DNA from: a virus
Reading direction: 5' to 3' (one strand)
IMG/VR virus record: IMGVR_UViG_3300028735_000001
Location: 1-46,919 of that record
Length of the DNA: 46,919 bases
Positions 1 through 46,919 of this stretch are shown here, piece by piece (positions within the stretch are counted from its first letter, which is position 1; every line of letters begins with the position of its first letter). Under the pieces are notes generated by a model. It searched no databases. It saw nothing but the letters and a program-made list of their open reading frames with translations, and had not been told where the DNA came from. A program made the position numbers and the translations under genes.

Positions 1-127
1 GTTCGGATACAGGATCGTGACCTGATATGGCTGTTCGCGTCAGCCAGACGAACAAGGAGATCGCGGGGACGTCGTCCTCGCCGACTGCCCGCGTCACGCA
101 GGCGAATGCGGAGATCCTGTCCACTGA
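1..127. repeat. Left copy of 127-bp terminal direct repeat (circle junction)
   Basis: Bases 1-127 are identical to 46793-46919, at a constant offset of 46,792. The repeat covers the end of the gene finishing at 46817 and the first 101 bases of the gene starting at 27, so reading continues smoothly across the junction. A 127-base exact overlap is what a de Bruijn assembler with k=127 leaves on a circular contig. I therefore read it as an assembly overlap of a circular (or circularly permuted) molecule of 46,792 bp, not as physical terminal repeats. Confidence 0.9.
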
Positions 128-1004
128 CGCTACGGCCAATGCCAGAGTAACTCAAGCGAATGCGGAGATCCTGTCCACCGGCAGCGCGGCCAACGCGCTG
201 GTAACCCAAACCAACGCGGAGATCCTTAGCACGCAAGAAGGGTCGAACGTGAGGGCGACTCAATCCAGCGTGGAGATCCTGGTGTATGTCTACAGCTGGA
301 TGATCTACGGCATGGGGCCGATAGACGAATCCAGCGTGCCTGCACCCACGGTGCTTCTGACCCCGCCGCCGCCGCCGCCGGTTTTCTACTTCTACCCGTC
401 CGGCGGCGGAAAGGTGCTCAAGTACAAGCCGGAGAAATCGGCAATCGACGACCGGCTGCTGGCGCTGCAGCGGATCTGGGAGGACTACGCCCGGGCGGCG
501 GTTGAAGGGCAGCCGTCCGCCGGGATCCGCGGCCTGGGTTCGATGGGCCGGATCAGCAACGGCTTCCGCTGGCTGGAATTCGGACGCCAGCGGAGGCCGT
601 GGATGCGGCAGGGATCGATTGTGACGCCCGCACCGGCCAACGGCGACACCGTGGTGTGCGAGTTCGAGGTGCCGGAAGGCTACTATGGCTGGCTGAGCGG
701 TTTCTGGTGGGCCTACACAGGCACCGGCTACGTTGAGGGCAGCACGGACATCGAGTGGCGGATCCGCATTGCAGACCAGTACCCGGACGGCTACGGGCGG
801 GTGCGGTTCCAGATGGGGACGCCGACGGATCCGCTCACCATTACCGGCATGCTGCCGCTGCGATCCAGGCAGACGGTGCGGTTGATCGTGTTCGTCAAGA
901 ACGACAGCGGCAACATCCAAGTGGGTAGCAGCAGGATCATCGGCGGGCTGCGGGGGTGGCTGTACGAGCCGGAGACAGGGGGAAATCTTGGAATCAGGTG
1001 GTGA
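27..1004 (+). CDS. Fibre or spike-like virion protein with N-terminal VTQxNAEIL repeats
   Basis: 325 residues. The first ~85 residues are four to five degenerate repeats of 18-19 residues (RVTQANAEILST and variants), a pattern I know from phage fibre and structural proteins. A proline stretch (PPPPPP, about 117) follows. Residues ~195-315 form a beta-rich domain with VPEGYYGWLSG, YTGTGYVEGS and DIEWRIRI. This domain is clearly related to the whole of the protein at 43821-44354, with shared YTGTG[FY]V[DE]GS and WRIRI. The gene follows two LamG-like adhesins with a 1-base gap and precedes membrane and lysis genes, so a host-binding fibre or vertex spike is likely. The start has no strong Shine-Dalgarno; coupling to the upstream stop is likely. 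The exact virion position is inference. Confidence 0.6.
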   Translation: MAVRVSQTNKEIAGTSSSPTARVTQANAEILSTDATANARVTQANAEILSTGSAANALVTQTNAEILSTQEGSNVRATQSSVEILVYVYSWMIYGMGPIDESSVPAPTVLLTPPPPPPVFYFYPSGGGKVLKYKPEKSAIDDRLLALQRIWEDYARAAVEGQPSAGIRGLGSMGRISNGFRWLEFGRQRRPWMRQGSIVTPAPANGDTVVCEFEVPEGYYGWLSGFWWAYTGTGYVEGSTDIEWRIRIADQYPDGYGRVRFQMGTPTDPLTITGMLPLRSRQTVRLIVFVKNDSGNIQVGSSRIIGGLRGWLYEPETGGNLGIRW

Positions 1005-1011
1005 ACGGAAA

Positions 1012-1293
1012 ATGGAAGTTTCGATCAACGGAGACAGCAGCCCGTCCATGCGGCTCAGGATCGGGTTCCTGGCATTGGTTCAGGTAGTAGTGGCATTGGC
1101 TACTTTCTTCGGAGCAATGAAGGTGATGAGCATGGACGTGGAACGGCTGAAACTGGGGCAGCAGACGGCCAGTGAGAAGATCGACCGGATGCTGGAGACC
1201 CAAGCGAGAATGGAAACGACGATCCAGCAGCTGCGGGAAGAGGTGCGGTACTACCGCGAGCGGCTGGATCGGCATATCGAGAAAAATCAGTGA
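1012..1293 (+). CDS. Small membrane protein with coiled-coil tail, holin or lysis-accessory candidate
   Basis: 93 residues from the ATG at 1012, preceded by AGGTGG. A TTG at 988 behind AGGGGGA would add eight residues and overlap the upstream gene, so the start is uncertain. One hydrophobic segment (IGFLALVQVVVALATFFGAM) is followed by a charged helical tail with heptad spacing (METTIQQLREEVRYYRERL). This N-terminal anchor plus coiled coil is common in phage lysis-cassette accessory proteins. The transglycosylase gene is about 500 bp downstream, which supports a lysis role, but nothing in the sequence proves it. Confidence 0.55.
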   Translation: MEVSINGDSSPSMRLRIGFLALVQVVVALATFFGAMKVMSMDVERLKLGQQTASEKIDRMLETQARMETTIQQLREEVRYYRERLDRHIEKNQ

Positions 1294-1306
1294 AAGGAGG
1301 CTGGCA

Positions 1307-1531
1307 ATGATGAAGAAAGTGCTCAAAGGCGTGGTCAAGGGAGTGCAGATCGTAGGCGTGGGGCTGGGCGCCGCAGCGCTGACGGATCCGGTTTCTCTGT
1401 CAACGATCCTGCCTCCGAAGTACCTGCCGCCGGTGCTTGCAGCCAGCGCGATCATCAACGCGTTCGCACCTGGCCTGGCGCAGGATCTCAAAAAGAAGAA
1501 ACAGGAACTGGGTGGGGAAGACGAAAAGTGA
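1307..1531 (+). CDS. Small hydrophobic protein, holin candidate
   Basis: 74 residues from the ATG at 1307, with a strong AAAGGAGG six bases upstream. It has two moderately hydrophobic stretches (VQIVGVGLGAAALTDPV and LPPVLAASAIINAFAPGL) separated by a proline-containing turn, and a lysine-rich C-terminus (KKKKQELGGEDEK). Two short membrane helices with a charged tail and a position just before the lytic enzyme gene fit a class II-type holin. No family is recognised with certainty. Confidence 0.55.
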   Translation: MMKKVLKGVVKGVQIVGVGLGAAALTDPVSLSTILPPKYLPPVLAASAIINAFAPGLAQDLKKKKQELGGEDEK

Positions 1532-1594
1532 TTCGCCTGACCTTCGCCTATTTTGGACATTACTTCCGAAATGTGGTGCATTTTGAAAACTGGC

Positions 1595-1663
1595 AGCGAT
1601 AGAACCCCGTCTCGAGTGTATATACTCCTACGGAGTATATACCGAGAGCGGGGTTCTGTCGCT
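1595..1663. repeat. 69-base near-perfect hairpin, candidate origin or recombination site
   Basis: The left arm 1595-1628 pairs with the right arm 1632-1663. The inner stem is perfect over 11 bp (gtatatactcc, 3-base loop, ggagtatatac). The outer stem, agcgatagaacccc against ggggttctgtcgct, continues with one G-T pair and small bulges. No T-run follows, so it does not look like an intrinsic terminator. The core, two gtatatac boxes flanking 9 bases, resembles the geometry of a tyrosine-recombinase core site. An origin, dimer-resolution site or attachment site are all possible. It lies in a 257-base non-coding gap between the holin-like and lytic genes. Confidence 0.6.
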
Positions 1664-1701
1664 GAGTTACTTGCCCTGCAGCGAGAACAATATTTCTTCT
1701 A

Positions 1702-1747
1702 CCAGTGTTATATACGCGCGCGTATTGGTATTGAATACTGACACTGG
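1702..1747. repeat. Nested inverted repeats downstream of the large hairpin
   Basis: The outer pair is ccagtgt (1702-1708) and acactgg (1741-1747). Inside lie the 14-base palindrome atacgcgcgcgtat (1712-1725) and the smaller symmetric gtattgaatac (1728-1738). The 9-mer TGACACTGG at its right end recurs over the -35 box of the replication-operon promoter at 8088-8096, so a shared binding protein is possible. Together with the hairpin at 1595-1663 this makes the most symmetric non-coding stretch in the genome. Confidence 0.5.
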
Positions 1748-1788
1748 CACTGGCGGACGGCGCCATCCGCCGGAAGGGAGGTTCAGTC

Positions 1789-2571
1789 ATGGCATCGATT
1801 CGCGACCTGGCCGACGCCGTCATCCGCATGGAAGGCTCCATGCTGCCCGGCAGTGTGAACATGACCATGGTGGCCCAGCACGGTCTGTGGAACTTGGGGC
1901 ATCTTGTGTGGGCTGACCAGAAAAACGCAGTGCCCGTAATCATCAACGGGCGTGCTTGGGCCGGGTGGCCGACCTACGACGAGGCCTACGCCGGCCTGAT
2001 TCGGCAGATCCAGCTGGACACCTCGCGAGGCATGACGCTGTCCCAGTTCATCGCCAAGTACGCGCCGGCGAAAGAGAACAACACTGCCGTTTACATCGCC
2101 AACGTGAGCGCATGGACAGGAATTCCCCCCGACGCCCGGCTTTCCGATGTGCTGGATGATTGGCGAAACCCTCCCTCGGCCCCGACGTTGAACTCCCGCC
2201 TGACGCCGGGGCCGGTTCCTGGTGGGAAACGCTCCTTGCCGACAACAGAGGCGGCGGATTCCAGATCGCCGGATTCGACGGAGCTGCAGCGCTCTGGATC
2301 CTCGCAGCCGCCGTCGGCATCCTCGGCATTGTCATCCTCTCCCGGCGGGATTGAGCCAGGCGGCGGATCCGACACGGACTCCAGAACGCCCCGCGCGAGC
2401 GCTGGCTTGGCCCAGGACAAGCCGGAGGAGCCGGGGGGTACCCTGACCATGCCCGCACCGCCTCCAGCTCGTCCTGGGCCAATTCTGGCGGCGCAGCGAG
2501 CCGCTCTCGCAAGGTTCCTGATCTGGCTAGCCCGCCGGATCTCTGGCGAAGTCCCGAGTTCTGGTGTATGA
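1789..2571 (+). CDS. Lytic transglycosylase-like protein (virion structural P5/P7 type)
   Basis: The first ~127 residues match the phage lysozyme-like family usually annotated as structural protein P5 or transglycosylase: an N-terminal IRDLADAVIRMEG with candidate catalytic Glu15, then YDEAYAGLIRQIQLD, SRGMTLSQFIAKYAP and the conserved ENNTAVYIANVSAWTG. Such proteins cleave peptidoglycan during entry or lysis. AAGGGAGG precedes the ATG at 1789. After residue ~127 the reading frame becomes Pro/Ser/Arg-rich low complexity running to 2571, which looks non-natural. The -1 frame instead encodes a linker and a clean membrane anchor ending at 2354 (see 2160-2354). The functional product may therefore end at 2354 by frameshifting, or there may be a sequence error. 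Confidence 0.6.
   Translation: MASIRDLADAVIRMEGSMLPGSVNMTMVAQHGLWNLGHLVWADQKNAVPVIINGRAWAGWPTYDEAYAGLIRQIQLDTSRGMTLSQFIAKYAPAKENNTAVYIANVSAWTGIPPDARLSDVLDDWRNPPSAPTLNSRLTPGPVPGGKRSLPTTEAADSRSPDSTELQRSGSSQPPSASSALSSSPGGIEPGGGSDTDSRTPRASAGLAQDKPEEPGGTLTMPAPPPARPGPILAAQRAALARFLIWLARRISGEVPSSGV
2160..2354 (+). other. -1 frame extension of the lytic protein encoding a membrane anchor
   Basis: In the -1 frame relative to the lytic gene, codons from about 2166 read KPSLGPDVELPPDAG, then a Trp pair and FQIAGFDGAAALWILAAAVG and a closing SRRD. That is a hydrophobic helix with a positive stop-transfer tail, the same C-terminal design as many virion proteins here. The switch point contains A AAC CCT in zero-frame phase, which formally fits the X XXY YYZ slippery pattern, though CCC is an uncommon choice. 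A TTG at 2160 could start a separate small protein, but no Shine-Dalgarno precedes it. I favour a frameshifted fusion over a separate gene. Confidence 0.45.
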
Positions 2572-2572
2572 T
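2567..2572 (+). promoter_or_regulatory. -10 box TATGAT seven bases before a start codon (leaderless candidate)
   Basis: TATGAT at 2567-2572 matches the sigma70 -10 consensus in five of six positions. The expected transcription start falls on or beside the ATG at 2579, and no Shine-Dalgarno lies before that ATG. The -35 position (about 2544) is weak (TGGCGA). A leaderless message is the direct reading, but a chance -10 match is possible. Confidence 0.35.
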
Positions 2573-2578
2573 GCCCGC

Positions 2579-3316
2579 ATGGAGAACTCCGTCATGTCCC
2601 ATGAGCCTTCAGTGATCGCCCTGCCCCTGCTGGAGGACTGCCATTCAGCCCGCGTCGTAGACCTGGCGTGCGCTTCGCTGTCGGACGCCGCCGAGTACGG
2701 CGTGTCGAACCACGGTTGGCAGGTCGTGTCTCTGCCGCTCTCTCTGCCGCTCACTCTGCTGGCTGGCAAAACCCACCTCATGCAACTCGATCTCATGGAG
2801 CCGGATTCCGCAACGAAACTCGCTGCGGTCAGCCTCGAAGCGCTTCTGCGGGCGCAGGGGGATCCCATGAGCGATCTGACCGTGCGGCGGGTCGTGACGA
2901 TGAACTACGTCATAGCCGTGGCGAGCTTGGCTGACGGCACGCATGTCTACGAAGCTATCGAGCTTGTCGCCAACCGCAATGTGAATGATCCGGCGATGGC
3001 CACCATTCAGTGCTACGACGACGTGGATGATGAAGACGAAGAAGATGGCTGGGAAGACGACGAGCCGGAATGGGATGAGGAAGACGAGTACGAAGACGAG
3101 TACGAAGACGAGGACGAGGAGGAGGAAGACGAGGACGAGGAGGAGGAGGAAGACGAGGACGAGGAGGAGAACGAGGATGACGAGGACGATTCCGACTTTG
3201 AGGTGGAGGACGAGGAAGTCGGTGTCGACGGCGCTGACGAGGTCGACGTGGAGGCTCCGGGGGAGGAAGCTTTGGATCCTGGGCCGGACGGCGACGGTGC
3301 GGGCCGGGCGGCCTGA
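2579..3316 (+). CDS. Protein with very acidic Asp/Glu C-terminal tail
   Basis: 245 residues from the ATG at 2579; GTG at 2564 and ATG at 2594 are alternative starts. Residues 1-145 look like a folded domain of unknown family. Residues ~147-230 are almost entirely Asp and Glu, encoded by GAG/GAC triplets (3020-3210). Such tails occur in DNA mimics that block DNA-binding proteins and in chaperones for basic proteins. In a genome that also encodes very Lys-rich and Arg-rich proteins, a counter-charge or chaperone role is possible, but function is unknown. It is the last gene before a strong terminator at 3481. Confidence 0.55.
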   Translation: MENSVMSHEPSVIALPLLEDCHSARVVDLACASLSDAAEYGVSNHGWQVVSLPLSLPLTLLAGKTHLMQLDLMEPDSATKLAAVSLEALLRAQGDPMSDLTVRRVVTMNYVIAVASLADGTHVYEAIELVANRNVNDPAMATIQCYDDVDDEDEEDGWEDDEPEWDEEDEYEDEYEDEDEEEEDEDEEEEEDEDEEENEDDEDDSDFEVEDEEVGVDGADEVDVEAPGEEALDPGPDGDGAGRAA

Positions 3317-3371
3317 CCGGAACCCGAAGCGGGCTGTGCTGTGGATCGGAGCCTGCTACTGATGCAGGTTA

Positions 3372-3400
3372 TTGCCTTCTTCTGCAATCCGTAGTATTCT
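3372..3400 (+). promoter_or_regulatory. Candidate sigma70 promoter in front of a non-coding stretch
   Basis: TTGCCT (3372-3377), a 17-base spacer and TATTCT (3395-3400), each matching four of six consensus positions. Transcription would begin near 3407. No open reading frame follows before the terminator at 3481-3515, so the product would be a ~110-base RNA. Confidence 0.35.
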
Positions 3401-3406
3401 CTCCAT

Positions 3407-3515
3407 AGTCCTCTCTGGACGCGCAGCGCTCTTCTCCTCCGGCGCTGCATGGGGCCAGATTCCTCCGGGCCTCGCGAGCAGCCCCTGATCTCACCTACCG
3501 GATCAGGGGCTTTTT
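3407..3515 (+). ncRNA. Candidate small RNA with anti-Shine-Dalgarno loop
   Basis: The stretch between the putative promoter and the intrinsic terminator has no credible reading frame but has defined structure. A 7-bp hairpin (gcagcgc 3423-3429 with gcgctgc 3442-3448) carries a 12-base loop, tcttctcctccg, complementary to GGAGG-type ribosome binding sites. The terminator hairpin follows. This is the usual shape of a bacterial regulatory RNA. No known family is recognised, and the promoter is only moderately good, so the call is tentative. It might instead be only the 3' trailer of the acidic-protein message. Confidence 0.35.
3481..3515 (+). terminator. Strong intrinsic terminator
   Basis: A perfect 10-bp stem, gcccctgatc (3481-3490) and gatcaggggc (3501-3510), with a 10-base loop, followed immediately by TTTTT (3511-3515). 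It ends the long virion-lysis transcription unit, which runs through the circle junction, and isolates it from the operon starting at 3633. Confidence 0.85.
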
Positions 3516-3571
3516 CTGCTCCGTAGTGTCCCGTGGATTCGATTTTGCGCCCTTCAAATCGAAAATCCCTA

Positions 3572-3612
3572 TTGACTCCAACACAGAGCGAGTGGACACT
3601 ATTCCCATAGTG
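3572..3612 (+). promoter_or_regulatory. Promoter and operator-like inverted repeat of the 3.6-7.8 kb operon
   Basis: TTGACT at 3572-3577 is a good -35. CACTAT at 3597-3602 is a weak -10 at a long 19-base spacing. CACTAT (3597-3602) and ATAGTG (3607-3612) form a perfect inverted repeat around TCCC, exactly where a repressor would block this promoter. A Shine-Dalgarno (TTAGGAG) and the first gene at 3633 follow. Promoter assignment is reasonable; the operator role is inferred from position. Confidence 0.45.
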
Positions 3613-3632
3613 ACCGATTTAGGAGCTAAAAC

Positions 3633-3866
3633 ATGACCATGCACGATCTCTGCCGGAGACACCCGTACTCGTTCCGGGTGACCTGCCCCACCGTTCCCTT
3701 CCCGGACTGCGAGTGGCGCTACTGCTCCAATCTGCAGTTGCTGAAAAACACCGTCGTCGCCTACCGGGCGTCCTGCATCGCCGCCAACGTACGGCCCGAG
3801 TACGAGATGCGGGTGTACGACCCGGAGCGCCGCATATGGAAGCCGTTCGAGGACATCACCCTGTGA
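3633..3866 (+). CDS. Hypothetical small protein, first gene of lysogeny-type operon
   Basis: 77 residues, ATG at 3633 behind TTAGGAG. It is soluble and mixed in composition, with four cysteines (C7, C18, C26 and C31, plus C48 further on) that might bind a metal but match no motif I know. It ends in MRVYDPERRIWKPFEDITL, a single compact domain. No family is recognised. Coding is supported by the ribosome binding site and the packed neighbours. Confidence 0.55.
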   Translation: MTMHDLCRRHPYSFRVTCPTVPFPDCEWRYCSNLQLLKNTVVAYRASCIAANVRPEYEMRVYDPERRIWKPFEDITL

Positions 3867-3874
3867 GAACCGGC

Positions 3875-4288
3875 ATGAAAAGCTCCACCCGCTGCCCCGA
3901 CTACGAAATGCAGATCGCTTGGAAGCGCCACGCCGACTTCCTTGCCCACTGCCGCTCTGCGAAAACGGTCGCCTTGGCATGGATCCATTTCCGCCGCGCC
4001 GTGACGCGCTGGATGCGCAGCGAGAAGGACAAGGGGCTGCGAGCCGGGCTGGGACGGCTGGCGTTCCATGATCCCGTCTCGGCTATTGACTCTCTGTACC
4101 AAGTGCTGGTTAATCTTGAACAGATCCATTGCGAGATCTACTCTCTTCTGAAAGGATTGCCCGTCAATGAATCTGATATCCCTTCCATCATCGAACGCCC
4201 GGACTGGCTGCCGTCTTCCGATCCGGCTGCTGGTTCCGGCCCTGCTGTTGATAAGCTCCGCTCCCGCCGCCGCGCAGACAAAGCCTGA
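3875..4288 (+). CDS. Hypothetical helical protein
   Basis: 137 residues from ATG 3875; a GTG at 3863 overlapping the upstream stop is an alternative. The sequence is predicted mostly helical and rich in His, Trp and Arg (HADFLAHCRSAKTVALAWIHF, RRAVTRWMR). No domain is recognised. Its last 122 bases overlap the next gene in another frame, an unusually long overlap for this genome, so either the C-terminus here or the N-terminus of the next gene may be shorter in reality. Confidence 0.45.
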   Translation: MKSSTRCPDYEMQIAWKRHADFLAHCRSAKTVALAWIHFRRAVTRWMRSEKDKGLRAGLGRLAFHDPVSAIDSLYQVLVNLEQIHCEIYSLLKGLPVNESDIPSIIERPDWLPSSDPAAGSGPAVDKLRSRRRADKA

Positions 4289-4640
4289 CGCCCGGCAGCT
4301 CCGCGCTCCGGCTGCGCCGCCCGTGGCCGTGCTCGTCTTCCAGAGCGGCAAGGCGATTCTCGCCGTCCTGGGCGAGGGGCTGACCCTCGACACCACTGTC
4401 TCGCCTCCCGTCATCCGAGCCGCAGCATCGACCGTCACGGCGTCGAAGCTCGTCCGCGAGGCAGACGGATCCTGGACGCTGCCCGCCGGTTGCAGCTCCC
4501 CGCTTGCGGTATACCGCAACGGGCTGCGCCAGTGGGCCGCGGACGACTACTCGATTTCCGGCTCGGCTCTCCGCTTCCGCGACGGCGCCGCAGATCCGAG
4601 CCTCAACGACGATACTGTGATCACGGAGTGCAAACAATGA
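4167..4640 (+). CDS. Exported protein with phage-fibre-type beta domain
   Basis: 157 residues. The N-terminus is a Sec signal peptide: basic region (CRLPIR), hydrophobic core LLVPALLLISSAPAAA and an AAAQ cleavage site near residue 37. The C-terminal third has VYRNGLRQWAADDYSISGSA, the RNG...DYtisG motif common in phage fibre and structural proteins. A signal peptide on such a domain is odd, because virion fibres are normally cytoplasmic until lysis. It could be an exported surface protein made by the lysogen. The signal peptide is encoded within the overlap with the preceding gene. Confidence 0.5.
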   Translation: MNLISLPSSNARTGCRLPIRLLVPALLLISSAPAAAQTKPDARQLRAPAAPPVAVLVFQSGKAILAVLGEGLTLDTTVSPPVIRAAASTVTASKLVREADGSWTLPAGCSSPLAVYRNGLRQWAADDYSISGSALRFRDGAADPSLNDDTVITECKQ

Positions 4641-5149
4641 AAACCCTGGTCGACTATCAGCAGGATCCTTTCTTCATCTTCGCCTTCCCGGAATACCGGG
4701 ACGATGCGTGCTACATCATGCTGGCTGAATCCGCAATCGAGTCTTTGGAAAAAGCGAAGAACTCGGTCAAATCCCCCATTGAGGAAGTGTCCGTGCCCGT
4801 GCCGTACCTTGAACTGATCGGCATGGATGGTGTGGAAAACGACGCCAACGTCAAGCTCGGCAAGGGCGTCGGTGTGATCACGGCATACCGCCTGTGGGAC
4901 TACGGAGTGGACGAGGAAGCCCGCCTCGATTTCGTCACCGGAGCATGTGAAACCTACGACATGGTGAGGCTCCAGCTGAGGAAAGACAAGAACGGCTACG
5001 AGTTCCGCGCCGTCGGGACCAGCGATTACGAGAGCCTCAAAGGCGGCGCTTACGAGTACACGCCGTGGATCCCGCTGGAGAAACTGGTCGGCGCGGCGGA
5101 AAAAACGGCGCAAGTCGCCGCCGCGAAGGAGAACTTCCAGTCGGAGTGA
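4637..5149 (+). CDS. Hypothetical soluble protein
   Basis: 170 residues, ATG at 4637 overlapping the previous stop by four bases (ATGA). Composition is balanced and globular (KTLVDYQQDPFFIFAFPEYR, YDMVRLQLRKDKNGYEFRAV). No signal peptide, membrane segment or recognised motif is present. Translational coupling places it in the same unit as the two exported proteins flanking it. Confidence 0.55.
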   Translation: MKTLVDYQQDPFFIFAFPEYRDDACYIMLAESAIESLEKAKNSVKSPIEEVSVPVPYLELIGMDGVENDANVKLGKGVGVITAYRLWDYGVDEEARLDFVTGACETYDMVRLQLRKDKNGYEFRAVGTSDYESLKGGAYEYTPWIPLEKLVGAAEKTAQVAAAKENFQSE

Positions 5150-5490
5150 CGGTTGTGCGGCTGCTTCTCCCGTTGCTGGCTCTGACCCTCGCCGCCCAGA
5201 CGCGCATCGACGCACCCACGCAGGCGCGCAGCGTGAGCGGACGGGCCTATTACCACTCCGGCACAGCGCCTCTGTCGATCCCGGCCAACTCGTGCGCAGA
5301 GTTCCAGTTCCCGGCGCCGGGCGTGAGAATCGGCGAGAGCCTGGCTCCCGGCTGGCCGGAGTCGCTCCCCCCGGGCGTTATCGGCGTCATGCGCGGCGTG
5401 GACAACGCCATCGTGGTGCGCTTGTGCGCCGTGGGAACCGCCGCTGCTGTGCCGTCTGCCGTGTGGAGTGTGATTGCGATCCGGGAGTGA
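5146..5490 (+). CDS. Exported small beta-rich protein resembling virion fibre tips
   Basis: 114 residues from the GTG at 5146, which overlaps the previous stop (GTGA), with AAGGAG upstream. The signal peptide is short (VVRLLLPLLALTLAAQ). The mature part (RAYYHSGTAPLSIPANSCAE, PGWPESLPPGVIGVMRGVDN, VVRLCAVGTAAAVPSAVW) follows the small beta-sandwich pattern common at the end of phage tail or spike proteins. With the protein at 4167 it makes a pair of exported virion-like domains far from the virion genes. A surface or superinfection role in the lysogen is possible; this is inference. Confidence 0.5.
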   Translation: MTVVRLLLPLLALTLAAQTRIDAPTQARSVSGRAYYHSGTAPLSIPANSCAEFQFPAPGVRIGESLAPGWPESLPPGVIGVMRGVDNAIVVRLCAVGTAAAVPSAVWSVIAIRE

Positions 5491-5505
5491 ACTGGAGGTG
5501 TGACG

Positions 5506-5727
5506 ATGTTTCCCGATCCCGCTGATCTCGCCGCCGCTCATGATGCGTACTTGGAGAGACAGCACCGTCTGTGGCTCGCTGACAACCGTGGCCGCATCGA
5601 GGAGATCATCGAGAAGCTGCGCGAGGCGTACTCGCTTTCCCGCAAGGTCTGGTCCAGCGATAAGGACGAGGCGCCGGCGGCGATTCTCAACGCGCTGTAC
5701 ACGGTTGAGTCGGAGCTGGAGGACTGA
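5506..5727 (+). CDS. Hypothetical small helical protein
   Basis: 73 residues from the ATG at 5506 with GGAGG seven bases upstream; a GTG at 5500 is too close to the ribosome binding site. It is charged and helical (NRGRIEEIIEKLREAYSLSR), consistent with a short coiled coil. No family is recognised. Its stop overlaps the start of the PP-loop gene (TGATG). Confidence 0.5.
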   Translation: MFPDPADLAAAHDAYLERQHRLWLADNRGRIEEIIEKLREAYSLSRKVWSSDKDEAPAAILNALYTVESELED

Positions 5728-6143
5728 TGAGAGTTCTGAACCTGGGCGCCGGAGTGCAGAGCACGACCGTGTACCTGATGGCCAACTCTGGAGAGATCCC
5801 GGCCTACGACTACGCCATCTTCGCCGACACCGGCGAGGAGCCGCAGGCCGTCTACCACCATCTGGACTGGCTGCTCAGCCTCGGCGGGATCCCGATACTG
5901 ATTCGCAGCGCCGGGAAACTGGGCGAAGACCTCATCCGGGGCCACAACAGCACGAACGGCAGGTTCGCCGCCATCCCTGCCTATGTGGATCACGGACTCG
6001 GACGGCGCGAGGGGCGCTGGCCGCGGCAGCCCGGTGGCGCAGGCTGTTCTGGCTGTGCACGGCGGTCCTGGTCGCAGCGGTTGCAAGGAGCTTGCCATGG
6101 TGAGAGACAGAGAACGGTATGGCTGACGGCGAGAGGCGCATGA
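5727..6143 (+). CDS. PP-loop PAPS-reductase-family protein, C-terminal half lost
   Basis: The first ~88 residues match phage phosphoadenosine phosphosulfate reductase-like proteins: [15 protein letters not shown] (PP-loop), [20 protein letters not shown] and [15 protein letters not shown]. In the family, a Cys-containing region (RRQCTREYKI-like) and a helical C-terminus follow. Here the sequence after AAIPAY (about 5983) turns into Gly/Arg-rich residues unlike the family, and none of the three frames restores it. The gene seems truncated or decayed by rearrangement next to the integrase gene. Intact homologues are thought to act in sulfur-linked nucleotide or DNA modification; activity here is doubtful. 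Confidence 0.55.
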
Positions 6144-6754
6144 CCGGGAACCCCAGGAGCATCCGATATGCAACCAAGGAGCAGATCGACGCACTGCTCC
6201 GCGCTGTGAAGAGCAACGTCCGCGACAGGGCGCTGCTGACCGTGATGTACTGGCGCGGCCTGCGTGCATCGGAAGCAGGCAAGCTCATGCTCGCCGACTA
6301 CAACCAGCAGGCGCGGCGCCTGTTCGTCAGGCGGGCCAAGCGCGGCTTGAGCGCAGAGTATCCGCTGTCGCCCGACGAGATCTCCGCGCTCGCCGCATGG
6401 CTGCGAGTGCGTGGGCCGGATCCGGGGCCGCTGTTCGTCTCGAAGAAGCAGCGCCCGGTCAGCCGTCAGCTCGTGTTCGAACTGGTGCGCCGCTATGCGC
6501 AGATGGCGGGCTGGCCGGACGGACTCGCACATCCGCACACGCTGCGGCACTCCATCGCCGTTCATCTGGTCGAGCAGGGCGTCGATCTGCTCGCCATCAA
6601 GGACTGGCTGGGGCACAGCAGCATCAACAGCACGGTCATCTACGCCCAGCTGACCAGCCGCACGCGTAACAAGGTTGCAGAGCAGGTGTATTCCTCCGCA
6701 GAGCCGGAAAAAGTGAGAGTAGACTGGAGCAGGAACGAGAGAAGGCGGCGATGA
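6119..6754 (+). CDS. Tyrosine recombinase (integrase/Xer-like), catalytic domain only
   Basis: 211 residues from ATG 6119; ATG 6140 is an alternative with a GAGAGG upstream. All catalytic residues are visible: Arg49 (RGLRASE), Lys74 (RRAKRG), His140 and Arg143 (HTLRHS), His166 (WLGHSS) and nucleophile Tyr175 (VIYAQL). Only ~25 residues precede the catalytic domain, so the usual arm-binding and core-binding N-terminal domains are missing, as in minimal recombinases. It could integrate the genome, resolve multimers of a circular plasmid form, or invert a segment. No att site is identifiable from this sequence alone; the hairpin at 1595 is one candidate substrate. Confidence 0.88.
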
Positions 6755-7245
6755 TCGAGGTTGCGTTCTACAAAGCGAGGTTCGGCAACAGGTGGGACAG
6801 GATCGTGGCTGCCGGCACCGGCAGCCCTTACTCGCACTGCGAGCTGGTATTCGACAGCCTCACCGGATTCAGTGCGAGTCCGCGCGATGGCGGCGTGCGC
6901 CGCAAGCAGATCGACTTCGAGGACGGAAAGTGGGATCTGTTGCCGGTGATGTTGCCGGATTTGGCAACCGAAGGCGAGTCCCGCATCTGGCAATGGTGCT
7001 TGTCCCAGGAAGGCCGGCAATACGACTGGCCGGGAGTGTTCGCCCTGGCTCTCGCCGGGGTGTCTGCCAGCTCTGGCTTTCCAGGTGACATTCCAGCCTG
7101 GTGGTTTTGCAGCGAGTTCTGCACTTCCGCGCTGCAACAGGGCGGGCTGTTCCCGTCCCTGCAACCGAAATTCGTCACGCCGCACGCGCTGCTCTACGCG
7201 ATGCTGGCATGGAACGATTGCATGATAAGAAAGGAGAATCGATGA
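6751..7245 (+). CDS. NlpC/P60-like permuted papain-fold protein
   Basis: 164 residues, start overlapping the integrase stop (ATGA). [10 protein letters not shown] gives the conserved His (about 29) of permuted NlpC/P60 (YiiX/LRAT-like) proteins, and WWFCSEFC gives the catalytic-type Cys (about 120) near the C-terminus, followed by a [13 protein letters not shown]-like end typical of phage homologues. Such proteins are cysteine hydrolases of amide or ester bonds, in phages often proposed to act on peptidoglycan or lipid. It sits between integrase and another lysogeny-side gene rather than in the lysis block, so its substrate is unclear. Confidence 0.65.
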
Positions 7246-7823
7246 TCGTCAAAGGCAATCCCAACGTGAAACCGATCCGTGAAGCATACGCTCCGCTGAC
7301 CGAGCTGCAGGTGTTCGACGTCTACCAGACGCGGCAGGACTACGAAAAGGCCACGGGCAATCCGTGTCCGCCGCCGGACCCAAAGCGGCGGCGAAAGCAC
7401 TGGTTCGACCCCGCTTACGCGGGAGTGAGCCAAGAGGACGATGACGGGCAACTCGTGTTTTACCAGACGTTGGCGGTCAACCCGCGCACTCGCGCCGTGG
7501 TGCGTGACTTGAACGGCAAGCCGATGCTCACGACCATTGCCCTGAGCAAGTGGGAGGCTGGCCAGGTCAACATCCCCGAGGGCACGACCAACGAGTTCCC
7601 GCTTTCCGAGCCGATCATGATGTTCGACCAGATTCAGACGCCGCTGCGTTCCCTGGCGCCGGAGGAGGAGCTGGAATTCTACGGCCCGATGGGCGTGGTG
7701 CGCGTCGTCAACACGGTTCTGCGCGACGCGGACAAGGCCAAGTCCGAACAGTTCACCGCCGCTGACCGGGAGACGATTCGTCAGATTCTGCAAATCGTGC
7801 AAGAAATCGAGCGGCGAGTTTAG
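7242..7823 (+). CDS. Hypothetical protein
   Basis: 193 residues from the ATG at 7242, overlapping the previous stop and preceded by AAGGAG. It is soluble with a Pro/Lys/Arg patch (CPPPDPKRRRKHW) and a helical, acidic C-terminus (ADRETIRQILQIVQEIERRV). No recognised domain. Its last 71 bases overlap the 3' end of the repressor gene on the other strand, so the two operons collide tail to tail. Confidence 0.55.
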   Translation: MIVKGNPNVKPIREAYAPLTELQVFDVYQTRQDYEKATGNPCPPPDPKRRRKHWFDPAYAGVSQEDDDGQLVFYQTLAVNPRTRAVVRDLNGKPMLTTIALSKWEAGQVNIPEGTTNEFPLSEPIMMFDQIQTPLRSLAPEEELEFYGPMGVVRVVNTVLRDADKAKSEQFTAADRETIRQILQIVQEIERRV

Positions 7824-8043
7824 GCGCTAAACGCATCCTGCGGGCGCGGATCATGCCGTACAACAGTTCTCCGGGCGGTATCCCGGACGCCCGGCTGAGT
7901 TGCCAGACGGCTTCTGCGCCCGCTTCTCTTTGCCCTGTCAGGAGCTGCCAGATGTACTGTCTGCTGCACCCCATGATGCGCCCGATCCGGGCCAGGTTGA
8001 TCGGCCTCCCGTACACGCTCTCCAGCACGGATTTCTTCGCCAC
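7753..8043 (-). CDS. XRE/Cro-type repressor
   Basis: 96 residues, GTG start at 8043 on the minus strand. Residues ~16-62 form a lambda-repressor-like helix-turn-helix: NLARIGRIMGCSRQYIWQLL, then a basic recognition region and LSRASGIPPGELL. Only this domain and a short basic tail (RARRMRLAPKLAARFLARF) are present, as in Cro-like proteins. It is transcribed away from the replication operon and shares a ~95-base intergenic region with it, the usual layout of a temperate phage switch. No separate CI-type protein with a cleavable C-terminal domain is visible. Confidence 0.75.
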   Translation of the reverse strand: MAKKSVLESVYGRPINLARIGRIMGCSRQYIWQLLTGQREAGAEAVWQLSRASGIPPGELLYGMIRARRMRLAPKLAARFLARFAESDESSPGQRR

Positions 8044-8052
8044 TACTGATAG

Positions 8053-8115
8053 ATTATCCGGCTTCGGCGCCGACGAAAACTGCTAGTTGACACTGGATGC
8101 ACCCGGCGTTAGCGT
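8053..8115. promoter_or_regulatory. Divergent promoter region between repressor and replication operon
   Basis: Rightward: perfect TTGACA at 8087-8092, 17-base spacer, TAGCGT at 8110-8115. Leftward: GATAAT (complement of 8053-8058) ends ten bases before the repressor GTG, giving a very short leader. Between them lies the 10-base palindrome tcggcgccga (8064-8073), a possible operator. The -35 overlaps TGACACTGG, which recurs at 1739-1747. The rightward promoter is convincing, the others moderate. Confidence 0.6.
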
Positions 8116-8138
8116 GTGATTTCAGACGTGGAGGAAAC

Positions 8139-8441
8139 ATGCAAATTCCCATACAAGAGCTGATCCGTCAAAGAGAAACTCTGGCGGCGCAACTCAGGCA
8201 GGCCAACGCAACCCTCGCCGAGGATCTCGAGGATTACTCATCGCTCCGCAAACGGTGCGACGAGTCCCAAGGCAATGAACTGCTCGCCGCTCTGCTCTCG
8301 CGGCTCGAGATCGTCGTGCGCCGCCAGATCGACGCCAATAGCCAGACTCTGTTCGCGGTGGAGGCGGACTTGGCTGAACTCAACCGGGCGCTGGGGCAGA
8401 TGATTCTGCGCGCTGCGCCAATTACCGGCAAGGGGAATTGA
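8139..8441 (+). CDS. Small coiled-coil protein, first gene of replication operon
   Basis: 100 residues from the ATG at 8139 with GGAGG five bases upstream. It is nearly all helical with heptad-like Leu/Ala/Gln spacing (ELIRQRETLAAQLRQANATL), broken around residues 35-45. No domain is recognised. As the first gene behind the repressor-controlled promoter it could be an early regulator or replication accessory protein; nothing more can be said. Confidence 0.55.
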   Translation: MQIPIQELIRQRETLAAQLRQANATLAEDLEDYSSLRKRCDESQGNELLAALLSRLEIVVRRQIDANSQTLFAVEADLAELNRALGQMILRAAPITGKGN

Positions 8442-8444
8442 GCC

Positions 8445-9035
8445 ATGTCCCGGAGGAAATCGGCAACGACCATCGAGCCTGGCATGGCCGGCCCGAAGGC
8501 TTTGGACATGCTCCATCTGGACGAGGTCGATCTGGTAGAGGACGACTGGAACGTGCCGGCCACCGACAACCGGGGCCACAGTGCGAAACTGACCACGCGC
8601 GTGCCGCCTGTGATGGCCCGCGCCGTCGAACAGCTCGTGCAGAGCCGCGTGTACCCGTTTCCCACCTCTGATGACTTTCAGCGATTCGCCATCCGGCTGG
8701 CTCTTCATGTCCTGAACCGCGCTGCGGGAGGCCATGTGGTCACCACGCTGACAGCGGCAGAAGCCATCGTCAAGATCGTACGGGACTACGAGAACCTGCA
8801 AGCCGTGCAGTCTGCGCTGGAGATGGCCCGTCAAAGCTGCGAGGCGATGATGGCCGACGGAGACGCATCTACGCTGGCGTCCCATCTGGCCTACATCGAC
8901 CACACGCTCGCCAAGATGAGCGCGACGAGCGCCTGGCGGCGCAAGTTCGAAGCGGACTGGAAACGCCAGAGCCAGCGCTACCGCGACTATCTCCGCAGCG
9001 TGAACGGAGCCTCGGAGGAGCATGATGGCGAGTAG
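8445..9035 (+). CDS. Hypothetical early protein
   Basis: 196 residues. The middle contains TTRVPPVMARAVEQLVQSRV and YPFPTSDDFQRFAIRLAL, similar in feel to phage proteins with a degenerate ribbon-helix-helix-type region, followed by a helical C-terminal half (KFEADWKRQSQRYRDYLRSV). I do not recognise a named family. The gene overlaps the helicase gene by 14 bases. Confidence 0.5.
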   Translation: MSRRKSATTIEPGMAGPKALDMLHLDEVDLVEDDWNVPATDNRGHSAKLTTRVPPVMARAVEQLVQSRVYPFPTSDDFQRFAIRLALHVLNRAAGGHVVTTLTAAEAIVKIVRDYENLQAVQSALEMARQSCEAMMADGDASTLASHLAYIDHTLAKMSATSAWRRKFEADWKRQSQRYRDYLRSVNGASEEHDGE

Positions 9036-10593
9036 CATTGCCCGCAGCGTTGCCCGCCCTGACGACAGCATCTTCGCCGGCGTCGATCTCCACGAGCATC
9101 TCCACCTGCCGGAACGGTTCCGTTCCATGCGCCTGCAGCAATCGGTGATGGCGCAACGGATCCTGGACTCGGCACTGGACTGCCGCTCCAGCGTTCACGC
9201 TGCGCCGACGGGAACAGGCAAGACGCTCGCCTATGTGGGCGCTGCCGTGGCAGGCAATCTCCGCTGCTGCGTGCTGACTGCCACCAAGGCGTTGCAGGAC
9301 CAGATAGTCGGCGATTTCGGGCAGTTTTGCCTGGATGTGCGCGGGGCGGGGAATTTCCGCTGCGATAAACTCAATGCGAGCTGCGCCGTGGGCCGGAGAA
9401 TGAAATGCGCCGACAGTTACTGCGCCTACCGGGCGCAACTGTCGCGCATCCCGCAGCACTCCGGAGTGGTCGCAACCAACTATGCGTGGTGGATCAGCGC
9501 GAGAAAAGCGGGCATCAACACAGGCCATTTCCATCTGCTGGTGCTGGACGAGGCTCACCAGGCGGTAGACATTGTCACCACATTCTCCAGCGCACGCGTC
9601 GATGCGGACACTGTCATGCTGCTGTCCGGCGCGGCGAACTGTCCGCATCCGAAACCGGATGTCTCGTCCTTGCTGAAATGGACGGAATCAGTGACTCCGC
9701 ACGCCCGCCGCTTCCTGGAGACGGCTGTGAGGAACCATGACCTGCGTCGCATGGACAAGTTTTGCGAAGTGATCGATGCGCTCGAGGCGGCGCCTGTGCT
9801 GCTCGGACGCCCAGGCACTTTGGTCAACACGGACAACGGGCGGATTCTCATTGCTCCGATCTGGCCCGCGGCCAACGCGCAGGCGCTCCTGTTCTCCGGC
9901 ATACCGTCCGTCGCCGTAGTCAGCGCGACGATCAACCGCGAGATTTGCCACCTGCTTGGAATGGAATTGGGCGCCTACTCGTTTTACGAGTACGACAGCG
10001 AGTTCCCTCCGGAGTACGGACCGGTGTATCTGCTCGATGTGGCAAAGCTGAACTACCGCACGGAGCGTTTGGAGATCGGAAAGGTTTATGACGCTGCGCT
10101 GGATCTGTGCAAACGCCATGGCCGGCAGAAAGGCATAGTCCACTGCGGCAGCTATGCGAGAGCGTCCGAGTTCTGCGAACTCGCACGCAGGCAGCTGCCC
10201 CATGCCGTTTTCTCGCACACTCGCGCCGAGGGCAGCAGCAAGGCGGTTGCTGCGCACAAGGAGCACAGCGGGCCTGCACTGCTCGTCAGCCCCAGCGTGG
10301 GCACCGGCGTGGATTTTCCTGACGAGCAGGCCGAGTTCCAGATTTTGCTCAAGACGCCGTACCCGGACATGAAAGATCCGATAGTGGCTGCTCGCTGCCG
10401 GAAAATGAGCCACTATCCGGCCATCATCGCCGCACAGGCGCTCGTGCAGATCAGCGGACGCGGCCTGAGGCACCGCGAGGATCGATGCGTGACGTACGTT
10501 CTGGACGGCAACGCGAGGGTTTTGTTCGAGCAACGGCCCGGGCTGTTCCCGTTGTGGTTCCGGCGCCGTGTGCGCTGCCAGGAGGACTGGTAG
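9022..10593 (+). CDS. XPD/DinG-like superfamily 2 Fe-S helicase
   Basis: 523 residues, ATG at 9022 behind GGAGGAG. Walker A is APTGTGKT (61-68) and motif II is VLDEAHQ (174-180), i.e. DEAH type. Between them, Cys114, 121, 129 and 134 have the arrangement of the 4Fe-4S domain of XPD/DinG helicases. SAT (VVSATI), SHTR and a motif VI QISGRGLRHRED near the C-terminus complete the helicase core. Predicted ATP-dependent 5'-3' DNA unwinding. As the only processive-type helicase in the replication operon it may serve as replicative or recombination helicase. No Cas genes are nearby, so this is not a type IV CRISPR CasDinG. Confidence 0.85.
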   Translation: MMASSIARSVARPDDSIFAGVDLHEHLHLPERFRSMRLQQSVMAQRILDSALDCRSSVHAAPTGTGKTLAYVGAAVAGNLRCCVLTATKALQDQIVGDFGQFCLDVRGAGNFRCDKLNASCAVGRRMKCADSYCAYRAQLSRIPQHSGVVATNYAWWISARKAGINTGHFHLLVLDEAHQAVDIVTTFSSARVDADTVMLLSGAANCPHPKPDVSSLLKWTESVTPHARRFLETAVRNHDLRRMDKFCEVIDALEAAPVLLGRPGTLVNTDNGRILIAPIWPAANAQALLFSGIPSVAVVSATINREICHLLGMELGAYSFYEYDSEFPPEYGPVYLLDVAKLNYRTERLEIGKVYDAALDLCKRHGRQKGIVHCGSYARASEFCELARRQLPHAVFSHTRAEGSSKAVAAHKEHSGPALLVSPSVGTGVDFPDEQAEFQILLKTPYPDMKDPIVAARCRKMSHYPAIIAAQALVQISGRGLRHREDRCVTYVLDGNARVLFEQRPGLFPLWFRRRVRCQEDW

Positions 10594-10679
10594 GGTCTGA
10601 CACATTTTCCGTTCGATGTCGCACCGTGTCATCTGGCGCGGTGCAGTGCCAACAATCTGTCTCTGTTCAGGAGGTTGAA

Positions 10680-11462
10680 ATGCCACTCAGTCTGAATCCC
10701 GCCACTTTCGTCAAGGGCGGTCTCATCAACGATGTCGATGTGCGGATCCTCTCCGCGCGTTTCGCGAGCTATGACTACCAGGGCAGGCTGACCGGAGCCG
10801 ATCAGCTTGTCTGCGCCCTGAAGCTGGACTATGCGCCGCTGGACAATCTCGAGGATGTCCACACGGACTACCTGAGCTTCGGCAAGATCGCCGATTTCCA
10901 GCCCACCGAGGACGGCAAGGGCGTCGAGAGCGTCAGCGGCAAGATGCCCAACCAGGATACGGTGTTCCACTTGTTCATGCAGTCGATGCAGGAATCCGGA
11001 TTTTCGATGGCCGAGCTGGACAAGGGGGACATCAGCGTTCTGGACGGGCTGGAAGTCCACATCGTGCGGCGCCCTGCGCCGGAGCGGTGGAAGGCGCTGG
11101 CAACCGGGCGCCGCAGCGAGGGCGAGCCGGTCCGCGAGAAGACGTACCTGGCCGTCAGCAAGGTGCTGGGCCGCGCCAAACAGCAGGCGAAGCCGGGCGC
11201 CAAGCCTGCTGCGAAGACCGCTCCGCCGGTGGCGGACATCGAGTCCAAAGCCGCAGACGCCGTGCTTGCAGTGATGTCGGAAATCGGCGGCGGCATCAAG
11301 ATCAAGGCGTTGCAAATGAAGCTGCTGAAGACGTTCACCGCAGAGGATCCGGCTGTCCGCAAAGCGATTCTGGAGAAGGTTGCCGACACGGAATTCCTGG
11401 CGGGCATCGGACTGTCCGTCAGCGGGGACACTGTCAGCGTGGGGGAAGACATTCCGTTCTGA
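10680..11462 (+). CDS. Single-stranded DNA-binding-type protein with SSB-like C-terminal tip
   Basis: 260 residues, ATG at 10680 behind CAGGAGG. The N-terminal ~150 residues look beta-rich (DVRILSARFASYDYQGRLTG, QLVCALKLDY). A Lys/Ala/Pro linker (KQQAKPGAKPAAKTAPP) joins a small helical domain, and the protein ends in VGEDIPF. The tip EDIPF matches the DDDIPF tail by which bacterial SSB recruits replication proteins. The N-domain is not a standard SSB sequence, so this is an SSB analogue by architecture and neighbourhood. An 86-base gap before it holds nothing I can define. Confidence 0.6.
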   Translation: MPLSLNPATFVKGGLINDVDVRILSARFASYDYQGRLTGADQLVCALKLDYAPLDNLEDVHTDYLSFGKIADFQPTEDGKGVESVSGKMPNQDTVFHLFMQSMQESGFSMAELDKGDISVLDGLEVHIVRRPAPERWKALATGRRSEGEPVREKTYLAVSKVLGRAKQQAKPGAKPAAKTAPPVADIESKAADAVLAVMSEIGGGIKIKALQMKLLKTFTAEDPAVRKAILEKVADTEFLAGIGLSVSGDTVSVGEDIPF

Positions 11463-11468
11463 CACGCC

Positions 11469-12017
11469 ATGCGGCTCTCGCGCATCAGCAGCCGGTTCTG
11501 CCTGCCGCCGCCGCACGGGCGTCCGCCGGGGGTGCACATGAGCGGCGTCATCCGCGCTGCGCTCATGGCGGCCAGAGCGTGGCCCTACGAGCAGGACGGC
11601 GCGGAGCGCAGCGAATCGTCGCAGCTCTCCATGGCGGTCGGCCTTGCGTGGGAGGACTGGTACGGGCCGCAGATCCCGGGAGTGGTCTACCACCCCGGCG
11701 CACTCTTCTTCGAGGGCGTCTGGTTCAGCCCGGACGCCCTCGACCTGGACAATCTCGTCCTGCACGAGATCAAGACAACCACCAAACACGAAGCGACTCC
11801 GCGAAGCGTGCTCCACTGGGACCTGCAACTCCGGGGCTACCTGTGGGCGCTGGGAGAAGGTGAATGGCGGCGAGCCGTGCTGCACGTCTTGCATGTCGGG
11901 CAGCCGCCGTTGCCGGAACTGAGAATCTGGGAGGTTGAGTACGAGTACGAGGAGCTGAGAGACACATGGAAAACCGTGCTGAGTCCGTTTATCGACAGAG
12001 CGATTCCGGAGACGTAG
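11469..12017 (+). CDS. PD-(D/E)XK nuclease, RecB/Cas4-like
   Basis: 182 residues. Motifs in order: Glu62 (VGLAWEDW), Asp89 (FSPDAL), ExK at Glu100-Lys102 (LHEIKTTTK) and QxxxY at Gln120-Tyr124 (DLQLRGYLWAL). This is the RecB-family exonuclease signature. The enzyme is expected to degrade or trim DNA ends with Mg2+. Neighbouring Sak4-like ATPase and SSB analogue suggest a single-strand annealing recombination module. There is no cysteine quartet, so not a Cas4/AddB Fe-S nuclease. An ATG at 11538 after GGGGGTG would remove 23 residues. Confidence 0.78.
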   Translation: MRLSRISSRFCLPPPHGRPPGVHMSGVIRAALMAARAWPYEQDGAERSESSQLSMAVGLAWEDWYGPQIPGVVYHPGALFFEGVWFSPDALDLDNLVLHEIKTTTKHEATPRSVLHWDLQLRGYLWALGEGEWRRAVLHVLHVGQPPLPELRIWEVEYEYEELRDTWKTVLSPFIDRAIPET

Positions 12018-12892
12018 AACTGCTGGAGTTTCGCGCACTCGCATTCCAGTGCAAATGGGACATCCGTGTCATCCTGCGCAGGCTGGGGCTGACGAGGTTC
12101 TACTCTGCCAGCACCCTGGTTCACGCGAAGAGGAAGACGGAGCTGATCAGGTTGATGAAGAAGTGGATCGCTGCCATGGGCCTGTTTTCGGTGACGCAAC
12201 GTGCGTCGTTCGTTTATATCGACCCATACCTTGGCGAGGAGATCATTGCGCTGCCTGTCGATTCCGCGGCGCATGACTTCGCCTCATGGAACAAACGGAA
12301 GCTGGCCGTAGCGATCCTGGCAATGCAGAATCTGTTGCTGAGGATGCTGTACGACTGTGGCGTGCCGGGATTGATGCACCTTCTGCAAGAGCACTCGCCG
12401 TCCCCGCTGGTGCTGTCGGAGCTGGTGCTGTCGGACACAGGCGGAATCAGTACCAATACTGCCACTGCCACTGACACTGACACTGCCACCGACACTGCCA
12501 CTGACACTGCCACTGACACTGCCACTGACACTGACACTGCCACCGACACCGACACTGCCACCGACACTGTCACTGACACTGCCACTGACACTGACACTGC
12601 CACTGCCCAATCGCAGCTGAAGCATTCGGACAAGTACATGGCGCAGTATGTGGCTCAGCTGGAGCTGCAGATGAAGGCTGCGGCGAATGCGGCGGGTGCG
12701 CTCAGCAAAGCGGCGGACGAGGTGCATGAGATAGGGCTGTATCTCCGCAGCGCCTACGCCCGCGAGATCGCGAGAGGCGAGCACGCCAACCAGACGCTGT
12801 GCCAGGTGCTGCGGCGCTACCTGGAGAAGGAGCGCGCAATGGCGGCGGCAGGACCTTTGCGGAGAATGTGGCTCGCGCTGAAGTTGTGGTGA
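11966..12892 (+). CDS. Unknown protein split by a Thr-Ala-Thr-Asp repeat
   Basis: 308 residues; the start at 11966 overlaps the nuclease gene by 52 bases. The N-terminal ~150 residues are helical and basic with no recognised domain. A ~50-residue low-complexity spacer of TATD and TD units follows. The C-terminal ~95 residues are helical (KYMAQYVAQLELQMKAAANA, YLEKERAMAAAGPLRRMW). The spacer is a tandem DNA repeat that can change length in steps of 6 or 12 bases without breaking frame. Function unknown; position suggests replication or recombination. Confidence 0.5.
   Translation: MENRAESVYRQSDSGDVELLEFRALAFQCKWDIRVILRRLGLTRFYSASTLVHAKRKTELIRLMKKWIAAMGLFSVTQRASFVYIDPYLGEEIIALPVDSAAHDFASWNKRKLAVAILAMQNLLLRMLYDCGVPGLMHLLQEHSPSPLVLSELVLSDTGGISTNTATATDTDTATDTATDTATDTATDTDTATDTDTATDTVTDTATDTDTATAQSQLKHSDKYMAQYVAQLELQMKAAANAAGALSKAADEVHEIGLYLRSAYAREIARGEHANQTLCQVLRRYLEKERAMAAAGPLRRMWLALKLW
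12454..12606 (+). repeat. Simple tandem repeat (ACTGCC/ACTGAC hexamers)
   Basis: About 150 bases built from ACTGCC, ACTGAC and GACACT-type hexamers, encoding Thr-Ala-Thr-Asp units within the gene at 11966. Because the unit is a multiple of three, slippage changes spacer length and not frame. This is not CRISPR: there are no spacers and units are contiguous. Confidence 0.8.
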
Positions 12893-12905
12893 AGGAGAAC
12901 CCGGA

Positions 12906-13688
12906 ATGAAGAACGCAGTGAAGCCGGTTGCAGTCAAGCAGAGCCTGTTCCAGAAAGTGACCGTGGCCGAGAAGCGCTCGCTCAGCGTGTGCAGCTACGG
13001 CCACGAGAAGCGGGGCAAGACATGGTTCGCCTTGTCCGCTCCCGGACCCGTCGCCGTCATCAGCAGCGACAGCGGCACGGAGAACGCCGTGCGCGAATGG
13101 CAGCGGCAGGGCAAGGAGATCTACCTGTTCCAGCACACGCTGCCGCCGCTGGGCCAGAAAATCGAAGTCTATGAGAGTGCGTGGGATCGGCTCGCAGAAG
13201 CGGTCTACGAGGCGATCACCAGCGCCCAGTTCCGCAGCGTGGTCGTGGACACTGCGACGGAGGTGTGGGAGCTGTTGCGACTGGCGCGGTTCGGTCGGCT
13301 GACACAGGTCATGCCGCACCACTACGGCCCGGTCAACAACGAGTTCCGCAGCCTGCTGAACAAGGCTGTGGCGAGCGACAAGAACACGGTTTGGATCCAC
13401 AAAGTGAAGAAGGTCTACAAGACGAACAAGGAGGGCAAGGACTCCTGGACCGGCGAGTGGGAGCGCAGCGGATTCGCCGACTTTGGATACATCATCGATG
13501 TGGTGATCGAGCACCGCATCGTGGAAGACGACGACTCCGGGAAGCTCGACTTCGGCGTGAAAGTGATCGACAGCCGCTTTCGCCCGACGGAAGTGTGCGG
13601 GCGCATCTTCACCGGATTCGAGGCGACGTTCCCGGCGCTTGCGATGACGCTGCTGCCTGACACTGCTATCGATGCTTGGGAGGACTGA
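12906..13688 (+). CDS. RecA-fold ATPase, Sak4-like / AAA_24
   Basis: 260 residues, ATG at 12906 with AAGGAG upstream. Walker A is GHEKRGKT (33-40), followed by FALSAPGPVAVISSDSGTE, and a Walker B-like SVVVDTATE (about 111-119). Phage proteins with this layout (AAA_24, Sak4) are single-strand annealing or strand-exchange recombinases working with an SSB and an exonuclease, both encoded just upstream. It is the only RecA-like ATPase in the early operon. A DNA-packaging role is less likely given its neighbours. Confidence 0.72.
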   Translation: MKNAVKPVAVKQSLFQKVTVAEKRSLSVCSYGHEKRGKTWFALSAPGPVAVISSDSGTENAVREWQRQGKEIYLFQHTLPPLGQKIEVYESAWDRLAEAVYEAITSAQFRSVVVDTATEVWELLRLARFGRLTQVMPHHYGPVNNEFRSLLNKAVASDKNTVWIHKVKKVYKTNKEGKDSWTGEWERSGFADFGYIIDVVIEHRIVEDDDSGKLDFGVKVIDSRFRPTEVCGRIFTGFEATFPALAMTLLPDTAIDAWED

Positions 13689-13691
13689 AAG

Positions 13692-14141
13692 ATGATATTG
13701 GTTCCCGTAGGGGATCGTTACGAATTCTCGGACAATGGCTTCACTGTGCTGTCGCTGCCGGCGTCGCTGTTCGCCGGGCGCGAGGCGGCAGAGCAGGTTT
13801 ACGCCGCCTTTGAAGCAGCGCTGGACCAGCGGGAGCAAGACTACGAGGAGCGCCTCGCAGCCGTTGAGGAGGACGCCGACTCCCGCATCGATCCGTCGGA
13901 TCTGCCCGACAGAGTGGACATCCAGGTGCAGGCCCGACTGAGTCCTGATTCCCCCGGCGTGCTCGTGATCCGCGAGCCTGTCACGCAGGCGCCGATTGTG
14001 GAAATCCCCTTGGGGTGCAGCTCACAGAAAATGCTGGAGTGCGTGAAGAAGGTCGTGGAATGGACGTTGGAGCGGGCTTTCAGCGAGTACTGCAATGTCC
14101 TGCTCGATGCTCCGGAGACGAGTTTCGGTTACGAGGGATGA
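13692..14141 (+). CDS. Hypothetical early protein
   Basis: 149 residues, three bases after the Sak4-like gene and directly abutting the ERCC4 nuclease gene (stop at 14141, ATG at 14142). A beta-type start (MILVPVGDRYEFSDNGF) is followed by a helical acidic stretch (QREQDYEERLAAVEEDADSR) and a mixed C-terminus. No recognised motif. Co-transcription with recombination genes is the only clue. Confidence 0.5.
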   Translation: MILVPVGDRYEFSDNGFTVLSLPASLFAGREAAEQVYAAFEAALDQREQDYEERLAAVEEDADSRIDPSDLPDRVDIQVQARLSPDSPGVLVIREPVTQAPIVEIPLGCSSQKMLECVKKVVEWTLERAFSEYCNVLLDAPETSFGYEG

Positions 14142-14873
14142 ATGCTGTGGGTCGACGAACGAGAGGGCAGCAGAGAACTAGCGGAGCCGCTGCGAGTGCT
14201 CGGACTCGATGTCGAGTTGCAGCGGCTCGACTACGGAGACGTCTGCTGGATGGGGGACGGACCGGACGGACCGTGCCTGGTGGGCGTGGAGCGCAAAACC
14301 GTGACCGATCTGCTTGGCTCGATGCGCACGGGGCGGCTGTGCGGCCACCAGTTGCCCGGCATGAGCACGCAGTACCAGACACTGTACCTGGTCGTGGAGG
14401 GCGTGGTGCGCGAGTGCCCGGAGAACGGACTGTTGCAGCAGCTGTGGCGCGGGCGCTGGAGCGACGTTCGCGTGGGCCAGCAGCGGTTCATGTGGACCGA
14501 CTACGAGCACTATCTGACTACGCTGGACACGCTGGCCGGAGTGCGCGTCAGGCGCACCGGGAGCCTGCGGGAGTCGGCTTCCGTCATCAAGGCGCTGTAC
14601 TCCTGGTGGCAGAAACCGTGGAGCCAGCACGGCAGCCACAAGGTGATCTACACGCCGGATCCGCGCACCGTGTTCCTGGTCGCTCCGGCCACGCTTCGCC
14701 GCGTGGCGGTGCAGCTGCCCGGCGTGGGCTGGGAGCGCAGCCGCGAGGTGGAGCGCTACTTCCGCACCGTGCGCCGCATGGCGGAAGCGGAGATTGCGGA
14801 CTGGCGGAAGATCCCCGGCATTGGCAAAGCCATAGCCGCCCGCGTGCATCGCATCATCAACGAGGGCGACTGA
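14142..14873 (+). CDS. ERCC4-domain (XPF/Mus81-type) nuclease with helix-hairpin-helix tail
   Basis: 243 residues. The N-terminus carries the XPF-family catalytic pattern: WVDERE at residues 3-8, YGD at 31-33, and VERKTVTDL (49-57), i.e. GD...ERKxxxD. The C-terminal ~50 residues hold two helix-hairpin-helix signatures, LPGVGWERSREV and IPGIGKAIAARV, for DNA backbone binding. Such enzymes cut 3' flaps and branched DNA. Together with the XPD/DinG-like helicase it suggests processing of replication or recombination intermediates. Some phages carry single-chain versions of this kind. Confidence 0.85.
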   Translation: MLWVDEREGSRELAEPLRVLGLDVELQRLDYGDVCWMGDGPDGPCLVGVERKTVTDLLGSMRTGRLCGHQLPGMSTQYQTLYLVVEGVVRECPENGLLQQLWRGRWSDVRVGQQRFMWTDYEHYLTTLDTLAGVRVRRTGSLRESASVIKALYSWWQKPWSQHGSHKVIYTPDPRTVFLVAPATLRRVAVQLPGVGWERSREVERYFRTVRRMAEAEIADWRKIPGIGKAIAARVHRIINEGD

Positions 14874-14874
14874 G

Positions 14875-16383
14875 ATGAGATCGGAGCAGTGTCCGTACTA
14901 CTGCGAGGGGCTGTGCCCGTCCGGGCGCACCGTGGTGGAGCCGGTGATCGTTCCGGGCAGCCGGCTGCTGGTCATCGGAGAAGCGCCCGGGCCGACAGAG
15001 GACAGCGAGGGCGTTCCGTTTTGCGGCTCGAGCGGCGAGGAGCTGAACCGGATCTACCTGCGCCAGGCCGGGCTGCGCCGCGAACAGGTGTCGGTCACCA
15101 ACACGGTCCTGTGCCTGCCGCCATTGAGTTCCCGCGGGGATTACACGCCATCGCAAGAGCTGGTAAAACACTGCAGCGGACAGTATCTGGAGAGCGCTCT
15201 GGCCGCTGCTGCACCGGATGTGGTCGTAACTCTGGGCGCCGTCGCTGCGCAGCGCATGGGACTGTCCCAGCCTTTGGAAGAGATGGCATCGCTACCGCAC
15301 TGGATCCGTCTGGACGGACGCAAGGTGCTGCTGCTGCCCAGCTACCATCCAGCCGCAGTGATGCGGTCCGAGACGCGCCCGGCTGTGATCATGACCTCCA
15401 TCCTGCGTGCGTTCGAGCAGGCGGGGCAAGCGCTGCGCGGGCAGTTGCCTCCGGAGGATGCTTGCCCGGAGCCGGACTACTGCGAGGTGGCGGATCCGGC
15501 GGGGCTGTCGTTGTCCGGCGGCGATGTTTCACTGGACACAGAAACCGTGCATGGCGAGTGGTACATGACGAGCTGGTGCGAAGCGCCTGGCATCGCCAGG
15601 TGTACTCGCAGCCGAGACGTGATGTCGGTGCTGCTGGACGGGATCAGAGGCTCCGGCATCCGCCTGGTGATGCACAATGCGCCGTACGACATGAACGTGC
15701 TGCGCCGCGCAGGGTTCCGGCTGGATGGCATCGAGATCCACGACACGATGCTCGCCGCCTACGAGTTTCGCACTGTGCCGCAGGGGCTGAAAATGCTCGC
15801 GCGGCTCCTGGCAGGGATGGAGATGCACAGCTATGAGAGCACTGTGCTGCCGCACACGTTCGCCGCTCTCGCACAGTGGGTCGAGGATGCGGAGGAGACA
15901 CTGCGGAACTGCGTGCTCGCACTCACTCCCGTGCGCAGCGAGTCGCTGCTTCTCATCCAGAGTCCGATTCCGGCCAGGTGGCTGAAGCGCAAGGGCGAGA
16001 CGGTCAAGCAACACTGTGAGCGGCTGATGGGTTTGCACAGCGAGATCGTCGAACTGGCGCGGACGGCGCCGACGGTGCCTGTGCTCGACAACGCCGGAAT
16101 GAAGATGGTCGCCCTGCTCAACGAGGTTCTCGCGGCGGGCCAGCGCACATCCCACGAGGCGCTGTCATTGATGGACAGGATCCGGGACCGCATCATCGCA
16201 GAGGATCCGGCAGCGTTCGAACTCGCAGTGCGGGCGGCTGAACTGGAGCGCCTGCCGCCGCCGCCGCAGAACACGCTGGCGCATTGCCCGGATGATGTGA
16301 GAACCCGCTACTCGTGCCGCGACGCAGACGCGACGCTGCGGATTTGGTTGATTCTGAAACGGGAGTTGGGAGTGGAGGACTGA
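14875..16383 (+). CDS. Uracil-DNA glycosylase (family 4-like) fused to 3'-5' exonuclease, front half of a split polymerase
   Basis: 502 residues. Residues ~1-190 are a family 4-like UDG: cysteines at 6, 10/14, 80 and 100 could hold a 4Fe-4S cluster, motif 1 is GEAPGPTE (35-42), motif 2 is YHPAA (157-161). Residues ~205-500 are a DnaQ/Pol I-type DEDDy exonuclease: LDTET (Asp221, Glu223), HNAPYD (Asn268, Asp272), and YSCRD (Tyr479, Asp483). Polymerases of SPO1-like phages carry a UDG-like N-terminal domain before exo and pol. Here the gene stops after exo, and pol is a separate gene at 17244. Predicted role: proofreading and uracil detection at the fork. Confidence 0.85.
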   Translation: MRSEQCPYYCEGLCPSGRTVVEPVIVPGSRLLVIGEAPGPTEDSEGVPFCGSSGEELNRIYLRQAGLRREQVSVTNTVLCLPPLSSRGDYTPSQELVKHCSGQYLESALAAAAPDVVVTLGAVAAQRMGLSQPLEEMASLPHWIRLDGRKVLLLPSYHPAAVMRSETRPAVIMTSILRAFEQAGQALRGQLPPEDACPEPDYCEVADPAGLSLSGGDVSLDTETVHGEWYMTSWCEAPGIARCTRSRDVMSVLLDGIRGSGIRLVMHNAPYDMNVLRRAGFRLDGIEIHDTMLAAYEFRTVPQGLKMLARLLAGMEMHSYESTVLPHTFAALAQWVEDAEETLRNCVLALTPVRSESLLLIQSPIPARWLKRKGETVKQHCERLMGLHSEIVELARTAPTVPVLDNAGMKMVALLNEVLAAGQRTSHEALSLMDRIRDRIIAEDPAAFELAVRAAELERLPPPPQNTLAHCPDDVRTRYSCRDADATLRIWLILKRELGVED

Positions 16384-16389
16384 CGAACG

Positions 16390-16953
16390 ATGGAACGCGA
16401 CTTCAGCTTTTCCTGCGGCGCATTTTCGGCCCGCGCCCGCATCTGCGTATCGGACGGGGTCCTGTCGCTGACCGTGTGTTCTGTTCAGCCGGACGGCAAT
16501 CGGGAACAGCTCGCAGATCTCCTGCTCGGCGCAATGATGCGCACTGTGAGGCTCCGTGGAGGAGTGGCGTCGACGGTTGACGGGGGCGCGATCCGGTTGT
16601 CGGCGAGGATCTCCGGCAACGCCGACCTGGACGCAGCGCTGAAATCCATCAGCGCACGATGGAACGCAGCGAGGCCGGCGATACGATCCATGGCGCAGCT
16701 GCTGATGGAGCTGGAGAGCCGGGGCTGGAGCAAACGGGATCTGAGCGCCGCCACGGGGCTGAGCTACCCGCGTCTGTGGTCGCTGATGCAGGAGAACGGC
16801 GGCTGGCCGAGAGTAGCGGTATTCCTCAGGCTGAACGAGTGGCTGGACAAGCAGGCGCCGGATCTGGCGCCAACTTTGTCAGTGTTGGAGATGGAGGCGA
16901 AGAGAGTTCTGGGAGGGAACTTCTACAGAGCTTCGAACAGGAGCGGGAAATGA
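16390..16953 (+). CDS. Possible helix-turn-helix protein between exo and pol genes
   Basis: 187 residues. The N-terminal half is beta-rich and unrecognised. Residues ~110-160 (LMELESRGWSKRDLSAATGL, SYPRLWSLMQENGGW) have the spacing of an XRE-like helix-turn-helix, suggesting DNA binding. The gene lies inside the polymerase locus, between the UDG-exonuclease and a small membrane protein gene. It may be a regulator that arrived with the split of the polymerase. Confidence 0.5.
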   Translation: MERDFSFSCGAFSARARICVSDGVLSLTVCSVQPDGNREQLADLLLGAMMRTVRLRGGVASTVDGGAIRLSARISGNADLDAALKSISARWNAARPAIRSMAQLLMELESRGWSKRDLSAATGLSYPRLWSLMQENGGWPRVAVFLRLNEWLDKQAPDLAPTLSVLEMEAKRVLGGNFYRASNRSGK

Positions 16954-17240
16954 AACAGATGACGAATACCGAAACCGCAGCAGTGTATTTGGGAGCGCTT
17001 CTGATTGCGGGCCTGTTAGCCTACAGCATCGCCGCATCGCTTGGATGGCAGTACTTGTTCTCGCTGATCGGCTCCGTGGCGCTGGTGTTCGGCATTGCCA
17101 TATTCTCTCTGCCGAAGGTCGCCCGGTGGGCCGCAGTCATGCTGCTCGTCCACGCCGACGCAGTGGACAGCTACCTGGAGAAGGAGGTGGAGGCCTACCG
17201 CCGGTACGAGCGCGAAATTCTGCGGCGCAGGGAGGAGTAA
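16950..17240 (+). CDS. Small membrane protein within the polymerase locus
   Basis: 96 residues, ATG at 16950 overlapping the previous stop. Two hydrophobic segments (VYLGALLIAGLLAYSIAASL and YLFSLIGSVALVFGIAIF) are followed by a charged cytoplasmic helix (KEVEAYRRYEREILRRREE). No family is recognised. A membrane protein between the exo and pol genes is unexpected; membrane anchoring of replication is one speculative explanation. Confidence 0.5.
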   Translation: MKQMTNTETAAVYLGALLIAGLLAYSIAASLGWQYLFSLIGSVALVFGIAIFSLPKVARWAAVMLLVHADAVDSYLEKEVEAYRRYEREILRRREE

Positions 17241-17243
17241 GCC

Positions 17244-18623
17244 ATGACCGTGCGCCTGGTGGACAGGCCGGATCCGGGCAATGCGTACCGTATCGACAGA
17301 GGTTGTCTGGAAATGATCGACGAGTTCCATGCCAACGGAATTCTCGCTGACCCGGAGCGGTTCCGCGAGCTGGACGCGAAAGTGGCGTCGGAACTGGAGC
17401 AGGCGCGAAGAGAGCTGCGCGACATCGCCGGGCGCGAGGTCAACGCCGGCAGCAATGCGGATCTGGCGCGGTATCTGTACGACGAGCGCAAGCTGGAGCC
17501 TCCGCTGGGGCTGCGCTACACGGCGGCGGGCGCCCGCTCAACCGACAGCGAGACGCTGAAATCGATGCTGCAACTCGATCCGAGCGTCCGGCTGGTGCTT
17601 CGCATACGCGAACTCGCGAAGCTGCGCAGCACCTACACGCAGCCGCTGCCGCAGATGATCCAGCCGGACGGGCGCATCCGCACCACGTTCCGCCACACAT
17701 CCACAGAAACCGGGAGGCTGACCAGCGACAATCCGAACCTGCAAAACATCCCTGCCAGAACGAAACTGGGCCTTGCCATCCGGGACTGCTTTGTCGCACC
17801 GCCAGGACGCGTGCTGGTCAGTTGCGATCTGAGCCAGATCGAGATGGTGCTGGCCGGGCACCTCAGCGGCGACGAGACGCTGCTCAATGCGATCCGCAAC
17901 GGCAGTGACATTCACACGCTCACCGCAGTGAACGCAATGGGCGTTGCCGAGGAGCGGAGGCAGTACTACATCGGGCTGAGCCTGAAAGCCAAGCGGGAGG
18001 ACGCCGGAGGCGACGAGGAATGGACGGATGAAGAGAGAGCGGACTGGAAACGGTTCAAGCAGGAAGTGCGGCTGCCGGCGAAAACCGTGGGATTCGGCAT
18101 CCTGTACGGGCAGAAGCCGCAGGGCGCCCAGTACAACATCGTGGCGCAAGGCGGGCCGCTCCTGCCTCTGGAGCAGTGCGAGCAGATGGTGGAGAGCTTT
18201 TTCCGCACCTACCCTGGCATCCGGCGCTGGATGCAGCTGCAGGAATCGCGGGCCACGACGTTCGGCTGCGTCTGGGACATGTTCGGACGGGTCCGGTTGC
18301 TGCCCACGGCGATGAGCACGCACGCGCCGCTGGCCAGGAAAGCGGTGCGCGAAGCGGGGAACATGCCCATCCAGTCGAGCGCACAGGGAATTCTGAAGAT
18401 CGCGATGAACCGGGCGATGGAACTCGTGCGCGAGTTCCGCAGCCTGGGATTCAACGTGTTGCCTCTGCTCCAGATCCATGACGAGCTGGTGTTCGAGGCT
18501 GACGATGACTGCGCGGAGGATTTCGCCTCCGCGTTGCGGCAAATCATGGTCAGCGCAGTGAAGCTGCGCGTAGACTACAATGCCAGCTACTCCATTGCGA
18601 GGAGCTGGGGGCAACTGAAATGA
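17244..18623 (+). CDS. polA-like: Family A DNA polymerase, polymerase domain only
   Basis: 459 residues, ATG at 17244 behind GGAGGAG. It has TSTETGRLTS and NLQNIP (about 152-170), motif A CDLSQIE (Asp195, Glu200), motif B AKTVGFGILYG (Lys280, Phe284, Tyr288) and motif C LQIHDELVFE (His412, Asp413). All catalytic residues are present. An insertion of ~40 charged residues (237-277) lies before motif B. The conserved Arg after motif A (ELR in E. coli Pol I) is Val here. No 5' nuclease or exonuclease domain is present; the exo domain is in the gene at 14875, two genes upstream. Expected to replicate this genome as a two-chain polymerase. Confidence 0.9.
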   Translation: MTVRLVDRPDPGNAYRIDRGCLEMIDEFHANGILADPERFRELDAKVASELEQARRELRDIAGREVNAGSNADLARYLYDERKLEPPLGLRYTAAGARSTDSETLKSMLQLDPSVRLVLRIRELAKLRSTYTQPLPQMIQPDGRIRTTFRHTSTETGRLTSDNPNLQNIPARTKLGLAIRDCFVAPPGRVLVSCDLSQIEMVLAGHLSGDETLLNAIRNGSDIHTLTAVNAMGVAEERRQYYIGLSLKAKREDAGGDEEWTDEERADWKRFKQEVRLPAKTVGFGILYGQKPQGAQYNIVAQGGPLLPLEQCEQMVESFFRTYPGIRRWMQLQESRATTFGCVWDMFGRVRLLPTAMSTHAPLARKAVREAGNMPIQSSAQGILKIAMNRAMELVREFRSLGFNVLPLLQIHDELVFEADDDCAEDFASALRQIMVSAVKLRVDYNASYSIARSWGQLK

Positions 18624-18640
18624 GAGTGAGAGGACGAAAC

Positions 18641-19018
18641 ATGGCAACCAGAAACGAAGAACCTGTCCGGCTGGAGGAGCTGGGGATTGCGCCGGAGGAG
18701 CTGGAGAGCTTCTCGCGCACACTGGCGCAGTACATGGACGTGCGCAACCGCATCCGCGAGCTGGAGGACGAGCAAAAAGCGGCCAAGGAATGTCTGATGG
18801 AATTCCTGTTGTCGCGGGGTGTAGAGAAGGCGCAGTACGAGTCGGTGGTCCTGAGCTACCGCGTGCAGGAGCGGCGCATGATCAACCGCGAGAAGCTGCT
18901 GCGCAACGGAGTCCGGCCCGACATCATCGCCCGCAGCGAGGACGTGACCCAGTTCGCGGTGCTGGACGTGCGCGAGAAGAAGCGGAAACTGGGCGCCGGC
19001 GAGGCGATGATGGAGTAG
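18641..19018 (+). CDS. Hypothetical helical protein following the polymerase
   Basis: 125 residues from the ATG at 18641; an ATG at 18620 overlapping the pol stop would add seven residues. The N-terminal half is a likely coiled coil (YMDVRNRIRELEDEQKAAKE) and the rest is mixed (REKLLRNGVRPDIIARSEDV). Similar small proteins lie near replication genes in other phages, but I cannot name a function. Confidence 0.5.
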   Translation: MATRNEEPVRLEELGIAPEELESFSRTLAQYMDVRNRIRELEDEQKAAKECLMEFLLSRGVEKAQYESVVLSYRVQERRMINREKLLRNGVRPDIIARSEDVTQFAVLDVREKKRKLGAGEAMME

Positions 19019-19023
19019 CAGCG

Positions 19024-19416
19024 ATGCGGATCATCATGACGAACCCCAAGGTGGCGGCGGTGTACCGCCGCCGCCACACAACCGTGGTGGTGCTCCAGGA
19101 ACGCGGCTACGAAATCGAGCTGCTGTACACGAGCCTCGCTGCCCTGGATGCGCTCGCGGAGGACATGGCCGCCGGCGTAGACGCGGCGCTGGACGGACAG
19201 GCGGGCACGGAGTGGCACAACCCGAAATGCGCAGTGCGCACTCGCCGCAGCGACGAGATCAGCGATCTGCTGTACGACGCCGGGCTGCTGGAGAGGCCGG
19301 CGTTCATGCGGCGCGGCGAGAGCGTCAGTGCGCCGCGCAGCGAGGGCGCCCGAGTGCAGCGGCTCGAGAGCCTGCCGGGATCAAATGATCCCAATCCCAA
19401 GGCGAAGGCAGAGTGA
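19024..19416 (+). CDS. Hypothetical early protein
   Basis: 130 residues from the ATG at 19024, five bases after the previous stop. It begins with a beta-alpha unit (MRIIMTNPKVAAVYRRRHTT) and ends in a disordered Ser/Pro/Lys tail (GSNDPNPKAKAE). No recognised motif. Confidence 0.45.
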   Translation: MRIIMTNPKVAAVYRRRHTTVVVLQERGYEIELLYTSLAALDALAEDMAAGVDAALDGQAGTEWHNPKCAVRTRRSDEISDLLYDAGLLERPAFMRRGESVSAPRSEGARVQRLESLPGSNDPNPKAKAE

Positions 19417-19420
19417 CGGC

Positions 19421-19771
19421 ATGGCGCGGCGCAGAGTGGCGGTGCCGTGCGCGTTGTGCGGCCAGTCAGTGCCAACCGCGACGCAATGGCTCAAAGCGCA
19501 GCCGGATCTGCGGCGGATGTGCAGCAGCTGCCGGCTGAGGCAGAAGCGGCTACGGCTGGCGCTGCACCGCGCTGCGCCGCGCATCGAGGCGCTGTTGGGG
19601 ATCGCCCGGGAGGCGTTGCGGCAGGCAGAGGCGGCGCTGGATGCGATACCGGATCTCAGGGAGATCGAGCGGGCGGGCTACCAAGCGCGAGTGCCGGCAT
19701 CGCTATGGATATCCATAGAGGAGATGCTGCCGGAGTGGCTGAGGAGGCTCGGGGCAGTAGACGATAAATGA
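19421..19771 (+). CDS. Small zinc-ribbon protein, last gene of replication operon
   Basis: 116 residues from the ATG at 19421. Two CxxC pairs (PCALCGQS and MCSSCRL, about 26 residues apart) form a zinc ribbon near a basic N-terminus, suggesting nucleic-acid binding. The rest is helical and ends in WLRRLGAVDDK. The 16-base palindrome ctatggatatccatag lies in its coding region (19703-19718). An intrinsic terminator follows about 85 bases after the stop. Confidence 0.55.
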   Translation: MARRRVAVPCALCGQSVPTATQWLKAQPDLRRMCSSCRLRQKRLRLALHRAAPRIEALLGIAREALRQAEAALDAIPDLREIERAGYQARVPASLWISIEEMLPEWLRRLGAVDDK

Positions 19772-19854
19772 TTTGCTATCAGTGCTTTGCAGCCATCAAT
19801 AGGATCTGCAGAGCGCCTGCTGCGGCGGGCGGGCGCGGAGACGGGATCCGCAAG

Positions 19855-19882
19855 TCCCTGAAAACAGGGAGAATATTTTTTT
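19855..19882 (+). terminator. Intrinsic terminator of the replication operon
   Basis: The stem tccctg/caggga (19855-19860 with 19865-19870) has an AAAA loop and is followed by gaat and a T-rich run to 19882. The stem is short but the T-tract of seven is good, and it sits between two operons, just upstream of a new promoter. Confidence 0.65.
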
Positions 19883-19923
19883 GAAAAAAAACTGTTGACA
19901 GGCTGACAGGGGTGGGGCATGAT
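19871..19923 (+). promoter_or_regulatory. Strong sigma70 promoter with UP-element-like A/T tract
   Basis: TTGACA at 19895-19900 (perfect -35), 17-base spacer, and CATGAT at 19918-19923 (four of six -10 positions). Directly upstream, 19871-19892 is an unbroken T-run then A-run, as in UP elements, partly shared with the preceding terminator. Transcription would start near 19930, giving a ~54-base leader to the gene at 19984. Confidence 0.75.
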
Positions 19924-19983
19924 AGAGGCATGCTGATCGTCAGCGAGGAATCGAGAAGCAGGAGTCCAGAGAAGGAGATGATC

Positions 19984-21027
19984 ATGAACACCCAGAAGAT
20001 CGCGGCGGAACTGTGCCGCATGAAGGCATACAATCCAGTGCCGGACGGAATGATCCGTGACCGGCTGCGCAGAGAACTCGGAGTAGCGGCTCTGACTGCC
20101 GCCCCCGCCCGTGCCGCGCTTGCCGCGCTGCGAGCGGAAGTGACGCGGCAGCAAACGCTGCGCCGGCAGCGGCAGCAGAACCGTCCGCTGCCGCGTATTG
20201 TGGCGCACCCGCTCGTTACGGCGGATCGCTACTTGTCCAGGAATACGATGAATCTCGCGGACGTGCAGACACACGTCCGCCGCCACTACCGGCTCGGGGA
20301 GCGGAACGAAATTGTGTGGGATTGCCTCCCCACGATTCAGCTTCTCAACGCAGCCGAGTCCCGTCTCGTTTCCACGTCCAAGGAGCAGAACTGGGATGTG
20401 TACCGGGGTGCCTGGAAGGGATGGGCGGCCAACGTGTACGAGCACACAATCACAGTGTCCCCTGCTCTCATCTCCGGTCGGCTGCGGCAGTTGGGCATCG
20501 AGACCGTGGACGGGATGCTCACTCTCGCCGCTCTCCGCGTGCCCTGCCCGAAGGGTGTGGAGGTCTATGAGGCCGTGTGGCTCGTCCAGAAGCAGGGGTG
20601 CTCACTGGGTATCCATCGCGGCTACATCGCCGTGAGGCGCCGCGCCGGGCAGTACGGTGAGCGCATTGACGCAGTTCACGGGTACTCGGTGCGCGGCGCC
20701 GTCCACACGCTCGCCCGGCGCATCACGGGCAGCGCCCGCCGCGCGGATCTCGCCGTACTGCCCGCAGAGGCGCTGCTCGCGCGCGCCGAGGAAGCGGCGC
20801 GGCGCAATCCTAACGCCGTGATCACCATGGCCGACGCCCGCCGCGCCGGCTACTGCGATAGCGGTATCCGCAGCTATTGCTACCGATCCGGCATCGGCGA
20901 CGCCTTGGTCGACGGACGGATCACTGCCGCCCGCTTATACGAGGCGCTGGAGCGCGCGTGGGATCCCCTCGCAGCGCGGCTGCTGATCTCCGTTGCGGAG
21001 CGCCGCCGCCGCAGCAACGCCGCCTGA
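19984..21027 (+). CDS. Unknown protein, first gene of accessory operon
   Basis: 347 residues from the ATG at 19984, behind GAAGGAG. An in-frame ATG at 19930 coincides with the predicted transcription start and could give a leaderless longer form. It is very Arg/Ala-rich. Central region with KGWAANVYEHTITVSPALIS and VWLVQKQGCSLGIHRGYIAV reads as a folded beta/alpha domain; the N-terminus is a basic helix (AEVTRQQTLRRQRQQNR). No family is recognised. Its strong promoter suggests high early expression. Confidence 0.5.
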   Translation: MNTQKIAAELCRMKAYNPVPDGMIRDRLRRELGVAALTAAPARAALAALRAEVTRQQTLRRQRQQNRPLPRIVAHPLVTADRYLSRNTMNLADVQTHVRRHYRLGERNEIVWDCLPTIQLLNAAESRLVSTSKEQNWDVYRGAWKGWAANVYEHTITVSPALISGRLRQLGIETVDGMLTLAALRVPCPKGVEVYEAVWLVQKQGCSLGIHRGYIAVRRRAGQYGERIDAVHGYSVRGAVHTLARRITGSARRADLAVLPAEALLARAEEAARRNPNAVITMADARRAGYCDSGIRSYCYRSGIGDALVDGRITAARLYEALERAWDPLAARLLISVAERRRRSNAA

Positions 21028-21030
21028 TGA

Positions 21031-21092
21031 GTCCCCCTCCCAGCGGCGGGGGACGAAACACGGAGCATCGCTCCGTGTCGCGGGAAAGCCGC
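21031..21092 (+). repeat. Three consecutive hairpins in the gap before a 26-residue gene
   Basis: Hairpin 1: gtccccc (21031-21037) with gggggac (21048-21054). Hairpin 2: acacggagc with gctccgtgt (21058-21078), a perfect 9 bp with a 3-base loop. Hairpin 3: gcgg with ccgc (21080-21092). They fill the 79-base gap. No T-run follows, so mRNA stability or partial attenuation is likelier than full termination. Confidence 0.5.
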
Positions 21093-21106
21093 AGAAAGGA
21101 GACGAC

Positions 21107-21187
21107 GTGGTAATCAGAATCCGACTCACGGGCCGCATGGCCCGGGTTGCCCACCGCATCGCGGCGTGGCTGGGAGGTGTCCGATGA
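21107..21187 (+). CDS. 26-residue basic mini-protein
   Basis: A GTG at 21107 behind GCAGAAAGGAG opens a 26-residue frame, VVIRIRLTGRMARVAHRIAA and a closing WLGGVR, ending in a TGA that overlaps the next ATG. The good ribosome binding site and coupling make translation plausible. The peptide could be a real small protein or a leader that controls ribosome entry to the next gene. Amphipathic and basic; no further function visible. Confidence 0.4.
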   Translation: MVIRIRLTGRMARVAHRIAAWLGGVR

Positions 21188-21378
21188 GGGAGCGGGACGT
21201 CCGCATTGGCGCCCGGTACGAGATCCGCATCGGCGGGCGCACCACCGTGGTGCGCGTCCTGGGCGAGGCGGCCACGGCGGGCGCCCGGCGGCGCTGGGTC
21301 GCCCGTACGGAAGACACCCGCCGCGTGCTCAGGATCACCGCCGCCCGGATGCGGCGGGAATTGGGGGGTGCGCAATGA
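21184..21378 (+). CDS. Small KOW-like beta-barrel-type protein
   Basis: 64 residues from the ATG at 21184. The pattern IGARYEIRIGGRTTVVRVL, then WVARTEDTRRVLRITAARM, is the short beta-barrel layout seen in many small phage and mobile-element proteins (a KOW/SH3-like module that may bind nucleic acid). No catalytic residues. Tightly coupled to both neighbours. Confidence 0.5.
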   Translation: MRERDVRIGARYEIRIGGRTTVVRVLGEAATAGARRRWVARTEDTRRVLRITAARMRRELGGAQ

Positions 21379-21734
21379 CGATGGTAGAACCGGCAGAACT
21401 GAAGAGAGTGCAGCAGACTCTCGCCCGCATGCTGCAAGCCGCCGAGCATGCCTACTCGGCATCGCGCACGGCGACTGATCGCCGCGACCGGATGCGCTAT
21501 GTGTCCCGGTGGCGGCGCCACCTGGACGAGGCCGCCCAGTTGGCGGCTGAGTGCGCGCTCGCAGAGTACGCCATGGAGGATCCGCTCCGCGTCGTACTCC
21601 AAGCCTCAGGCATTGAGGGCGCATTCAGGTTGTCCGACTCGCTGCAGCCGTCCGTTCCGGCGCAGCTGGAAGGGGGCGTGTGGACGAGCCGGCACGGCGT
21701 ACTGTATATGGAGGCGGACGATGCGAGATCGTGA
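21375..21734 (+). CDS. Hypothetical accessory protein
   Basis: 119 residues, ATG at 21375 overlapping the previous stop. Residues 5-75 are helical (ELKRVQQTLARMLQAAEHAY, MRYVSRWRRHLDEAAQLAAE) and the C-terminal part is short and mixed. Unrecognised. Confidence 0.5.
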   Translation: MTMVEPAELKRVQQTLARMLQAAEHAYSASRTATDRRDRMRYVSRWRRHLDEAAQLAAECALAEYAMEDPLRVVLQASGIEGAFRLSDSLQPSVPAQLEGGVWTSRHGVLYMEADDARS

Positions 21735-21987
21735 CATCGTGCTGCCCGTCGTACACTGGAACGGCACCAGCGCCCAGCGTCTGTACGACCAGTACAGCAC
21801 GGCGCTGAACGCCGTCCGGGCGGCTATCGACGCCGTCATCGAGAACGGCCCCAACGCCCGGGACTACTACGTCTCGGGAAACTGGAGTCAGGCTGAAGCT
21901 GAACACCGCGACCGCGTCATGCGGCTGCGCAGTGTCGCTGACGAGCTGGAGGCCATCCTCGAGCACGTCGCCGAGAACCTGGGGTGA
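21721..21987 (+). CDS. Conserved small phage protein of unknown function
   Basis: 88 residues from the ATG at 21721, overlapping the previous gene by 14 bases. VHWNGTSAQRLYDQYSTALN and NARDYYVSG, then AEAEHRDRVMRLRSVADELE, is a motif order I know from small uncharacterised phage and plasmid proteins. Predicted helical; no assigned function. Confidence 0.5.
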   Translation: MRDRDIVLPVVHWNGTSAQRLYDQYSTALNAVRAAIDAVIENGPNARDYYVSGNWSQAEAEHRDRVMRLRSVADELEAILEHVAENLG

Positions 21988-21990
21988 CCC

Positions 21991-22752
21991 ATGCCGTACC
22001 TGATAGTCGATGACATGACTCAGTCCGTCATCGACGGACCCTACCAGTCCCGCGCCGATGCGGAGCAGGCTCTGCTCCGCATCGGCCTGGACTCGGCCTA
22101 CATCGCCGAGTCCCCGGCTCAGGACTCGCCGTCCCGCCCCGGCGCAGAGCAGCTCGAGGCTCTGCGCCGGCGGTGGCGCCATATCGCCGGCGGACACTGG
22201 GTGGCTGCCTACAATGCCCTTAAGCGGCGTGATTATTCTGTCATGCGCCGCGAGGCCGAGGCGGCCAAGGACGCCCGCGCTAACGCCGACCCCATGGTTG
22301 GCTCGGTCTTCGGGCCGCCACCGGCGCCTCCGCGCGGTCTGGAGCGCTACGAGGAGGCGGGCGCCCGCTACGAGCGGGAGATCCCGCGCCTCGCCGGCGC
22401 AGTCAGCGCCGAAATCCGCAGCCACGAGGCTTGGAAGCGCGAGATGCGCTTGTGGGAGCGCGAGGCCCGCAGGCGCGGCGGGGACCCCCGCCAGTTGTTC
22501 CGCGAGTTCCACGCACTCGCGGATGCCCTCCCCGCCGCCGGAGCGATGGTCTCCGTGGTGCTGCGCCCGGCTGCGCGGGGCACTGATCATGAGGCCGAAC
22601 TGGACGGCGCCCGGCTGCTCGTCTACGTTCCGTTTGAGCAGCGCCTGGCTCCCGGGCGGCGCCGCCGGGCAGTGGTCGAGCTGCGGGAGCACAGCAGCCC
22701 GCCGGATCATCATCGAGCGGCCAATTGGGTCCGCTGGGAGGATGAATCATGA
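21991..22752 (+). CDS. Hypothetical accessory protein
   Basis: 253 residues. Three parts: an N-terminal MPYLIVDDMTQSVIDGPYQS-type sequence with an AEQALLRIG helix that resembles small embedded domains found in phage proteins; a middle Arg/Glu-rich helical region; and a beta-type C-terminus (MVSVVLRPAARGTDHEAELD). No family assigned. Overlaps the ribbon-helix-helix gene by four bases. Confidence 0.45.
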   Translation: MPYLIVDDMTQSVIDGPYQSRADAEQALLRIGLDSAYIAESPAQDSPSRPGAEQLEALRRRWRHIAGGHWVAAYNALKRRDYSVMRREAEAAKDARANADPMVGSVFGPPPAPPRGLERYEEAGARYEREIPRLAGAVSAEIRSHEAWKREMRLWEREARRRGGDPRQLFREFHALADALPAAGAMVSVVLRPAARGTDHEAELDGARLLVYVPFEQRLAPGRRRRAVVELREHSSPPDHHRAANWVRWEDES

Positions 22753-22937
22753 ACGAGAAGACCACCACGACGCGCGGGATCAGCATCCCGCAGGAGTTGT
22801 TGGACGAATTGGACGAGGTGCGCTGGCAACAGAGGCGCAGCCGCAGCTCGGCCATCGCTGAAGCAATCAAGCTGTGGCTCCGGCACCAGAGGCCGGAGTC
22901 CCGGCACAACCCGAAACGCAAACAGGAGGAACAATGA
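22749..22937 (+). CDS. Ribbon-helix-helix DNA-binding protein
   Basis: 62 residues. RGISIPQELLDELDEVRWQQ and RSRSSAIAEAIKLWLRHQ are a textbook MetJ/Arc/CopG-type ribbon-helix-helix: a beta strand, two helices with the SRSxAI turn. It binds DNA as a dimer. It may autoregulate this operon or act as a partner of the ParB-like protein downstream. The C-terminus is basic and short. No toxin partner is recognisable next to it. Confidence 0.7.
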   Translation: MNEKTTTTRGISIPQELLDELDEVRWQQRRSRSSAIAEAIKLWLRHQRPESRHNPKRKQEEQ

Positions 22938-23329
22938 CTGTACTGAATCTGACTCAGCATCCGGCCACGCCGGACCAGATCGAGACCGGCGTGGTGGAGC
23001 CGCCGGACAAGGCGCTCGTGCAGCGCCTGCTCACGTTTGACGAAATCCCCGTTCCGGAGCAGATTGTCACGCGGGCGTGCGCACTTGCCGACATTGCGGC
23101 AGAGTACGCCAATTCCCATCATGTCGACGCCGTCATGATCGGCGGCGCACCGTACCTGATGTCTGCGCTCGAGGCGGCGTTGGAGGCGGTCGACCTGCAG
23201 CCGGTGTACGCATTTACCCGGCGGGAAGTGGTCGAGCGCGTGCAGCCGGACGGCAGCGTGGCCAAGACTGCCGTGTTCCGGTTCGCGGGCTGGGTCCACC
23301 CGTGGTCCCCTGAAGAGGAGGAGGAGTAA
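22934..23329 (+). CDS. Conserved LNLTQHPAT-family protein
   Basis: 131 residues from the ATG at 22934 behind AGGAGG. The start TVLNLTQHPATPDQ, the central AVMIGGAPYLMSALEAALEA and VYAFTRREVVERVQPDG mark a widespread small family in phages, plasmids and some chromosomes. It looks like a Rossmann-type alpha/beta fold with a Gly-rich loop. Its biochemical role is, to my knowledge, not established. It ends in an acidic EEEEE tail. Confidence 0.6.
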   Translation: MTVLNLTQHPATPDQIETGVVEPPDKALVQRLLTFDEIPVPEQIVTRACALADIAAEYANSHHVDAVMIGGAPYLMSALEAALEAVDLQPVYAFTRREVVERVQPDGSVAKTAVFRFAGWVHPWSPEEEEE

Positions 23330-23331
23330 TC

Positions 23332-23541
23332 ATGCTTGTACGAGGCTTCTTGTACGGACTTGTCTGCGGCGGCTTGGGCGCCGCCGCCGCCCTCAACATC
23401 GAGGCGGGCAAATTCGGCTACGCCGCCGCAGATATCGCTCTCGGCGCCGTGGCGCTGCTGCTCGCCTGGCGGGAATGGTTGCGCACCCGGCGTTTCGCGC
23501 GCCTGTTGGAGAGGATTGGAGGTACGCCATGCGGCTGGTAA
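23332..23541 (+). CDS. Small two-helix membrane protein
   Basis: 69 residues. Two hydrophobic segments (FLYGLVCGGLGAAAALNI and AADIALGAVALLLAW) and a basic C-terminal end (REWLRTRRFARLLERI). Two-helix proteins of this size in early or accessory operons may be superinfection or membrane-remodelling factors; no specific assignment. Confidence 0.5.
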   Translation: MLVRGFLYGLVCGGLGAAAALNIEAGKFGYAAADIALGAVALLLAWREWLRTRRFARLLERIGGTPCGW

Positions 23542-23669
23542 TCCAGTACCGGAAGCCCAGCCTGCTGCTCCGGCTGCTGTGGGCCGCAGTCATGCTGGCC
23601 GGGTTGGCGCTGTTGACGGCGATTCCTATCGCCATCGGTTATCTCTTCCTCACGCGGAGGCTGCCATGA
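23529..23669 (+). CDS. 46-residue single-span membrane protein
   Basis: ATG at 23529 behind GGAGG, overlapping the previous gene by 13 bases. Sequence MRLVIQYRKPSLLLRLLWAA is followed by a hydrophobic run (VMLAGLALLTAIPIAIGYLF) and LTRRLP. One membrane span with basic flanks. Unrecognised. Confidence 0.45.
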   Translation: MRLVIQYRKPSLLLRLLWAAVMLAGLALLTAIPIAIGYLFLTRRLP

Positions 23670-23926
23670 CTGCGCCCGGGAAGAATTCCTGGCTCAGCCG
23701 CATCGATCCGGCGCGGCTTCCCGTGGAATCTCTGCTCGACGCCATGGAGCAGGATCTCAGCGTCGGCGTGTGCCTCGCCTGCTACGAGGAGCAGGAGCAG
23801 GTGGAGCCGGATGCGCAGGGGCTGCTCTGCGAGTCCTGTGGAGAGCACGCCGTGTACGGCATCGAGATCATCGTGATGGCGCTGCCTCCGTCTGCGTTCG
23901 GGGACGGGGAGGATGACGTGCAATGA
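23666..23926 (+). CDS. Small zinc-ribbon protein
   Basis: 86 residues from the ATG at 23666. GVCLACYEEQEQVEPDAQGL and LCESCGEHAVYG give a CxxC...CxxC zinc ribbon of a type common in phage accessory regions (CLAC...CESCG...VYG). It is likely a nucleic-acid or protein-binding adaptor. The stop overlaps the ParB-like start. Confidence 0.6.
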   Translation: MTAPGKNSWLSRIDPARLPVESLLDAMEQDLSVGVCLACYEEQEQVEPDAQGLLCESCGEHAVYGIEIIVMALPPSAFGDGEDDVQ

Positions 23927-24699
23927 AACCGCAAGCAGTACTCAAGCTGGCCCCCGGCGCCATCGAGCTGGGGGCCAACAGCCGCATTGGCGACGAGCAC
24001 ATCGACCGCATGGTATCGGATCTGCTCGCTGTCGGGGCGCAGTTGCAGCCGGTGGGCGTTGTCAGGCATGGCAGCGCCTACCGTCTGATCTACGGTTACC
24101 GCCGAACGAAGGCGATCAAGCGCATTGCCGAGCGCAGCCTCGTTCCGGAGGGGCATCCGCTGCGCAGCGTGATGGCCGTGCTGCTGCCGCCGGGCACGGA
24201 CGAACTGGCGGCGCAGATTGCGGAGAACAGCCATCGGCTGGAGTACTCGCCACTGGAGGAAGCGGCGCTGGTTGTCCGCATGGAGCAGTCGGGGATGTCC
24301 TCCAAGCGCATTGCCGAACTGTTCGGTCGCAGTCCGGGCTGGGTATCGCAGCGCAAGGCGTTGCTGTCTCTGCCTGAGTCGGTGCAGAAACTGATCGGGC
24401 ACCATCTTACCGTCTACCAGGCCTACCAGCTCACGCTGCTAAGCGACGCGCAGCGTGAAGCGGAGATCCGCAAGCTGCTGCGCGACGCGAACGAGAAACC
24501 GCAGGAGCGGCAGGAGTCGTCGCCCCGCACGTCCGGGCACTTCAGCCGCACTGCAGTGATCCGCGAGTTGAGCGATGCGGTGCAGTCCCTGCCCAAGGGT
24601 GACGAGTGCCGCCGCATCACGGAATTGGTTCTGCGCCTGCTTCAGGGCGAGGTGGGGGCTGACAGGTTTATTGACAGTCTGGAGCAATTGTTGGGCTGA
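23923..24699 (+). CDS. ParB-like protein with helix-turn-helix
   Basis: 258 residues. The N-terminal ParB/Srx-fold domain shows the ParB box YGYRRTKA (57-64) and AAQIAENSHRLEYSPLEEAA (97-115, compare ENIQR...L.P.EEA of ParB). The KorB/ParB-type helix-turn-helix is MSSKRIAELFGRSPGWVSQR (125-144). The C-terminus is a helical dimerisation-type region. ParB proteins load on a centromere site, but no ParA is encoded here, so it may be a partition adaptor that uses a host ParA, a transcription regulator, or a nuclease-like ParB. Compatible with a plasmid-like prophage state. Confidence 0.78.
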   Translation: MKPQAVLKLAPGAIELGANSRIGDEHIDRMVSDLLAVGAQLQPVGVVRHGSAYRLIYGYRRTKAIKRIAERSLVPEGHPLRSVMAVLLPPGTDELAAQIAENSHRLEYSPLEEAALVVRMEQSGMSSKRIAELFGRSPGWVSQRKALLSLPESVQKLIGHHLTVYQAYQLTLLSDAQREAEIRKLLRDANEKPQERQESSPRTSGHFSRTAVIRELSDAVQSLPKGDECRRITELVLRLLQGEVGADRFIDSLEQLLG

Positions 24700-24777
24700 C
24701 TGAATGGATGTGTATACAGATACTGGATCCGTTTCCGGCCCGGACGTGGAATTCCCAGAATAAGATGAGGATAGAAC

Positions 24778-26916
24778 ATGGCACAGTACCTGACCTACCG
24801 TAACGGGCGGTTTGAGTGGCTCGGAGGCTACGACACCAAGCTCATACCCAAGGACGCCAAATTCATTTGGGATGTCGAGCGGCGCCGCTGGTGGACCGAT
24901 GATCCGGCCAAGGCAGAGTCGCTGAAACAGTACTGCGATCCGAGCGCAGCCGAGGCGCTCAATGCCTGGTATCGCCACCAGCAGGCGGAACTCGACGCCA
25001 GCATGGCCACCGATGCCGACATCCATGTCCCCGCCCCTCCCGGACTAGCCTATCTCGGCTATCAGAAAGCCGGCATTGCTTATGCGATGCGCCGCGAGGC
25101 TACGCTGCTGGCCGACGAAATGGGCTTGGGAAAAACCATCCAGGCCATCGGCGTCGCCAACGCCATGCCGGAACTGCGCCGCATCCTGGTCGTCTGTCCA
25201 GCATCTCTCAAGATCAACTGGGCGAGGGAGCTGGACAAGTGGCTGGTCAACGAGCGCCTCACCATCGGCATCGTGCGCGGCGGCGACTGGCCGCAAACCG
25301 ACGTCGTCATCATCAACTATGACATCGTCGAACGCCATCTGCGCAACATCCATGGAATCAACTGGGATCTGTTGATTCTGGACGAGGCCCACTATGTGAA
25401 AAATCCAGATGCCAAACGCACCCAGGCGATCATGGGTGTGAAGAGATGGAATCCCGACGCCCGCGAGTGGATCGTCACGAAACCAGCCATCGATGCCCGG
25501 CGCCGGCTCGCACTGACTGGCACGCCGATCCTCAACCGGCCGCAGGAGATGTGGACGCTCGTGGATTTCTGCCTGCGCCATGTCCCGGTCTGGAAACGCC
25601 CGCAGTATATGAGGAGCAAGAGCAAGTTTTGGGAACGCTACGCCGGCTACCGCGAGGGCTACCGGGGCTACTACGAGTTCACCGGGCCGCAGAACCTGGA
25701 CGAGCTGCGGCAGGAGTGTCGGCGGCTGTTCATGATCCGCCGTTTGAAGTCCCAGGTGTTGACCGATCTGCCGCCCAAGATCCGCCAGGTGGTCCAGGTG
25801 CCCAGCGACGCCTACCGCGAGGTGATCGCACGCGAGTGGGCTGCGCAGAAGGCCAAGGCGGAACAACTTGCCTTGGCGCGGGCGAAGATGCTCTTCGCCA
25901 AGGCCGCGGGAACCGAGGACGAGTACCGCGAGGCGGTGCGCGAGCTGCGCGAAGCCCAGGCCGTCGCGTTCGAGGAGATGAGCCGCGTGCGGCACGAGGT
26001 GGGGCTGGCTACGCTGGAGGCTTCGGAGTCCATCATCGAGAGCATTCTCGACGGCGGCAAGAAAGTGGTTTTCTTCGCGCATCACCGCGACGTCATCGAG
26101 AAACTGCGCGACATGTGCGCAGAGCATATCGGAAAAGACAAGGTGGTGGTGTTGTACGGAGGCATGAGCGAAAGCGCCAAAGACTCTGTGCGGGAACGGT
26201 TCCAGAGGGACAAGTCCGTGCAGGTGTTCGTCGGCTCCATCATGGCCGCCGGCGTGGGTCTGACCCTCACCGCCGCGTCGCACGTCGTGTTCTTGGAGCT
26301 GGACTGGGTGCCGGCCAACGTGGCGCAGGCTGAGGATCGGCTGCACCGCATCGGGCAGGAGGAGCCAGTGCTGGTGCAGCACCTGGTGCTCGAAGGCTCG
26401 CTCACCGCACGCATGGCGCAAGTGGTGGTTGAGAAGCAGCGCACCATCGAAGAGGCCATGGACGGAGACTACAGCAATCCCTATGCAAGCGAGGTCGTCA
26501 CTGCTGCGGATGCGGACAACCCCGGCGGCGTGGCAGTGAGCCGCGAGCGGATCCACAAGGAGGCGGAATCCCTGCCGGAGAGGCACGTCGTCCTGATCCG
26601 GTCTTTCATCCGGTATCTCGCTTCCGCCTGCGACTACGCCGACAGACGGGACGACTGCGGTTTCAACAAGTACGATGCCGTCCTGGGACACCGGTTGGCG
26701 GGCATTCCCGATGAGCAGTTCACTCCGCGCGTGGCGGTGCTTGCCAAGGCATTGTGCCGCAAGTACCATCGCCAGTTGATCTCGGAGTTCGGCGGCGACG
26801 CCTACGAAACGGTCTACGGCGCCCCTTCATCCGAACGCAAGAGGGTTCGCAATCCTCAGGGCCGCGACAGTGGAGATGATCCGGTGGAGGAACTGTTCCG
26901 GCTGCAATCCCTGTGA
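24778..26916 (+). CDS. SNF2-family ATPase/helicase
   Basis: 712 residues, ATG at 24778 behind GAGGA. Motif I LADEMGLGKT (111-120), motif Ia VVCPASLKINW, motif II LLILDEAHYVKN (198-209), motif III LALTGTPILN (244-253), and motif V/VI in AAGVGLTLTAASHVVFLELD, then QAEDRLHRIGQ. This is the SMARCAL1/RapA-like SNF2 pattern. Such enzymes translocate on DNA, remodel protein-DNA complexes or anneal strands. A ~150-residue C-terminal extension is unassigned and ends near KRVRNPQGRDSGDDP, a motif repeated in the virion proteins. The 78-base gap upstream holds tgtataca and a possible TAAGAT -10, too weak to call. Confidence 0.85.
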   Translation: MAQYLTYRNGRFEWLGGYDTKLIPKDAKFIWDVERRRWWTDDPAKAESLKQYCDPSAAEALNAWYRHQQAELDASMATDADIHVPAPPGLAYLGYQKAGIAYAMRREATLLADEMGLGKTIQAIGVANAMPELRRILVVCPASLKINWARELDKWLVNERLTIGIVRGGDWPQTDVVIINYDIVERHLRNIHGINWDLLILDEAHYVKNPDAKRTQAIMGVKRWNPDAREWIVTKPAIDARRRLALTGTPILNRPQEMWTLVDFCLRHVPVWKRPQYMRSKSKFWERYAGYREGYRGYYEFTGPQNLDELRQECRRLFMIRRLKSQVLTDLPPKIRQVVQVPSDAYREVIAREWAAQKAKAEQLALARAKMLFAKAAGTEDEYREAVRELREAQAVAFEEMSRVRHEVGLATLEASESIIESILDGGKKVVFFAHHRDVIEKLRDMCAEHIGKDKVVVLYGGMSESAKDSVRERFQRDKSVQVFVGSIMAAGVGLTLTAASHVVFLELDWVPANVAQAEDRLHRIGQEEPVLVQHLVLEGSLTARMAQVVVEKQRTIEEAMDGDYSNPYASEVVTAADADNPGGVAVSRERIHKEAESLPERHVVLIRSFIRYLASACDYADRRDDCGFNKYDAVLGHRLAGIPDEQFTPRVAVLAKALCRKYHRQLISEFGGDAYETVYGAPSSERKRVRNPQGRDSGDDPVEELFRLQSL

Positions 26917-27001
26917 CCGGGTGCCTTGCGGAGCGCACAGCATACTGCGGATCTCCCAAGCCGGTCGACAGGTTCCGTTCAGCAGGTCAGGGCTGCGTGC
27001 T

Positions 27002-27322
27002 TCATCTCAGCCGCGCGTGCAGGTCTGTCATCCACTCGACGAGTTCGCCTGCGAGGTCTGACAATGCGCTCTCGAGCTTCTCCGCAGCAGCCGCCGCCGA
27101 CTTCGCCCGCTTCACTATGTCGCGGAGCTGGTCGAAGTCAACCGACTCCTCAAGATCGGCCAGACGCTCCTCCAGCTGCTCCAGCCGCTGCAGGCGCTCG
27201 CGGATCTCCGGGATGCTGTACTCGTCCAGCAGGTCCCCGATGTCCGGCAGCTTTTCCGCTGCGTCCTCGCCAAGGACGCTAACCGCCGTTTCTCCGATCT
27301 CGATCAGTTCCTCATCGCTCAT
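27002..27322 (-). CDS. Acidic coiled-coil protein
   Basis: 106 residues; start at 27322 on the minus strand (MSDEELIEIGETAVSVLGED). The middle is a strong coiled coil (IRERLQRLEQLEERLADLEE). An upstream in-frame extension exists but is Arg/Gly-rich and overlaps the next gene, so I reject it. Stop-start overlap with the gene at 27319 shows coupling. Function unknown; as a partner of the 620-residue coiled-coil protein it could be a scaffold component. Confidence 0.55.
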   Translation of the reverse strand: MSDEELIEIGETAVSVLGEDAAEKLPDIGDLLDEYSIPEIRERLQRLEQLEERLADLEESVDFDQLRDIVKRAKSAAAAAEKLESALSDLAGELVEWMTDLHARLR

Positions 27323-27513
27323 GGCATCCTCGTGTCGTAGACGACCCGCCCGTAGGCGTCCACCACGCGGGCCGTCCTGCCTTCCCGAACCGCAAGCTGC
27401 CACGCCCGGGCCACTGCCGATTCCAGGGACGGATACTCGCCATCGTCGTACCAGTGCTCGCGGTAGATGCATCGGTACTGCACCAGCCACCACTGCTGTG
27501 GTGCGAAGTACAT
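27319..27513 (-). CDS. Small conserved-type protein
   Basis: 64 residues. YRCIYREHWYDDGEYPSLES and AVREGRTARVVDAYGRVVYD match a short phage and plasmid module (W...D.G.Ys.l..A...A.....g...RVVD..GrVvY). Overlaps the coiled-coil gene start by four bases. No ribosome binding site is obvious. The ~60-base gap upstream contains small hairpins (atcaca/tgtgat, 27548-27562). Confidence 0.5.
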   Translation of the reverse strand: MYFAPQQWWLVQYRCIYREHWYDDGEYPSLESAVARAWQLAVREGRTARVVDAYGRVVYDTRMP

Positions 27514-27573
27514 GGCTTGTCATGCAGGCGGGACCCGCCAGGCGGGATCACACGCTGTGATGATGCTACACGA

Positions 27574-29436
27574 TCACGCCGCAGGTTGTCCAGACCCTGC
27601 GCTCCCTGCGCTGCGCCGCTTGCGCTGCGGTGGCTGGGCCGCCGCCGCTTCCGCCGCCTCCTCCGCAGCCCAGATCTGATCTGCAGTAAAGAACTCGTGC
27701 AAGAACTGGCTCCAGCGCTCCGGAGCTTTGCTGACCACGTCCCAGATCGGCGGGAACGTCTTGATCAAAGTTCCGACAACCTGCTCTCCATACTGGAGCA
27801 CGCTGTCGTAAACGATCCGTCCCTGCGCCTGCTCGCCGAACATCCCGGCGTCGGTCAGCTCGATAAGGCGTGCTGCGAAATCGGCTCCGCTCTCGCCGTC
27901 GGAGAACGACTGGAGAAGCGGACGGCGGATCATGCCGAGGAACTGGTGGAACTGTGTCATGGTTGTGTCTCCCTGTGGCGACGGCTGCTGCGGCTGTCCC
28001 TCCGTAGCCGCACCCGGCTGCGCAGCCCCGCCGGGCGGAACGGCGCCGGCAGGCACGGATGCTGGCGGGACCGGCTGCCCCTGCCCTGTTTTCGCCACCG
28101 CCATATTGTACATCGCACCCGCGATGACGGTTCCCAGAATTGACAAGCCCTGCACGATCTGCGGAATGTAGTCGGTCCACGATGATTTGGGCGCCGGCTG
28201 ATCGTCGATGCCCAGCAGGTCGCGCAGTTTCTCCTTCACGCCGGAGAGTTCCTCGAGACTCTGCATCAGCGACTTCGGCTGCTGATCCTGGCTCGCCGGC
28301 TCTGTTTGCGGCTGCGCTGCGCTGCGGGCAAGCATCGTTTCCATGGCGCGGATTCGCTCTTCCTGGATCTGAAACACGCGGTCGACGTACTGCTTGTCGC
28401 GTTCCATCATCAGCGCAAGCACGCGCTCCATGTCCGACTGCGGTTTCTCCGGAATCATCTCGCGGATCACCTGCATGGTCTCCTTGAGCACTGCCGTAGG
28501 ATTCTGCGCTGTCGGCTGGATCTTCAGCGCCTGCTCGACGCCCTTGTTCATGATCTGGGCGGCGCCTTCCGTTGCTGCTTTGATGACTTCCAGGCTGCGG
28601 GCCGCAATGTCGGCGTCGCTGGCCGCGCCGCGGCTTTTCTCCGTCTCGGCACGCTTCGCTTTTTCCTCAGCTACGGTCAGCATTCTGTCCGTCATGCGGT
28701 TGACAGTGCTTGCCAGTTCTTTGACTGCTTCCACGTTCGCCATGTCGTCCTCGTTCTCCTTCCTGCTTCTGAAACCCTCGTCCCCCGGAACCTGTATGCC
28801 CTGGCTCCGGCACCATGTGATGTAGCTCTGGTTTAGCGGATCTGTGACCTCCAGGTGGTCGAGATCGAGTACCGGGCGGTGCTGCGAGAGATCCCTGCCG
28901 CCCAGGTTGCGTATCGTACAGGTGGTCACATTGGAGAGTCCCATGTCCGAATCGTTCAGCTTGAGGTGGTAGTCGCCGGCGCCGTACATTCTGAGCAGAT
29001 CGTCTTGCGAGACATACTCGTAGAGCTTGTCTGCCTGGCGGTGCCCCTGTTTCATGACGGGCCAGATCCGGTACAGGTAAACCACGACGCGGTCGTGGTA
29101 CTCCGGCTTTTCCATCAGGCTACGCCAGTAGTCGAAGAATTTCGCCGGCTTGATGCGGGCGTCCGTAGTGTCGTCACGGAAGTGGCGCGTGATCGGCTTC
29201 GGCAGCGGTTTGACCAACACTTTCGGGGGCCGCTTCTTCCGCTCCTTTGGCGAAGCCGGCACTCTCACAGCACGCTGCGGCTCCGCTTCAGGCTCCCGAT
29301 CCTCGGGAGCCGCTTCGTCTCGCAACTCCTGCTCGATCAGCTCCGCTTCCGTCTGCTGCTGTTGTTCCAGGTACTCCTCAAGCGCCTGGTCCTCAGGTGC
29401 TGGAGGCACGGGCTTGACTTCGTCTGCACCAGCCAT
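27574..29436 (-). CDS. Large coiled-coil protein with one membrane segment, probable virion or assembly protein
   Basis: 620 residues, start at 29436 (minus) behind GGAGG. Acidic, Gln/Glu-rich N-terminus (1-60), a basic patch (KERKKRPPK, 64-72), a globular region ~80-220 (FFDYWRSLMEKPEYHDRVVV), coiled-coil stretches ~231-270 and ~335-370, one likely membrane span ~424-446 (IVQGLSILGTVIAGAMYNMA), then a Pro/Gly/Gln-rich linker and a helical C-terminus ending in a basic QPPQRKRRS. No family is recognised. It is transcribed divergently from the virion operon and shares its regulatory region, so a structural, scaffold or morphogenesis role is the best guess. Confidence 0.55.
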   Translation of the reverse strand: MAGADEVKPVPPAPEDQALEEYLEQQQQTEAELIEQELRDEAAPEDREPEAEPQRAVRVPASPKERKKRPPKVLVKPLPKPITRHFRDDTTDARIKPAKFFDYWRSLMEKPEYHDRVVVYLYRIWPVMKQGHRQADKLYEYVSQDDLLRMYGAGDYHLKLNDSDMGLSNVTTCTIRNLGGRDLSQHRPVLDLDHLEVTDPLNQSYITWCRSQGIQVPGDEGFRSRKENEDDMANVEAVKELASTVNRMTDRMLTVAEEKAKRAETEKSRGAASDADIAARSLEVIKAATEGAAQIMNKGVEQALKIQPTAQNPTAVLKETMQVIREMIPEKPQSDMERVLALMMERDKQYVDRVFQIQEERIRAMETMLARSAAQPQTEPASQDQQPKSLMQSLEELSGVKEKLRDLLGIDDQPAPKSSWTDYIPQIVQGLSILGTVIAGAMYNMAVAKTGQGQPVPPASVPAGAVPPGGAAQPGAATEGQPQQPSPQGDTTMTQFHQFLGMIRRPLLQSFSDGESGADFAARLIELTDAGMFGEQAQGRIVYDSVLQYGEQVVGTLIKTFPPIWDVVSKAPERWSQFLHEFFTADQIWAAEEAAEAAAAQPPQRKRRSAGSAGSGQPAA

Positions 29437-29645
29437 TCAACCTCCATCGGCGCAGATGTGCGCAGATCGAGTCTATCACAGAGCGAAGAAAATTGAGACG
29501 GGGGGATTGACATCATGCTTGACATCGGCGCCATAGGAACATTTCCTGCCAAGAATGTTTCTAAAGGGAATCAACAACTTGCAAAGGCCGTCCGCTGCCC
29601 CGTAGTTGCATAAGGTATAAGTATCATATTGCACTGCGATTTCCG
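29437..29645. promoter_or_regulatory. Divergent regulatory region between minus-strand genes and virion operon
   Basis: 209 bases without a gene. TTGACATC occurs twice, 12 bases apart (29507-29514 and 29519-29526), but neither copy has a good -10 at 16-18 bases. The inverted repeat aacatt...aatgtt lies at about 29539-29560. An A/T-rich island (29611-29630, with TATAAG, TATCAT, CATATT) lies 15-40 bases before the transglutaminase-like gene. Poor match to sigma70 spacing suggests an activator-dependent late promoter here. The operator reading of the repeats is inference. Confidence 0.4.
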
Positions 29646-30314
29646 TTGTGGGATTATGCCCGCAGCGTGAGCCGATCCTTCGTGCATCCGGTTTTGGGCG
29701 CAGTGAACGTCCGCACCGACATTGTGCCAGACGGGGGCGACGAGCAGACGGCGGCTGTGATCCGCCTGATGACGGACTACGCCGTTCAGGACAGCCGCAG
29801 CGCCGCAGTCCAGGACGCAGTGCGTGAGGCGCAGATCGCCTACCCTGGACTGTCGCCGGAAGAGCAGATCTTTTATTACGTCCGGGGCCGCGTCCGGTTT
29901 GTCGAGGACGAGGTGACGGCCCTGCCGATCCAGACCTGGTATCAGGAGCCGATAGTCGAGGCGTTGATCCGCCCGGTGGATCTCCTCGCACAGCGTCCTG
30001 TGGCCCAGGGCGACTGCGACGACTTCTCCATGCTCGTCGCTGCGATGCTGCTTGCGCAGGGAATCCCCTGCTCCTACGTTACTGTCGCCGCCGATCCGAG
30101 GGATCCCCGCCAGTTCAGCCACGTCTACGTTGCGAGCTACCGCGGCGGCAAGAGGTTTCCCATCGACGCCAGCCATGGCGAGTATCCGGGCTGGGAAGCC
30201 GAGTCGCCGTACCGCAGGACGGAGTGGCCCGTGGCTGACGAGGAGATGGTTCGAAACAGAGCGCTGGCGCTGGCAATCGCGCTGGCAGCAGGAGTGTACA
30301 TCCTATGCAGGTAG
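29646..30314 (+). CDS. Membrane-anchored transglutaminase-like cysteine protein, first gene of virion operon
   Basis: 222 residues from a TTG at 29646; a GTG at 29667 is equally possible and neither has a good ribosome binding site. The transglutaminase-like triad is visible: Cys124 in VAQGDCDDFSML, His159 in QFSHVYV, Asp174 in FPIDASHG. The C-terminus is a membrane helix (RALALAIALAAGVYILC). In viruses such proteins may process or cross-link virion proteins; in bacteria many are proteases. It leads the virion genes and could mature them or act on the host envelope during entry. Confidence 0.65.
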   Translation: MWDYARSVSRSFVHPVLGAVNVRTDIVPDGGDEQTAAVIRLMTDYAVQDSRSAAVQDAVREAQIAYPGLSPEEQIFYYVRGRVRFVEDEVTALPIQTWYQEPIVEALIRPVDLLAQRPVAQGDCDDFSMLVAAMLLAQGIPCSYVTVAADPRDPRQFSHVYVASYRGGKRFPIDASHGEYPGWEAESPYRRTEWPVADEEMVRNRALALAIALAAGVYILCR

Positions 30315-30637
30315 CGACTCCGGGTTGCGCCACTTGCCCTGTCGTGCCGGTCTCCGGCCTGGGCGACTGGTCACAGACTTTCCAGGACATGCTTACGAGC
30401 TGGTCGAAAGCCGGTCAGCAGATCCTGCTCAATCTCAACCAGCCGAAAGTGTACGAGTCTACGCCGACAGGTACGACAGTGTACTCCTCTGGAACCGGCG
30501 GGGCTTTGGGTCCGGTAGGCTCGCAGCGCACCGTGACCCCGGCGGAAAACGTGGTCGGGCAAATCTCCACCACGACACTCCTGGTGGTTGGCGGAATCGT
30601 CATCGTCGCAATGATGATGTTCAGAAAGGAAGAATGA
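30305..30637 (+). CDS. Small virion-type protein with C-terminal membrane anchor
   Basis: 110 residues, ATG at 30305 overlapping the upstream gene by ten bases. The N-terminus has cysteines (PGCATCP), the middle is Thr/Ser/Gly-rich, and residues ~88-105 are a membrane helix (TTTLLVVGGIVIVAMMMF) ending in RKEE. Same design as at least eight neighbours: soluble N-part, C-terminal span, short charged tail. Likely a component of a virion membrane. Confidence 0.5.
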   Translation: MQVATPGCATCPVVPVSGLGDWSQTFQDMLTSWSKAGQQILLNLNQPKVYESTPTGTTVYSSGTGGALGPVGSQRTVTPAENVVGQISTTTLLVVGGIVIVAMMMFRKEE

Positions 30638-30978
30638 GAATGCCACTGAGAGTAAAGAACATCGAACGGGGATTCCAGGATTCGCAAGGGAGATTCCATC
30701 CGATCCGTGCATCGAGCGACTATGACCCCATCCGGGCAGGTGACAATCTGCCTGAGGAACTAAAGACGAAGTTTTCCCGATCCGGCAGGAAGAAGACAGC
30801 CAAGAAAGCTGCGAAGAAAGCTGGGAAGAAAGCCTCGAAGAAGAAAGTGGTCGCTCGCGGTGCGGCCAAATTGGCTCAGCGGAAGCAGAGGAGGCGGAAT
30901 CCGATCCCTGTCGACCGTTACATCAAGGCCAAGGTCAAACGCACCCGTAGCGGTGACATCAAGATCATGATCAGCTGA
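30634..30978 (+). CDS. Lys-rich DNA-condensing-type protein
   Basis: 114 residues; ATG 30634 overlaps the previous stop, behind AAAGGAAG. Residues ~45-75 repeat KKxAKKA units (TAKKAAKKAGKKASKKK), as in histone H1-like and phage core proteins, followed by KQRRRNPIPVDRY, one copy of the RRNP motif shared with other virion genes. Predicted to neutralise packaged DNA. The N-terminal 40 residues (VKNIERGFQDSQGRFHPIRA) are a small separate domain. Confidence 0.6.
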   Translation: MRMPLRVKNIERGFQDSQGRFHPIRASSDYDPIRAGDNLPEELKTKFSRSGRKKTAKKAAKKAGKKASKKKVVARGAAKLAQRKQRRRNPIPVDRYIKAKVKRTRSGDIKIMIS

Positions 30979-30980
30979 CA

Positions 30981-31835
30981 ATGACGCTGACTAATCCAGT
31001 TCTGGTTCCTCAAGCTCCTCCGGCTCCGCTGCGCTACACGAAGCCGGGGCGGGATCCCCGCTCCGGCTCTGTGCGGCGCGGCGTAGGGCAGTACACTCCG
31101 GACATAAATGATGTGGTCCTGCCGGAGGAGTATGGAGGATCCGGCATCAGTTGGAGTGGAGCAGCGACCAGTTACGGCACAGGCGTCGCCACTGCGGCTG
31201 CCTCCGGGCAGAACGTAGGGCAAGCTGCCGTTCTCGGAGGCGTGGCGACTGCGGGCCAGATCATGTCGGGCTTGACCGCTGCGGCCTGGGCCGTGCCTGT
31301 GATTGGCGCAGCGGTTGCCGGCGTCACGTTCTGGCTGTCTTCGATCTTCAGGCGGAACGCACAGAAGACAGCGGCCACTCAGATCGTGAATCAGATCGAG
31401 CCGAAACTGAAAGAGAACCTGAACGCCTATTTCTCCGGGCCGCGCACGAGGGAGAGCCAAGCGCAGGCACTGCACAACTTCGATGCGGCGTGGGAGGCGA
31501 TGAGGCAGGCCTGTGCGAACTCGCAGCTGGGCGACGCTGGCCGCCGCTGCATCTCGGACCGGGACCGCGGCGCCTGCGTGTGGAAGGCGAGCTGTTCGCG
31601 CCGCATCGACGGCGTCTGCGTGGATTACGAACTGGATCCGGCGGGCGAGTGCTGGAACTGGTTTGTCGGCTACCGCGATCCGATTGAGAAGGATCCGATG
31701 CCAACGATGCTGGCGCAAGGCCGCAGCGCGTTGCCGGGCGTTGCGGATTCCCTGGCGTCTGGCGGCAGCCCGCTGCTGCTGCTGGCAGGCGCGGGACTGA
31801 TCCTGTACTCGCTGCTGTCATCGAAAGGAGACTGA
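30981..31835 (+). CDS. Virion membrane protein with internal glycine/alanine-rich helix
   Basis: 284 residues. Basic, Pro-rich N-terminus; residues ~60-125 are Ala/Gly-rich with a membrane-active stretch (AAWAVPVIGAAVAGVTFWLS); then RNAQKTAATQIVNQIEPKLK and a Cys-rich region (CISDRDRGACVWKASCSRRI) that may form disulfides; a C-terminal span (LLLLAGAGLILYSLL). The Gly/Ala helical region resembles DNA-delivery proteins that insert into membranes. Located among single-span virion proteins; delivery or vertex role is inference. Confidence 0.5.
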   Translation: MTLTNPVLVPQAPPAPLRYTKPGRDPRSGSVRRGVGQYTPDINDVVLPEEYGGSGISWSGAATSYGTGVATAAASGQNVGQAAVLGGVATAGQIMSGLTAAAWAVPVIGAAVAGVTFWLSSIFRRNAQKTAATQIVNQIEPKLKENLNAYFSGPRTRESQAQALHNFDAAWEAMRQACANSQLGDAGRRCISDRDRGACVWKASCSRRIDGVCVDYELDPAGECWNWFVGYRDPIEKDPMPTMLAQGRSALPGVADSLASGGSPLLLLAGAGLILYSLLSSKGD

Positions 31836-31837
31836 CC

Positions 31838-32125
31838 TTGGCGATGATTCATCTCGGCTCCACGGATTGCCAATGCATCTCGCCGCCCTGCCCCTGCGAC
31901 ATGAAGCTCGTCTACGACCCCGGTCAGTGCCCGCTGGGGACGAAAGCGGAGATCTACCGCCCGGAATCCGCACCGGGCGTGGCAACGGCTGCAGTGGTGC
32001 AGTATCGGTGCATTCCGACATCGCCCGTGCTGGCGGGATTCGGAATCACGCCGCAATGGCTTCTCATTGGCGGCCTGGCATTGGCCGCGATCTGGTTTCT
32101 CAGCAGCGGAAAGGAGGACAATTAG
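31838..32125 (+). CDS. LG-[AS] / DPxxCxxGT family membrane protein (copy 1)
   Basis: 95 residues. The TTG at 31838 is well spaced from AAAGGAG (31824-31830); ATG 31844 is further away. N-terminal MIHLGSTDCQC, then VYDPGQCPLGTKAEIYRP, a Cys before the span, and a C-terminal helix WLLIGGLALAAIWFLSSGKE. The order LG[AS], DPxxCPxGT, C-terminal span recurs in 32128, 35342 and 35925. Probably a virion membrane protein with its Cys-containing head outside the membrane. Confidence 0.55.
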   Translation: MAMIHLGSTDCQCISPPCPCDMKLVYDPGQCPLGTKAEIYRPESAPGVATAAVVQYRCIPTSPVLAGFGITPQWLLIGGLALAAIWFLSSGKEDN

Positions 32126-32127
32126 CC

Positions 32128-32481
32128 ATGCCCATAGTGCGGTTGGGAGCTACAAGTGAGGATGCTAATTCCAAAAACTTCAACGGCATAGTCACAGATC
32201 CCGGCCAGTGCCCTGCTGGCACTGTGGCAAATGCATTCAGAACGGCGGACTTGCCCAGCAGCAGGCGGGACGATCTCTCTCAACTGTTCGGCCCGGATCT
32301 GCCTGAGGTTCTGTACACATGCAACTTGCCTGAGCACGCTCCCACGGGTCCGGTCATCGACACTATTCAATCTGGCAACGGTGGCAGCCAGATTGCATCC
32401 AGTCCGCTTCCGCGGTGGCTTCTCCTCGGCGGTTTGATAGTGGCTGCGCTTTGGTTCTTCAGCAGCGGAAAGGGGAATTGA
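32128..32481 (+). CDS. LG-[AS] / DPxxCxxGT family membrane protein (copy 2)
   Basis: 117 residues from ATG 32128; AAAGGAGG lies ten or more bases upstream. Starts MPIVRLGATSEDANS, has VTDPGQCPAGTVANAFRT and ends in PRWLLLGGLIVAALWFFSSG plus KGN. The last 25 residues closely match copy 1 (GGL...AA.WF.SSGK), so the two genes are a tandem duplication that diverged mostly in the middle. Stop overlaps the next start. Confidence 0.55.
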   Translation: MPIVRLGATSEDANSKNFNGIVTDPGQCPAGTVANAFRTADLPSSRRDDLSQLFGPDLPEVLYTCNLPEHAPTGPVIDTIQSGNGGSQIASSPLPRWLLLGGLIVAALWFFSSGKGN

Positions 32482-34118
32482 TGCAGCTGCCAGTGCAAGG
32501 AAAATTCGACGAATCCCCAGGCTGGGCGCTGCGTCCGGCGTGGGGACAGCAGTACGGGCGCAGCAGCACCGGAGGCGGGCGGCCAGAATGGGGCCAACAG
32601 TATGGCCGCAGCCAGACTGCTGCTTCCCTGCGTCTGGCATGGGGACAGCAGTATGGCCGCAGCCAGACTGCGGCTGCGCTGCGGCCTGACAGCCCGTGGT
32701 CCAGGCAGAACCGCAATTCGCAGTGGGGCCGCCAGCGGATGCCCGAGGTGCGCAGATACCTGCGCGGGCTGGGCGGCGCGATCCCGGCAATTATGTCGGA
32801 GCCGGATTACGCGCAGGCCGCATCGGATCCGCAGTACTACTTCCAGGTTCTCTTTCCACGCTACAGCAATCAATACTGGCAGCAGTCGAAAGACTTCGCC
32901 GACGCGGTTATCGCCGATCTCCAGTCGAGAGGCTATGAACTGCGGAATCTGACTCTGGCCTGCGGTTCGCCGGACTGTTTCCCGGCCATGTACTCGTTCG
33001 TGATGGCCAAGGACGGACGATCCATGGATGCGAGCGCCGGGAATCCAATCCGGTTCAACAGTCCCAGAGAAGAGGCGGATTTCCTGGACGCAGCATTCGG
33101 CGGCAGCAGCAGCAGCCCCTATTGGAGCGGCGGTCCGGCGTCGACGTCTGACACGGATATTGGAGCGCTCATCGCCAATACGACTATCACAAGCGTGGTT
33201 GCCGGGGATCCAATATCTCCACAGAGTTGCGGGGCGCTGGTCGTCACTGCCAGCGGACCGCTCAAGGTGATCGGGGGGATGCTGCGGGGTGCGATGATCG
33301 GCTTCCGCTTTACGCATCTGGAGAGCGGAACAAGCTACCCGGCAAACGGAGAGATCTCCTGGGGAGGAAATCTTGCCAGCAGCCAAAGCTCCATCAACCC
33401 CCCGTCCTTTGCCACAGAGTCGTTCATCCTGACGCCGTTAACGAATCCCGGAAACTACAAGGTGGAGGTTTACGCCGGGTATCCGCCGCAAGTTCCCGGC
33501 CAGCTCAAAGGCACCTATTACCTCAGCGTGCCGCAGAGCAAGTGCATCACCAGCTACTATCCGTCGTCAAATCAGACGGCCAACACCGCATCTGCCACGG
33601 CCAACACCGCCGCTACCACGACCACCTACCGCCGCGACGTGCAACTGCTCGCGCCGGACGGCTACCGCGCCGGCGGGAGATTCACGCTGAAGGTTTGGGG
33701 TCCCCCGAACCAGACAGTGGAAATCGCTGCGTGGCAGAACTCGCTCAGCCACGGGCGCACGGCGTACGGAACTACGGATTCCTCCGGCTACTTCGAAATC
33801 AGCGGCGTCTGGGCGCCGGAGCACGCAGGCCGCTGGCAGGAGGACATCTATGTCGGAGGCGAGATCGTCGGCAGGCTGAGCTTCGAGATCACTGCGCCGC
33901 AGCAGACGCAACCGCCGGCGGACACGGTGGTGATCCTGCCTCCGGCGAACCAGCCGCCGCAGCCGGGATCGGGATCCTCTGTCGAAATTCCGTCTGACGG
34001 AACAGGCAATGGAAACGGAGATGCGGCGCCGTCGAGGCAAGCTGGATTCTCCATCTCGCCGACAGTGCTTCTTGTCGGTGCGGCGGCGCTGTTGTTCCTT
34101 TTGGGAGGCAAGAAATGA
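32481..34118 (+). CDS. Large membrane-anchored surface protein with WGQQYGRS repeats
   Basis: 545 residues, ATG at 32481 behind AAAGGGG. Three copies of WGQQYGRS at residues ~21-70 (units of 16-19 residues), a region ~85-190 of mixed fold, then two beta-sandwich-type stretches (~225-370 with NPGNYKVEVYAGYPPQVPGQ, ~380-480 with PDGYRAGGRFTLKVWGPPNQ and SSGYFEISGVWAPEHAGRW, which reads as an Ig-like domain). A Pro-rich linker leads to a C-terminal span (PTVLLVGAAALLFLLGGKK). Likely a spike or surface protein of the virion membrane. Confidence 0.55.
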   Translation: MQLPVQGKFDESPGWALRPAWGQQYGRSSTGGGRPEWGQQYGRSQTAASLRLAWGQQYGRSQTAAALRPDSPWSRQNRNSQWGRQRMPEVRRYLRGLGGAIPAIMSEPDYAQAASDPQYYFQVLFPRYSNQYWQQSKDFADAVIADLQSRGYELRNLTLACGSPDCFPAMYSFVMAKDGRSMDASAGNPIRFNSPREEADFLDAAFGGSSSSPYWSGGPASTSDTDIGALIANTTITSVVAGDPISPQSCGALVVTASGPLKVIGGMLRGAMIGFRFTHLESGTSYPANGEISWGGNLASSQSSINPPSFATESFILTPLTNPGNYKVEVYAGYPPQVPGQLKGTYYLSVPQSKCITSYYPSSNQTANTASATANTAATTTTYRRDVQLLAPDGYRAGGRFTLKVWGPPNQTVEIAAWQNSLSHGRTAYGTTDSSGYFEISGVWAPEHAGRWQEDIYVGGEIVGRLSFEITAPQQTQPPADTVVILPPANQPPQPGSGSSVEIPSDGTGNGNGDAAPSRQAGFSISPTVLLVGAAALLFLLGGKK

Positions 34119-34297
34119 CAGTGCAGCCCGCAGGAATTTCACAGACTGGATCGATTGTGCAGCCGTCCGGGCAGCAAGACTTGGCAACGGTCTACGCCCA
34201 ATTGTTTGTGCTGGGATTCATCGCCTGGATCTTCTGGAGCGTGTTTGTTAAAGAAGACAAGCCGCAATCGTTTTCCGGATCCGGAAAGGAGAGGTGA
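34115..34297 (+). CDS. 60-residue single-span membrane protein
   Basis: ATG at 34115 overlaps the previous stop. Short polar N-terminus, hydrophobic helix ~27-45 (YAQLFVLGFIAWIFWSVFV), then KEDKPQSFSGSGKER. Same topology as the neighbours; no family. Confidence 0.5.
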   Translation: MTVQPAGISQTGSIVQPSGQQDLATVYAQLFVLGFIAWIFWSVFVKEDKPQSFSGSGKER

Positions 34298-34791
34298 TGG
34301 AAGAAGAAAATATCGACTGGATGAAATACATCCTCATCGGACTGGGTGCGCTGCTTGTGTTCCAGTGGCTGCGCGGGCAGTACAGAATGTCATCCGAACT
34401 GGTTGTCGGAGGGCAGCCCCTGCAGCCACAGCAGCCGCAGCAGCCGCAGCAGCCGCAGAGCACATCGTCAATGCCGATGCCGGAGAGTACCGGCACTGCT
34501 CCTCCGGACGACGTGCTCAAGCAGGCAGCGCTCGATCCGGCGAAGGCGTCGCTCACCGGGGATTGGCGCTACAGCTGGCACGCCTGGAACTACTACCGGG
34601 CGCAGGCGGCCATCGAAGCGGGCCTGTGCTCGCCTCCGTGCTCGGAGTACGCGCCAGTGCTTGGCGAACGCTTCGGGCTGACCGACTCGCAGGGCCTGAC
34701 GGCGAGCGAGTACCACGCATATCTGGCGCAGATCGGCATGGGCCGCCTGTTCTGGGGCCGTAACGCCGTGCAGAGCAGCTGGAGGATGTGA
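34297..34791 (+). CDS. Virion-type protein with N-terminal membrane anchor and PQQ linker
   Basis: 164 residues from ATG 34297 (GTG 34294 possible), behind AAAGGAGAGG. Here the span is N-terminal (YILIGLGALLVFQWL), followed by a linker of QQP repeats and a C-terminal domain (~85-164) with WRYSWHAWNYYRAQAAIEAG and ASEYHAYLAQIGMG, which is helical and aromatic-rich. Inverse topology to most neighbours. No known family. Confidence 0.5.
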   Translation: MEEENIDWMKYILIGLGALLVFQWLRGQYRMSSELVVGGQPLQPQQPQQPQQPQSTSSMPMPESTGTAPPDDVLKQAALDPAKASLTGDWRYSWHAWNYYRAQAAIEAGLCSPPCSEYAPVLGERFGLTDSQGLTASEYHAYLAQIGMGRLFWGRNAVQSSWRM

Positions 34792-34794
34792 GCG

Positions 34795-34974
34795 ATGATG
34801 TGCTCCATGGAACCGGGATTTATCAGCAGCACCCTGGACTGGGACGCTTACCTGCAAACCCCGCAAGGGCCGCAGGGGGCTGAGCAGACGGAGTGGAAAA
34901 TCCCGGCCTGGATCTGGATCGCCGGCGCATTGGCATTGATGCTTGCGCTCAGGAGCGGGGAGGAACAGCGATGA
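34795..34974 (+). CDS. 59-residue single-span membrane protein
   Basis: ATG at 34795 (or 34798) behind GGAGGATG; ends at a TGA overlapping the next ATG. Reads MMCSMEPGFISSTLDWDAYL, a Gln/Gly-rich stretch, then a membrane helix KIPAWIWIAGALALMLAL and RSGEEQR. It fills the otherwise empty gap between two virion genes and has the same design as they do. Confidence 0.5.
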   Translation: MMCSMEPGFISSTLDWDAYLQTPQGPQGAEQTEWKIPAWIWIAGALALMLALRSGEEQR

Positions 34975-35333
34975 TGTTGCGGCTTGGCGCCTACGACCCC
35001 AACGAGGAAATGCTGGACGTCTACTACTCCTCCGGAGCGGACGTCACGGATCCCAACGAGGAAATGCTGAACTCCTACTACTCCTCCGGAGCGGGCGTCA
35101 CGAATCCCGACTCCGTTCCATCCGGCGGATCCTTCAATACGATCTCAATTCCCGGAACAGTGCAGCCGCAGCAGCAGCCGGCGCAGCAACCGTCCGGGAA
35201 CTCAGGTGCTCCGTCTGTGGACTCAGGCGCGGTGTACCGGGTCACGACTACGGCGAAAATGCCTCCGGATCTCCCTTGGGGTCTTTTGATCTTGGGCGCC
35301 GTGGCGCTGGTGATGCTTGTCAGAAACAATTAG
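34971..35333 (+). CDS. LG-A family membrane protein with tandem 18-residue duplication
   Basis: 120 residues, ATG 34971 overlapping the previous stop, behind GGGGAGGAA. N-terminus MMLRLGAYDPN belongs to the LG-[AS] group. Two 18-residue units follow (DPNEEMLDVYYSSGADVT and DPNEEMLNSYYSSGAGVT) encoded by a 54-base tandem repeat (34995-35048, 35049-35102). A Gln/Pro/Ser linker precedes a C-terminal span (PWGLLILGAVALVMLVRNN). Unknown virion membrane role. Confidence 0.5.
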   Translation: MMLRLGAYDPNEEMLDVYYSSGADVTDPNEEMLNSYYSSGAGVTNPDSVPSGGSFNTISIPGTVQPQQQPAQQPSGNSGAPSVDSGAVYRVTTTAKMPPDLPWGLLILGAVALVMLVRNN

Positions 35334-35341
35334 AGGATTTT

Positions 35342-35629
35342 ATGTTTGTGAATCTGGGCAGCACGGAATCAACGACGATTTCCAGCCAGGGCGGATTCCT
35401 CGTGGCGAACGCAACTGGCGCCGCTGCTGCGGACTGCTCGGATGTCCGCAACTGGAGGACCGCCGTGATCAACGGAAAATGCGTGCAGGTCTGCGGATCG
35501 GATCTGTCTACGGCGATTGAACTGGATCCTGCATCCTGTCGGCAGGGAACGATTCTCGGCATGGATGCCAAGACTGTTCTGCTCGCCGCCGCAGGAGGGA
35601 TTCTGCTGCTGGTTCTGGTGAAATCATGA
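35342..35629 (+). CDS. LG-[AS] / DPxxCxxGT family membrane protein (copy 3)
   Basis: 95 residues, ATG at 35342 after AGAGGA. Starts MFVNLGSTESTTISSQ, has NGKCVQVCGSD, then ELDPASCRQGTILGMDAK with the DPxxCxxGT motif just before the span, and ends in a helix (TVLLAAAGGILLLVLVKS). The motif lies closer to the membrane than in copies 1 and 2. Confidence 0.5.
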   Translation: MFVNLGSTESTTISSQGGFLVANATGAAAADCSDVRNWRTAVINGKCVQVCGSDLSTAIELDPASCRQGTILGMDAKTVLLAAAGGILLLVLVKS

Positions 35630-35928
35630 GGGACACGACCGGTCGTCTCGACATCCTGGCTTTCGGCATCCTCGAGCGCATCGTGCAGCGGGATCCGGTG
35701 GCAAGCGCAGTGTTCCGCCTGCTGGAGCCTCAGATCCGGGACACGCTGCGAGTGCTGGACGTGCCCTTGGTCCGCGCAGCAGTGAAGCAGGAAGCGGCTA
35801 AAGCGAAAGCGGAGAGCCGGCAGAAGGTGTCGCCGCCCCGGCGGAAGAGGAAGCAGATTCCGGCTGCGGTGACCGTGACCGGACCGGATGGCAGAGCCGA
35901 AGTCGTGGAAGCGGAGTGGGTCTCATGA
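35626..35928 (+). CDS. Small soluble protein with basic middle
   Basis: 100 residues, start overlapping the previous stop. N-terminal helices (LDILAFGILERIVQRDPVAS), a basic patch (SPPRRKRKQIP) and an acidic end (GRAEVVEAEWVS). No membrane span, unlike its neighbours. The VTVTGPDGRAEVVEAEW end resembles C-terminal tails of other small phage proteins. Function unknown; an adaptor between DNA and membrane is possible. Confidence 0.45.
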   Translation: MRDTTGRLDILAFGILERIVQRDPVASAVFRLLEPQIRDTLRVLDVPLVRAAVKQEAAKAKAESRQKVSPPRRKRKQIPAAVTVTGPDGRAEVVEAEWVS

Positions 35929-36371
35929 TGGTGCGTCTCGGAGCAGTTTCGGTAGCCGTGGTTGACAATCCGAACAAGTGCCCGGCGGGCACCTATCCGT
36001 CCACTGTCGCCGTCGCCACCGGAGCGTCCACGCCCCGCTATGAGTGCCTGTCTGGCGAGCCGTGGTACTGCGAGTGGTTCGGCATCGGTTGCAAGGGCGT
36101 TCCCACTGTGGCTCCCGCCGCGCCGCAGACGGAGCAGCAGATGCGGGATCCGGAGCAATGGACGCCGGAGACGAGCGTGGATGCGTCCAAGCAGGCCCAA
36201 GACGCAGTAACCGCCCAATGGCTCGCCAACACGGAAGGCGTCGCCCAGTTCCCGTCCTGGCTGTCGGAAACCGGAAACGATGTGAAGGACGCGTTGACGG
36301 CGCCGAGCTTGTGGTTCGTCGTGGGGGCCGCTGCAGTGGTGGCTGTGATCATTCTGGCAAAGAGGGTTTGA
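35925..36371 (+). CDS. LG-[AS] / NPxxCPxGT family membrane protein (copy 4)
   Basis: 148 residues from ATG 35925 overlapping the previous stop. N-terminus MMVRLGAVSVAV, then VDNPNKCPAGTYPSTV, a Cys/Trp-rich section (GEPWYCEWFGIGCKG), a helical polar middle, and a C-terminal span (LWFVVGAAAVVAVIILAKRV). It is the longest of the four motif-bearing paralogues. Confidence 0.55.
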   Translation: MMVRLGAVSVAVVDNPNKCPAGTYPSTVAVATGASTPRYECLSGEPWYCEWFGIGCKGVPTVAPAAPQTEQQMRDPEQWTPETSVDASKQAQDAVTAQWLANTEGVAQFPSWLSETGNDVKDALTAPSLWFVVGAAAVVAVIILAKRV

Positions 36372-36373
36372 CT

Positions 36374-36862
36374 ATGCCTTTCATCAACGTTCATCCAGCG
36401 CCCGGTCTGGGGGAAATGCTGCCGGGATGGTATGTGGTTCCCAACAATCCGTTCCAGCCCCGCAAGCCTGTGGCGATTGGCAAAGGCATGGGGCTGATGC
36501 TGCCTGCGTCGACGCCGATTCCGCAGAATCCCCTGATCGACACGCTGAAAACCGTGGGGATGCCTGCGGGGCAGACAGGCAAAGTTGGCGTGATCAACGG
36601 GCTGGGAGTGATCGATCTGGAGCAGTATGCAGGGAAGCTCGATCCGCGCAGCTGGAGCATGAACACCTGGCTGATCGTCGGCGGCGCTTTGCTGCTCGTC
36701 CTGTTGATGACTCGCAAGGGCGCCAGCCGCTACGAGTACAAGGCGGCGAAAGCAGAGGCGAAGGCGCAATACTACTCGGCGCTCGCCGCCGCCAAGAAGA
36801 AGCATCCAACCTTCATCGGAGCTGTTTACCAGCGCTACCAACCGAAGGTGTTCCCGTCGTAG
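36374..36862 (+). CDS. Virion-type protein with central membrane span
   Basis: 162 residues. N-terminal ~90 residues are Pro/Gly-rich (NPFQPRKPVAIGKGMGLMLP), the span is ~97-113 (NTWLIVGGALLLVLLMT), and a basic helical tail follows (KAEAKAQYYSALAAAKKKHP). The tail could contact DNA inside the membrane while the N-part faces the capsid; this is inference. Confidence 0.45.
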   Translation: MPFINVHPAPGLGEMLPGWYVVPNNPFQPRKPVAIGKGMGLMLPASTPIPQNPLIDTLKTVGMPAGQTGKVGVINGLGVIDLEQYAGKLDPRSWSMNTWLIVGGALLLVLLMTRKGASRYEYKAAKAEAKAQYYSALAAAKKKHPTFIGAVYQRYQPKVFPS

Positions 36863-36871
36863 GAGACGAAC

Positions 36872-37453
36872 ATGAGCAGACGAACTGGTGGACTCGTGAT
36901 GGTCACTCCGGAGCGCGTCAGGCGCTTCAACCGGAGCTGGCCTGGATCGAAACTGGATCCTGATCTCTACTACTACTTCGATTTCAACAGCGAAGGAACG
37001 CTGGTGGACGTATGGGCGCAGAGGACTCCCGGATCGAAACGAAGGATCGACACAGAGCCTTACGACGGGCCGGAACTCGTCGCGCTTGCCGAAGACGCGT
37101 ACAACCTGCTCAGAACCCGGAAGTACAATCCGGCCCACGGCGACTACTACCTGGCCGACAGCCGCACGCGCACGCTGAAGCGAGTGCCTGGAGACGAGAT
37201 CGGGGACTGGATAAGGCTGCAGAGTTCGACGCGCCGTCTGATCCGCGCGGGGAGCAATGATTTCTGGCGTCTGGTGAATTCCGGCTGGCGCATTGTGAAC
37301 CCCTACCTGGGGTTCAAGCGGCTGGTCAAGGAACTCGAAGATCGCGGCGCAGAGTCGCCGCGCGCTCTCGCCGCATGGATCGGAAGGCGCAAGTATGGAG
37401 CCAAGCGGTTCCAGAAGATGGCGCAAGAGGCGAGGCGGGGCAAGCGGCGATGA
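36872..37453 (+). CDS. Soluble phage protein with ALAAWIGRRKYG C-terminal module
   Basis: 193 residues, ATG 36872 after TAGGAG. N-terminal region (RVRRFNRSWPGSKLDPDLYY) and middle are unrecognised. The C-terminal ~45 residues end in SPRALAAWIGRRKYGAKRFQ, a basic helical module I have seen at the end of several uncharacterised phage proteins. It shares the basic, NP-containing style of its neighbours (RKYNPAHGD). Overlaps the next gene by four bases. Confidence 0.5.
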   Translation: MSRRTGGLVMVTPERVRRFNRSWPGSKLDPDLYYYFDFNSEGTLVDVWAQRTPGSKRRIDTEPYDGPELVALAEDAYNLLRTRKYNPAHGDYYLADSRTRTLKRVPGDEIGDWIRLQSSTRRLIRAGSNDFWRLVNSGWRIVNPYLGFKRLVKELEDRGAESPRALAAWIGRRKYGAKRFQKMAQEARRGKRR

Positions 37454-38661
37454 ACATCTACAGCACAGGCGGGGACGAGGCGGTCTGGACTCCGGACGGA
37501 TCTGCGCACGCGCTCGGCAGCGCGGCGCACCTGGACTACGAGTCTGCAGTGGAGCTGCTGCGGATCCTGGGACTGGCGAAGGTCAGGAATCCGAAAAAAG
37601 GCGCTGGCGAGGAGGATCCCTGGCGCAAGACTTCGGAAGACCGCGTGAAGAAACTGCTTGCATCGCCGGACATCAAGTCCCGGTTCAAGGCGGTGCAGGA
37701 AGCGCTGCTCGAACTCGGCATGGCGCCGTCGAAGGACAAGGCGCAGGCAATCGTGCTGTGGTCGCCACGCCGCCTGGCGAACGTGAGCCTCAACAGCGGC
37801 AACCAGAAGACCGGGCCGACGCTGTGCACCAACGCCTCGCAGGCCAGCTGCCCCGATGGCACCAATAACGAGAGCGGATTCCGCTGCCCGCTGTACGACT
37901 CCGGCTGCTATGCGGAGGACGGCAACCAGGGTCTTCAACACACGGCCAAGCTCAACGAGGCGGCGGGGATCAACACGGGAAAGCGCGCAGTGGGCAAGGA
38001 TCCGTCGAAGAGCCGCTACACGCCGGAGGACGTGGCCGAGGACGAGGCGGCGGTTCTCGGAATCGTGCATCCGTTCTGGCAGCTGCTCAGGCTGAACAAC
38101 GGCGTCCGGCTGCACGTCGTCGGCGACTGCGTGACGCCGTCTGCGGCGAGAACCGTCGGCAGCGCGGCCAGGACGTTCGCCGAGAACAGGCTGACCGGCG
38201 CCGGGGTGCGCGAGAGCGGCGCGGCGGATGCGAAGAACGTGTGGAACTACACGCATGGCTGGCGCGATGTGCCGCGCTCGGCATGGCCGGGCGAGATCAG
38301 CGTGCTGGCCAGCTGCGACACGGTCGAGGATCTTGAGGAGGCGCACCGCAAGGGATACGGCGCCGCCGTGGTCGTGCCCGACTACATCCAGCAGAAGATC
38401 GGAGAGACGGCACGCTACTCCGGCAAGGCGATGACGACGGAGAACGGTTTCCGCCTGATCCCGTGCCCGTACGAGGTGGCTCACAAGAACAACCAAGGCC
38501 AGCGAATGTGGTGCATCGAGTGCAAGCTCTGCCTGCGGGACGAATTCCTGCACCGGACCCGGAGCGCAATCGCGTTCGCTGCGCACGGCACGTCTGGAGC
38601 GAAGCGTACCACGGCGCAGCTTATCCAGATCGAGAGTCTGACCCCAGGAGCATCAGCATGA
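37450..38661 (+). CDS. Cys-rich phage protein (DUF7227-like)
   Basis: 403 residues from ATG 37450. Residues ~105-155 have SLNSGNQKTGPTLCTNASQA, SCPDGT and CPLYDSGCYAE; then RLHVVGDC (about 218-225), NYTHGWRDVP, ISVLASCDTVEDLEEAHRKG and IPCPYE, then MWCIECKLCLRDE. This Cys pattern and motif order match a phage family (DUF7227-like) with intact C-terminal CxxCxLC. The clustered cysteines suggest a metal or Fe-S site. Usually found in tailed-phage accessory genes; here it lies in the virion block and carries KVRNPKKGAG, one of the RNP motifs. Activity unknown. Confidence 0.55.
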   Translation: MNIYSTGGDEAVWTPDGSAHALGSAAHLDYESAVELLRILGLAKVRNPKKGAGEEDPWRKTSEDRVKKLLASPDIKSRFKAVQEALLELGMAPSKDKAQAIVLWSPRRLANVSLNSGNQKTGPTLCTNASQASCPDGTNNESGFRCPLYDSGCYAEDGNQGLQHTAKLNEAAGINTGKRAVGKDPSKSRYTPEDVAEDEAAVLGIVHPFWQLLRLNNGVRLHVVGDCVTPSAARTVGSAARTFAENRLTGAGVRESGAADAKNVWNYTHGWRDVPRSAWPGEISVLASCDTVEDLEEAHRKGYGAAVVVPDYIQQKIGETARYSGKAMTTENGFRLIPCPYEVAHKNNQGQRMWCIECKLCLRDEFLHRTRSAIAFAAHGTSGAKRTTAQLIQIESLTPGASA

Positions 38662-40010
38662 GCGGATTGGACGCATTTTACCGGTCACTTGGCGTTGGCG
38701 GCGGGAAAAAGAATCCCTACCGCCGCAGCATTCGCAATCCAAAAGCGGCGTACTCCTTGGCCCGTCTGCAAAGCGAACTGGCGAGACTGCCAACGTACCA
38801 TGAGAGCATCGCGGAGGTGAATGACGCCCTGGAACGCGCTCTACGCAAGCACGGGCTGTCGCTCGCCGGCTATGTCGACCAAGCCGTGCCGTACGACCAG
38901 ACACGGATGATGATCCTGCCGACATCGGATCCCATGCTCTATATCTCCGTGCAGGTCTACCGCACTCCCAACGGGAGGTACGAGCTGACGACGTATGCGA
39001 CGCGGGACGCCCGGCGCCGGCGCAATCCGGAGGGCGACGTGGAGGACACGGCAGCAGAGTACATCATCCACGGGCTGATCCAGCAGTGGCGATCCGAAGT
39101 GTTGTCCGGCAATTCTGTTTACGAGGAAGCGATTCCCCTGGGCAAAGGCGCAGCGATGATCGTGCGCCCTGCGGAAACCTACGAGGAACGGGAATCCGTG
39201 CTCTTCGACGTCTACTTCTGGACGGAGGCCAGCGGCGCCGGCGGAGAATGGAAGCGCAACAGCGACGTCTATTACGAATCGCTGGTCAGCTCGGACGACT
39301 GGAGCTTTTCGGATCTCAAGGAGGCTTTGCACTACGCCATGCATCACAAGACCCTGCGCGGGTTCCAGCCCGTGCATTCCAGGGTGACGGGCAAGGTTCT
39401 GCCGCCGGAAACCCGGTTCGGCATCATGCGCAACCCGGGAGAGGACGAGCCGACGGAATTCGAAGTCGACTCCGACGTCCCCGCCGGCTCCGGCGAGGAG
39501 CCGCCAGAACTGCCGCGACCGGAGCTTGCGCTCGACCGCGCCGAGGGGATTTACGAGGAATTCCACGGCAAACCGAGCGAGGAGCTGATCCAATCGGAAG
39601 AGGAAATCCGCTTGCGCGACACGCTGGCCGTGCTCGGGCGCCTGGTGCAGATCATCGTGGAATCGGCAGACGCGGACCGCTACTCGATCACGTTCGGAGA
39701 CGATACGCTGCTGTGCGTCAGCGACGATGGCAAGCAGCTCTACGCCGTGGGCGGCGACCAGAGTCTCGACCTGGAGTCTCTGGGAGTCTCCGGCCCTGCT
39801 GCTGAAAAGGACAAGGTTTTTGTCGGATCTGCGCTGCAGGTGACCTACCGCACGCGGAAGCAGTTCGACGACTTCGCCGAAGTGGACTACGTCCACGATT
39901 TCGGCGAGGATGGCGGAACATTGCCGCTGCTGGTGTACGACCGCCTCAACCAGACGGTGGAATTCGCCGGCGGCGACTACGAGATCAAGCGCGAGGGCAT
40001 CGTCAACTGA
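38658..40010 (+). CDS. Unknown virion-region protein with several RNP motifs
   Basis: 450 residues, ATG at 38658 after CCAGGAG. Basic N-terminus with KKNPYRRSIRNP (about 19-31), RRRRNPEGD (~115) and IMRNPGEDEP (~255), placed between apparent domains. N-terminal helical region, a beta/alpha middle (MIVRPAETYEERESVLFDVY) and an acidic C-terminus (FGEDGGTLPLLVYDRLNQ). No known family. The spacing of RNP motifs at domain boundaries suggests processing sites. Confidence 0.5.
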   Translation: MSGLDAFYRSLGVGGGKKNPYRRSIRNPKAAYSLARLQSELARLPTYHESIAEVNDALERALRKHGLSLAGYVDQAVPYDQTRMMILPTSDPMLYISVQVYRTPNGRYELTTYATRDARRRRNPEGDVEDTAAEYIIHGLIQQWRSEVLSGNSVYEEAIPLGKGAAMIVRPAETYEERESVLFDVYFWTEASGAGGEWKRNSDVYYESLVSSDDWSFSDLKEALHYAMHHKTLRGFQPVHSRVTGKVLPPETRFGIMRNPGEDEPTEFEVDSDVPAGSGEEPPELPRPELALDRAEGIYEEFHGKPSEELIQSEEEIRLRDTLAVLGRLVQIIVESADADRYSITFGDDTLLCVSDDGKQLYAVGGDQSLDLESLGVSGPAAEKDKVFVGSALQVTYRTRKQFDDFAEVDYVHDFGEDGGTLPLLVYDRLNQTVEFAGGDYEIKREGIVN

Positions 40011-40048
40011 CGCAGCCACCGCCTTGAGAAACCAACAGGGAGGCCTGT

Positions 40049-40804
40049 ATGGCGACAATCAAGCTGGTGCGGCGGCTAGCCAATCCCCGGAGAGTCCGCC
40101 GCACCAATCCGAGAAAAAGGCGGCTGAAGTCGCGCCGCCGCAACCCTGCGCTCGTGCTCACGCTGGGCGCAGTCAATCCGAAACCCAAAAGGAGAAAGAA
40201 CAGTATGGCTCGTTCCTATCGTCGTCGCAAGAACGCCCGGCGCCGCCGCACGGCCCGCAAGGCGATGGTGTTTCCTCTCATCCGCGTGAAGGCCAACCGC
40301 CGCCGCCGCCGCCGCCGGAATCCGGTCGTCATCCGCACTCGCCGGCGCTACGCCCGCAGGCGCCGGAATCCCGTGTTCAGCCCGGGCAACTGGACTGTCG
40401 TTGGCGGCGGCCTCGTCGGCGTGGCGGCCACCCGGTTCCTGGGACAGGTGATCCCGCTGGGAATGCTGGGTTTCGCCGGCGGCATGGCTCCGTTGCTGCG
40501 CGACGCCATTGCGGCGTTCGTGGTGAGCTGGGGCGGCAACGCCGTAGTGGGCACCGGCAGCGACAGCAAGACCAAGTTCCGCGACGGCATCACCTTCGGG
40601 GCGTTGATGCAGGTCGCGAGCACGGCGATCTCTGCCTTCGTGCCGAGTCTGCGGCAGTACGGCTTCGGCATCAGCGGCATGGGCTACATGATGCCGGCGC
40701 AGTTCCCGGTTCCGCAGAATCCGCTCGCTCTGCCGCCCGCTCCGGCTCCGCAGGCCCGTGTCACTGCCAACGGCCTGTCCCGCGCGTTCGGCACTGCATT
40801 CTGA
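40049..40804 (+). CDS. Arg-rich DNA-binding-type protein with membrane-active C-terminal half
   Basis: 251 residues, ATG 40049 behind GGGAGG. Residues 1-110 are extremely basic with six NP sites (LANPRRVRRTNP, SRRRNPALV, RRRRRNPVVI, RRRRNPVFS). Residues ~115-250 are Gly/Ala-rich and hydrophobic (VVGGGLVGVAATRFLGQVIP, FGALMQVASTAISAFVPSL). A second start, ATG 40205 with AAAAGGAG upstream, would give a 199-residue form lacking the first 52 residues. Likely links packaged DNA to a membrane or shell, or condenses DNA. Confidence 0.5.
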   Translation: MATIKLVRRLANPRRVRRTNPRKRRLKSRRRNPALVLTLGAVNPKPKRRKNSMARSYRRRKNARRRRTARKAMVFPLIRVKANRRRRRRRNPVVIRTRRRYARRRRNPVFSPGNWTVVGGGLVGVAATRFLGQVIPLGMLGFAGGMAPLLRDAIAAFVVSWGGNAVVGTGSDSKTKFRDGITFGALMQVASTAISAFVPSLRQYGFGISGMGYMMPAQFPVPQNPLALPPAPAPQARVTANGLSRAFGTAF

Positions 40805-40821
40805 CGTTGTTTTCCGCAGAG

Positions 40822-40849
40822 GGGGCGCCCGTACAAGGCGCGGCGCCCC
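40822..40849 (+). repeat. 8-bp GC hairpin upstream of the capsid candidate gene
   Basis: ggggcgcc (40822-40829) pairs with ggcgcccc (40842-40849) around a 12-base loop, in the 131-base gap before the gene at 40936. There is no T-run. It may stabilise a processed transcript of the downstream gene or act as a weak attenuator. Confidence 0.5.
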
Positions 40850-40935
40850 GTCGGCGGCGGTGAGAAACCAGGCCCGGCAGAGATGCCGGAGACGATTCAC
40901 AGCATCCGCCCCAAGGGCGGGAAGGAGACAATGCA

Positions 40936-41556
40936 ATGGCTGCTTATGACCAGATGATTCTCGATGCATTTCGCAGCGAGACGTACGTCAACAACCGGAT
41001 GGACGTGCAGCACACGCCCATCTACGACACCATCGAAATCGCTGCCGCAACCGCAGTGACCGAGCTGAACACGGCGTTCTTCACCAACGTCGGGCCGGCC
41101 AGCAACAAGACCAAGGCGAAGACCAACATGAGCCAGTCGCGGCGGCTGCCCGCTCCGGAGGCGTTCTCGATCTTCGGATTCCGCCTGCGTTGGCGCGAGG
41201 ACATTCTGCCCGCCGACTTGTTCGGGATTTTGGACAACTTCGTGCTCCAGTTCTACCTGGGCCAGAAGATCTACCAGGAAGCTCCGCTGTGGTACTTCAG
41301 CCCCGGCGGCGGCGTCAACGCGGTTGTGGCTCTGGACGGCGCATCGTCCGCCACGACCATCGACTACTTCACCAACGGCGTGCCGCATCGCGAGTCGATG
41401 CACAAGCTCGCCATCCCCATCGTCATCGAGAACCAGATGACGTTCTGGGCGCAGTTGTCCGGCGGCACCTACACTCTGGCCACCAGCGCCAACGGCGGCA
41501 CCGGACTCCAGCTCCAGCTCATCCTCGACGGCTTCTACGCCCGCGGCGTGCAGTGA
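40936..41556 (+). CDS. Candidate major capsid protein (small, possibly single jelly-roll)
   Basis: 206 residues, ATG 40936 with GAAGGAG 8-14 bases upstream. It is beta-rich, free of membrane segments, cysteine-free and evenly composed: PIYDTIEIAAATAVTELNTA, LPAPEAFSIFGFRLRWREDI, LYLG-like FYLGQKIYQEAPLWYFSPGG, HKLAIPIVIENQMTFWAQLS. Its own spacing before and after, the strong ribosome binding site, and the 12-bp hairpin directly behind it suggest a separately abundant message, as for capsid genes. It precedes a run of small beta-rich proteins. It does not look like an HK97-fold capsid protein. The jelly-roll call is inference. Confidence 0.5.
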   Translation: MAAYDQMILDAFRSETYVNNRMDVQHTPIYDTIEIAAATAVTELNTAFFTNVGPASNKTKAKTNMSQSRRLPAPEAFSIFGFRLRWREDILPADLFGILDNFVLQFYLGQKIYQEAPLWYFSPGGGVNAVVALDGASSATTIDYFTNGVPHRESMHKLAIPIVIENQMTFWAQLSGGTYTLATSANGGTGLQLQLILDGFYARGVQ

Positions 41557-41582
41557 GAATCCGCCAGTCCGTGGCGGCAACC

Positions 41583-41610
41583 GGGAGGGGGCTTCCCGAA
41601 GCCCCCTCCC
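41583..41610 (+). terminator. Perfect 12-bp hairpin after the capsid candidate gene (partial terminator or stabiliser)
   Basis: gggagggggctt (41583-41594) and aagccccctccc (41599-41610) pair perfectly around CCCG. What follows is ctgattcaaaa, not a T-run, so full termination is unlikely. Such a structure directly after a capsid gene can protect the upstream message from 3' decay or cause partial read-through. Confidence 0.6.
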
Positions 41611-41645
41611 CTGATTCAAAATTGATGTGACAGGAGAAACGCACC

Positions 41646-42077
41646 ATGCGCAACAATCCCTATGCGCCGCCGGCGATCCGAGGACTCGGCCAGCAGCCGG
41701 AAACGGCCCGGTACATTGACATCCCCCGGTTCCACCGCATCGATGTGTCGCTGGCGGCGAGCGAATTCATCCGCGACCGGGCAAGCGAGTTCAGCGACGA
41801 GGGCGATTTCATTCTCAGGGCCATCACAGTGGCTTCTTTCACCGGCGCATTCAGCGTGCAGTTCACCGACGCCAACGGCTACGCGCTGTCCAACACGCTT
41901 ATCAACCACTACACGTTCCTGGGCGCGAACAACAGCCCTGTGCCGTTCCCGGTGTTCCCCGAGGTTGTGTTCCCCAAGAGCAGCAAGATCAGCCTGAACA
42001 TTCTCAACCTGACCAGTGCACCCAACACGGTGGTCTTCCTGCTGCACGGAGTGATGCGGGCGCAGGCGCTCAGGTAA
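41646..42077 (+). CDS. Beta-sandwich virion protein 1 (capsid or spike candidate)
   Basis: 143 residues, ATG 41646, with CAGGAG 11-16 bases upstream. After a short N-terminal arm (RNNPYAPPAIRGLGQQPE) come predicted strands: GDFILRAITVASFTGAFSVQ, FTDANGYALSN, FPVFPEVVFPKSSKISLNIL, NTVVFLLHGVMRA. The order (F.LR.i, f.d.nG, P..vFP..s.i.l.i.N, v.l.G) is shared with the next gene. Consistent with a single small jelly-roll. Confidence 0.5.
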   Translation: MRNNPYAPPAIRGLGQQPETARYIDIPRFHRIDVSLAASEFIRDRASEFSDEGDFILRAITVASFTGAFSVQFTDANGYALSNTLINHYTFLGANNSPVPFPVFPEVVFPKSSKISLNILNLTSAPNTVVFLLHGVMRAQALR

Positions 42078-42089
42078 GGAGGGCGGGCG

Positions 42090-42914
42090 ATGGACTACTT
42101 CGACCTGCCGTTCTTCTACGCTTATGACGCGTCGGTTTTGGCTAATGGCCAGAGCTACGACGGCCTGTCGCTCGCAGTCGACCGGGACGCCGAGTTCCGC
42201 TTGCGGGCCGTGTTCGGAATCAACCTGGTGTGCTCCGGCGGACTATACTTCTACGACGGCAGCGGGAGGCCTGCGACGCCGGGCGGATTTATCCACACGG
42301 GCAATCAGCCGCTGCTCGTGCAGCCGGAGATCGTCTATCCTCCCGCAGGGCAGATCCGGTTCAATCTGTCGAACGTGCAGCGGGCGGCGCACAACTACAC
42401 CGGCGTGCAGAAGGCGTACTACAGCATCCTGGGATTCTACGGTGTGAAGCGGTTCACGGGCGCCGCTGCGCAGCTGATGATCGAACAGAGCCACAGCAAG
42501 GTGCCGTACCGCTACTACCCTTACCAAATCCGCAACGACCTGACGGTGAACATCTACAGCCACATCGCGCCCGGCTTCACGCAGGAAGAAGCGCCAAGGC
42601 AGTTCCTGGTCGAGGTGGACAACTACGGCTACGACTGGTTCGCTTTGGCGGGCGAGCCGGGCCTGCTCAACAACAAGCTGCTGCTGATGCCTTACGATTC
42701 CAGCGGCACGAGACAGCTCGCGAGCGACTTCGTGCCGTCGTCGTTCCTGGCGTGGCTCCCGCACCGCCCATGGGCCTGTTTCCCTTCAGCGCCCGTGTTC
42801 TTCCCGGCCAGTTCACAAATGCGGATCGACTGGAAGAGCCGCTACACGGACGCGGACACGCTGCCTGCGGTTGTGCCGATCACGCTGATCGGAGCAAGGA
42901 GGATCGGATGCTGA
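42090..42914 (+). CDS. Beta-sandwich virion protein 2 (two-domain size)
   Basis: 274 residues. Residues ~25-125 repeat the pattern of the previous protein: DRDAEFRLRAVFGINLVCSG, LYFYDGSGRPATPGG, PEIVYPPAGQIRFNLSNVQ, YYSILGFYGVKRF. The second half (EEAPRQFLVEVDNYGYDWFA, MRIDWKSRYTDADTLPAVVP) is also beta-rich, so the length would fit two stacked sandwiches or one with a tower. Likely the partner of the 206-residue or 143-residue protein in the shell, or part of a vertex. Confidence 0.5.
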   Translation: MDYFDLPFFYAYDASVLANGQSYDGLSLAVDRDAEFRLRAVFGINLVCSGGLYFYDGSGRPATPGGFIHTGNQPLLVQPEIVYPPAGQIRFNLSNVQRAAHNYTGVQKAYYSILGFYGVKRFTGAAAQLMIEQSHSKVPYRYYPYQIRNDLTVNIYSHIAPGFTQEEAPRQFLVEVDNYGYDWFALAGEPGLLNNKLLLMPYDSSGTRQLASDFVPSSFLAWLPHRPWACFPSAPVFFPASSQMRIDWKSRYTDADTLPAVVPITLIGARRIGC

Positions 42915-43435
42915 ACGCCATTGCCGACGGATTCACGCTGCATCCCGGCATGATCGAAGGGCCGGGCCGCTACGAGCCGCTTGCCATTGCACAACTCGAA
43001 CTGCTGCGCCAGGCGCGGACATACAAGCCGAACTGGGTGCTGGTGCCGGAGAACAACCAGCAGATCCCCGCGTTCGGCAGCTACCAGTACCAGGTTCACC
43101 TCAAGCCGGGCAGCTGGCTGTACGGCTTGCAGCTGACCGTGCTCGATGTTCTGGACCAGCCGGAGCTGGCGATGGACAAGGCCGTGCTGAGCGTGCAGAT
43201 CACGGAGACCTACAGCGGAGCGCAGATCTTCAGTGATCACAGCCGGACACAGCCGTTGTGCAACCAGTGCTGGTTCGGCGACACATCCCGGCTCCAGTTT
43301 TTCCTGCTCGCGGAGCCGAAGGTCGTCATCGATCCGGGCGACCTGGACGTCGACGTCTGCAATCTGACTGACTCGGCCCGCAAGTGGAACCTGATCTTGT
43401 TCACGGCTGAGCCTTACGAGCTGGTGGAGGCGTGA
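42908..43435 (+). CDS. Beta-sandwich virion protein 3
   Basis: 175 residues from ATG 42908 (AAGGAGG upstream), overlapping the previous gene by seven bases. Strands PAFGSYQYQVHLKPGSWLYG, LQLTVLDVL, DTSRLQFFLLAEPKVVIDPG and DVDVCNLTDSARKWNLILFT follow the same overall order as the two preceding proteins, though identity is low. Probably another member of the group. Confidence 0.45.
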   Translation: MLNAIADGFTLHPGMIEGPGRYEPLAIAQLELLRQARTYKPNWVLVPENNQQIPAFGSYQYQVHLKPGSWLYGLQLTVLDVLDQPELAMDKAVLSVQITETYSGAQIFSDHSRTQPLCNQCWFGDTSRLQFFLLAEPKVVIDPGDLDVDVCNLTDSARKWNLILFTAEPYELVEA

Positions 43436-43437
43436 CC

Positions 43438-43821
43438 ATGGCATCGGGGTACTATGTGGCAGGTTACCTGACCAACGCGGATCTGAGACGGCTGCGCAGC
43501 ATTCAGCGTGCTCTGGATTCCATCTACAACGACTCCGGGCTGCTAACTGCGGCCCAGCGGGACAGGATCCTGATCGCTTGCTCTGACGCGCTGGAGCACT
43601 ACAACCAGTACTACTACGGGTGGGATCTGCAGGAGACCCAAAAGCATCTGGAGAAGGTGAAGGATTCCGCCAGCATCATCAGCAATGAGTTGTACTGGCT
43701 GATGATGCGGATCGAAAAGAACCCCTACCTGACACCGGACAGGAAGAGAAAGTACCGCAAGCATATCCATACAATCCAGAAGGCGATGTCTGGTCTCAAG
43801 GCCAGGAAGGACGGACTCTGA
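43438..43821 (+). CDS. Small helical virion-region protein
   Basis: 127 residues from ATG 43438 with GGTGGAGG seven bases upstream. Almost all helical (RLRSIQRALDSIYNDSGLLT, WDLQETQKHLEKVKDSASII) with a basic end (RKRKYRKHIHTIQKAMSGLK). The only all-helical product in this beta-rich run. Could be a linker, a minor capsid or a scaffold protein. Confidence 0.45.
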   Translation: MASGYYVAGYLTNADLRRLRSIQRALDSIYNDSGLLTAAQRDRILIACSDALEHYNQYYYGWDLQETQKHLEKVKDSASIISNELYWLMMRIEKNPYLTPDRKRKYRKHIHTIQKAMSGLKARKDGL

Positions 43822-44354
43822 TGCTGCAAGGCCAGTATGTTCCGAAGGCGAACGACGCGGACCGCACGCTGTGGACGCTGACGCTGGAAACGCCCCGCTG
43901 GAAGAGCGAGCGCCTGTTCGGCTCGAGCCGCTACCGCGAGGACCAGCCGCCGTGGCTGGTGATGCCGCCGAACGCGGTTCCGTTCCAGAAGTTCAACTCC
44001 ATTGCGCTGCCTGCAGCGAACGGAAACGATGTAACCGTGCTGCAGTTCGTCGTTCCGCAGGGCTACGACGGCGTCATCAGCTCGCTGGTGCAGCAGTACA
44101 CGGGGACCGGGTTTGTCGACGGCAGCGGCGATCTGAAGTGGCGCATCCGCATCGGCGACCGCTGGGCCGAGGACATGGGCAACATGATCACCCAGCTGGG
44201 CAGCCTGCAGTCGCCTTACCAGATCTACCGCAGCGGGATCCGGCTGCGAGACCGCGACGCGGTCAGCTATGTGGTCAACCACGCAGTGGGAAGCAGTCTT
44301 AGCGGAGGCCGCATCATCTGCGGCTGCTTCGGGTGGTACTATCCCACGGCCTGA
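43821..44354 (+). CDS. Spike-type beta protein, paralogue of the C-terminal domain of the gene at 27
   Basis: 177 residues, ATG overlapping the previous stop. VVPQGYDGVISSLVQQYTGT, GFVDGSGDLKWRIRIGDRWA, QLGSLQSPYQIYRSGIRLRD and GGRIICGCFGWYYP match the domain at residues ~195-315 of the fibre-like protein at 27-1004. The GYDGVIS...TGTG[FY] module is frequent in uncharacterised phage virion proteins. The stand-alone form here may be the vertex base and the longer one its host-binding extension. Confidence 0.55.
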   Translation: MLQGQYVPKANDADRTLWTLTLETPRWKSERLFGSSRYREDQPPWLVMPPNAVPFQKFNSIALPAANGNDVTVLQFVVPQGYDGVISSLVQQYTGTGFVDGSGDLKWRIRIGDRWAEDMGNMITQLGSLQSPYQIYRSGIRLRDRDAVSYVVNHAVGSSLSGGRIICGCFGWYYPTA

Positions 44355-44362
44355 GGTGAGGG

Positions 44363-44767
44363 ATGGCTAATGGACTTTACCGCAAAGCATGCGAGGCGTA
44401 CAGCTTCCCGAACATCATCGGGCATAGCGTCCGGGTGAGCCTGATCCGGACTGCCGGGGGCTACACGCCGAACCTGCAAACCGATCAGTTCTATGCGGTC
44501 ATTCCGCCCGCTGCGGTAGTCTTCGACGGCCCGGTGCTGACCGGCAAAACCTTCACCGGCGGCGTTTTCAAGGCTGATGACGTCAACTTCGGCGTCGTGC
44601 CCGCCAGTCCTGCTGCGGATGGAATGATCATCTGGCGGGACACGGGCAATCCGGCCACCAGCGAGCTGCTGGTGTGGTACGACACCGCGCCAGGCCTGCC
44701 GGTGACACCGGACGGGCAGAACTTCATCGTGGTGCAGTGGCCGCCGACGTTCATTTTCCGGTTGTGA
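44363..44767 (+). CDS. Phage fibre-associated structural protein
   Basis: 134 residues from ATG 44363 behind GAGGTGAGG. The pattern ANGLYRKACEAY, HSVRVSLIRTAGGYTPNLQT, DQFYAVIPP, LTGKTFTGGVFKADDVNFG and MIIWRDTGNPATSELLVWYD, GLPVTPDGQNFIV is a widespread small virion protein usually encoded beside tail fibres or LamG adhesins in tailed phages. Its presence shows the host-recognition cassette is shared with tailed phages even though other tail genes are not visible here. Confidence 0.65.
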   Translation: MANGLYRKACEAYSFPNIIGHSVRVSLIRTAGGYTPNLQTDQFYAVIPPAAVVFDGPVLTGKTFTGGVFKADDVNFGVVPASPAADGMIIWRDTGNPATSELLVWYDTAPGLPVTPDGQNFIVVQWPPTFIFRL

Positions 44768-44774
44768 GGGCGTG

Positions 44775-45785
44775 ATGGCAATCAGCATTCTGTGGATCGA
44801 CGGATTCGACGAGATCGGCGGCCAGGATCAGAAGTACTCGGCCTCCGAGCGCTCGACCAACCAATTATCCGGGCCGAATGCAGCCTACGGTTACGGCAGG
44901 TCGCTGCGGGTGCAGAACGGCTGGGTCGCGCCGGTGCTTTCCGGCGCTCCGTTCACCATCTTGTTCTCAGCGTTTGATTTGATCCTGTATTCCAATTACG
45001 ACGTCACGCAGCTGCAGTTCGAGTTCTGGGATGCAGCGGCTGGAGCCGTGCAATGCTACCTGAAAACCGCGTTGAATCAAACTACCATTGGCTACGATCT
45101 GCAGTTGTACCGGGGAGCGGCACTGCTCTACACCTGGACCGGCGTTCTGCAGCACGGCGTCTGGCAGCACGTCAGCCTGCGGTACAAGGTTGACCCGGTC
45201 GCCGGAAGCGTGACCCTTGCGGTGAACGGCGTCGACAAGGGCACGTTCACCGGCAACACGCAGAACACGGCCAACACCCGGGTGGACAGGTTCCGGCTGA
45301 ACATGACAGTCGACAATGACCGGGTCAACGTCGATAACTGGATCATCGCCACCGGACTAGCGGCGGATCCGCTGCTGCCAGTGACCCGGGTTTATGGCGC
45401 TCTGATGCCGAACGCCAATGTCGCCGTGCAGTTTACTCCCAACGCCGGAACGAACTGGTCCAACGTGAACCAGATCCCGCCGAACGACACCAGTTACAAC
45501 AGCACATCGATCTCCGGCAACCGGGACGTGTTCTCCCATGCAGATCCCGGGTCGGTCGGCGACACAGTTCTTGCGGTGCGTGCCGACGCCCGCGCGTATG
45601 CGGACGCGGGCGATCAGATCCAAAACCTGGTGCGGGTGTCGGGGACGGATTACTACGGCACGGCGAAGTCGCCGACGACGAGCTACTTCAGCTACGGCCA
45701 CATCTGGCAGAACAACCCGGCGACCAGTGCGCCGTGGACGCCGAGCGAGGCGATCAATGCAGGATTCGGATACAGGAGGGTGTAA
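44775..45785 (+). CDS. LamG-like adhesin 1
   Basis: 336 residues from ATG 44775 (GTG 44772 possible). The N-terminal ~205 residues are a concanavalin A/LamG-like sandwich (ILWIDGFDEIGG, HGVWQHVSLRYKVDPVAGSV, LAVNGVDKGTFTGNTQNTAN, VNVDNWIIATGLA). The C-terminal part has VQFTPNAGTNWSNVNQIPPN, DVFSHADPGSVGDTVLAVRA and YGHIWQNNPATSAPWTPSEA, the domain commonly found after LamG in phage fibres. Likely binds host surface glycans. Tandem paralogue of the next gene. Confidence 0.75.
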   Translation: MAISILWIDGFDEIGGQDQKYSASERSTNQLSGPNAAYGYGRSLRVQNGWVAPVLSGAPFTILFSAFDLILYSNYDVTQLQFEFWDAAAGAVQCYLKTALNQTTIGYDLQLYRGAALLYTWTGVLQHGVWQHVSLRYKVDPVAGSVTLAVNGVDKGTFTGNTQNTANTRVDRFRLNMTVDNDRVNVDNWIIATGLAADPLLPVTRVYGALMPNANVAVQFTPNAGTNWSNVNQIPPNDTSYNSTSISGNRDVFSHADPGSVGDTVLAVRADARAYADAGDQIQNLVRVSGTDYYGTAKSPTTSYFSYGHIWQNNPATSAPWTPSEAINAGFGYRRV

Positions 45786-46817
45786 ATGGCCTACACATTT
45801 CTCTGGATAGATGGGTTCGACGAGATCGGAAACGCCAATCAGAAGTACACTGATGGCGGCGAGATCACCCAAGGGCTGGGCACCAGCACCAACGCCCCGT
45901 TCTCCTATGGGAGATCCTTGGGTTGGTCCAGTACAAGCGCGACTTTGCAAAAGGTTGTTTCCGGCGCTCCGTATACGGTCTTCTTCGTGGGTTTCCATTT
46001 CCTGATAAACAGCCCAGACACTACGGAGAGGAACTTTCTCCAGTTTCTGGATGCGCAGAACAACGTCGTGCAGATCGAGCTGCGGAGGATCTGGGACAAC
46101 GTGCTGCTGAAGCACGTCCTCCGCCTGTACAGAGGATCCACGCTGCTTGCCACCAGCTCTGACGGAATCCCGCAGAATACTTGGGTATGGCTCAGCGTGA
46201 AGCACGTCTGCAGCCAAACCACCGGGGTGGTGGAGGTAAAACTCAACAACGCAACCGTGCTCACCTACAGCGGGAACACCCAGAACGGGGCTGTAACGCA
46301 AGTGCATCGTCCGGCGATCCTGAGCGGAGCCACTCTAAACAGTGCTTTCAATGTAGACAACCTGGTGATCGCCACCGGGCTTGCATCCGATCCACCGCTT
46401 CCCGAGTGCCGGGTCTTCGGCGCGGTGGTTCCCACATCCAACTTCAACGTGCAGTTTACTCCCAACGCCGGAACGAACTGGTCCAACGTGAACGAGATCC
46501 CGCCGAACGACGACACCAGCTACAACTTCTCGAACACGGTTGGCGCAACGGACGTGTTTGTCTGCGCCCCGCCGACGCTTACCGGGGTGATCCCGGCGAT
46601 CAAGGTCAACTTCCGGGCGCGGAAGGATGACGCCGGAGTCCGGGAGCTTGCACCGATCATCCGGCCCGGAGCGACGAATCACCAGGGAACGGCCATCGAG
46701 ATCCTCTCGAACTACTTCAATCGGGGTTATATGTGGACGATGAATCCCGACACCGGGCAAGCGTGGAACCCAGGCGATGTCGCGAATCTGAAGTTCGGAT
46801 ACAGGATCGTGACCTGA
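45786..46817 (+). CDS. LamG-like adhesin 2
   Basis: 343 residues, ATG at 45786 directly after the previous stop. Same two-domain plan: FLWIDGFDEIGNANQKYTDG, YRGSTLLATSSDGIPQNTWV, VVEVKLNNATVLTYSGNTQN, VDNLVIATGLASDPPLPECR, then VQFTPNAGTNWSNVNEIPPN and RGYMWTMNPDTGQAWNPGDV. It shares an exact 46-base stretch with adhesin 1 (45425-45470 and 46448-46493) while flanking sequence has diverged. Two receptor-binding proteins, or a recombination partner to vary the first. Confidence 0.75.
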   Translation: MAYTFLWIDGFDEIGNANQKYTDGGEITQGLGTSTNAPFSYGRSLGWSSTSATLQKVVSGAPYTVFFVGFHFLINSPDTTERNFLQFLDAQNNVVQIELRRIWDNVLLKHVLRLYRGSTLLATSSDGIPQNTWVWLSVKHVCSQTTGVVEVKLNNATVLTYSGNTQNGAVTQVHRPAILSGATLNSAFNVDNLVIATGLASDPPLPECRVFGAVVPTSNFNVQFTPNAGTNWSNVNEIPPNDDTSYNFSNTVGATDVFVCAPPTLTGVIPAIKVNFRARKDDAGVRELAPIIRPGATNHQGTAIEILSNYFNRGYMWTMNPDTGQAWNPGDVANLKFGYRIVT

Positions 46818-46919
46818 TATGGCTGTTCGCGTCAGCCAGACGAACAAGGAGATCGCGGGGACGTCGTCCTCGCCGACTGCCCGCGTCACGCAGGCGAATG
46901 CGGAGATCCTGTCCACTGA
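46793..46919. repeat. Right copy of 127-bp terminal direct repeat, with 5' end of the gene at 27
   Basis: This is an exact copy of bases 1-127. It contains the stop of the second LamG-like protein (46815-46817) and the ATG at 46819 of the same gene annotated at 27-1004, cut off by the window end. Counting both copies would duplicate the first 101 coding bases of that gene. Confidence 0.9.

Follow-up and report, generated by a model that had tools for sequence, protein, structure and literature searches.

The window, by which we mean the whole stretch of DNA analysed here (46,919 bases), is the circular map of an uncultured bacterial virus whose first 127 bases are identical to its last 127 bases. 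It possesses a non-coding gap lying amid lysis-region genes, with a spanin-like ORF just before the left neighbour of the gap and a lysozyme-like ORF at its right edge (Table 1). The flanking plus-strand genes read through the gap. Its composition agrees with an earlier sequence-only reading of the locus, which had described the gap as A/T-richer than its surroundings: the 200-bp segment with the lowest G+C content of the map (0.46) starts at 1551, and of the 1869 segments of this size, eight fall below 0.50 G+C, five of them starting at 1451–1551.

Table 1 Coordinates of the gap, its elements and the neighbouring or candidate genes in the window.
Feature	Position	Strand	Description
Spanin-like ORF	988-1293	+	phrog_739; just before the ORF at 1307-1531
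Small membrane-protein-like ORF	1307-1531	+	left neighbour of the gap
Non-coding gap	1532..1788		holds the element; lowest-GC stretch; same neighbour genes in relatives
Left flank	1557..1583		ACATT-N8-AATGT and AAATG-N5-CATTT half-sites
Long hairpin	1594..1664		71 nt, 32 pairs; apical loop TAC on +, C(GTA)G on -
Apical stem	1618..1642		GTATATACTCC-TAC-GGAGTATATAC, 11 + 3 + 11
A/T-rich stretch	1685..1707		between hairpin and CG tract
ATACGCGCGCGTAT with alternating CG tract	1712..1725		perfect palindrome; CG tract of Z-DNA-prone type
GTATTG repeats	1722..1733	+	directly after the CG tract
Lysozyme-like ORF	1789-2571	+	right neighbour of the gap
Tyrosine recombinase	6119..6754	+	catalytic domain only (about 195-211 aa); PF00589, 1.8e-34; candidate binder
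ParB/KorB-like DNA-binding protein	23923..24699	+	PHROG and Pfam matches; second candidate binder

Downstream of the lysozyme-like gene and a gene for an acidic protein, a T-tailed terminator is located at 3480–3511. The protein encoded at 2564–3316 has a long Asp/Glu-rich tail, and its repeat tract matches the DNA of relatives at the same place. Elsewhere, the map encodes an ERCC4-domain nuclease with a helix-hairpin-helix of the XPF/Hef type (14142–14873; Pfam PF02732, 1.5e-13) and a DNA polymerase in two ORFs (14875–16383 and 17244–18623) that match different parts of phrog_17. A minus-strand gene for a protein of 620 aa (27574–29436) is 42–48% conserved in two of the relatives described below (G007 and G002), and no family matches its product above threshold. 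Among the proteins of 30981–46817 scanned with PHROGs and Pfam, none was named as terminase, portal or capsid protein, and several ORFs in this part have a membrane-like segment at the end. A conserved 274-aa protein (42090–42914) was modelled to see whether the virus has a tail; the model, with a mean pLDDT of 46.9, was dropped. The named-phage collection contains no match to the DNA of 1000–3000 or of 38463–40010, and the protein matches in it are all distant (polymerase, recombinase, lysozyme and two others); the family of the window is without a close relative in the collection searched.

The hairpin in the gap is the strongest fold of the 47-kb map, which confirms the near-perfect hairpin previously placed at 1595–1663. 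Its irregularities comprise one 3-nt bulge, one 1-nt bulge and one T.G wobble, which reads as U.G in a plus-strand transcript, as does the wobble of the relative G009. Folded as RNA, the gap reaches −111 kcal/mol (z = −7.3), a value as good as which was found in none of 200 shuffles. The six best of 4681 segments of the map (110 nt, G+C-corrected fold energy) all lie on the hairpin, with residual z values of −6.7 to −4.1, compared with −3.9 for the best segment elsewhere. At the top of the stem, two GTATATAC copies (1618–1625 and 1635–1642) are separated by nine bases and are the sole two in the map; the sequence-only reading saw them as symmetric boxes, and they are real, but form the two sides of the apical stem rather than separate boxes. 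The 23-base core of the apical stem has IMG/VR matches only in G001. The absence of a T-run after the hairpin, also noted from the sequence, extends to both strands and to all four hairpins inspected: none is followed by at least five consecutive T, and the 10 nt beyond each stem contain three to five T. A single TTTT starts four bases past the stem on the minus strand of the window.

The nested palindromes previously described at 1702–1747 stand in part. The palindrome ATACGCGCGCGTAT is real and unique, its position at 1712–1725 being the sole match with up to two mismatches in 46,919 bases, but the outer arms CCAGTGT/ACACTGG are not co-centred with it.

Relatives were found through the lysozyme-like protein and the DNA polymerase (G001, G007, G009, G008 and the pair G002/G003). 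Six gaps were read, namely those of the window, G001, G007, G009, G002 and a truncated G003, in which the gap is cut by the contig start. This contig begins, inside the gap, with GATGTGTATAAGAGACAG (L018 1–18), which we take to be a transposase adaptor, likely untrimmed. Outside the counts are G008, which begins with the lysozyme ATG and lacks a gap, G004 and G005, which have no lysozyme match, and the distant G006 and G010 (52–54%). The DNA of G001 is approximately 91% identical to the window in the gap region, and its lysozyme is 91% identical to that of the window; for G007, G009, G008 and G002/G003, lysozyme identity is 55–64%. Wherever they are visible, the genes flanking the gap are identical in kind across the relatives.

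A long hairpin is present at the same place in the gaps of three of the four lineages (window/G001, G007 and G009), with lengths of 53 nt in G007 and 85 nt in G009, arm sequences that are unrelated and asymmetric mid-stem bulges in all three. Even G007 and G009, which are 72–81% identical in the longer flanking matches, share no evident sequence in their hairpin arms. Just before the hairpin, the two have 28 identical bases (read by eye) that end inside the left of the palindromic boxes described below, and a 21-base part of this match is found in only these two contigs in IMG/VR. The gaps of G002 (860 bp) and G003 (396 bp visible) are both rich in palindromes and repeats, and have shorter palindromes and 25-bp repeats instead of a single long hairpin. 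Within the lineage of the window, the hairpin differs from that of G001 at one position in 71 nt, against a surrounding divergence of 9% (P = 0.01); taken together, the hairpin and the CG/TATTG segment have one substitution in 111 nt (P = 3e-4 at 9% divergence). Divergence to the left of the hairpin is ordinary (6 differences in 62), and six insertion columns of the alignment lie just past the CG/TATTG segment.

The gaps of all six genomes contain an alternating CG run of at least 8 nt. Outside the gap, the window and G001 have a single such run each, and further runs are absent from the G007, G002, G009 and G003 sequence; by chance, this placement in four lineages would have a probability of approximately 1e-8. 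GTATTG-like repeats directly 3′ of the tract are present in the window, G001, G007 and G009, and not in G002/G003. On the minus strand, the apex of the hairpin reads C(GTA)G in the lineage of the window and C(GAA)G in both G007 and G009. A C(GNA)G apex is thus common to three of three hairpin lineages, compared with approximately 10 of 152 other triloop hairpins (stem of at least 6, six genomes, either strand). The loop of G007 and G009 (TTC on the plus strand) may have been inherited together, so that the apex counts as two or three independent instances. By contrast, the T.G wobbles of the window and G009 are better tolerated on the plus strand, and the active strand may be either. Three further GNA loops were rejected as counterparts of the gap hairpin: those at G002 30188 and G003 1465 are inside coding sequence, and the stem at G002 11188 is apart from the gap. 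The sequence-only reading had staked its proposal on conservation of the structure in related genomes, where both position and architecture are indeed kept. As judged by sequence comparison, the gap is a real signal, because the relatives keep its layout while the letters of the hairpin change.

In the relatives, the hairpin is accompanied by palindromic ATGTNACAT boxes. There are exactly two in the 49-kb record of G007 and two in the 23-kb record of G009, in each case one flanking the hairpin on the left and the other on the right, with no copy elsewhere in the record; the control pattern, ATGTNACAT backwards, gives 0 matches in nine records. The chance of both boxes falling in the gap is 2e-5 for G007 and 2e-4 for G009. 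The spacers between box and hairpin are the same in both genomes (3 nt for the left box, 6 nt for the right), with hairpins that differ by 32 nt, as would be expected if the hairpin folds out and something spans its base. G003 has three boxes, two in the gap and one approximately 170 bp upstream of the recombinase gene, and G002 has two, one in the gap and one upstream of the recombinase gene; in this pair, relaxed copies accompany the strict ones. Neither strict nor relaxed ATGTNACAT copies are found in the window or G001, where the half-sites of the left flank might just conceivably be a diverged counterpart of the boxes.

Two encoded DNA-binding proteins are candidates for binding at the gap. 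A tyrosine recombinase is encoded in all seven virus records of the family (window, G001, G002, G003, G007, G008 and G009). The recombinases of the relatives are 62–92% identical to that of the window, with 62–66% identity between lineages whose hairpins are unrelated. The closest solved relatives of the window's recombinase are Xer proteins, and the alignments retain what we take to be the catalytic residues. The ParB/KorB-like protein is also found in G001, G002 and G007. The KorB operator is given as TTTAGC(C/G)GCTAAA (PMC2680271), and similar palindromes of the TTTAGNNNCTAAA type are located in the window at 3618–3630 and 7819–7831 (TTTAGGAGCTAAA and TTTAGGCGCTAAA). Sites of this type number two in the window at up to one mismatch, compared with 0.08 expected, and have counterparts in G001, G002, G003, G007, G008 and G009; they are possible operators of the ParB/KorB-like protein. 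That this protein would have sites of its own elsewhere suggests that the recombinase or another regulator is left for the ATGTNACAT boxes.

Our preferred reading, to which we assign a probability of about 0.36, is that a phage protein, which may be the recombinase, docks at an extrudable DNA hairpin in the gap. The gap would act as a conserved cis-acting control site at the level of DNA. Under negative supercoiling of the phage DNA, the inverted repeat would extrude as a hairpin or cruciform, in which a C(GNA)G triloop of very high stability would cap the minus-strand arm; the alternating CG tract and the A/T-rich stretch would likewise respond to supercoiling. In the relatives, the ATGTNACAT boxes are 71 or 103 bp apart; extrusion would leave only a few nucleotides, constant in number, between them at the junction, where one protein assembly could then grip both. 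The most likely binder would be the tyrosine recombinase of the phage itself, because one lineage has a further copy of the box ahead of the recombinase gene. It could serve there in genome resolution or integration or, alternatively, regulate both the late lysis genes and its own gene in an MrpR-like manner. We infer extrusion in the cell, the binder and its purpose, whereas the hairpin with its conserved position, the CG tract, the boxes and their constant spacers, and the recombinase gene are observed directly. With the boxes unrecognisable in the lineage of the window, the binding sequence there must presumably have diverged.

This docking site is preferred because a DNA-level site would account together for the position, the free sequence with fixed structure, the boxes, their spacers and the CG tract, whereas an RNA-processing hairpin would explain only the position and the free sequence with fixed structure, and an origin the composition. 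Several observations speak against it. Neither the window, which is the genome to be explained, nor G001 has the strict box, and G002/G003 lack a single long hairpin. The comparison comprises four lineages only, with the TTC loop perhaps shared by descent in G007 and G009. The T.G wobbles, better tolerated on the plus strand, could equally point to RNA; the six insertion columns between the window and G001 fall just past the CG/TATTG segment; and the recombinase gene is 4.4 kb distant from the gap. A more specific version for this double-stranded-DNA phage family, in which extrusion of a free-sequence hairpin joins two boxes at a four-way junction for a recombinase that has only a catalytic domain, so that supercoiling would license recombination or repression, strikes us as a long shot.

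The proposed docking site resembles the supercoil-extruded virion-RNA-polymerase promoters of phage N4, which are likewise phage DNA hairpins with a three-base loop, one strand of which reads 5′-C-G-N-A-G-3′ (PMC4496689). In N4, non-conserved stem bases are free while the hairpin is kept (PMC4496689). In the present family, one strand carries the C(GNA)G apex in all three hairpin lineages. Unlike in N4, however, the stem has 10–12 pairs and a long lower stem rather than 7 bp, there is a single site, and no virion RNA polymerase was named in the PHROGs/Pfam scan, in which many proteins have no match. The recombinase resembles MrpR of SPbeta, a phage repressor with a tyrosine-recombinase fold that acts on repeated operators, SPBRE (PMC10516654); as in that system (PMC10516654), a phage protein of this fold, here a candidate binder, is found together with short repeated intergenic boxes. 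It differs from MrpR in keeping the catalytic residues and having no core-binding domain, and its putative boxes frame a long hairpin.

The docking site has to be weighed against the view that the element works in late mRNA, where host RNase III would cut the 32-pair bulged hairpin, or exonucleases would be blocked by it, separating and stabilising the lysozyme message and timing lysis. The T7-type hairpins that RNase III processes have long bulged stems within polycistronic phage transcripts, and the enzyme needs double strand rather than sequence, so that the arms may drift. The long bulged stem in the gap resembles these hairpins, and the flanking plus-strand genes that read through it, the strong predicted RNA folds with about two helical turns of double-stranded RNA, the structure kept through changes of sequence, the asymmetric mid-stem bulges of all three lineages and the U.G pairs of the window and G009 all suit such a role. 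It leaves unexplained, however, the pair of flanking ATGTNACAT boxes with their 3/6-nt spacers, the further box that precedes the recombinase gene, the CG tract of all six gaps and the minus-strand GNA apex, and the long hairpin is absent in G002/G003; we regard it as unlikely, if plausible. Quite unlikely is a replication origin, at which the hairpin or cruciform, an A/T-rich melting zone, the CG tract and short repeats would recruit an initiator. The gap is the lowest-GC non-coding stretch and contains repeats (GTATTG, or the 25-bp repeats of G002/G003) and palindromes at a conserved position in a circular map, but no initiator gene was recognised among the proteins scanned. The origin proposed by the sequence-only reading also fares poorly by GC skew: the detrended cumulative curve turns away from the gap in four of four genomes, with its minimum 8–12 kb and its maximum 20–29 kb after the gap, a weak test where nearly all genes are on one strand. 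A transcription terminator is hardly credible; the lower stem is G+C-rich and lies between genes, but the four hairpins lack a T-run on either strand, and the T-tailed terminator follows at 3480–3511.

The remaining alternatives involve the two candidate binders in other roles. The sequence-only reading had compared the site to a recombinase core, and the tyrosine recombinase is indeed encoded throughout; a sequence-specific attP, dif-like or dimer-resolution core would share with Xer/dif and Cre/lox sites a phage-encoded recombinase and inverted symmetry. Such a core is also favoured by the G002/G003 box that precedes the recombinase gene and by the lack of intergenic room beside this gene in the window, which would place an att site elsewhere. 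Against it, the hairpin is not an ordinary dif/att core, because its arms are unshared between lineages with recombinases 62–66% identical; conserved arms of 11–13 bp with a 6–8-bp spacer are lacking, and the inverted arms are split by 3 bases. A suggested comparison with tRNA gave no tRNA-like match, nor did the window or five relative loci match an Rfam family at the gathering score; at E≤1, only two microRNA models appeared, far below their cut-offs, as generic hairpins do. No integrated copy was found in 257 and 396 genomes of one host group, guessed from a Bryobacterales MAG whose lysozyme homologue is 54% identical. Lysozyme matches in this group were seen in six of the 257 genomes at E≤1e-3 and in two of the 396 at E≤1e-6, the best being that MAG, whose gap, read by eye, has none of the elements. 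We consider a core of this kind improbable. For a partition (parS-like) or packaging site, also raised by the sequence-only reading, the odds are poor. The ParB/KorB-like protein is encoded in the window and in relatives, but the gap has no parS-like palindrome, the KorB-like TTTAGNNNCTAAA sites are at 3618 and 7819, and no ParA was named among the proteins scanned. Chromosomal-type parS, which we take to be a TGTTTCACGTGAAACA-like palindrome, has as its sole match in the window one with three mismatches at 15525. As no terminase was recognised, packaging cannot be placed. On the whole, the sequence-only reading is partly supported.

Two further identities were rejected. Telomere-resolution sites of the N15 type combine a large inverted repeat with a CG-rich palindrome, as does the gap, and a protelomerase site was suggested by TACGCGCGCGTA. 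No protelomerase was found, however (PF16684 has 0 matches at E≤1 in the window), the central TAC is unpaired, odd in number and not self-complementary, and the CG palindrome ATACGCGCGCGTAT is off-centre and not co-centred with the outer arms. An integron attC is rejected in turn, with R boxes, whose motif we take to be GTTRRRY / RYYYAAC, numbering 0 on both strands of four of four gaps.

With a hairpin that is kept while its sequence is rewritten, and boxes at a constant distance in two relatives, the locus offers a natural and compact way of asking whether control by DNA extrusion occurs in phages other than N4. To our knowledge, structure-directed recombination has so far been confined to integrons and single-stranded-DNA phages; if the recombinase binds here, this mode would extend to a phage with a circular double-stranded genome. 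Should the answer prove ordinary, a control locus would still be gained for a group that has so far gone undescribed.

Follow-up and report, generated by a model that had tools for sequence, protein, structure and literature searches.

Viruses with single vertical jelly-roll capsid proteins have recently been set apart by the ICTV as the realm Singelaviria (PMC12714852). Among the described viruses considered here, the phage SSIP-1 contains a membrane and has two types of major capsid protein (MCP) (PMC6356626, PMC4958249) and is described as almost without sequence similarity to anything in GenBank (PMC6356626), HCIV-1 has a linear genome of 31 kb (PMC4958249), and the large MCP of P23-77, VP17, is a two-barrel protein (PMC4958249). 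Here we analyzed a viral DNA stretch of 46,919 nucleotides (IMG/VR record IMGVR_UViG_3300028735_000001; hereafter the window), in which a sequence-only reading had proposed that the gene at 40936-41556 may encode an MCP, with a size like that of the single vertical jelly-roll proteins of P23-77-like phages. According to our analyses, the product is very probably a capsid-type single jelly-roll protein, and we consider it likely to be the MCP, either by itself or together with a partner protein, of a tailless icosahedral dsDNA phage. The earlier proposal was thus partly upheld: a capsid-type jelly roll, a conserved virion-type gene block, and codon bias speak for it, whereas kinship to P23-77 was not supported, given the lack of sequence similarity, the larger genome, and the absence of a detected FtsK-type ATPase. 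The features concerned are listed in Table 1.

Table 1 Features of the window around the proposed capsid gene, in order of position.
Coordinates	Strand	Feature	Basis or remarks
29703-30314	+	Transglutaminase-like protein, C-terminal hydrophobic segment	SSIP-1 gp34 relative; in 11 of 12 relatives
30305-36371	+	Candidate virion membrane proteins: a string of small products, the majority with a hydrophobic C-terminal segment	Hydropathy
38658-40010	+	Conserved protein, 450 aa, before the capsid block	13 of 13 genomes
40049-40804	+	Arginine-rich protein (RRNP motif), 251 aa, hydrophobic C-terminal half	13 of 13 genomes, always just upstream of 40936
40814-40857	+	GC-rich imperfect hairpin upstream of 40936-41556	Arms 40814-40829 and 40842-40857, 88% complementary
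40922-40927	+	Shine-Dalgarno sequence AAGGAG	8 nt 5' of the ATG of 40936-41556
40936-41556	+	Proposed major capsid protein, single jelly roll, 206 aa	Conservation, predicted fold, codon bias
41583-41610	+	Perfect 12-bp hairpin, 4-nt loop, without a T run 3'	Hairpins also found at this position in G004, G001, and G002
41646-42077	+	Second predicted jelly-roll protein, 143 aa; candidate co-capsid or vertex protein	Alignment, model, fold matches; 13 of 13 genomes
42090-42914	+	Protein with two tandem domains, 274 aa	Each domain related to 41646-42077 (HHalign probability 99.0 and 98.1)
42908-43435	+	Conserved protein, 175 aa	13 of 13 genomes, fixed order
43821-44354	+	Spike or vertex candidate, 177 aa	C-terminal domain in common with fibre-like protein 27-1004 (profile probability 100)

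The ORF at 40936-41556 starts with ATG and, as had been stated, encodes 206 residues without a single cysteine. The ribosome binding site that had been called strong is indeed present; 6-7 nt Shine-Dalgarno matches also precede at least 15 other window genes, and a strong signal is therefore not unique to this gene. In a codon-based gene model of the window, the ORF has flanking gaps of its own, as claimed (131 nt on the 5' side, 89 nt on the 3' side), and every other gene between 34.1 and 46.8 kb has at most 38 nt free on both sides. The companion claim that genes overlap elsewhere holds for this block; in other parts of the window, further gaps of 75-355 nt occur, so the flanking gaps are not unique either. 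Across the window and twelve relatives inspected in full, 35-222 bases lie before the homologous genes and 64-816 after them.

Searches of the protein and its alignments against PHROGs, Pfam, and PDB sequences gave chance-level matches only, and tblastn against phage isolates returned zero matches for the products of 40936, 41646, 43821, 30981, and 12906. A blastn search of plasmids with the 38.7-44.4 kb block likewise gave no match. On the other hand, five scans of IMG/VR, with the alignment widened each time, recovered 17 other contigs with a relative of the protein (34-92% identity). These contigs are 25-62 kb long, most of them 41-62 kb. A genome scan added one 3.6-kb MAG contig binned as Methylophilaceae, which is too short to fix a host. 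Additional partial matches were found in G015 (E 1.9e-11) and, marginally, in G009; the G015 match, at 30018-30527 of that contig, is a second copy of the family gene, partial and divergent, encoded on the opposite strand. The family alignment contains 26 invariant positions, including a C-terminal L-x-G-x-x-A-R stretch. These results point to an uncultured virus group that is absent from the reference collections searched.

An AlphaFold model and a Foldseek search, two of the checks suggested along with the proposal, gave a predicted jelly roll with viral capsid chains among the best matches. The AlphaFold2 model, built from ten family sequences, is moderately confident (pLDDT 70, pTM 0.66) and predicts a single jelly roll; strands make up 10 of its 14 listed secondary-structure elements, in agreement with the description of the protein as beta-rich. 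Foldseek against the PDB returned nothing below E 0.001, with the satellite panicum mosaic virus capsid, Sulfolobus polyhedral virus 1 (SPV1), and the FLiP penton ranked first to third. In a second-look structural realignment against 989 chains, scored by Z, the first rank went to SPV1 chain 6oj0_A (Z 8.4, 3.1 Å, 133 residues, 15% identity), and HHIV-2 (Z 6.6), SH1 (6.4), and HCIV-1 (6.2) ranked second, third, and fifth. Models that lack a clear match often still reach a top Z of 7-8, and the value for SPV1 is close to this usual background; the weight therefore rests on the fact that four of the five top chains belong to tailless jelly-roll viruses. Capsid proteins were also among the best matches to viral models, and the best BFVD model was I1ZBH9 (211 aa, E 9e-5, probability 1.00, TM 0.47).

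The chain in fourth place, from the tail fibre of Agrobacterium phage 7-7-1, together with fibre-like repeats in some window proteins (27-1004), would fit a fibre or decoration domain from a conventional tailed phage. We consider this very improbable, given the outcome of the searches for tailed-phage hallmarks. The HK97 capsid (Phage_capsid) and Phage_portal models had zero matches in 16 genomes, and Terminase_6N, the only terminase model run across the relatives, had zero matches in 13 genomes, with control genomes positive in each case. Further, of the Pfam and PHROG matches listed for 69 proteins of the window, none is to a terminase, a portal, or a major head protein. They do include a family A DNA polymerase, UDG, an ERCC4 nuclease, AAA_24, an integrase, ParB, and DinG-like and SNF2 helicases. 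The window has no Rfam family and no tRNA.

A more modest role within a jelly-roll virion was also considered, in which the protein is a minor component (penton, vertex, or decoration) and the real MCP is the product of 41646-42077 or another gene. Pentons and decoration proteins are jelly rolls as well, the FLiP penton is the third Foldseek match, and the KHP40 and KHP30 cement proteins occur in the realignment list. However, SPV1, HHIV-2, SH1, and HCIV-1 outrank these cement proteins by Z (differences below 1 count as ties), and it is the 40936-41556 family that combines the strongest mean codon bias with isolated expression signals and high conservation. A minor role therefore seems unlikely.

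The reading as an MCP was further examined in its genomic context. Contig breaks aside, the gene order 38658, 40049, 40936, 41646, 42090, 42908, 43821 is constant in the window and its relatives. The product of 40049-40804 is possibly a DNA- or membrane-facing virion protein. Further upstream lies the run of small proteins headed by the transglutaminase-like gene, within which 30981-31835 and 34297-34791 were found in 13 of 13 genomes. This conserved virion-type gene block, in genomes where tailed-phage hallmarks were not detected, supports the reading as an MCP. Several other features of the window were observed. A 620-aa protein encoded at 27574-29436 on the minus strand, opposite to nearly all other genes, has homologues in 11 of 12 relatives, which always lie on the strand opposite to the capsid gene. 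The adjacent paralogues 44775-45785 and 45786-46817 match PHROGs 2448 and 6368, the former with a weak lectin-like match, and their products are possibly receptor-binding proteins. Low-complexity stretches were seen in the products of 12155-12892 (a long threonine-aspartate-alanine run) and 2564-3316 (a long acidic Glu/Asp run).

The gene following the proposed capsid gene deserves separate treatment, as its product could be either a partner of the 40936-41556 protein or the true MCP. Its structure model (pLDDT 82) is better than that of 40936-41556, and its solved matches include PHM, the STIV turret, SH1, SPV1, HHIV-2, and P23-77 VP17 (Z 7.5-8.9). The predicted fold is generic, with PHM, nucleoplasmin, and viral proteins scoring alike. 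One special case of the main reading, whose probability overlaps with it, is that two MCPs build the capsomers, namely 40936-41556 with 41646-42077 (or with the tandem 42090-42914), in the manner of the small and large MCPs of P23-77, SH1, and SSIP-1. The first two genes both encode predicted jelly rolls, are adjacent, and are conserved in 13 of 13 genomes, the tandem domains of the same family in 42090-42914 recall the two-barrel VP17 (PMC4958249), and codon bias is high in 41646 and 42090 too. Nevertheless, the 40936 and 41646 families have no profile similarity to each other, and the fold of 41646-42077 is generic; we regard a two-MCP capsid as possible but rather doubtful.

Codon usage was in line with an abundant product. 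Among 19 core families in 13 genomes, the 40936-41556 family had the highest mean rank for C-ending codons; it ranked first in 5 of the 13 genomes and fourth in the window, and only 16th of 17 in G010. The 41646 and 42090 families also ranked high. This bias fits high expression but, as ranks are non-independent across related genomes, it is suggestive only. Both hairpins described in the sequence-only reading were recovered. The GC hairpin given as 40822-40849 turned out to be the perfect 8-bp core of the larger upstream hairpin, which is retained in the nearest relative, G004, and the perfect 12-bp hairpin lies straight after the gene as described. It is one of just 5 sites in the window with a perfect stem of at least 10 bp; ten genome copies generated with a first-order Markov model contained one such stem in total and none of 12 bp. 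The perfect 12-bp stem exceeds chance expectation. Elsewhere in the window, perfect 15-bp and 12-bp inverted repeats were noted at 22054-22086 and 22139-22170, inside the coding region 21991-22752.

At the place of the downstream hairpin, G004 has a nearly identical sequence, G001 a hairpin of different sequence, and G002 one with an imperfect stem; the hairpin of G003 is weaker, and more distant relatives have no comparable perfect stem after the homologous gene. This distribution is compatible with a structure kept in one subgroup rather than a group-wide feature. The hairpin is no canonical intrinsic terminator because the T run 3' of the stem is missing (the sequence there is CTGATTC), and it does not appear in the list of terminator-like sites. 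Whether it terminates or attenuates transcription instead of shielding the capsid mRNA is a question separate from the role of the protein. A strong GC stem right after the stop codon, within an otherwise tightly packed block, would suit termination or attenuation, but the T run is missing, the capsid-block genes downstream still need transcription, and no promoter-like site is listed between 41556 and 41646. We regard this function as quite plausible, though we lean slightly against it.

Taken as the MCP, the 40936-41556 chain would fold into one jelly-roll sandwich at residues ~22-206, preceded by an N-terminal helix and a loose arm (residues 1-21). Many copies would tile the shell; we infer that the protein is present in virions and forms the majority there. 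The shell would probably lie over a putative internal membrane, which the small membrane-type products of the upstream genes would hold in place, and 41646-42077 and 42090-42914 may supply second capsid, vertex, or spike components. Placed alone between two hairpins, the gene might have its mRNA made or kept above the level of its neighbours.

How such a particle would be filled was considered as well. The FtsK_SpoIIIE ATPase was absent from 16 genomes, and the P-loop ORFs of at least 120 aa in the window include no obvious packaging-ATPase candidate, although a divergent one is possible. The gene at 12906-13688 encodes a RecA-like AAA_24 ATPase (Sak4-like) that 10 of 12 relatives also have, possibly an unconventional packaging enzyme or a recombinase. 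Regarding the genome itself, the window ends in an exact 127-bp direct repeat (1-127 and 46793-46919), and the end overlaps of several relatives measure 123 or 127 bp; these overlaps mark the genome as circular, and their lengths suggest that they stem from the k-mer used by the assembler. We tentatively propose, with less than even confidence, that the window represents a family- or order-level lineage of tailless single jelly-roll phages of 41-62 kb, larger than the known kin compared, with an unrecognised motor (e.g., 12906-13688) or no need for one.

If the main reading is true, the single vertical jelly-roll viruses would gain a sizeable uncultured group, consisting of the window and its 17 relatives, with larger genomes and replication genes of its own. 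The 206-aa protein would then serve as a marker gene for finding more such viruses, and the missing packaging motor would become a concrete question.

Compared with described viruses, the resemblance to archaeal ones is one of fold. SPV1 (Portogloboviridae) provides the closest capsid fold (chain 6oj0_A), with the comparison standing at the fold level only, and SH1, HHIV-2, and HCIV-1 match in capsid fold (Z 6.2-6.6) but are likewise archaeal viruses. No link was found between this group and the phages with a putative internal membrane from a Methylomirabilis reactor (PMC5099504). With P23-77 (Matshushitaviridae, Halopanivirales), the window has in common the single jelly-roll capsid logic, a kinship at the fold level only, and VP17 matches the neighbouring 41646-42077 product at Z 7.5. 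However, kinship to P23-77 was not borne out at the sequence level: VP16 and VP17 gave HHalign probabilities of 0.6 and 0.2 and no sequence similarity. Neither occurs among the best 50 realignment rows for 40936-41556, which does not speak against a match further down the ranking. The P23-77 genome measures 17,036 bp, compared with 46.9 kb here (a nearly threefold difference). One of its genes is annotated as a putative packaging ATPase, and a search for an FtsK-type ATPase in the window was negative. The window should not be filed under the P23-77-like phages, because sequence similarity and a corresponding genome size were both looked for and not found.

SSIP-1 offers a closer parallel, with differences as well. 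Its capsid proteins have no significant sequence similarity to those of the window, no counterpart of its gp45 was found here, and the family A DNA polymerase, UDG, and two helicases of the window are unmatched in SSIP-1. Searching the complete SSIP-1 record with the profile of the 40936-41556 family gave nothing. Among 28 SSIP-1 proteins, gp46 matched the family profile best, at the same N-terminal position (residues 22-90 against 18-82, 22% identity), with an E of 0.016 that is not significant over several hundred comparisons; no gp46 relatives other than SSIP-1 itself were found in IMG/VR. The best viral structural match, I1ZBH9, fits gp46 in length (211 aa) and is presumably this virion protein, an assignment made from length alone, as SSIP-1 ORF35 also has 211 aa. 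The PAPS reductase relative at 5727-6143, apparently shortened here, has 138 aa versus 282 aa in SSIP-1. This enzyme is common to both (E 2e-20), and the product of 29703-30314 resembles the virion protein gp34 (E 1.7e-5 with a single sequence, 4.1e-49 with an iterated profile); sharing transglutaminase-like and PAPS reductase domains is weak evidence of kinship, because both are widespread. Further, both genomes are circular and of similar size (43.8 kb in SSIP-1, 46.9 kb here), and in both the capsid-type genes are grouped in a single block. SSIP-1, a salt-lake phage with an internal membrane, is thus the nearest known cousin of the window and a better comparison than P23-77.
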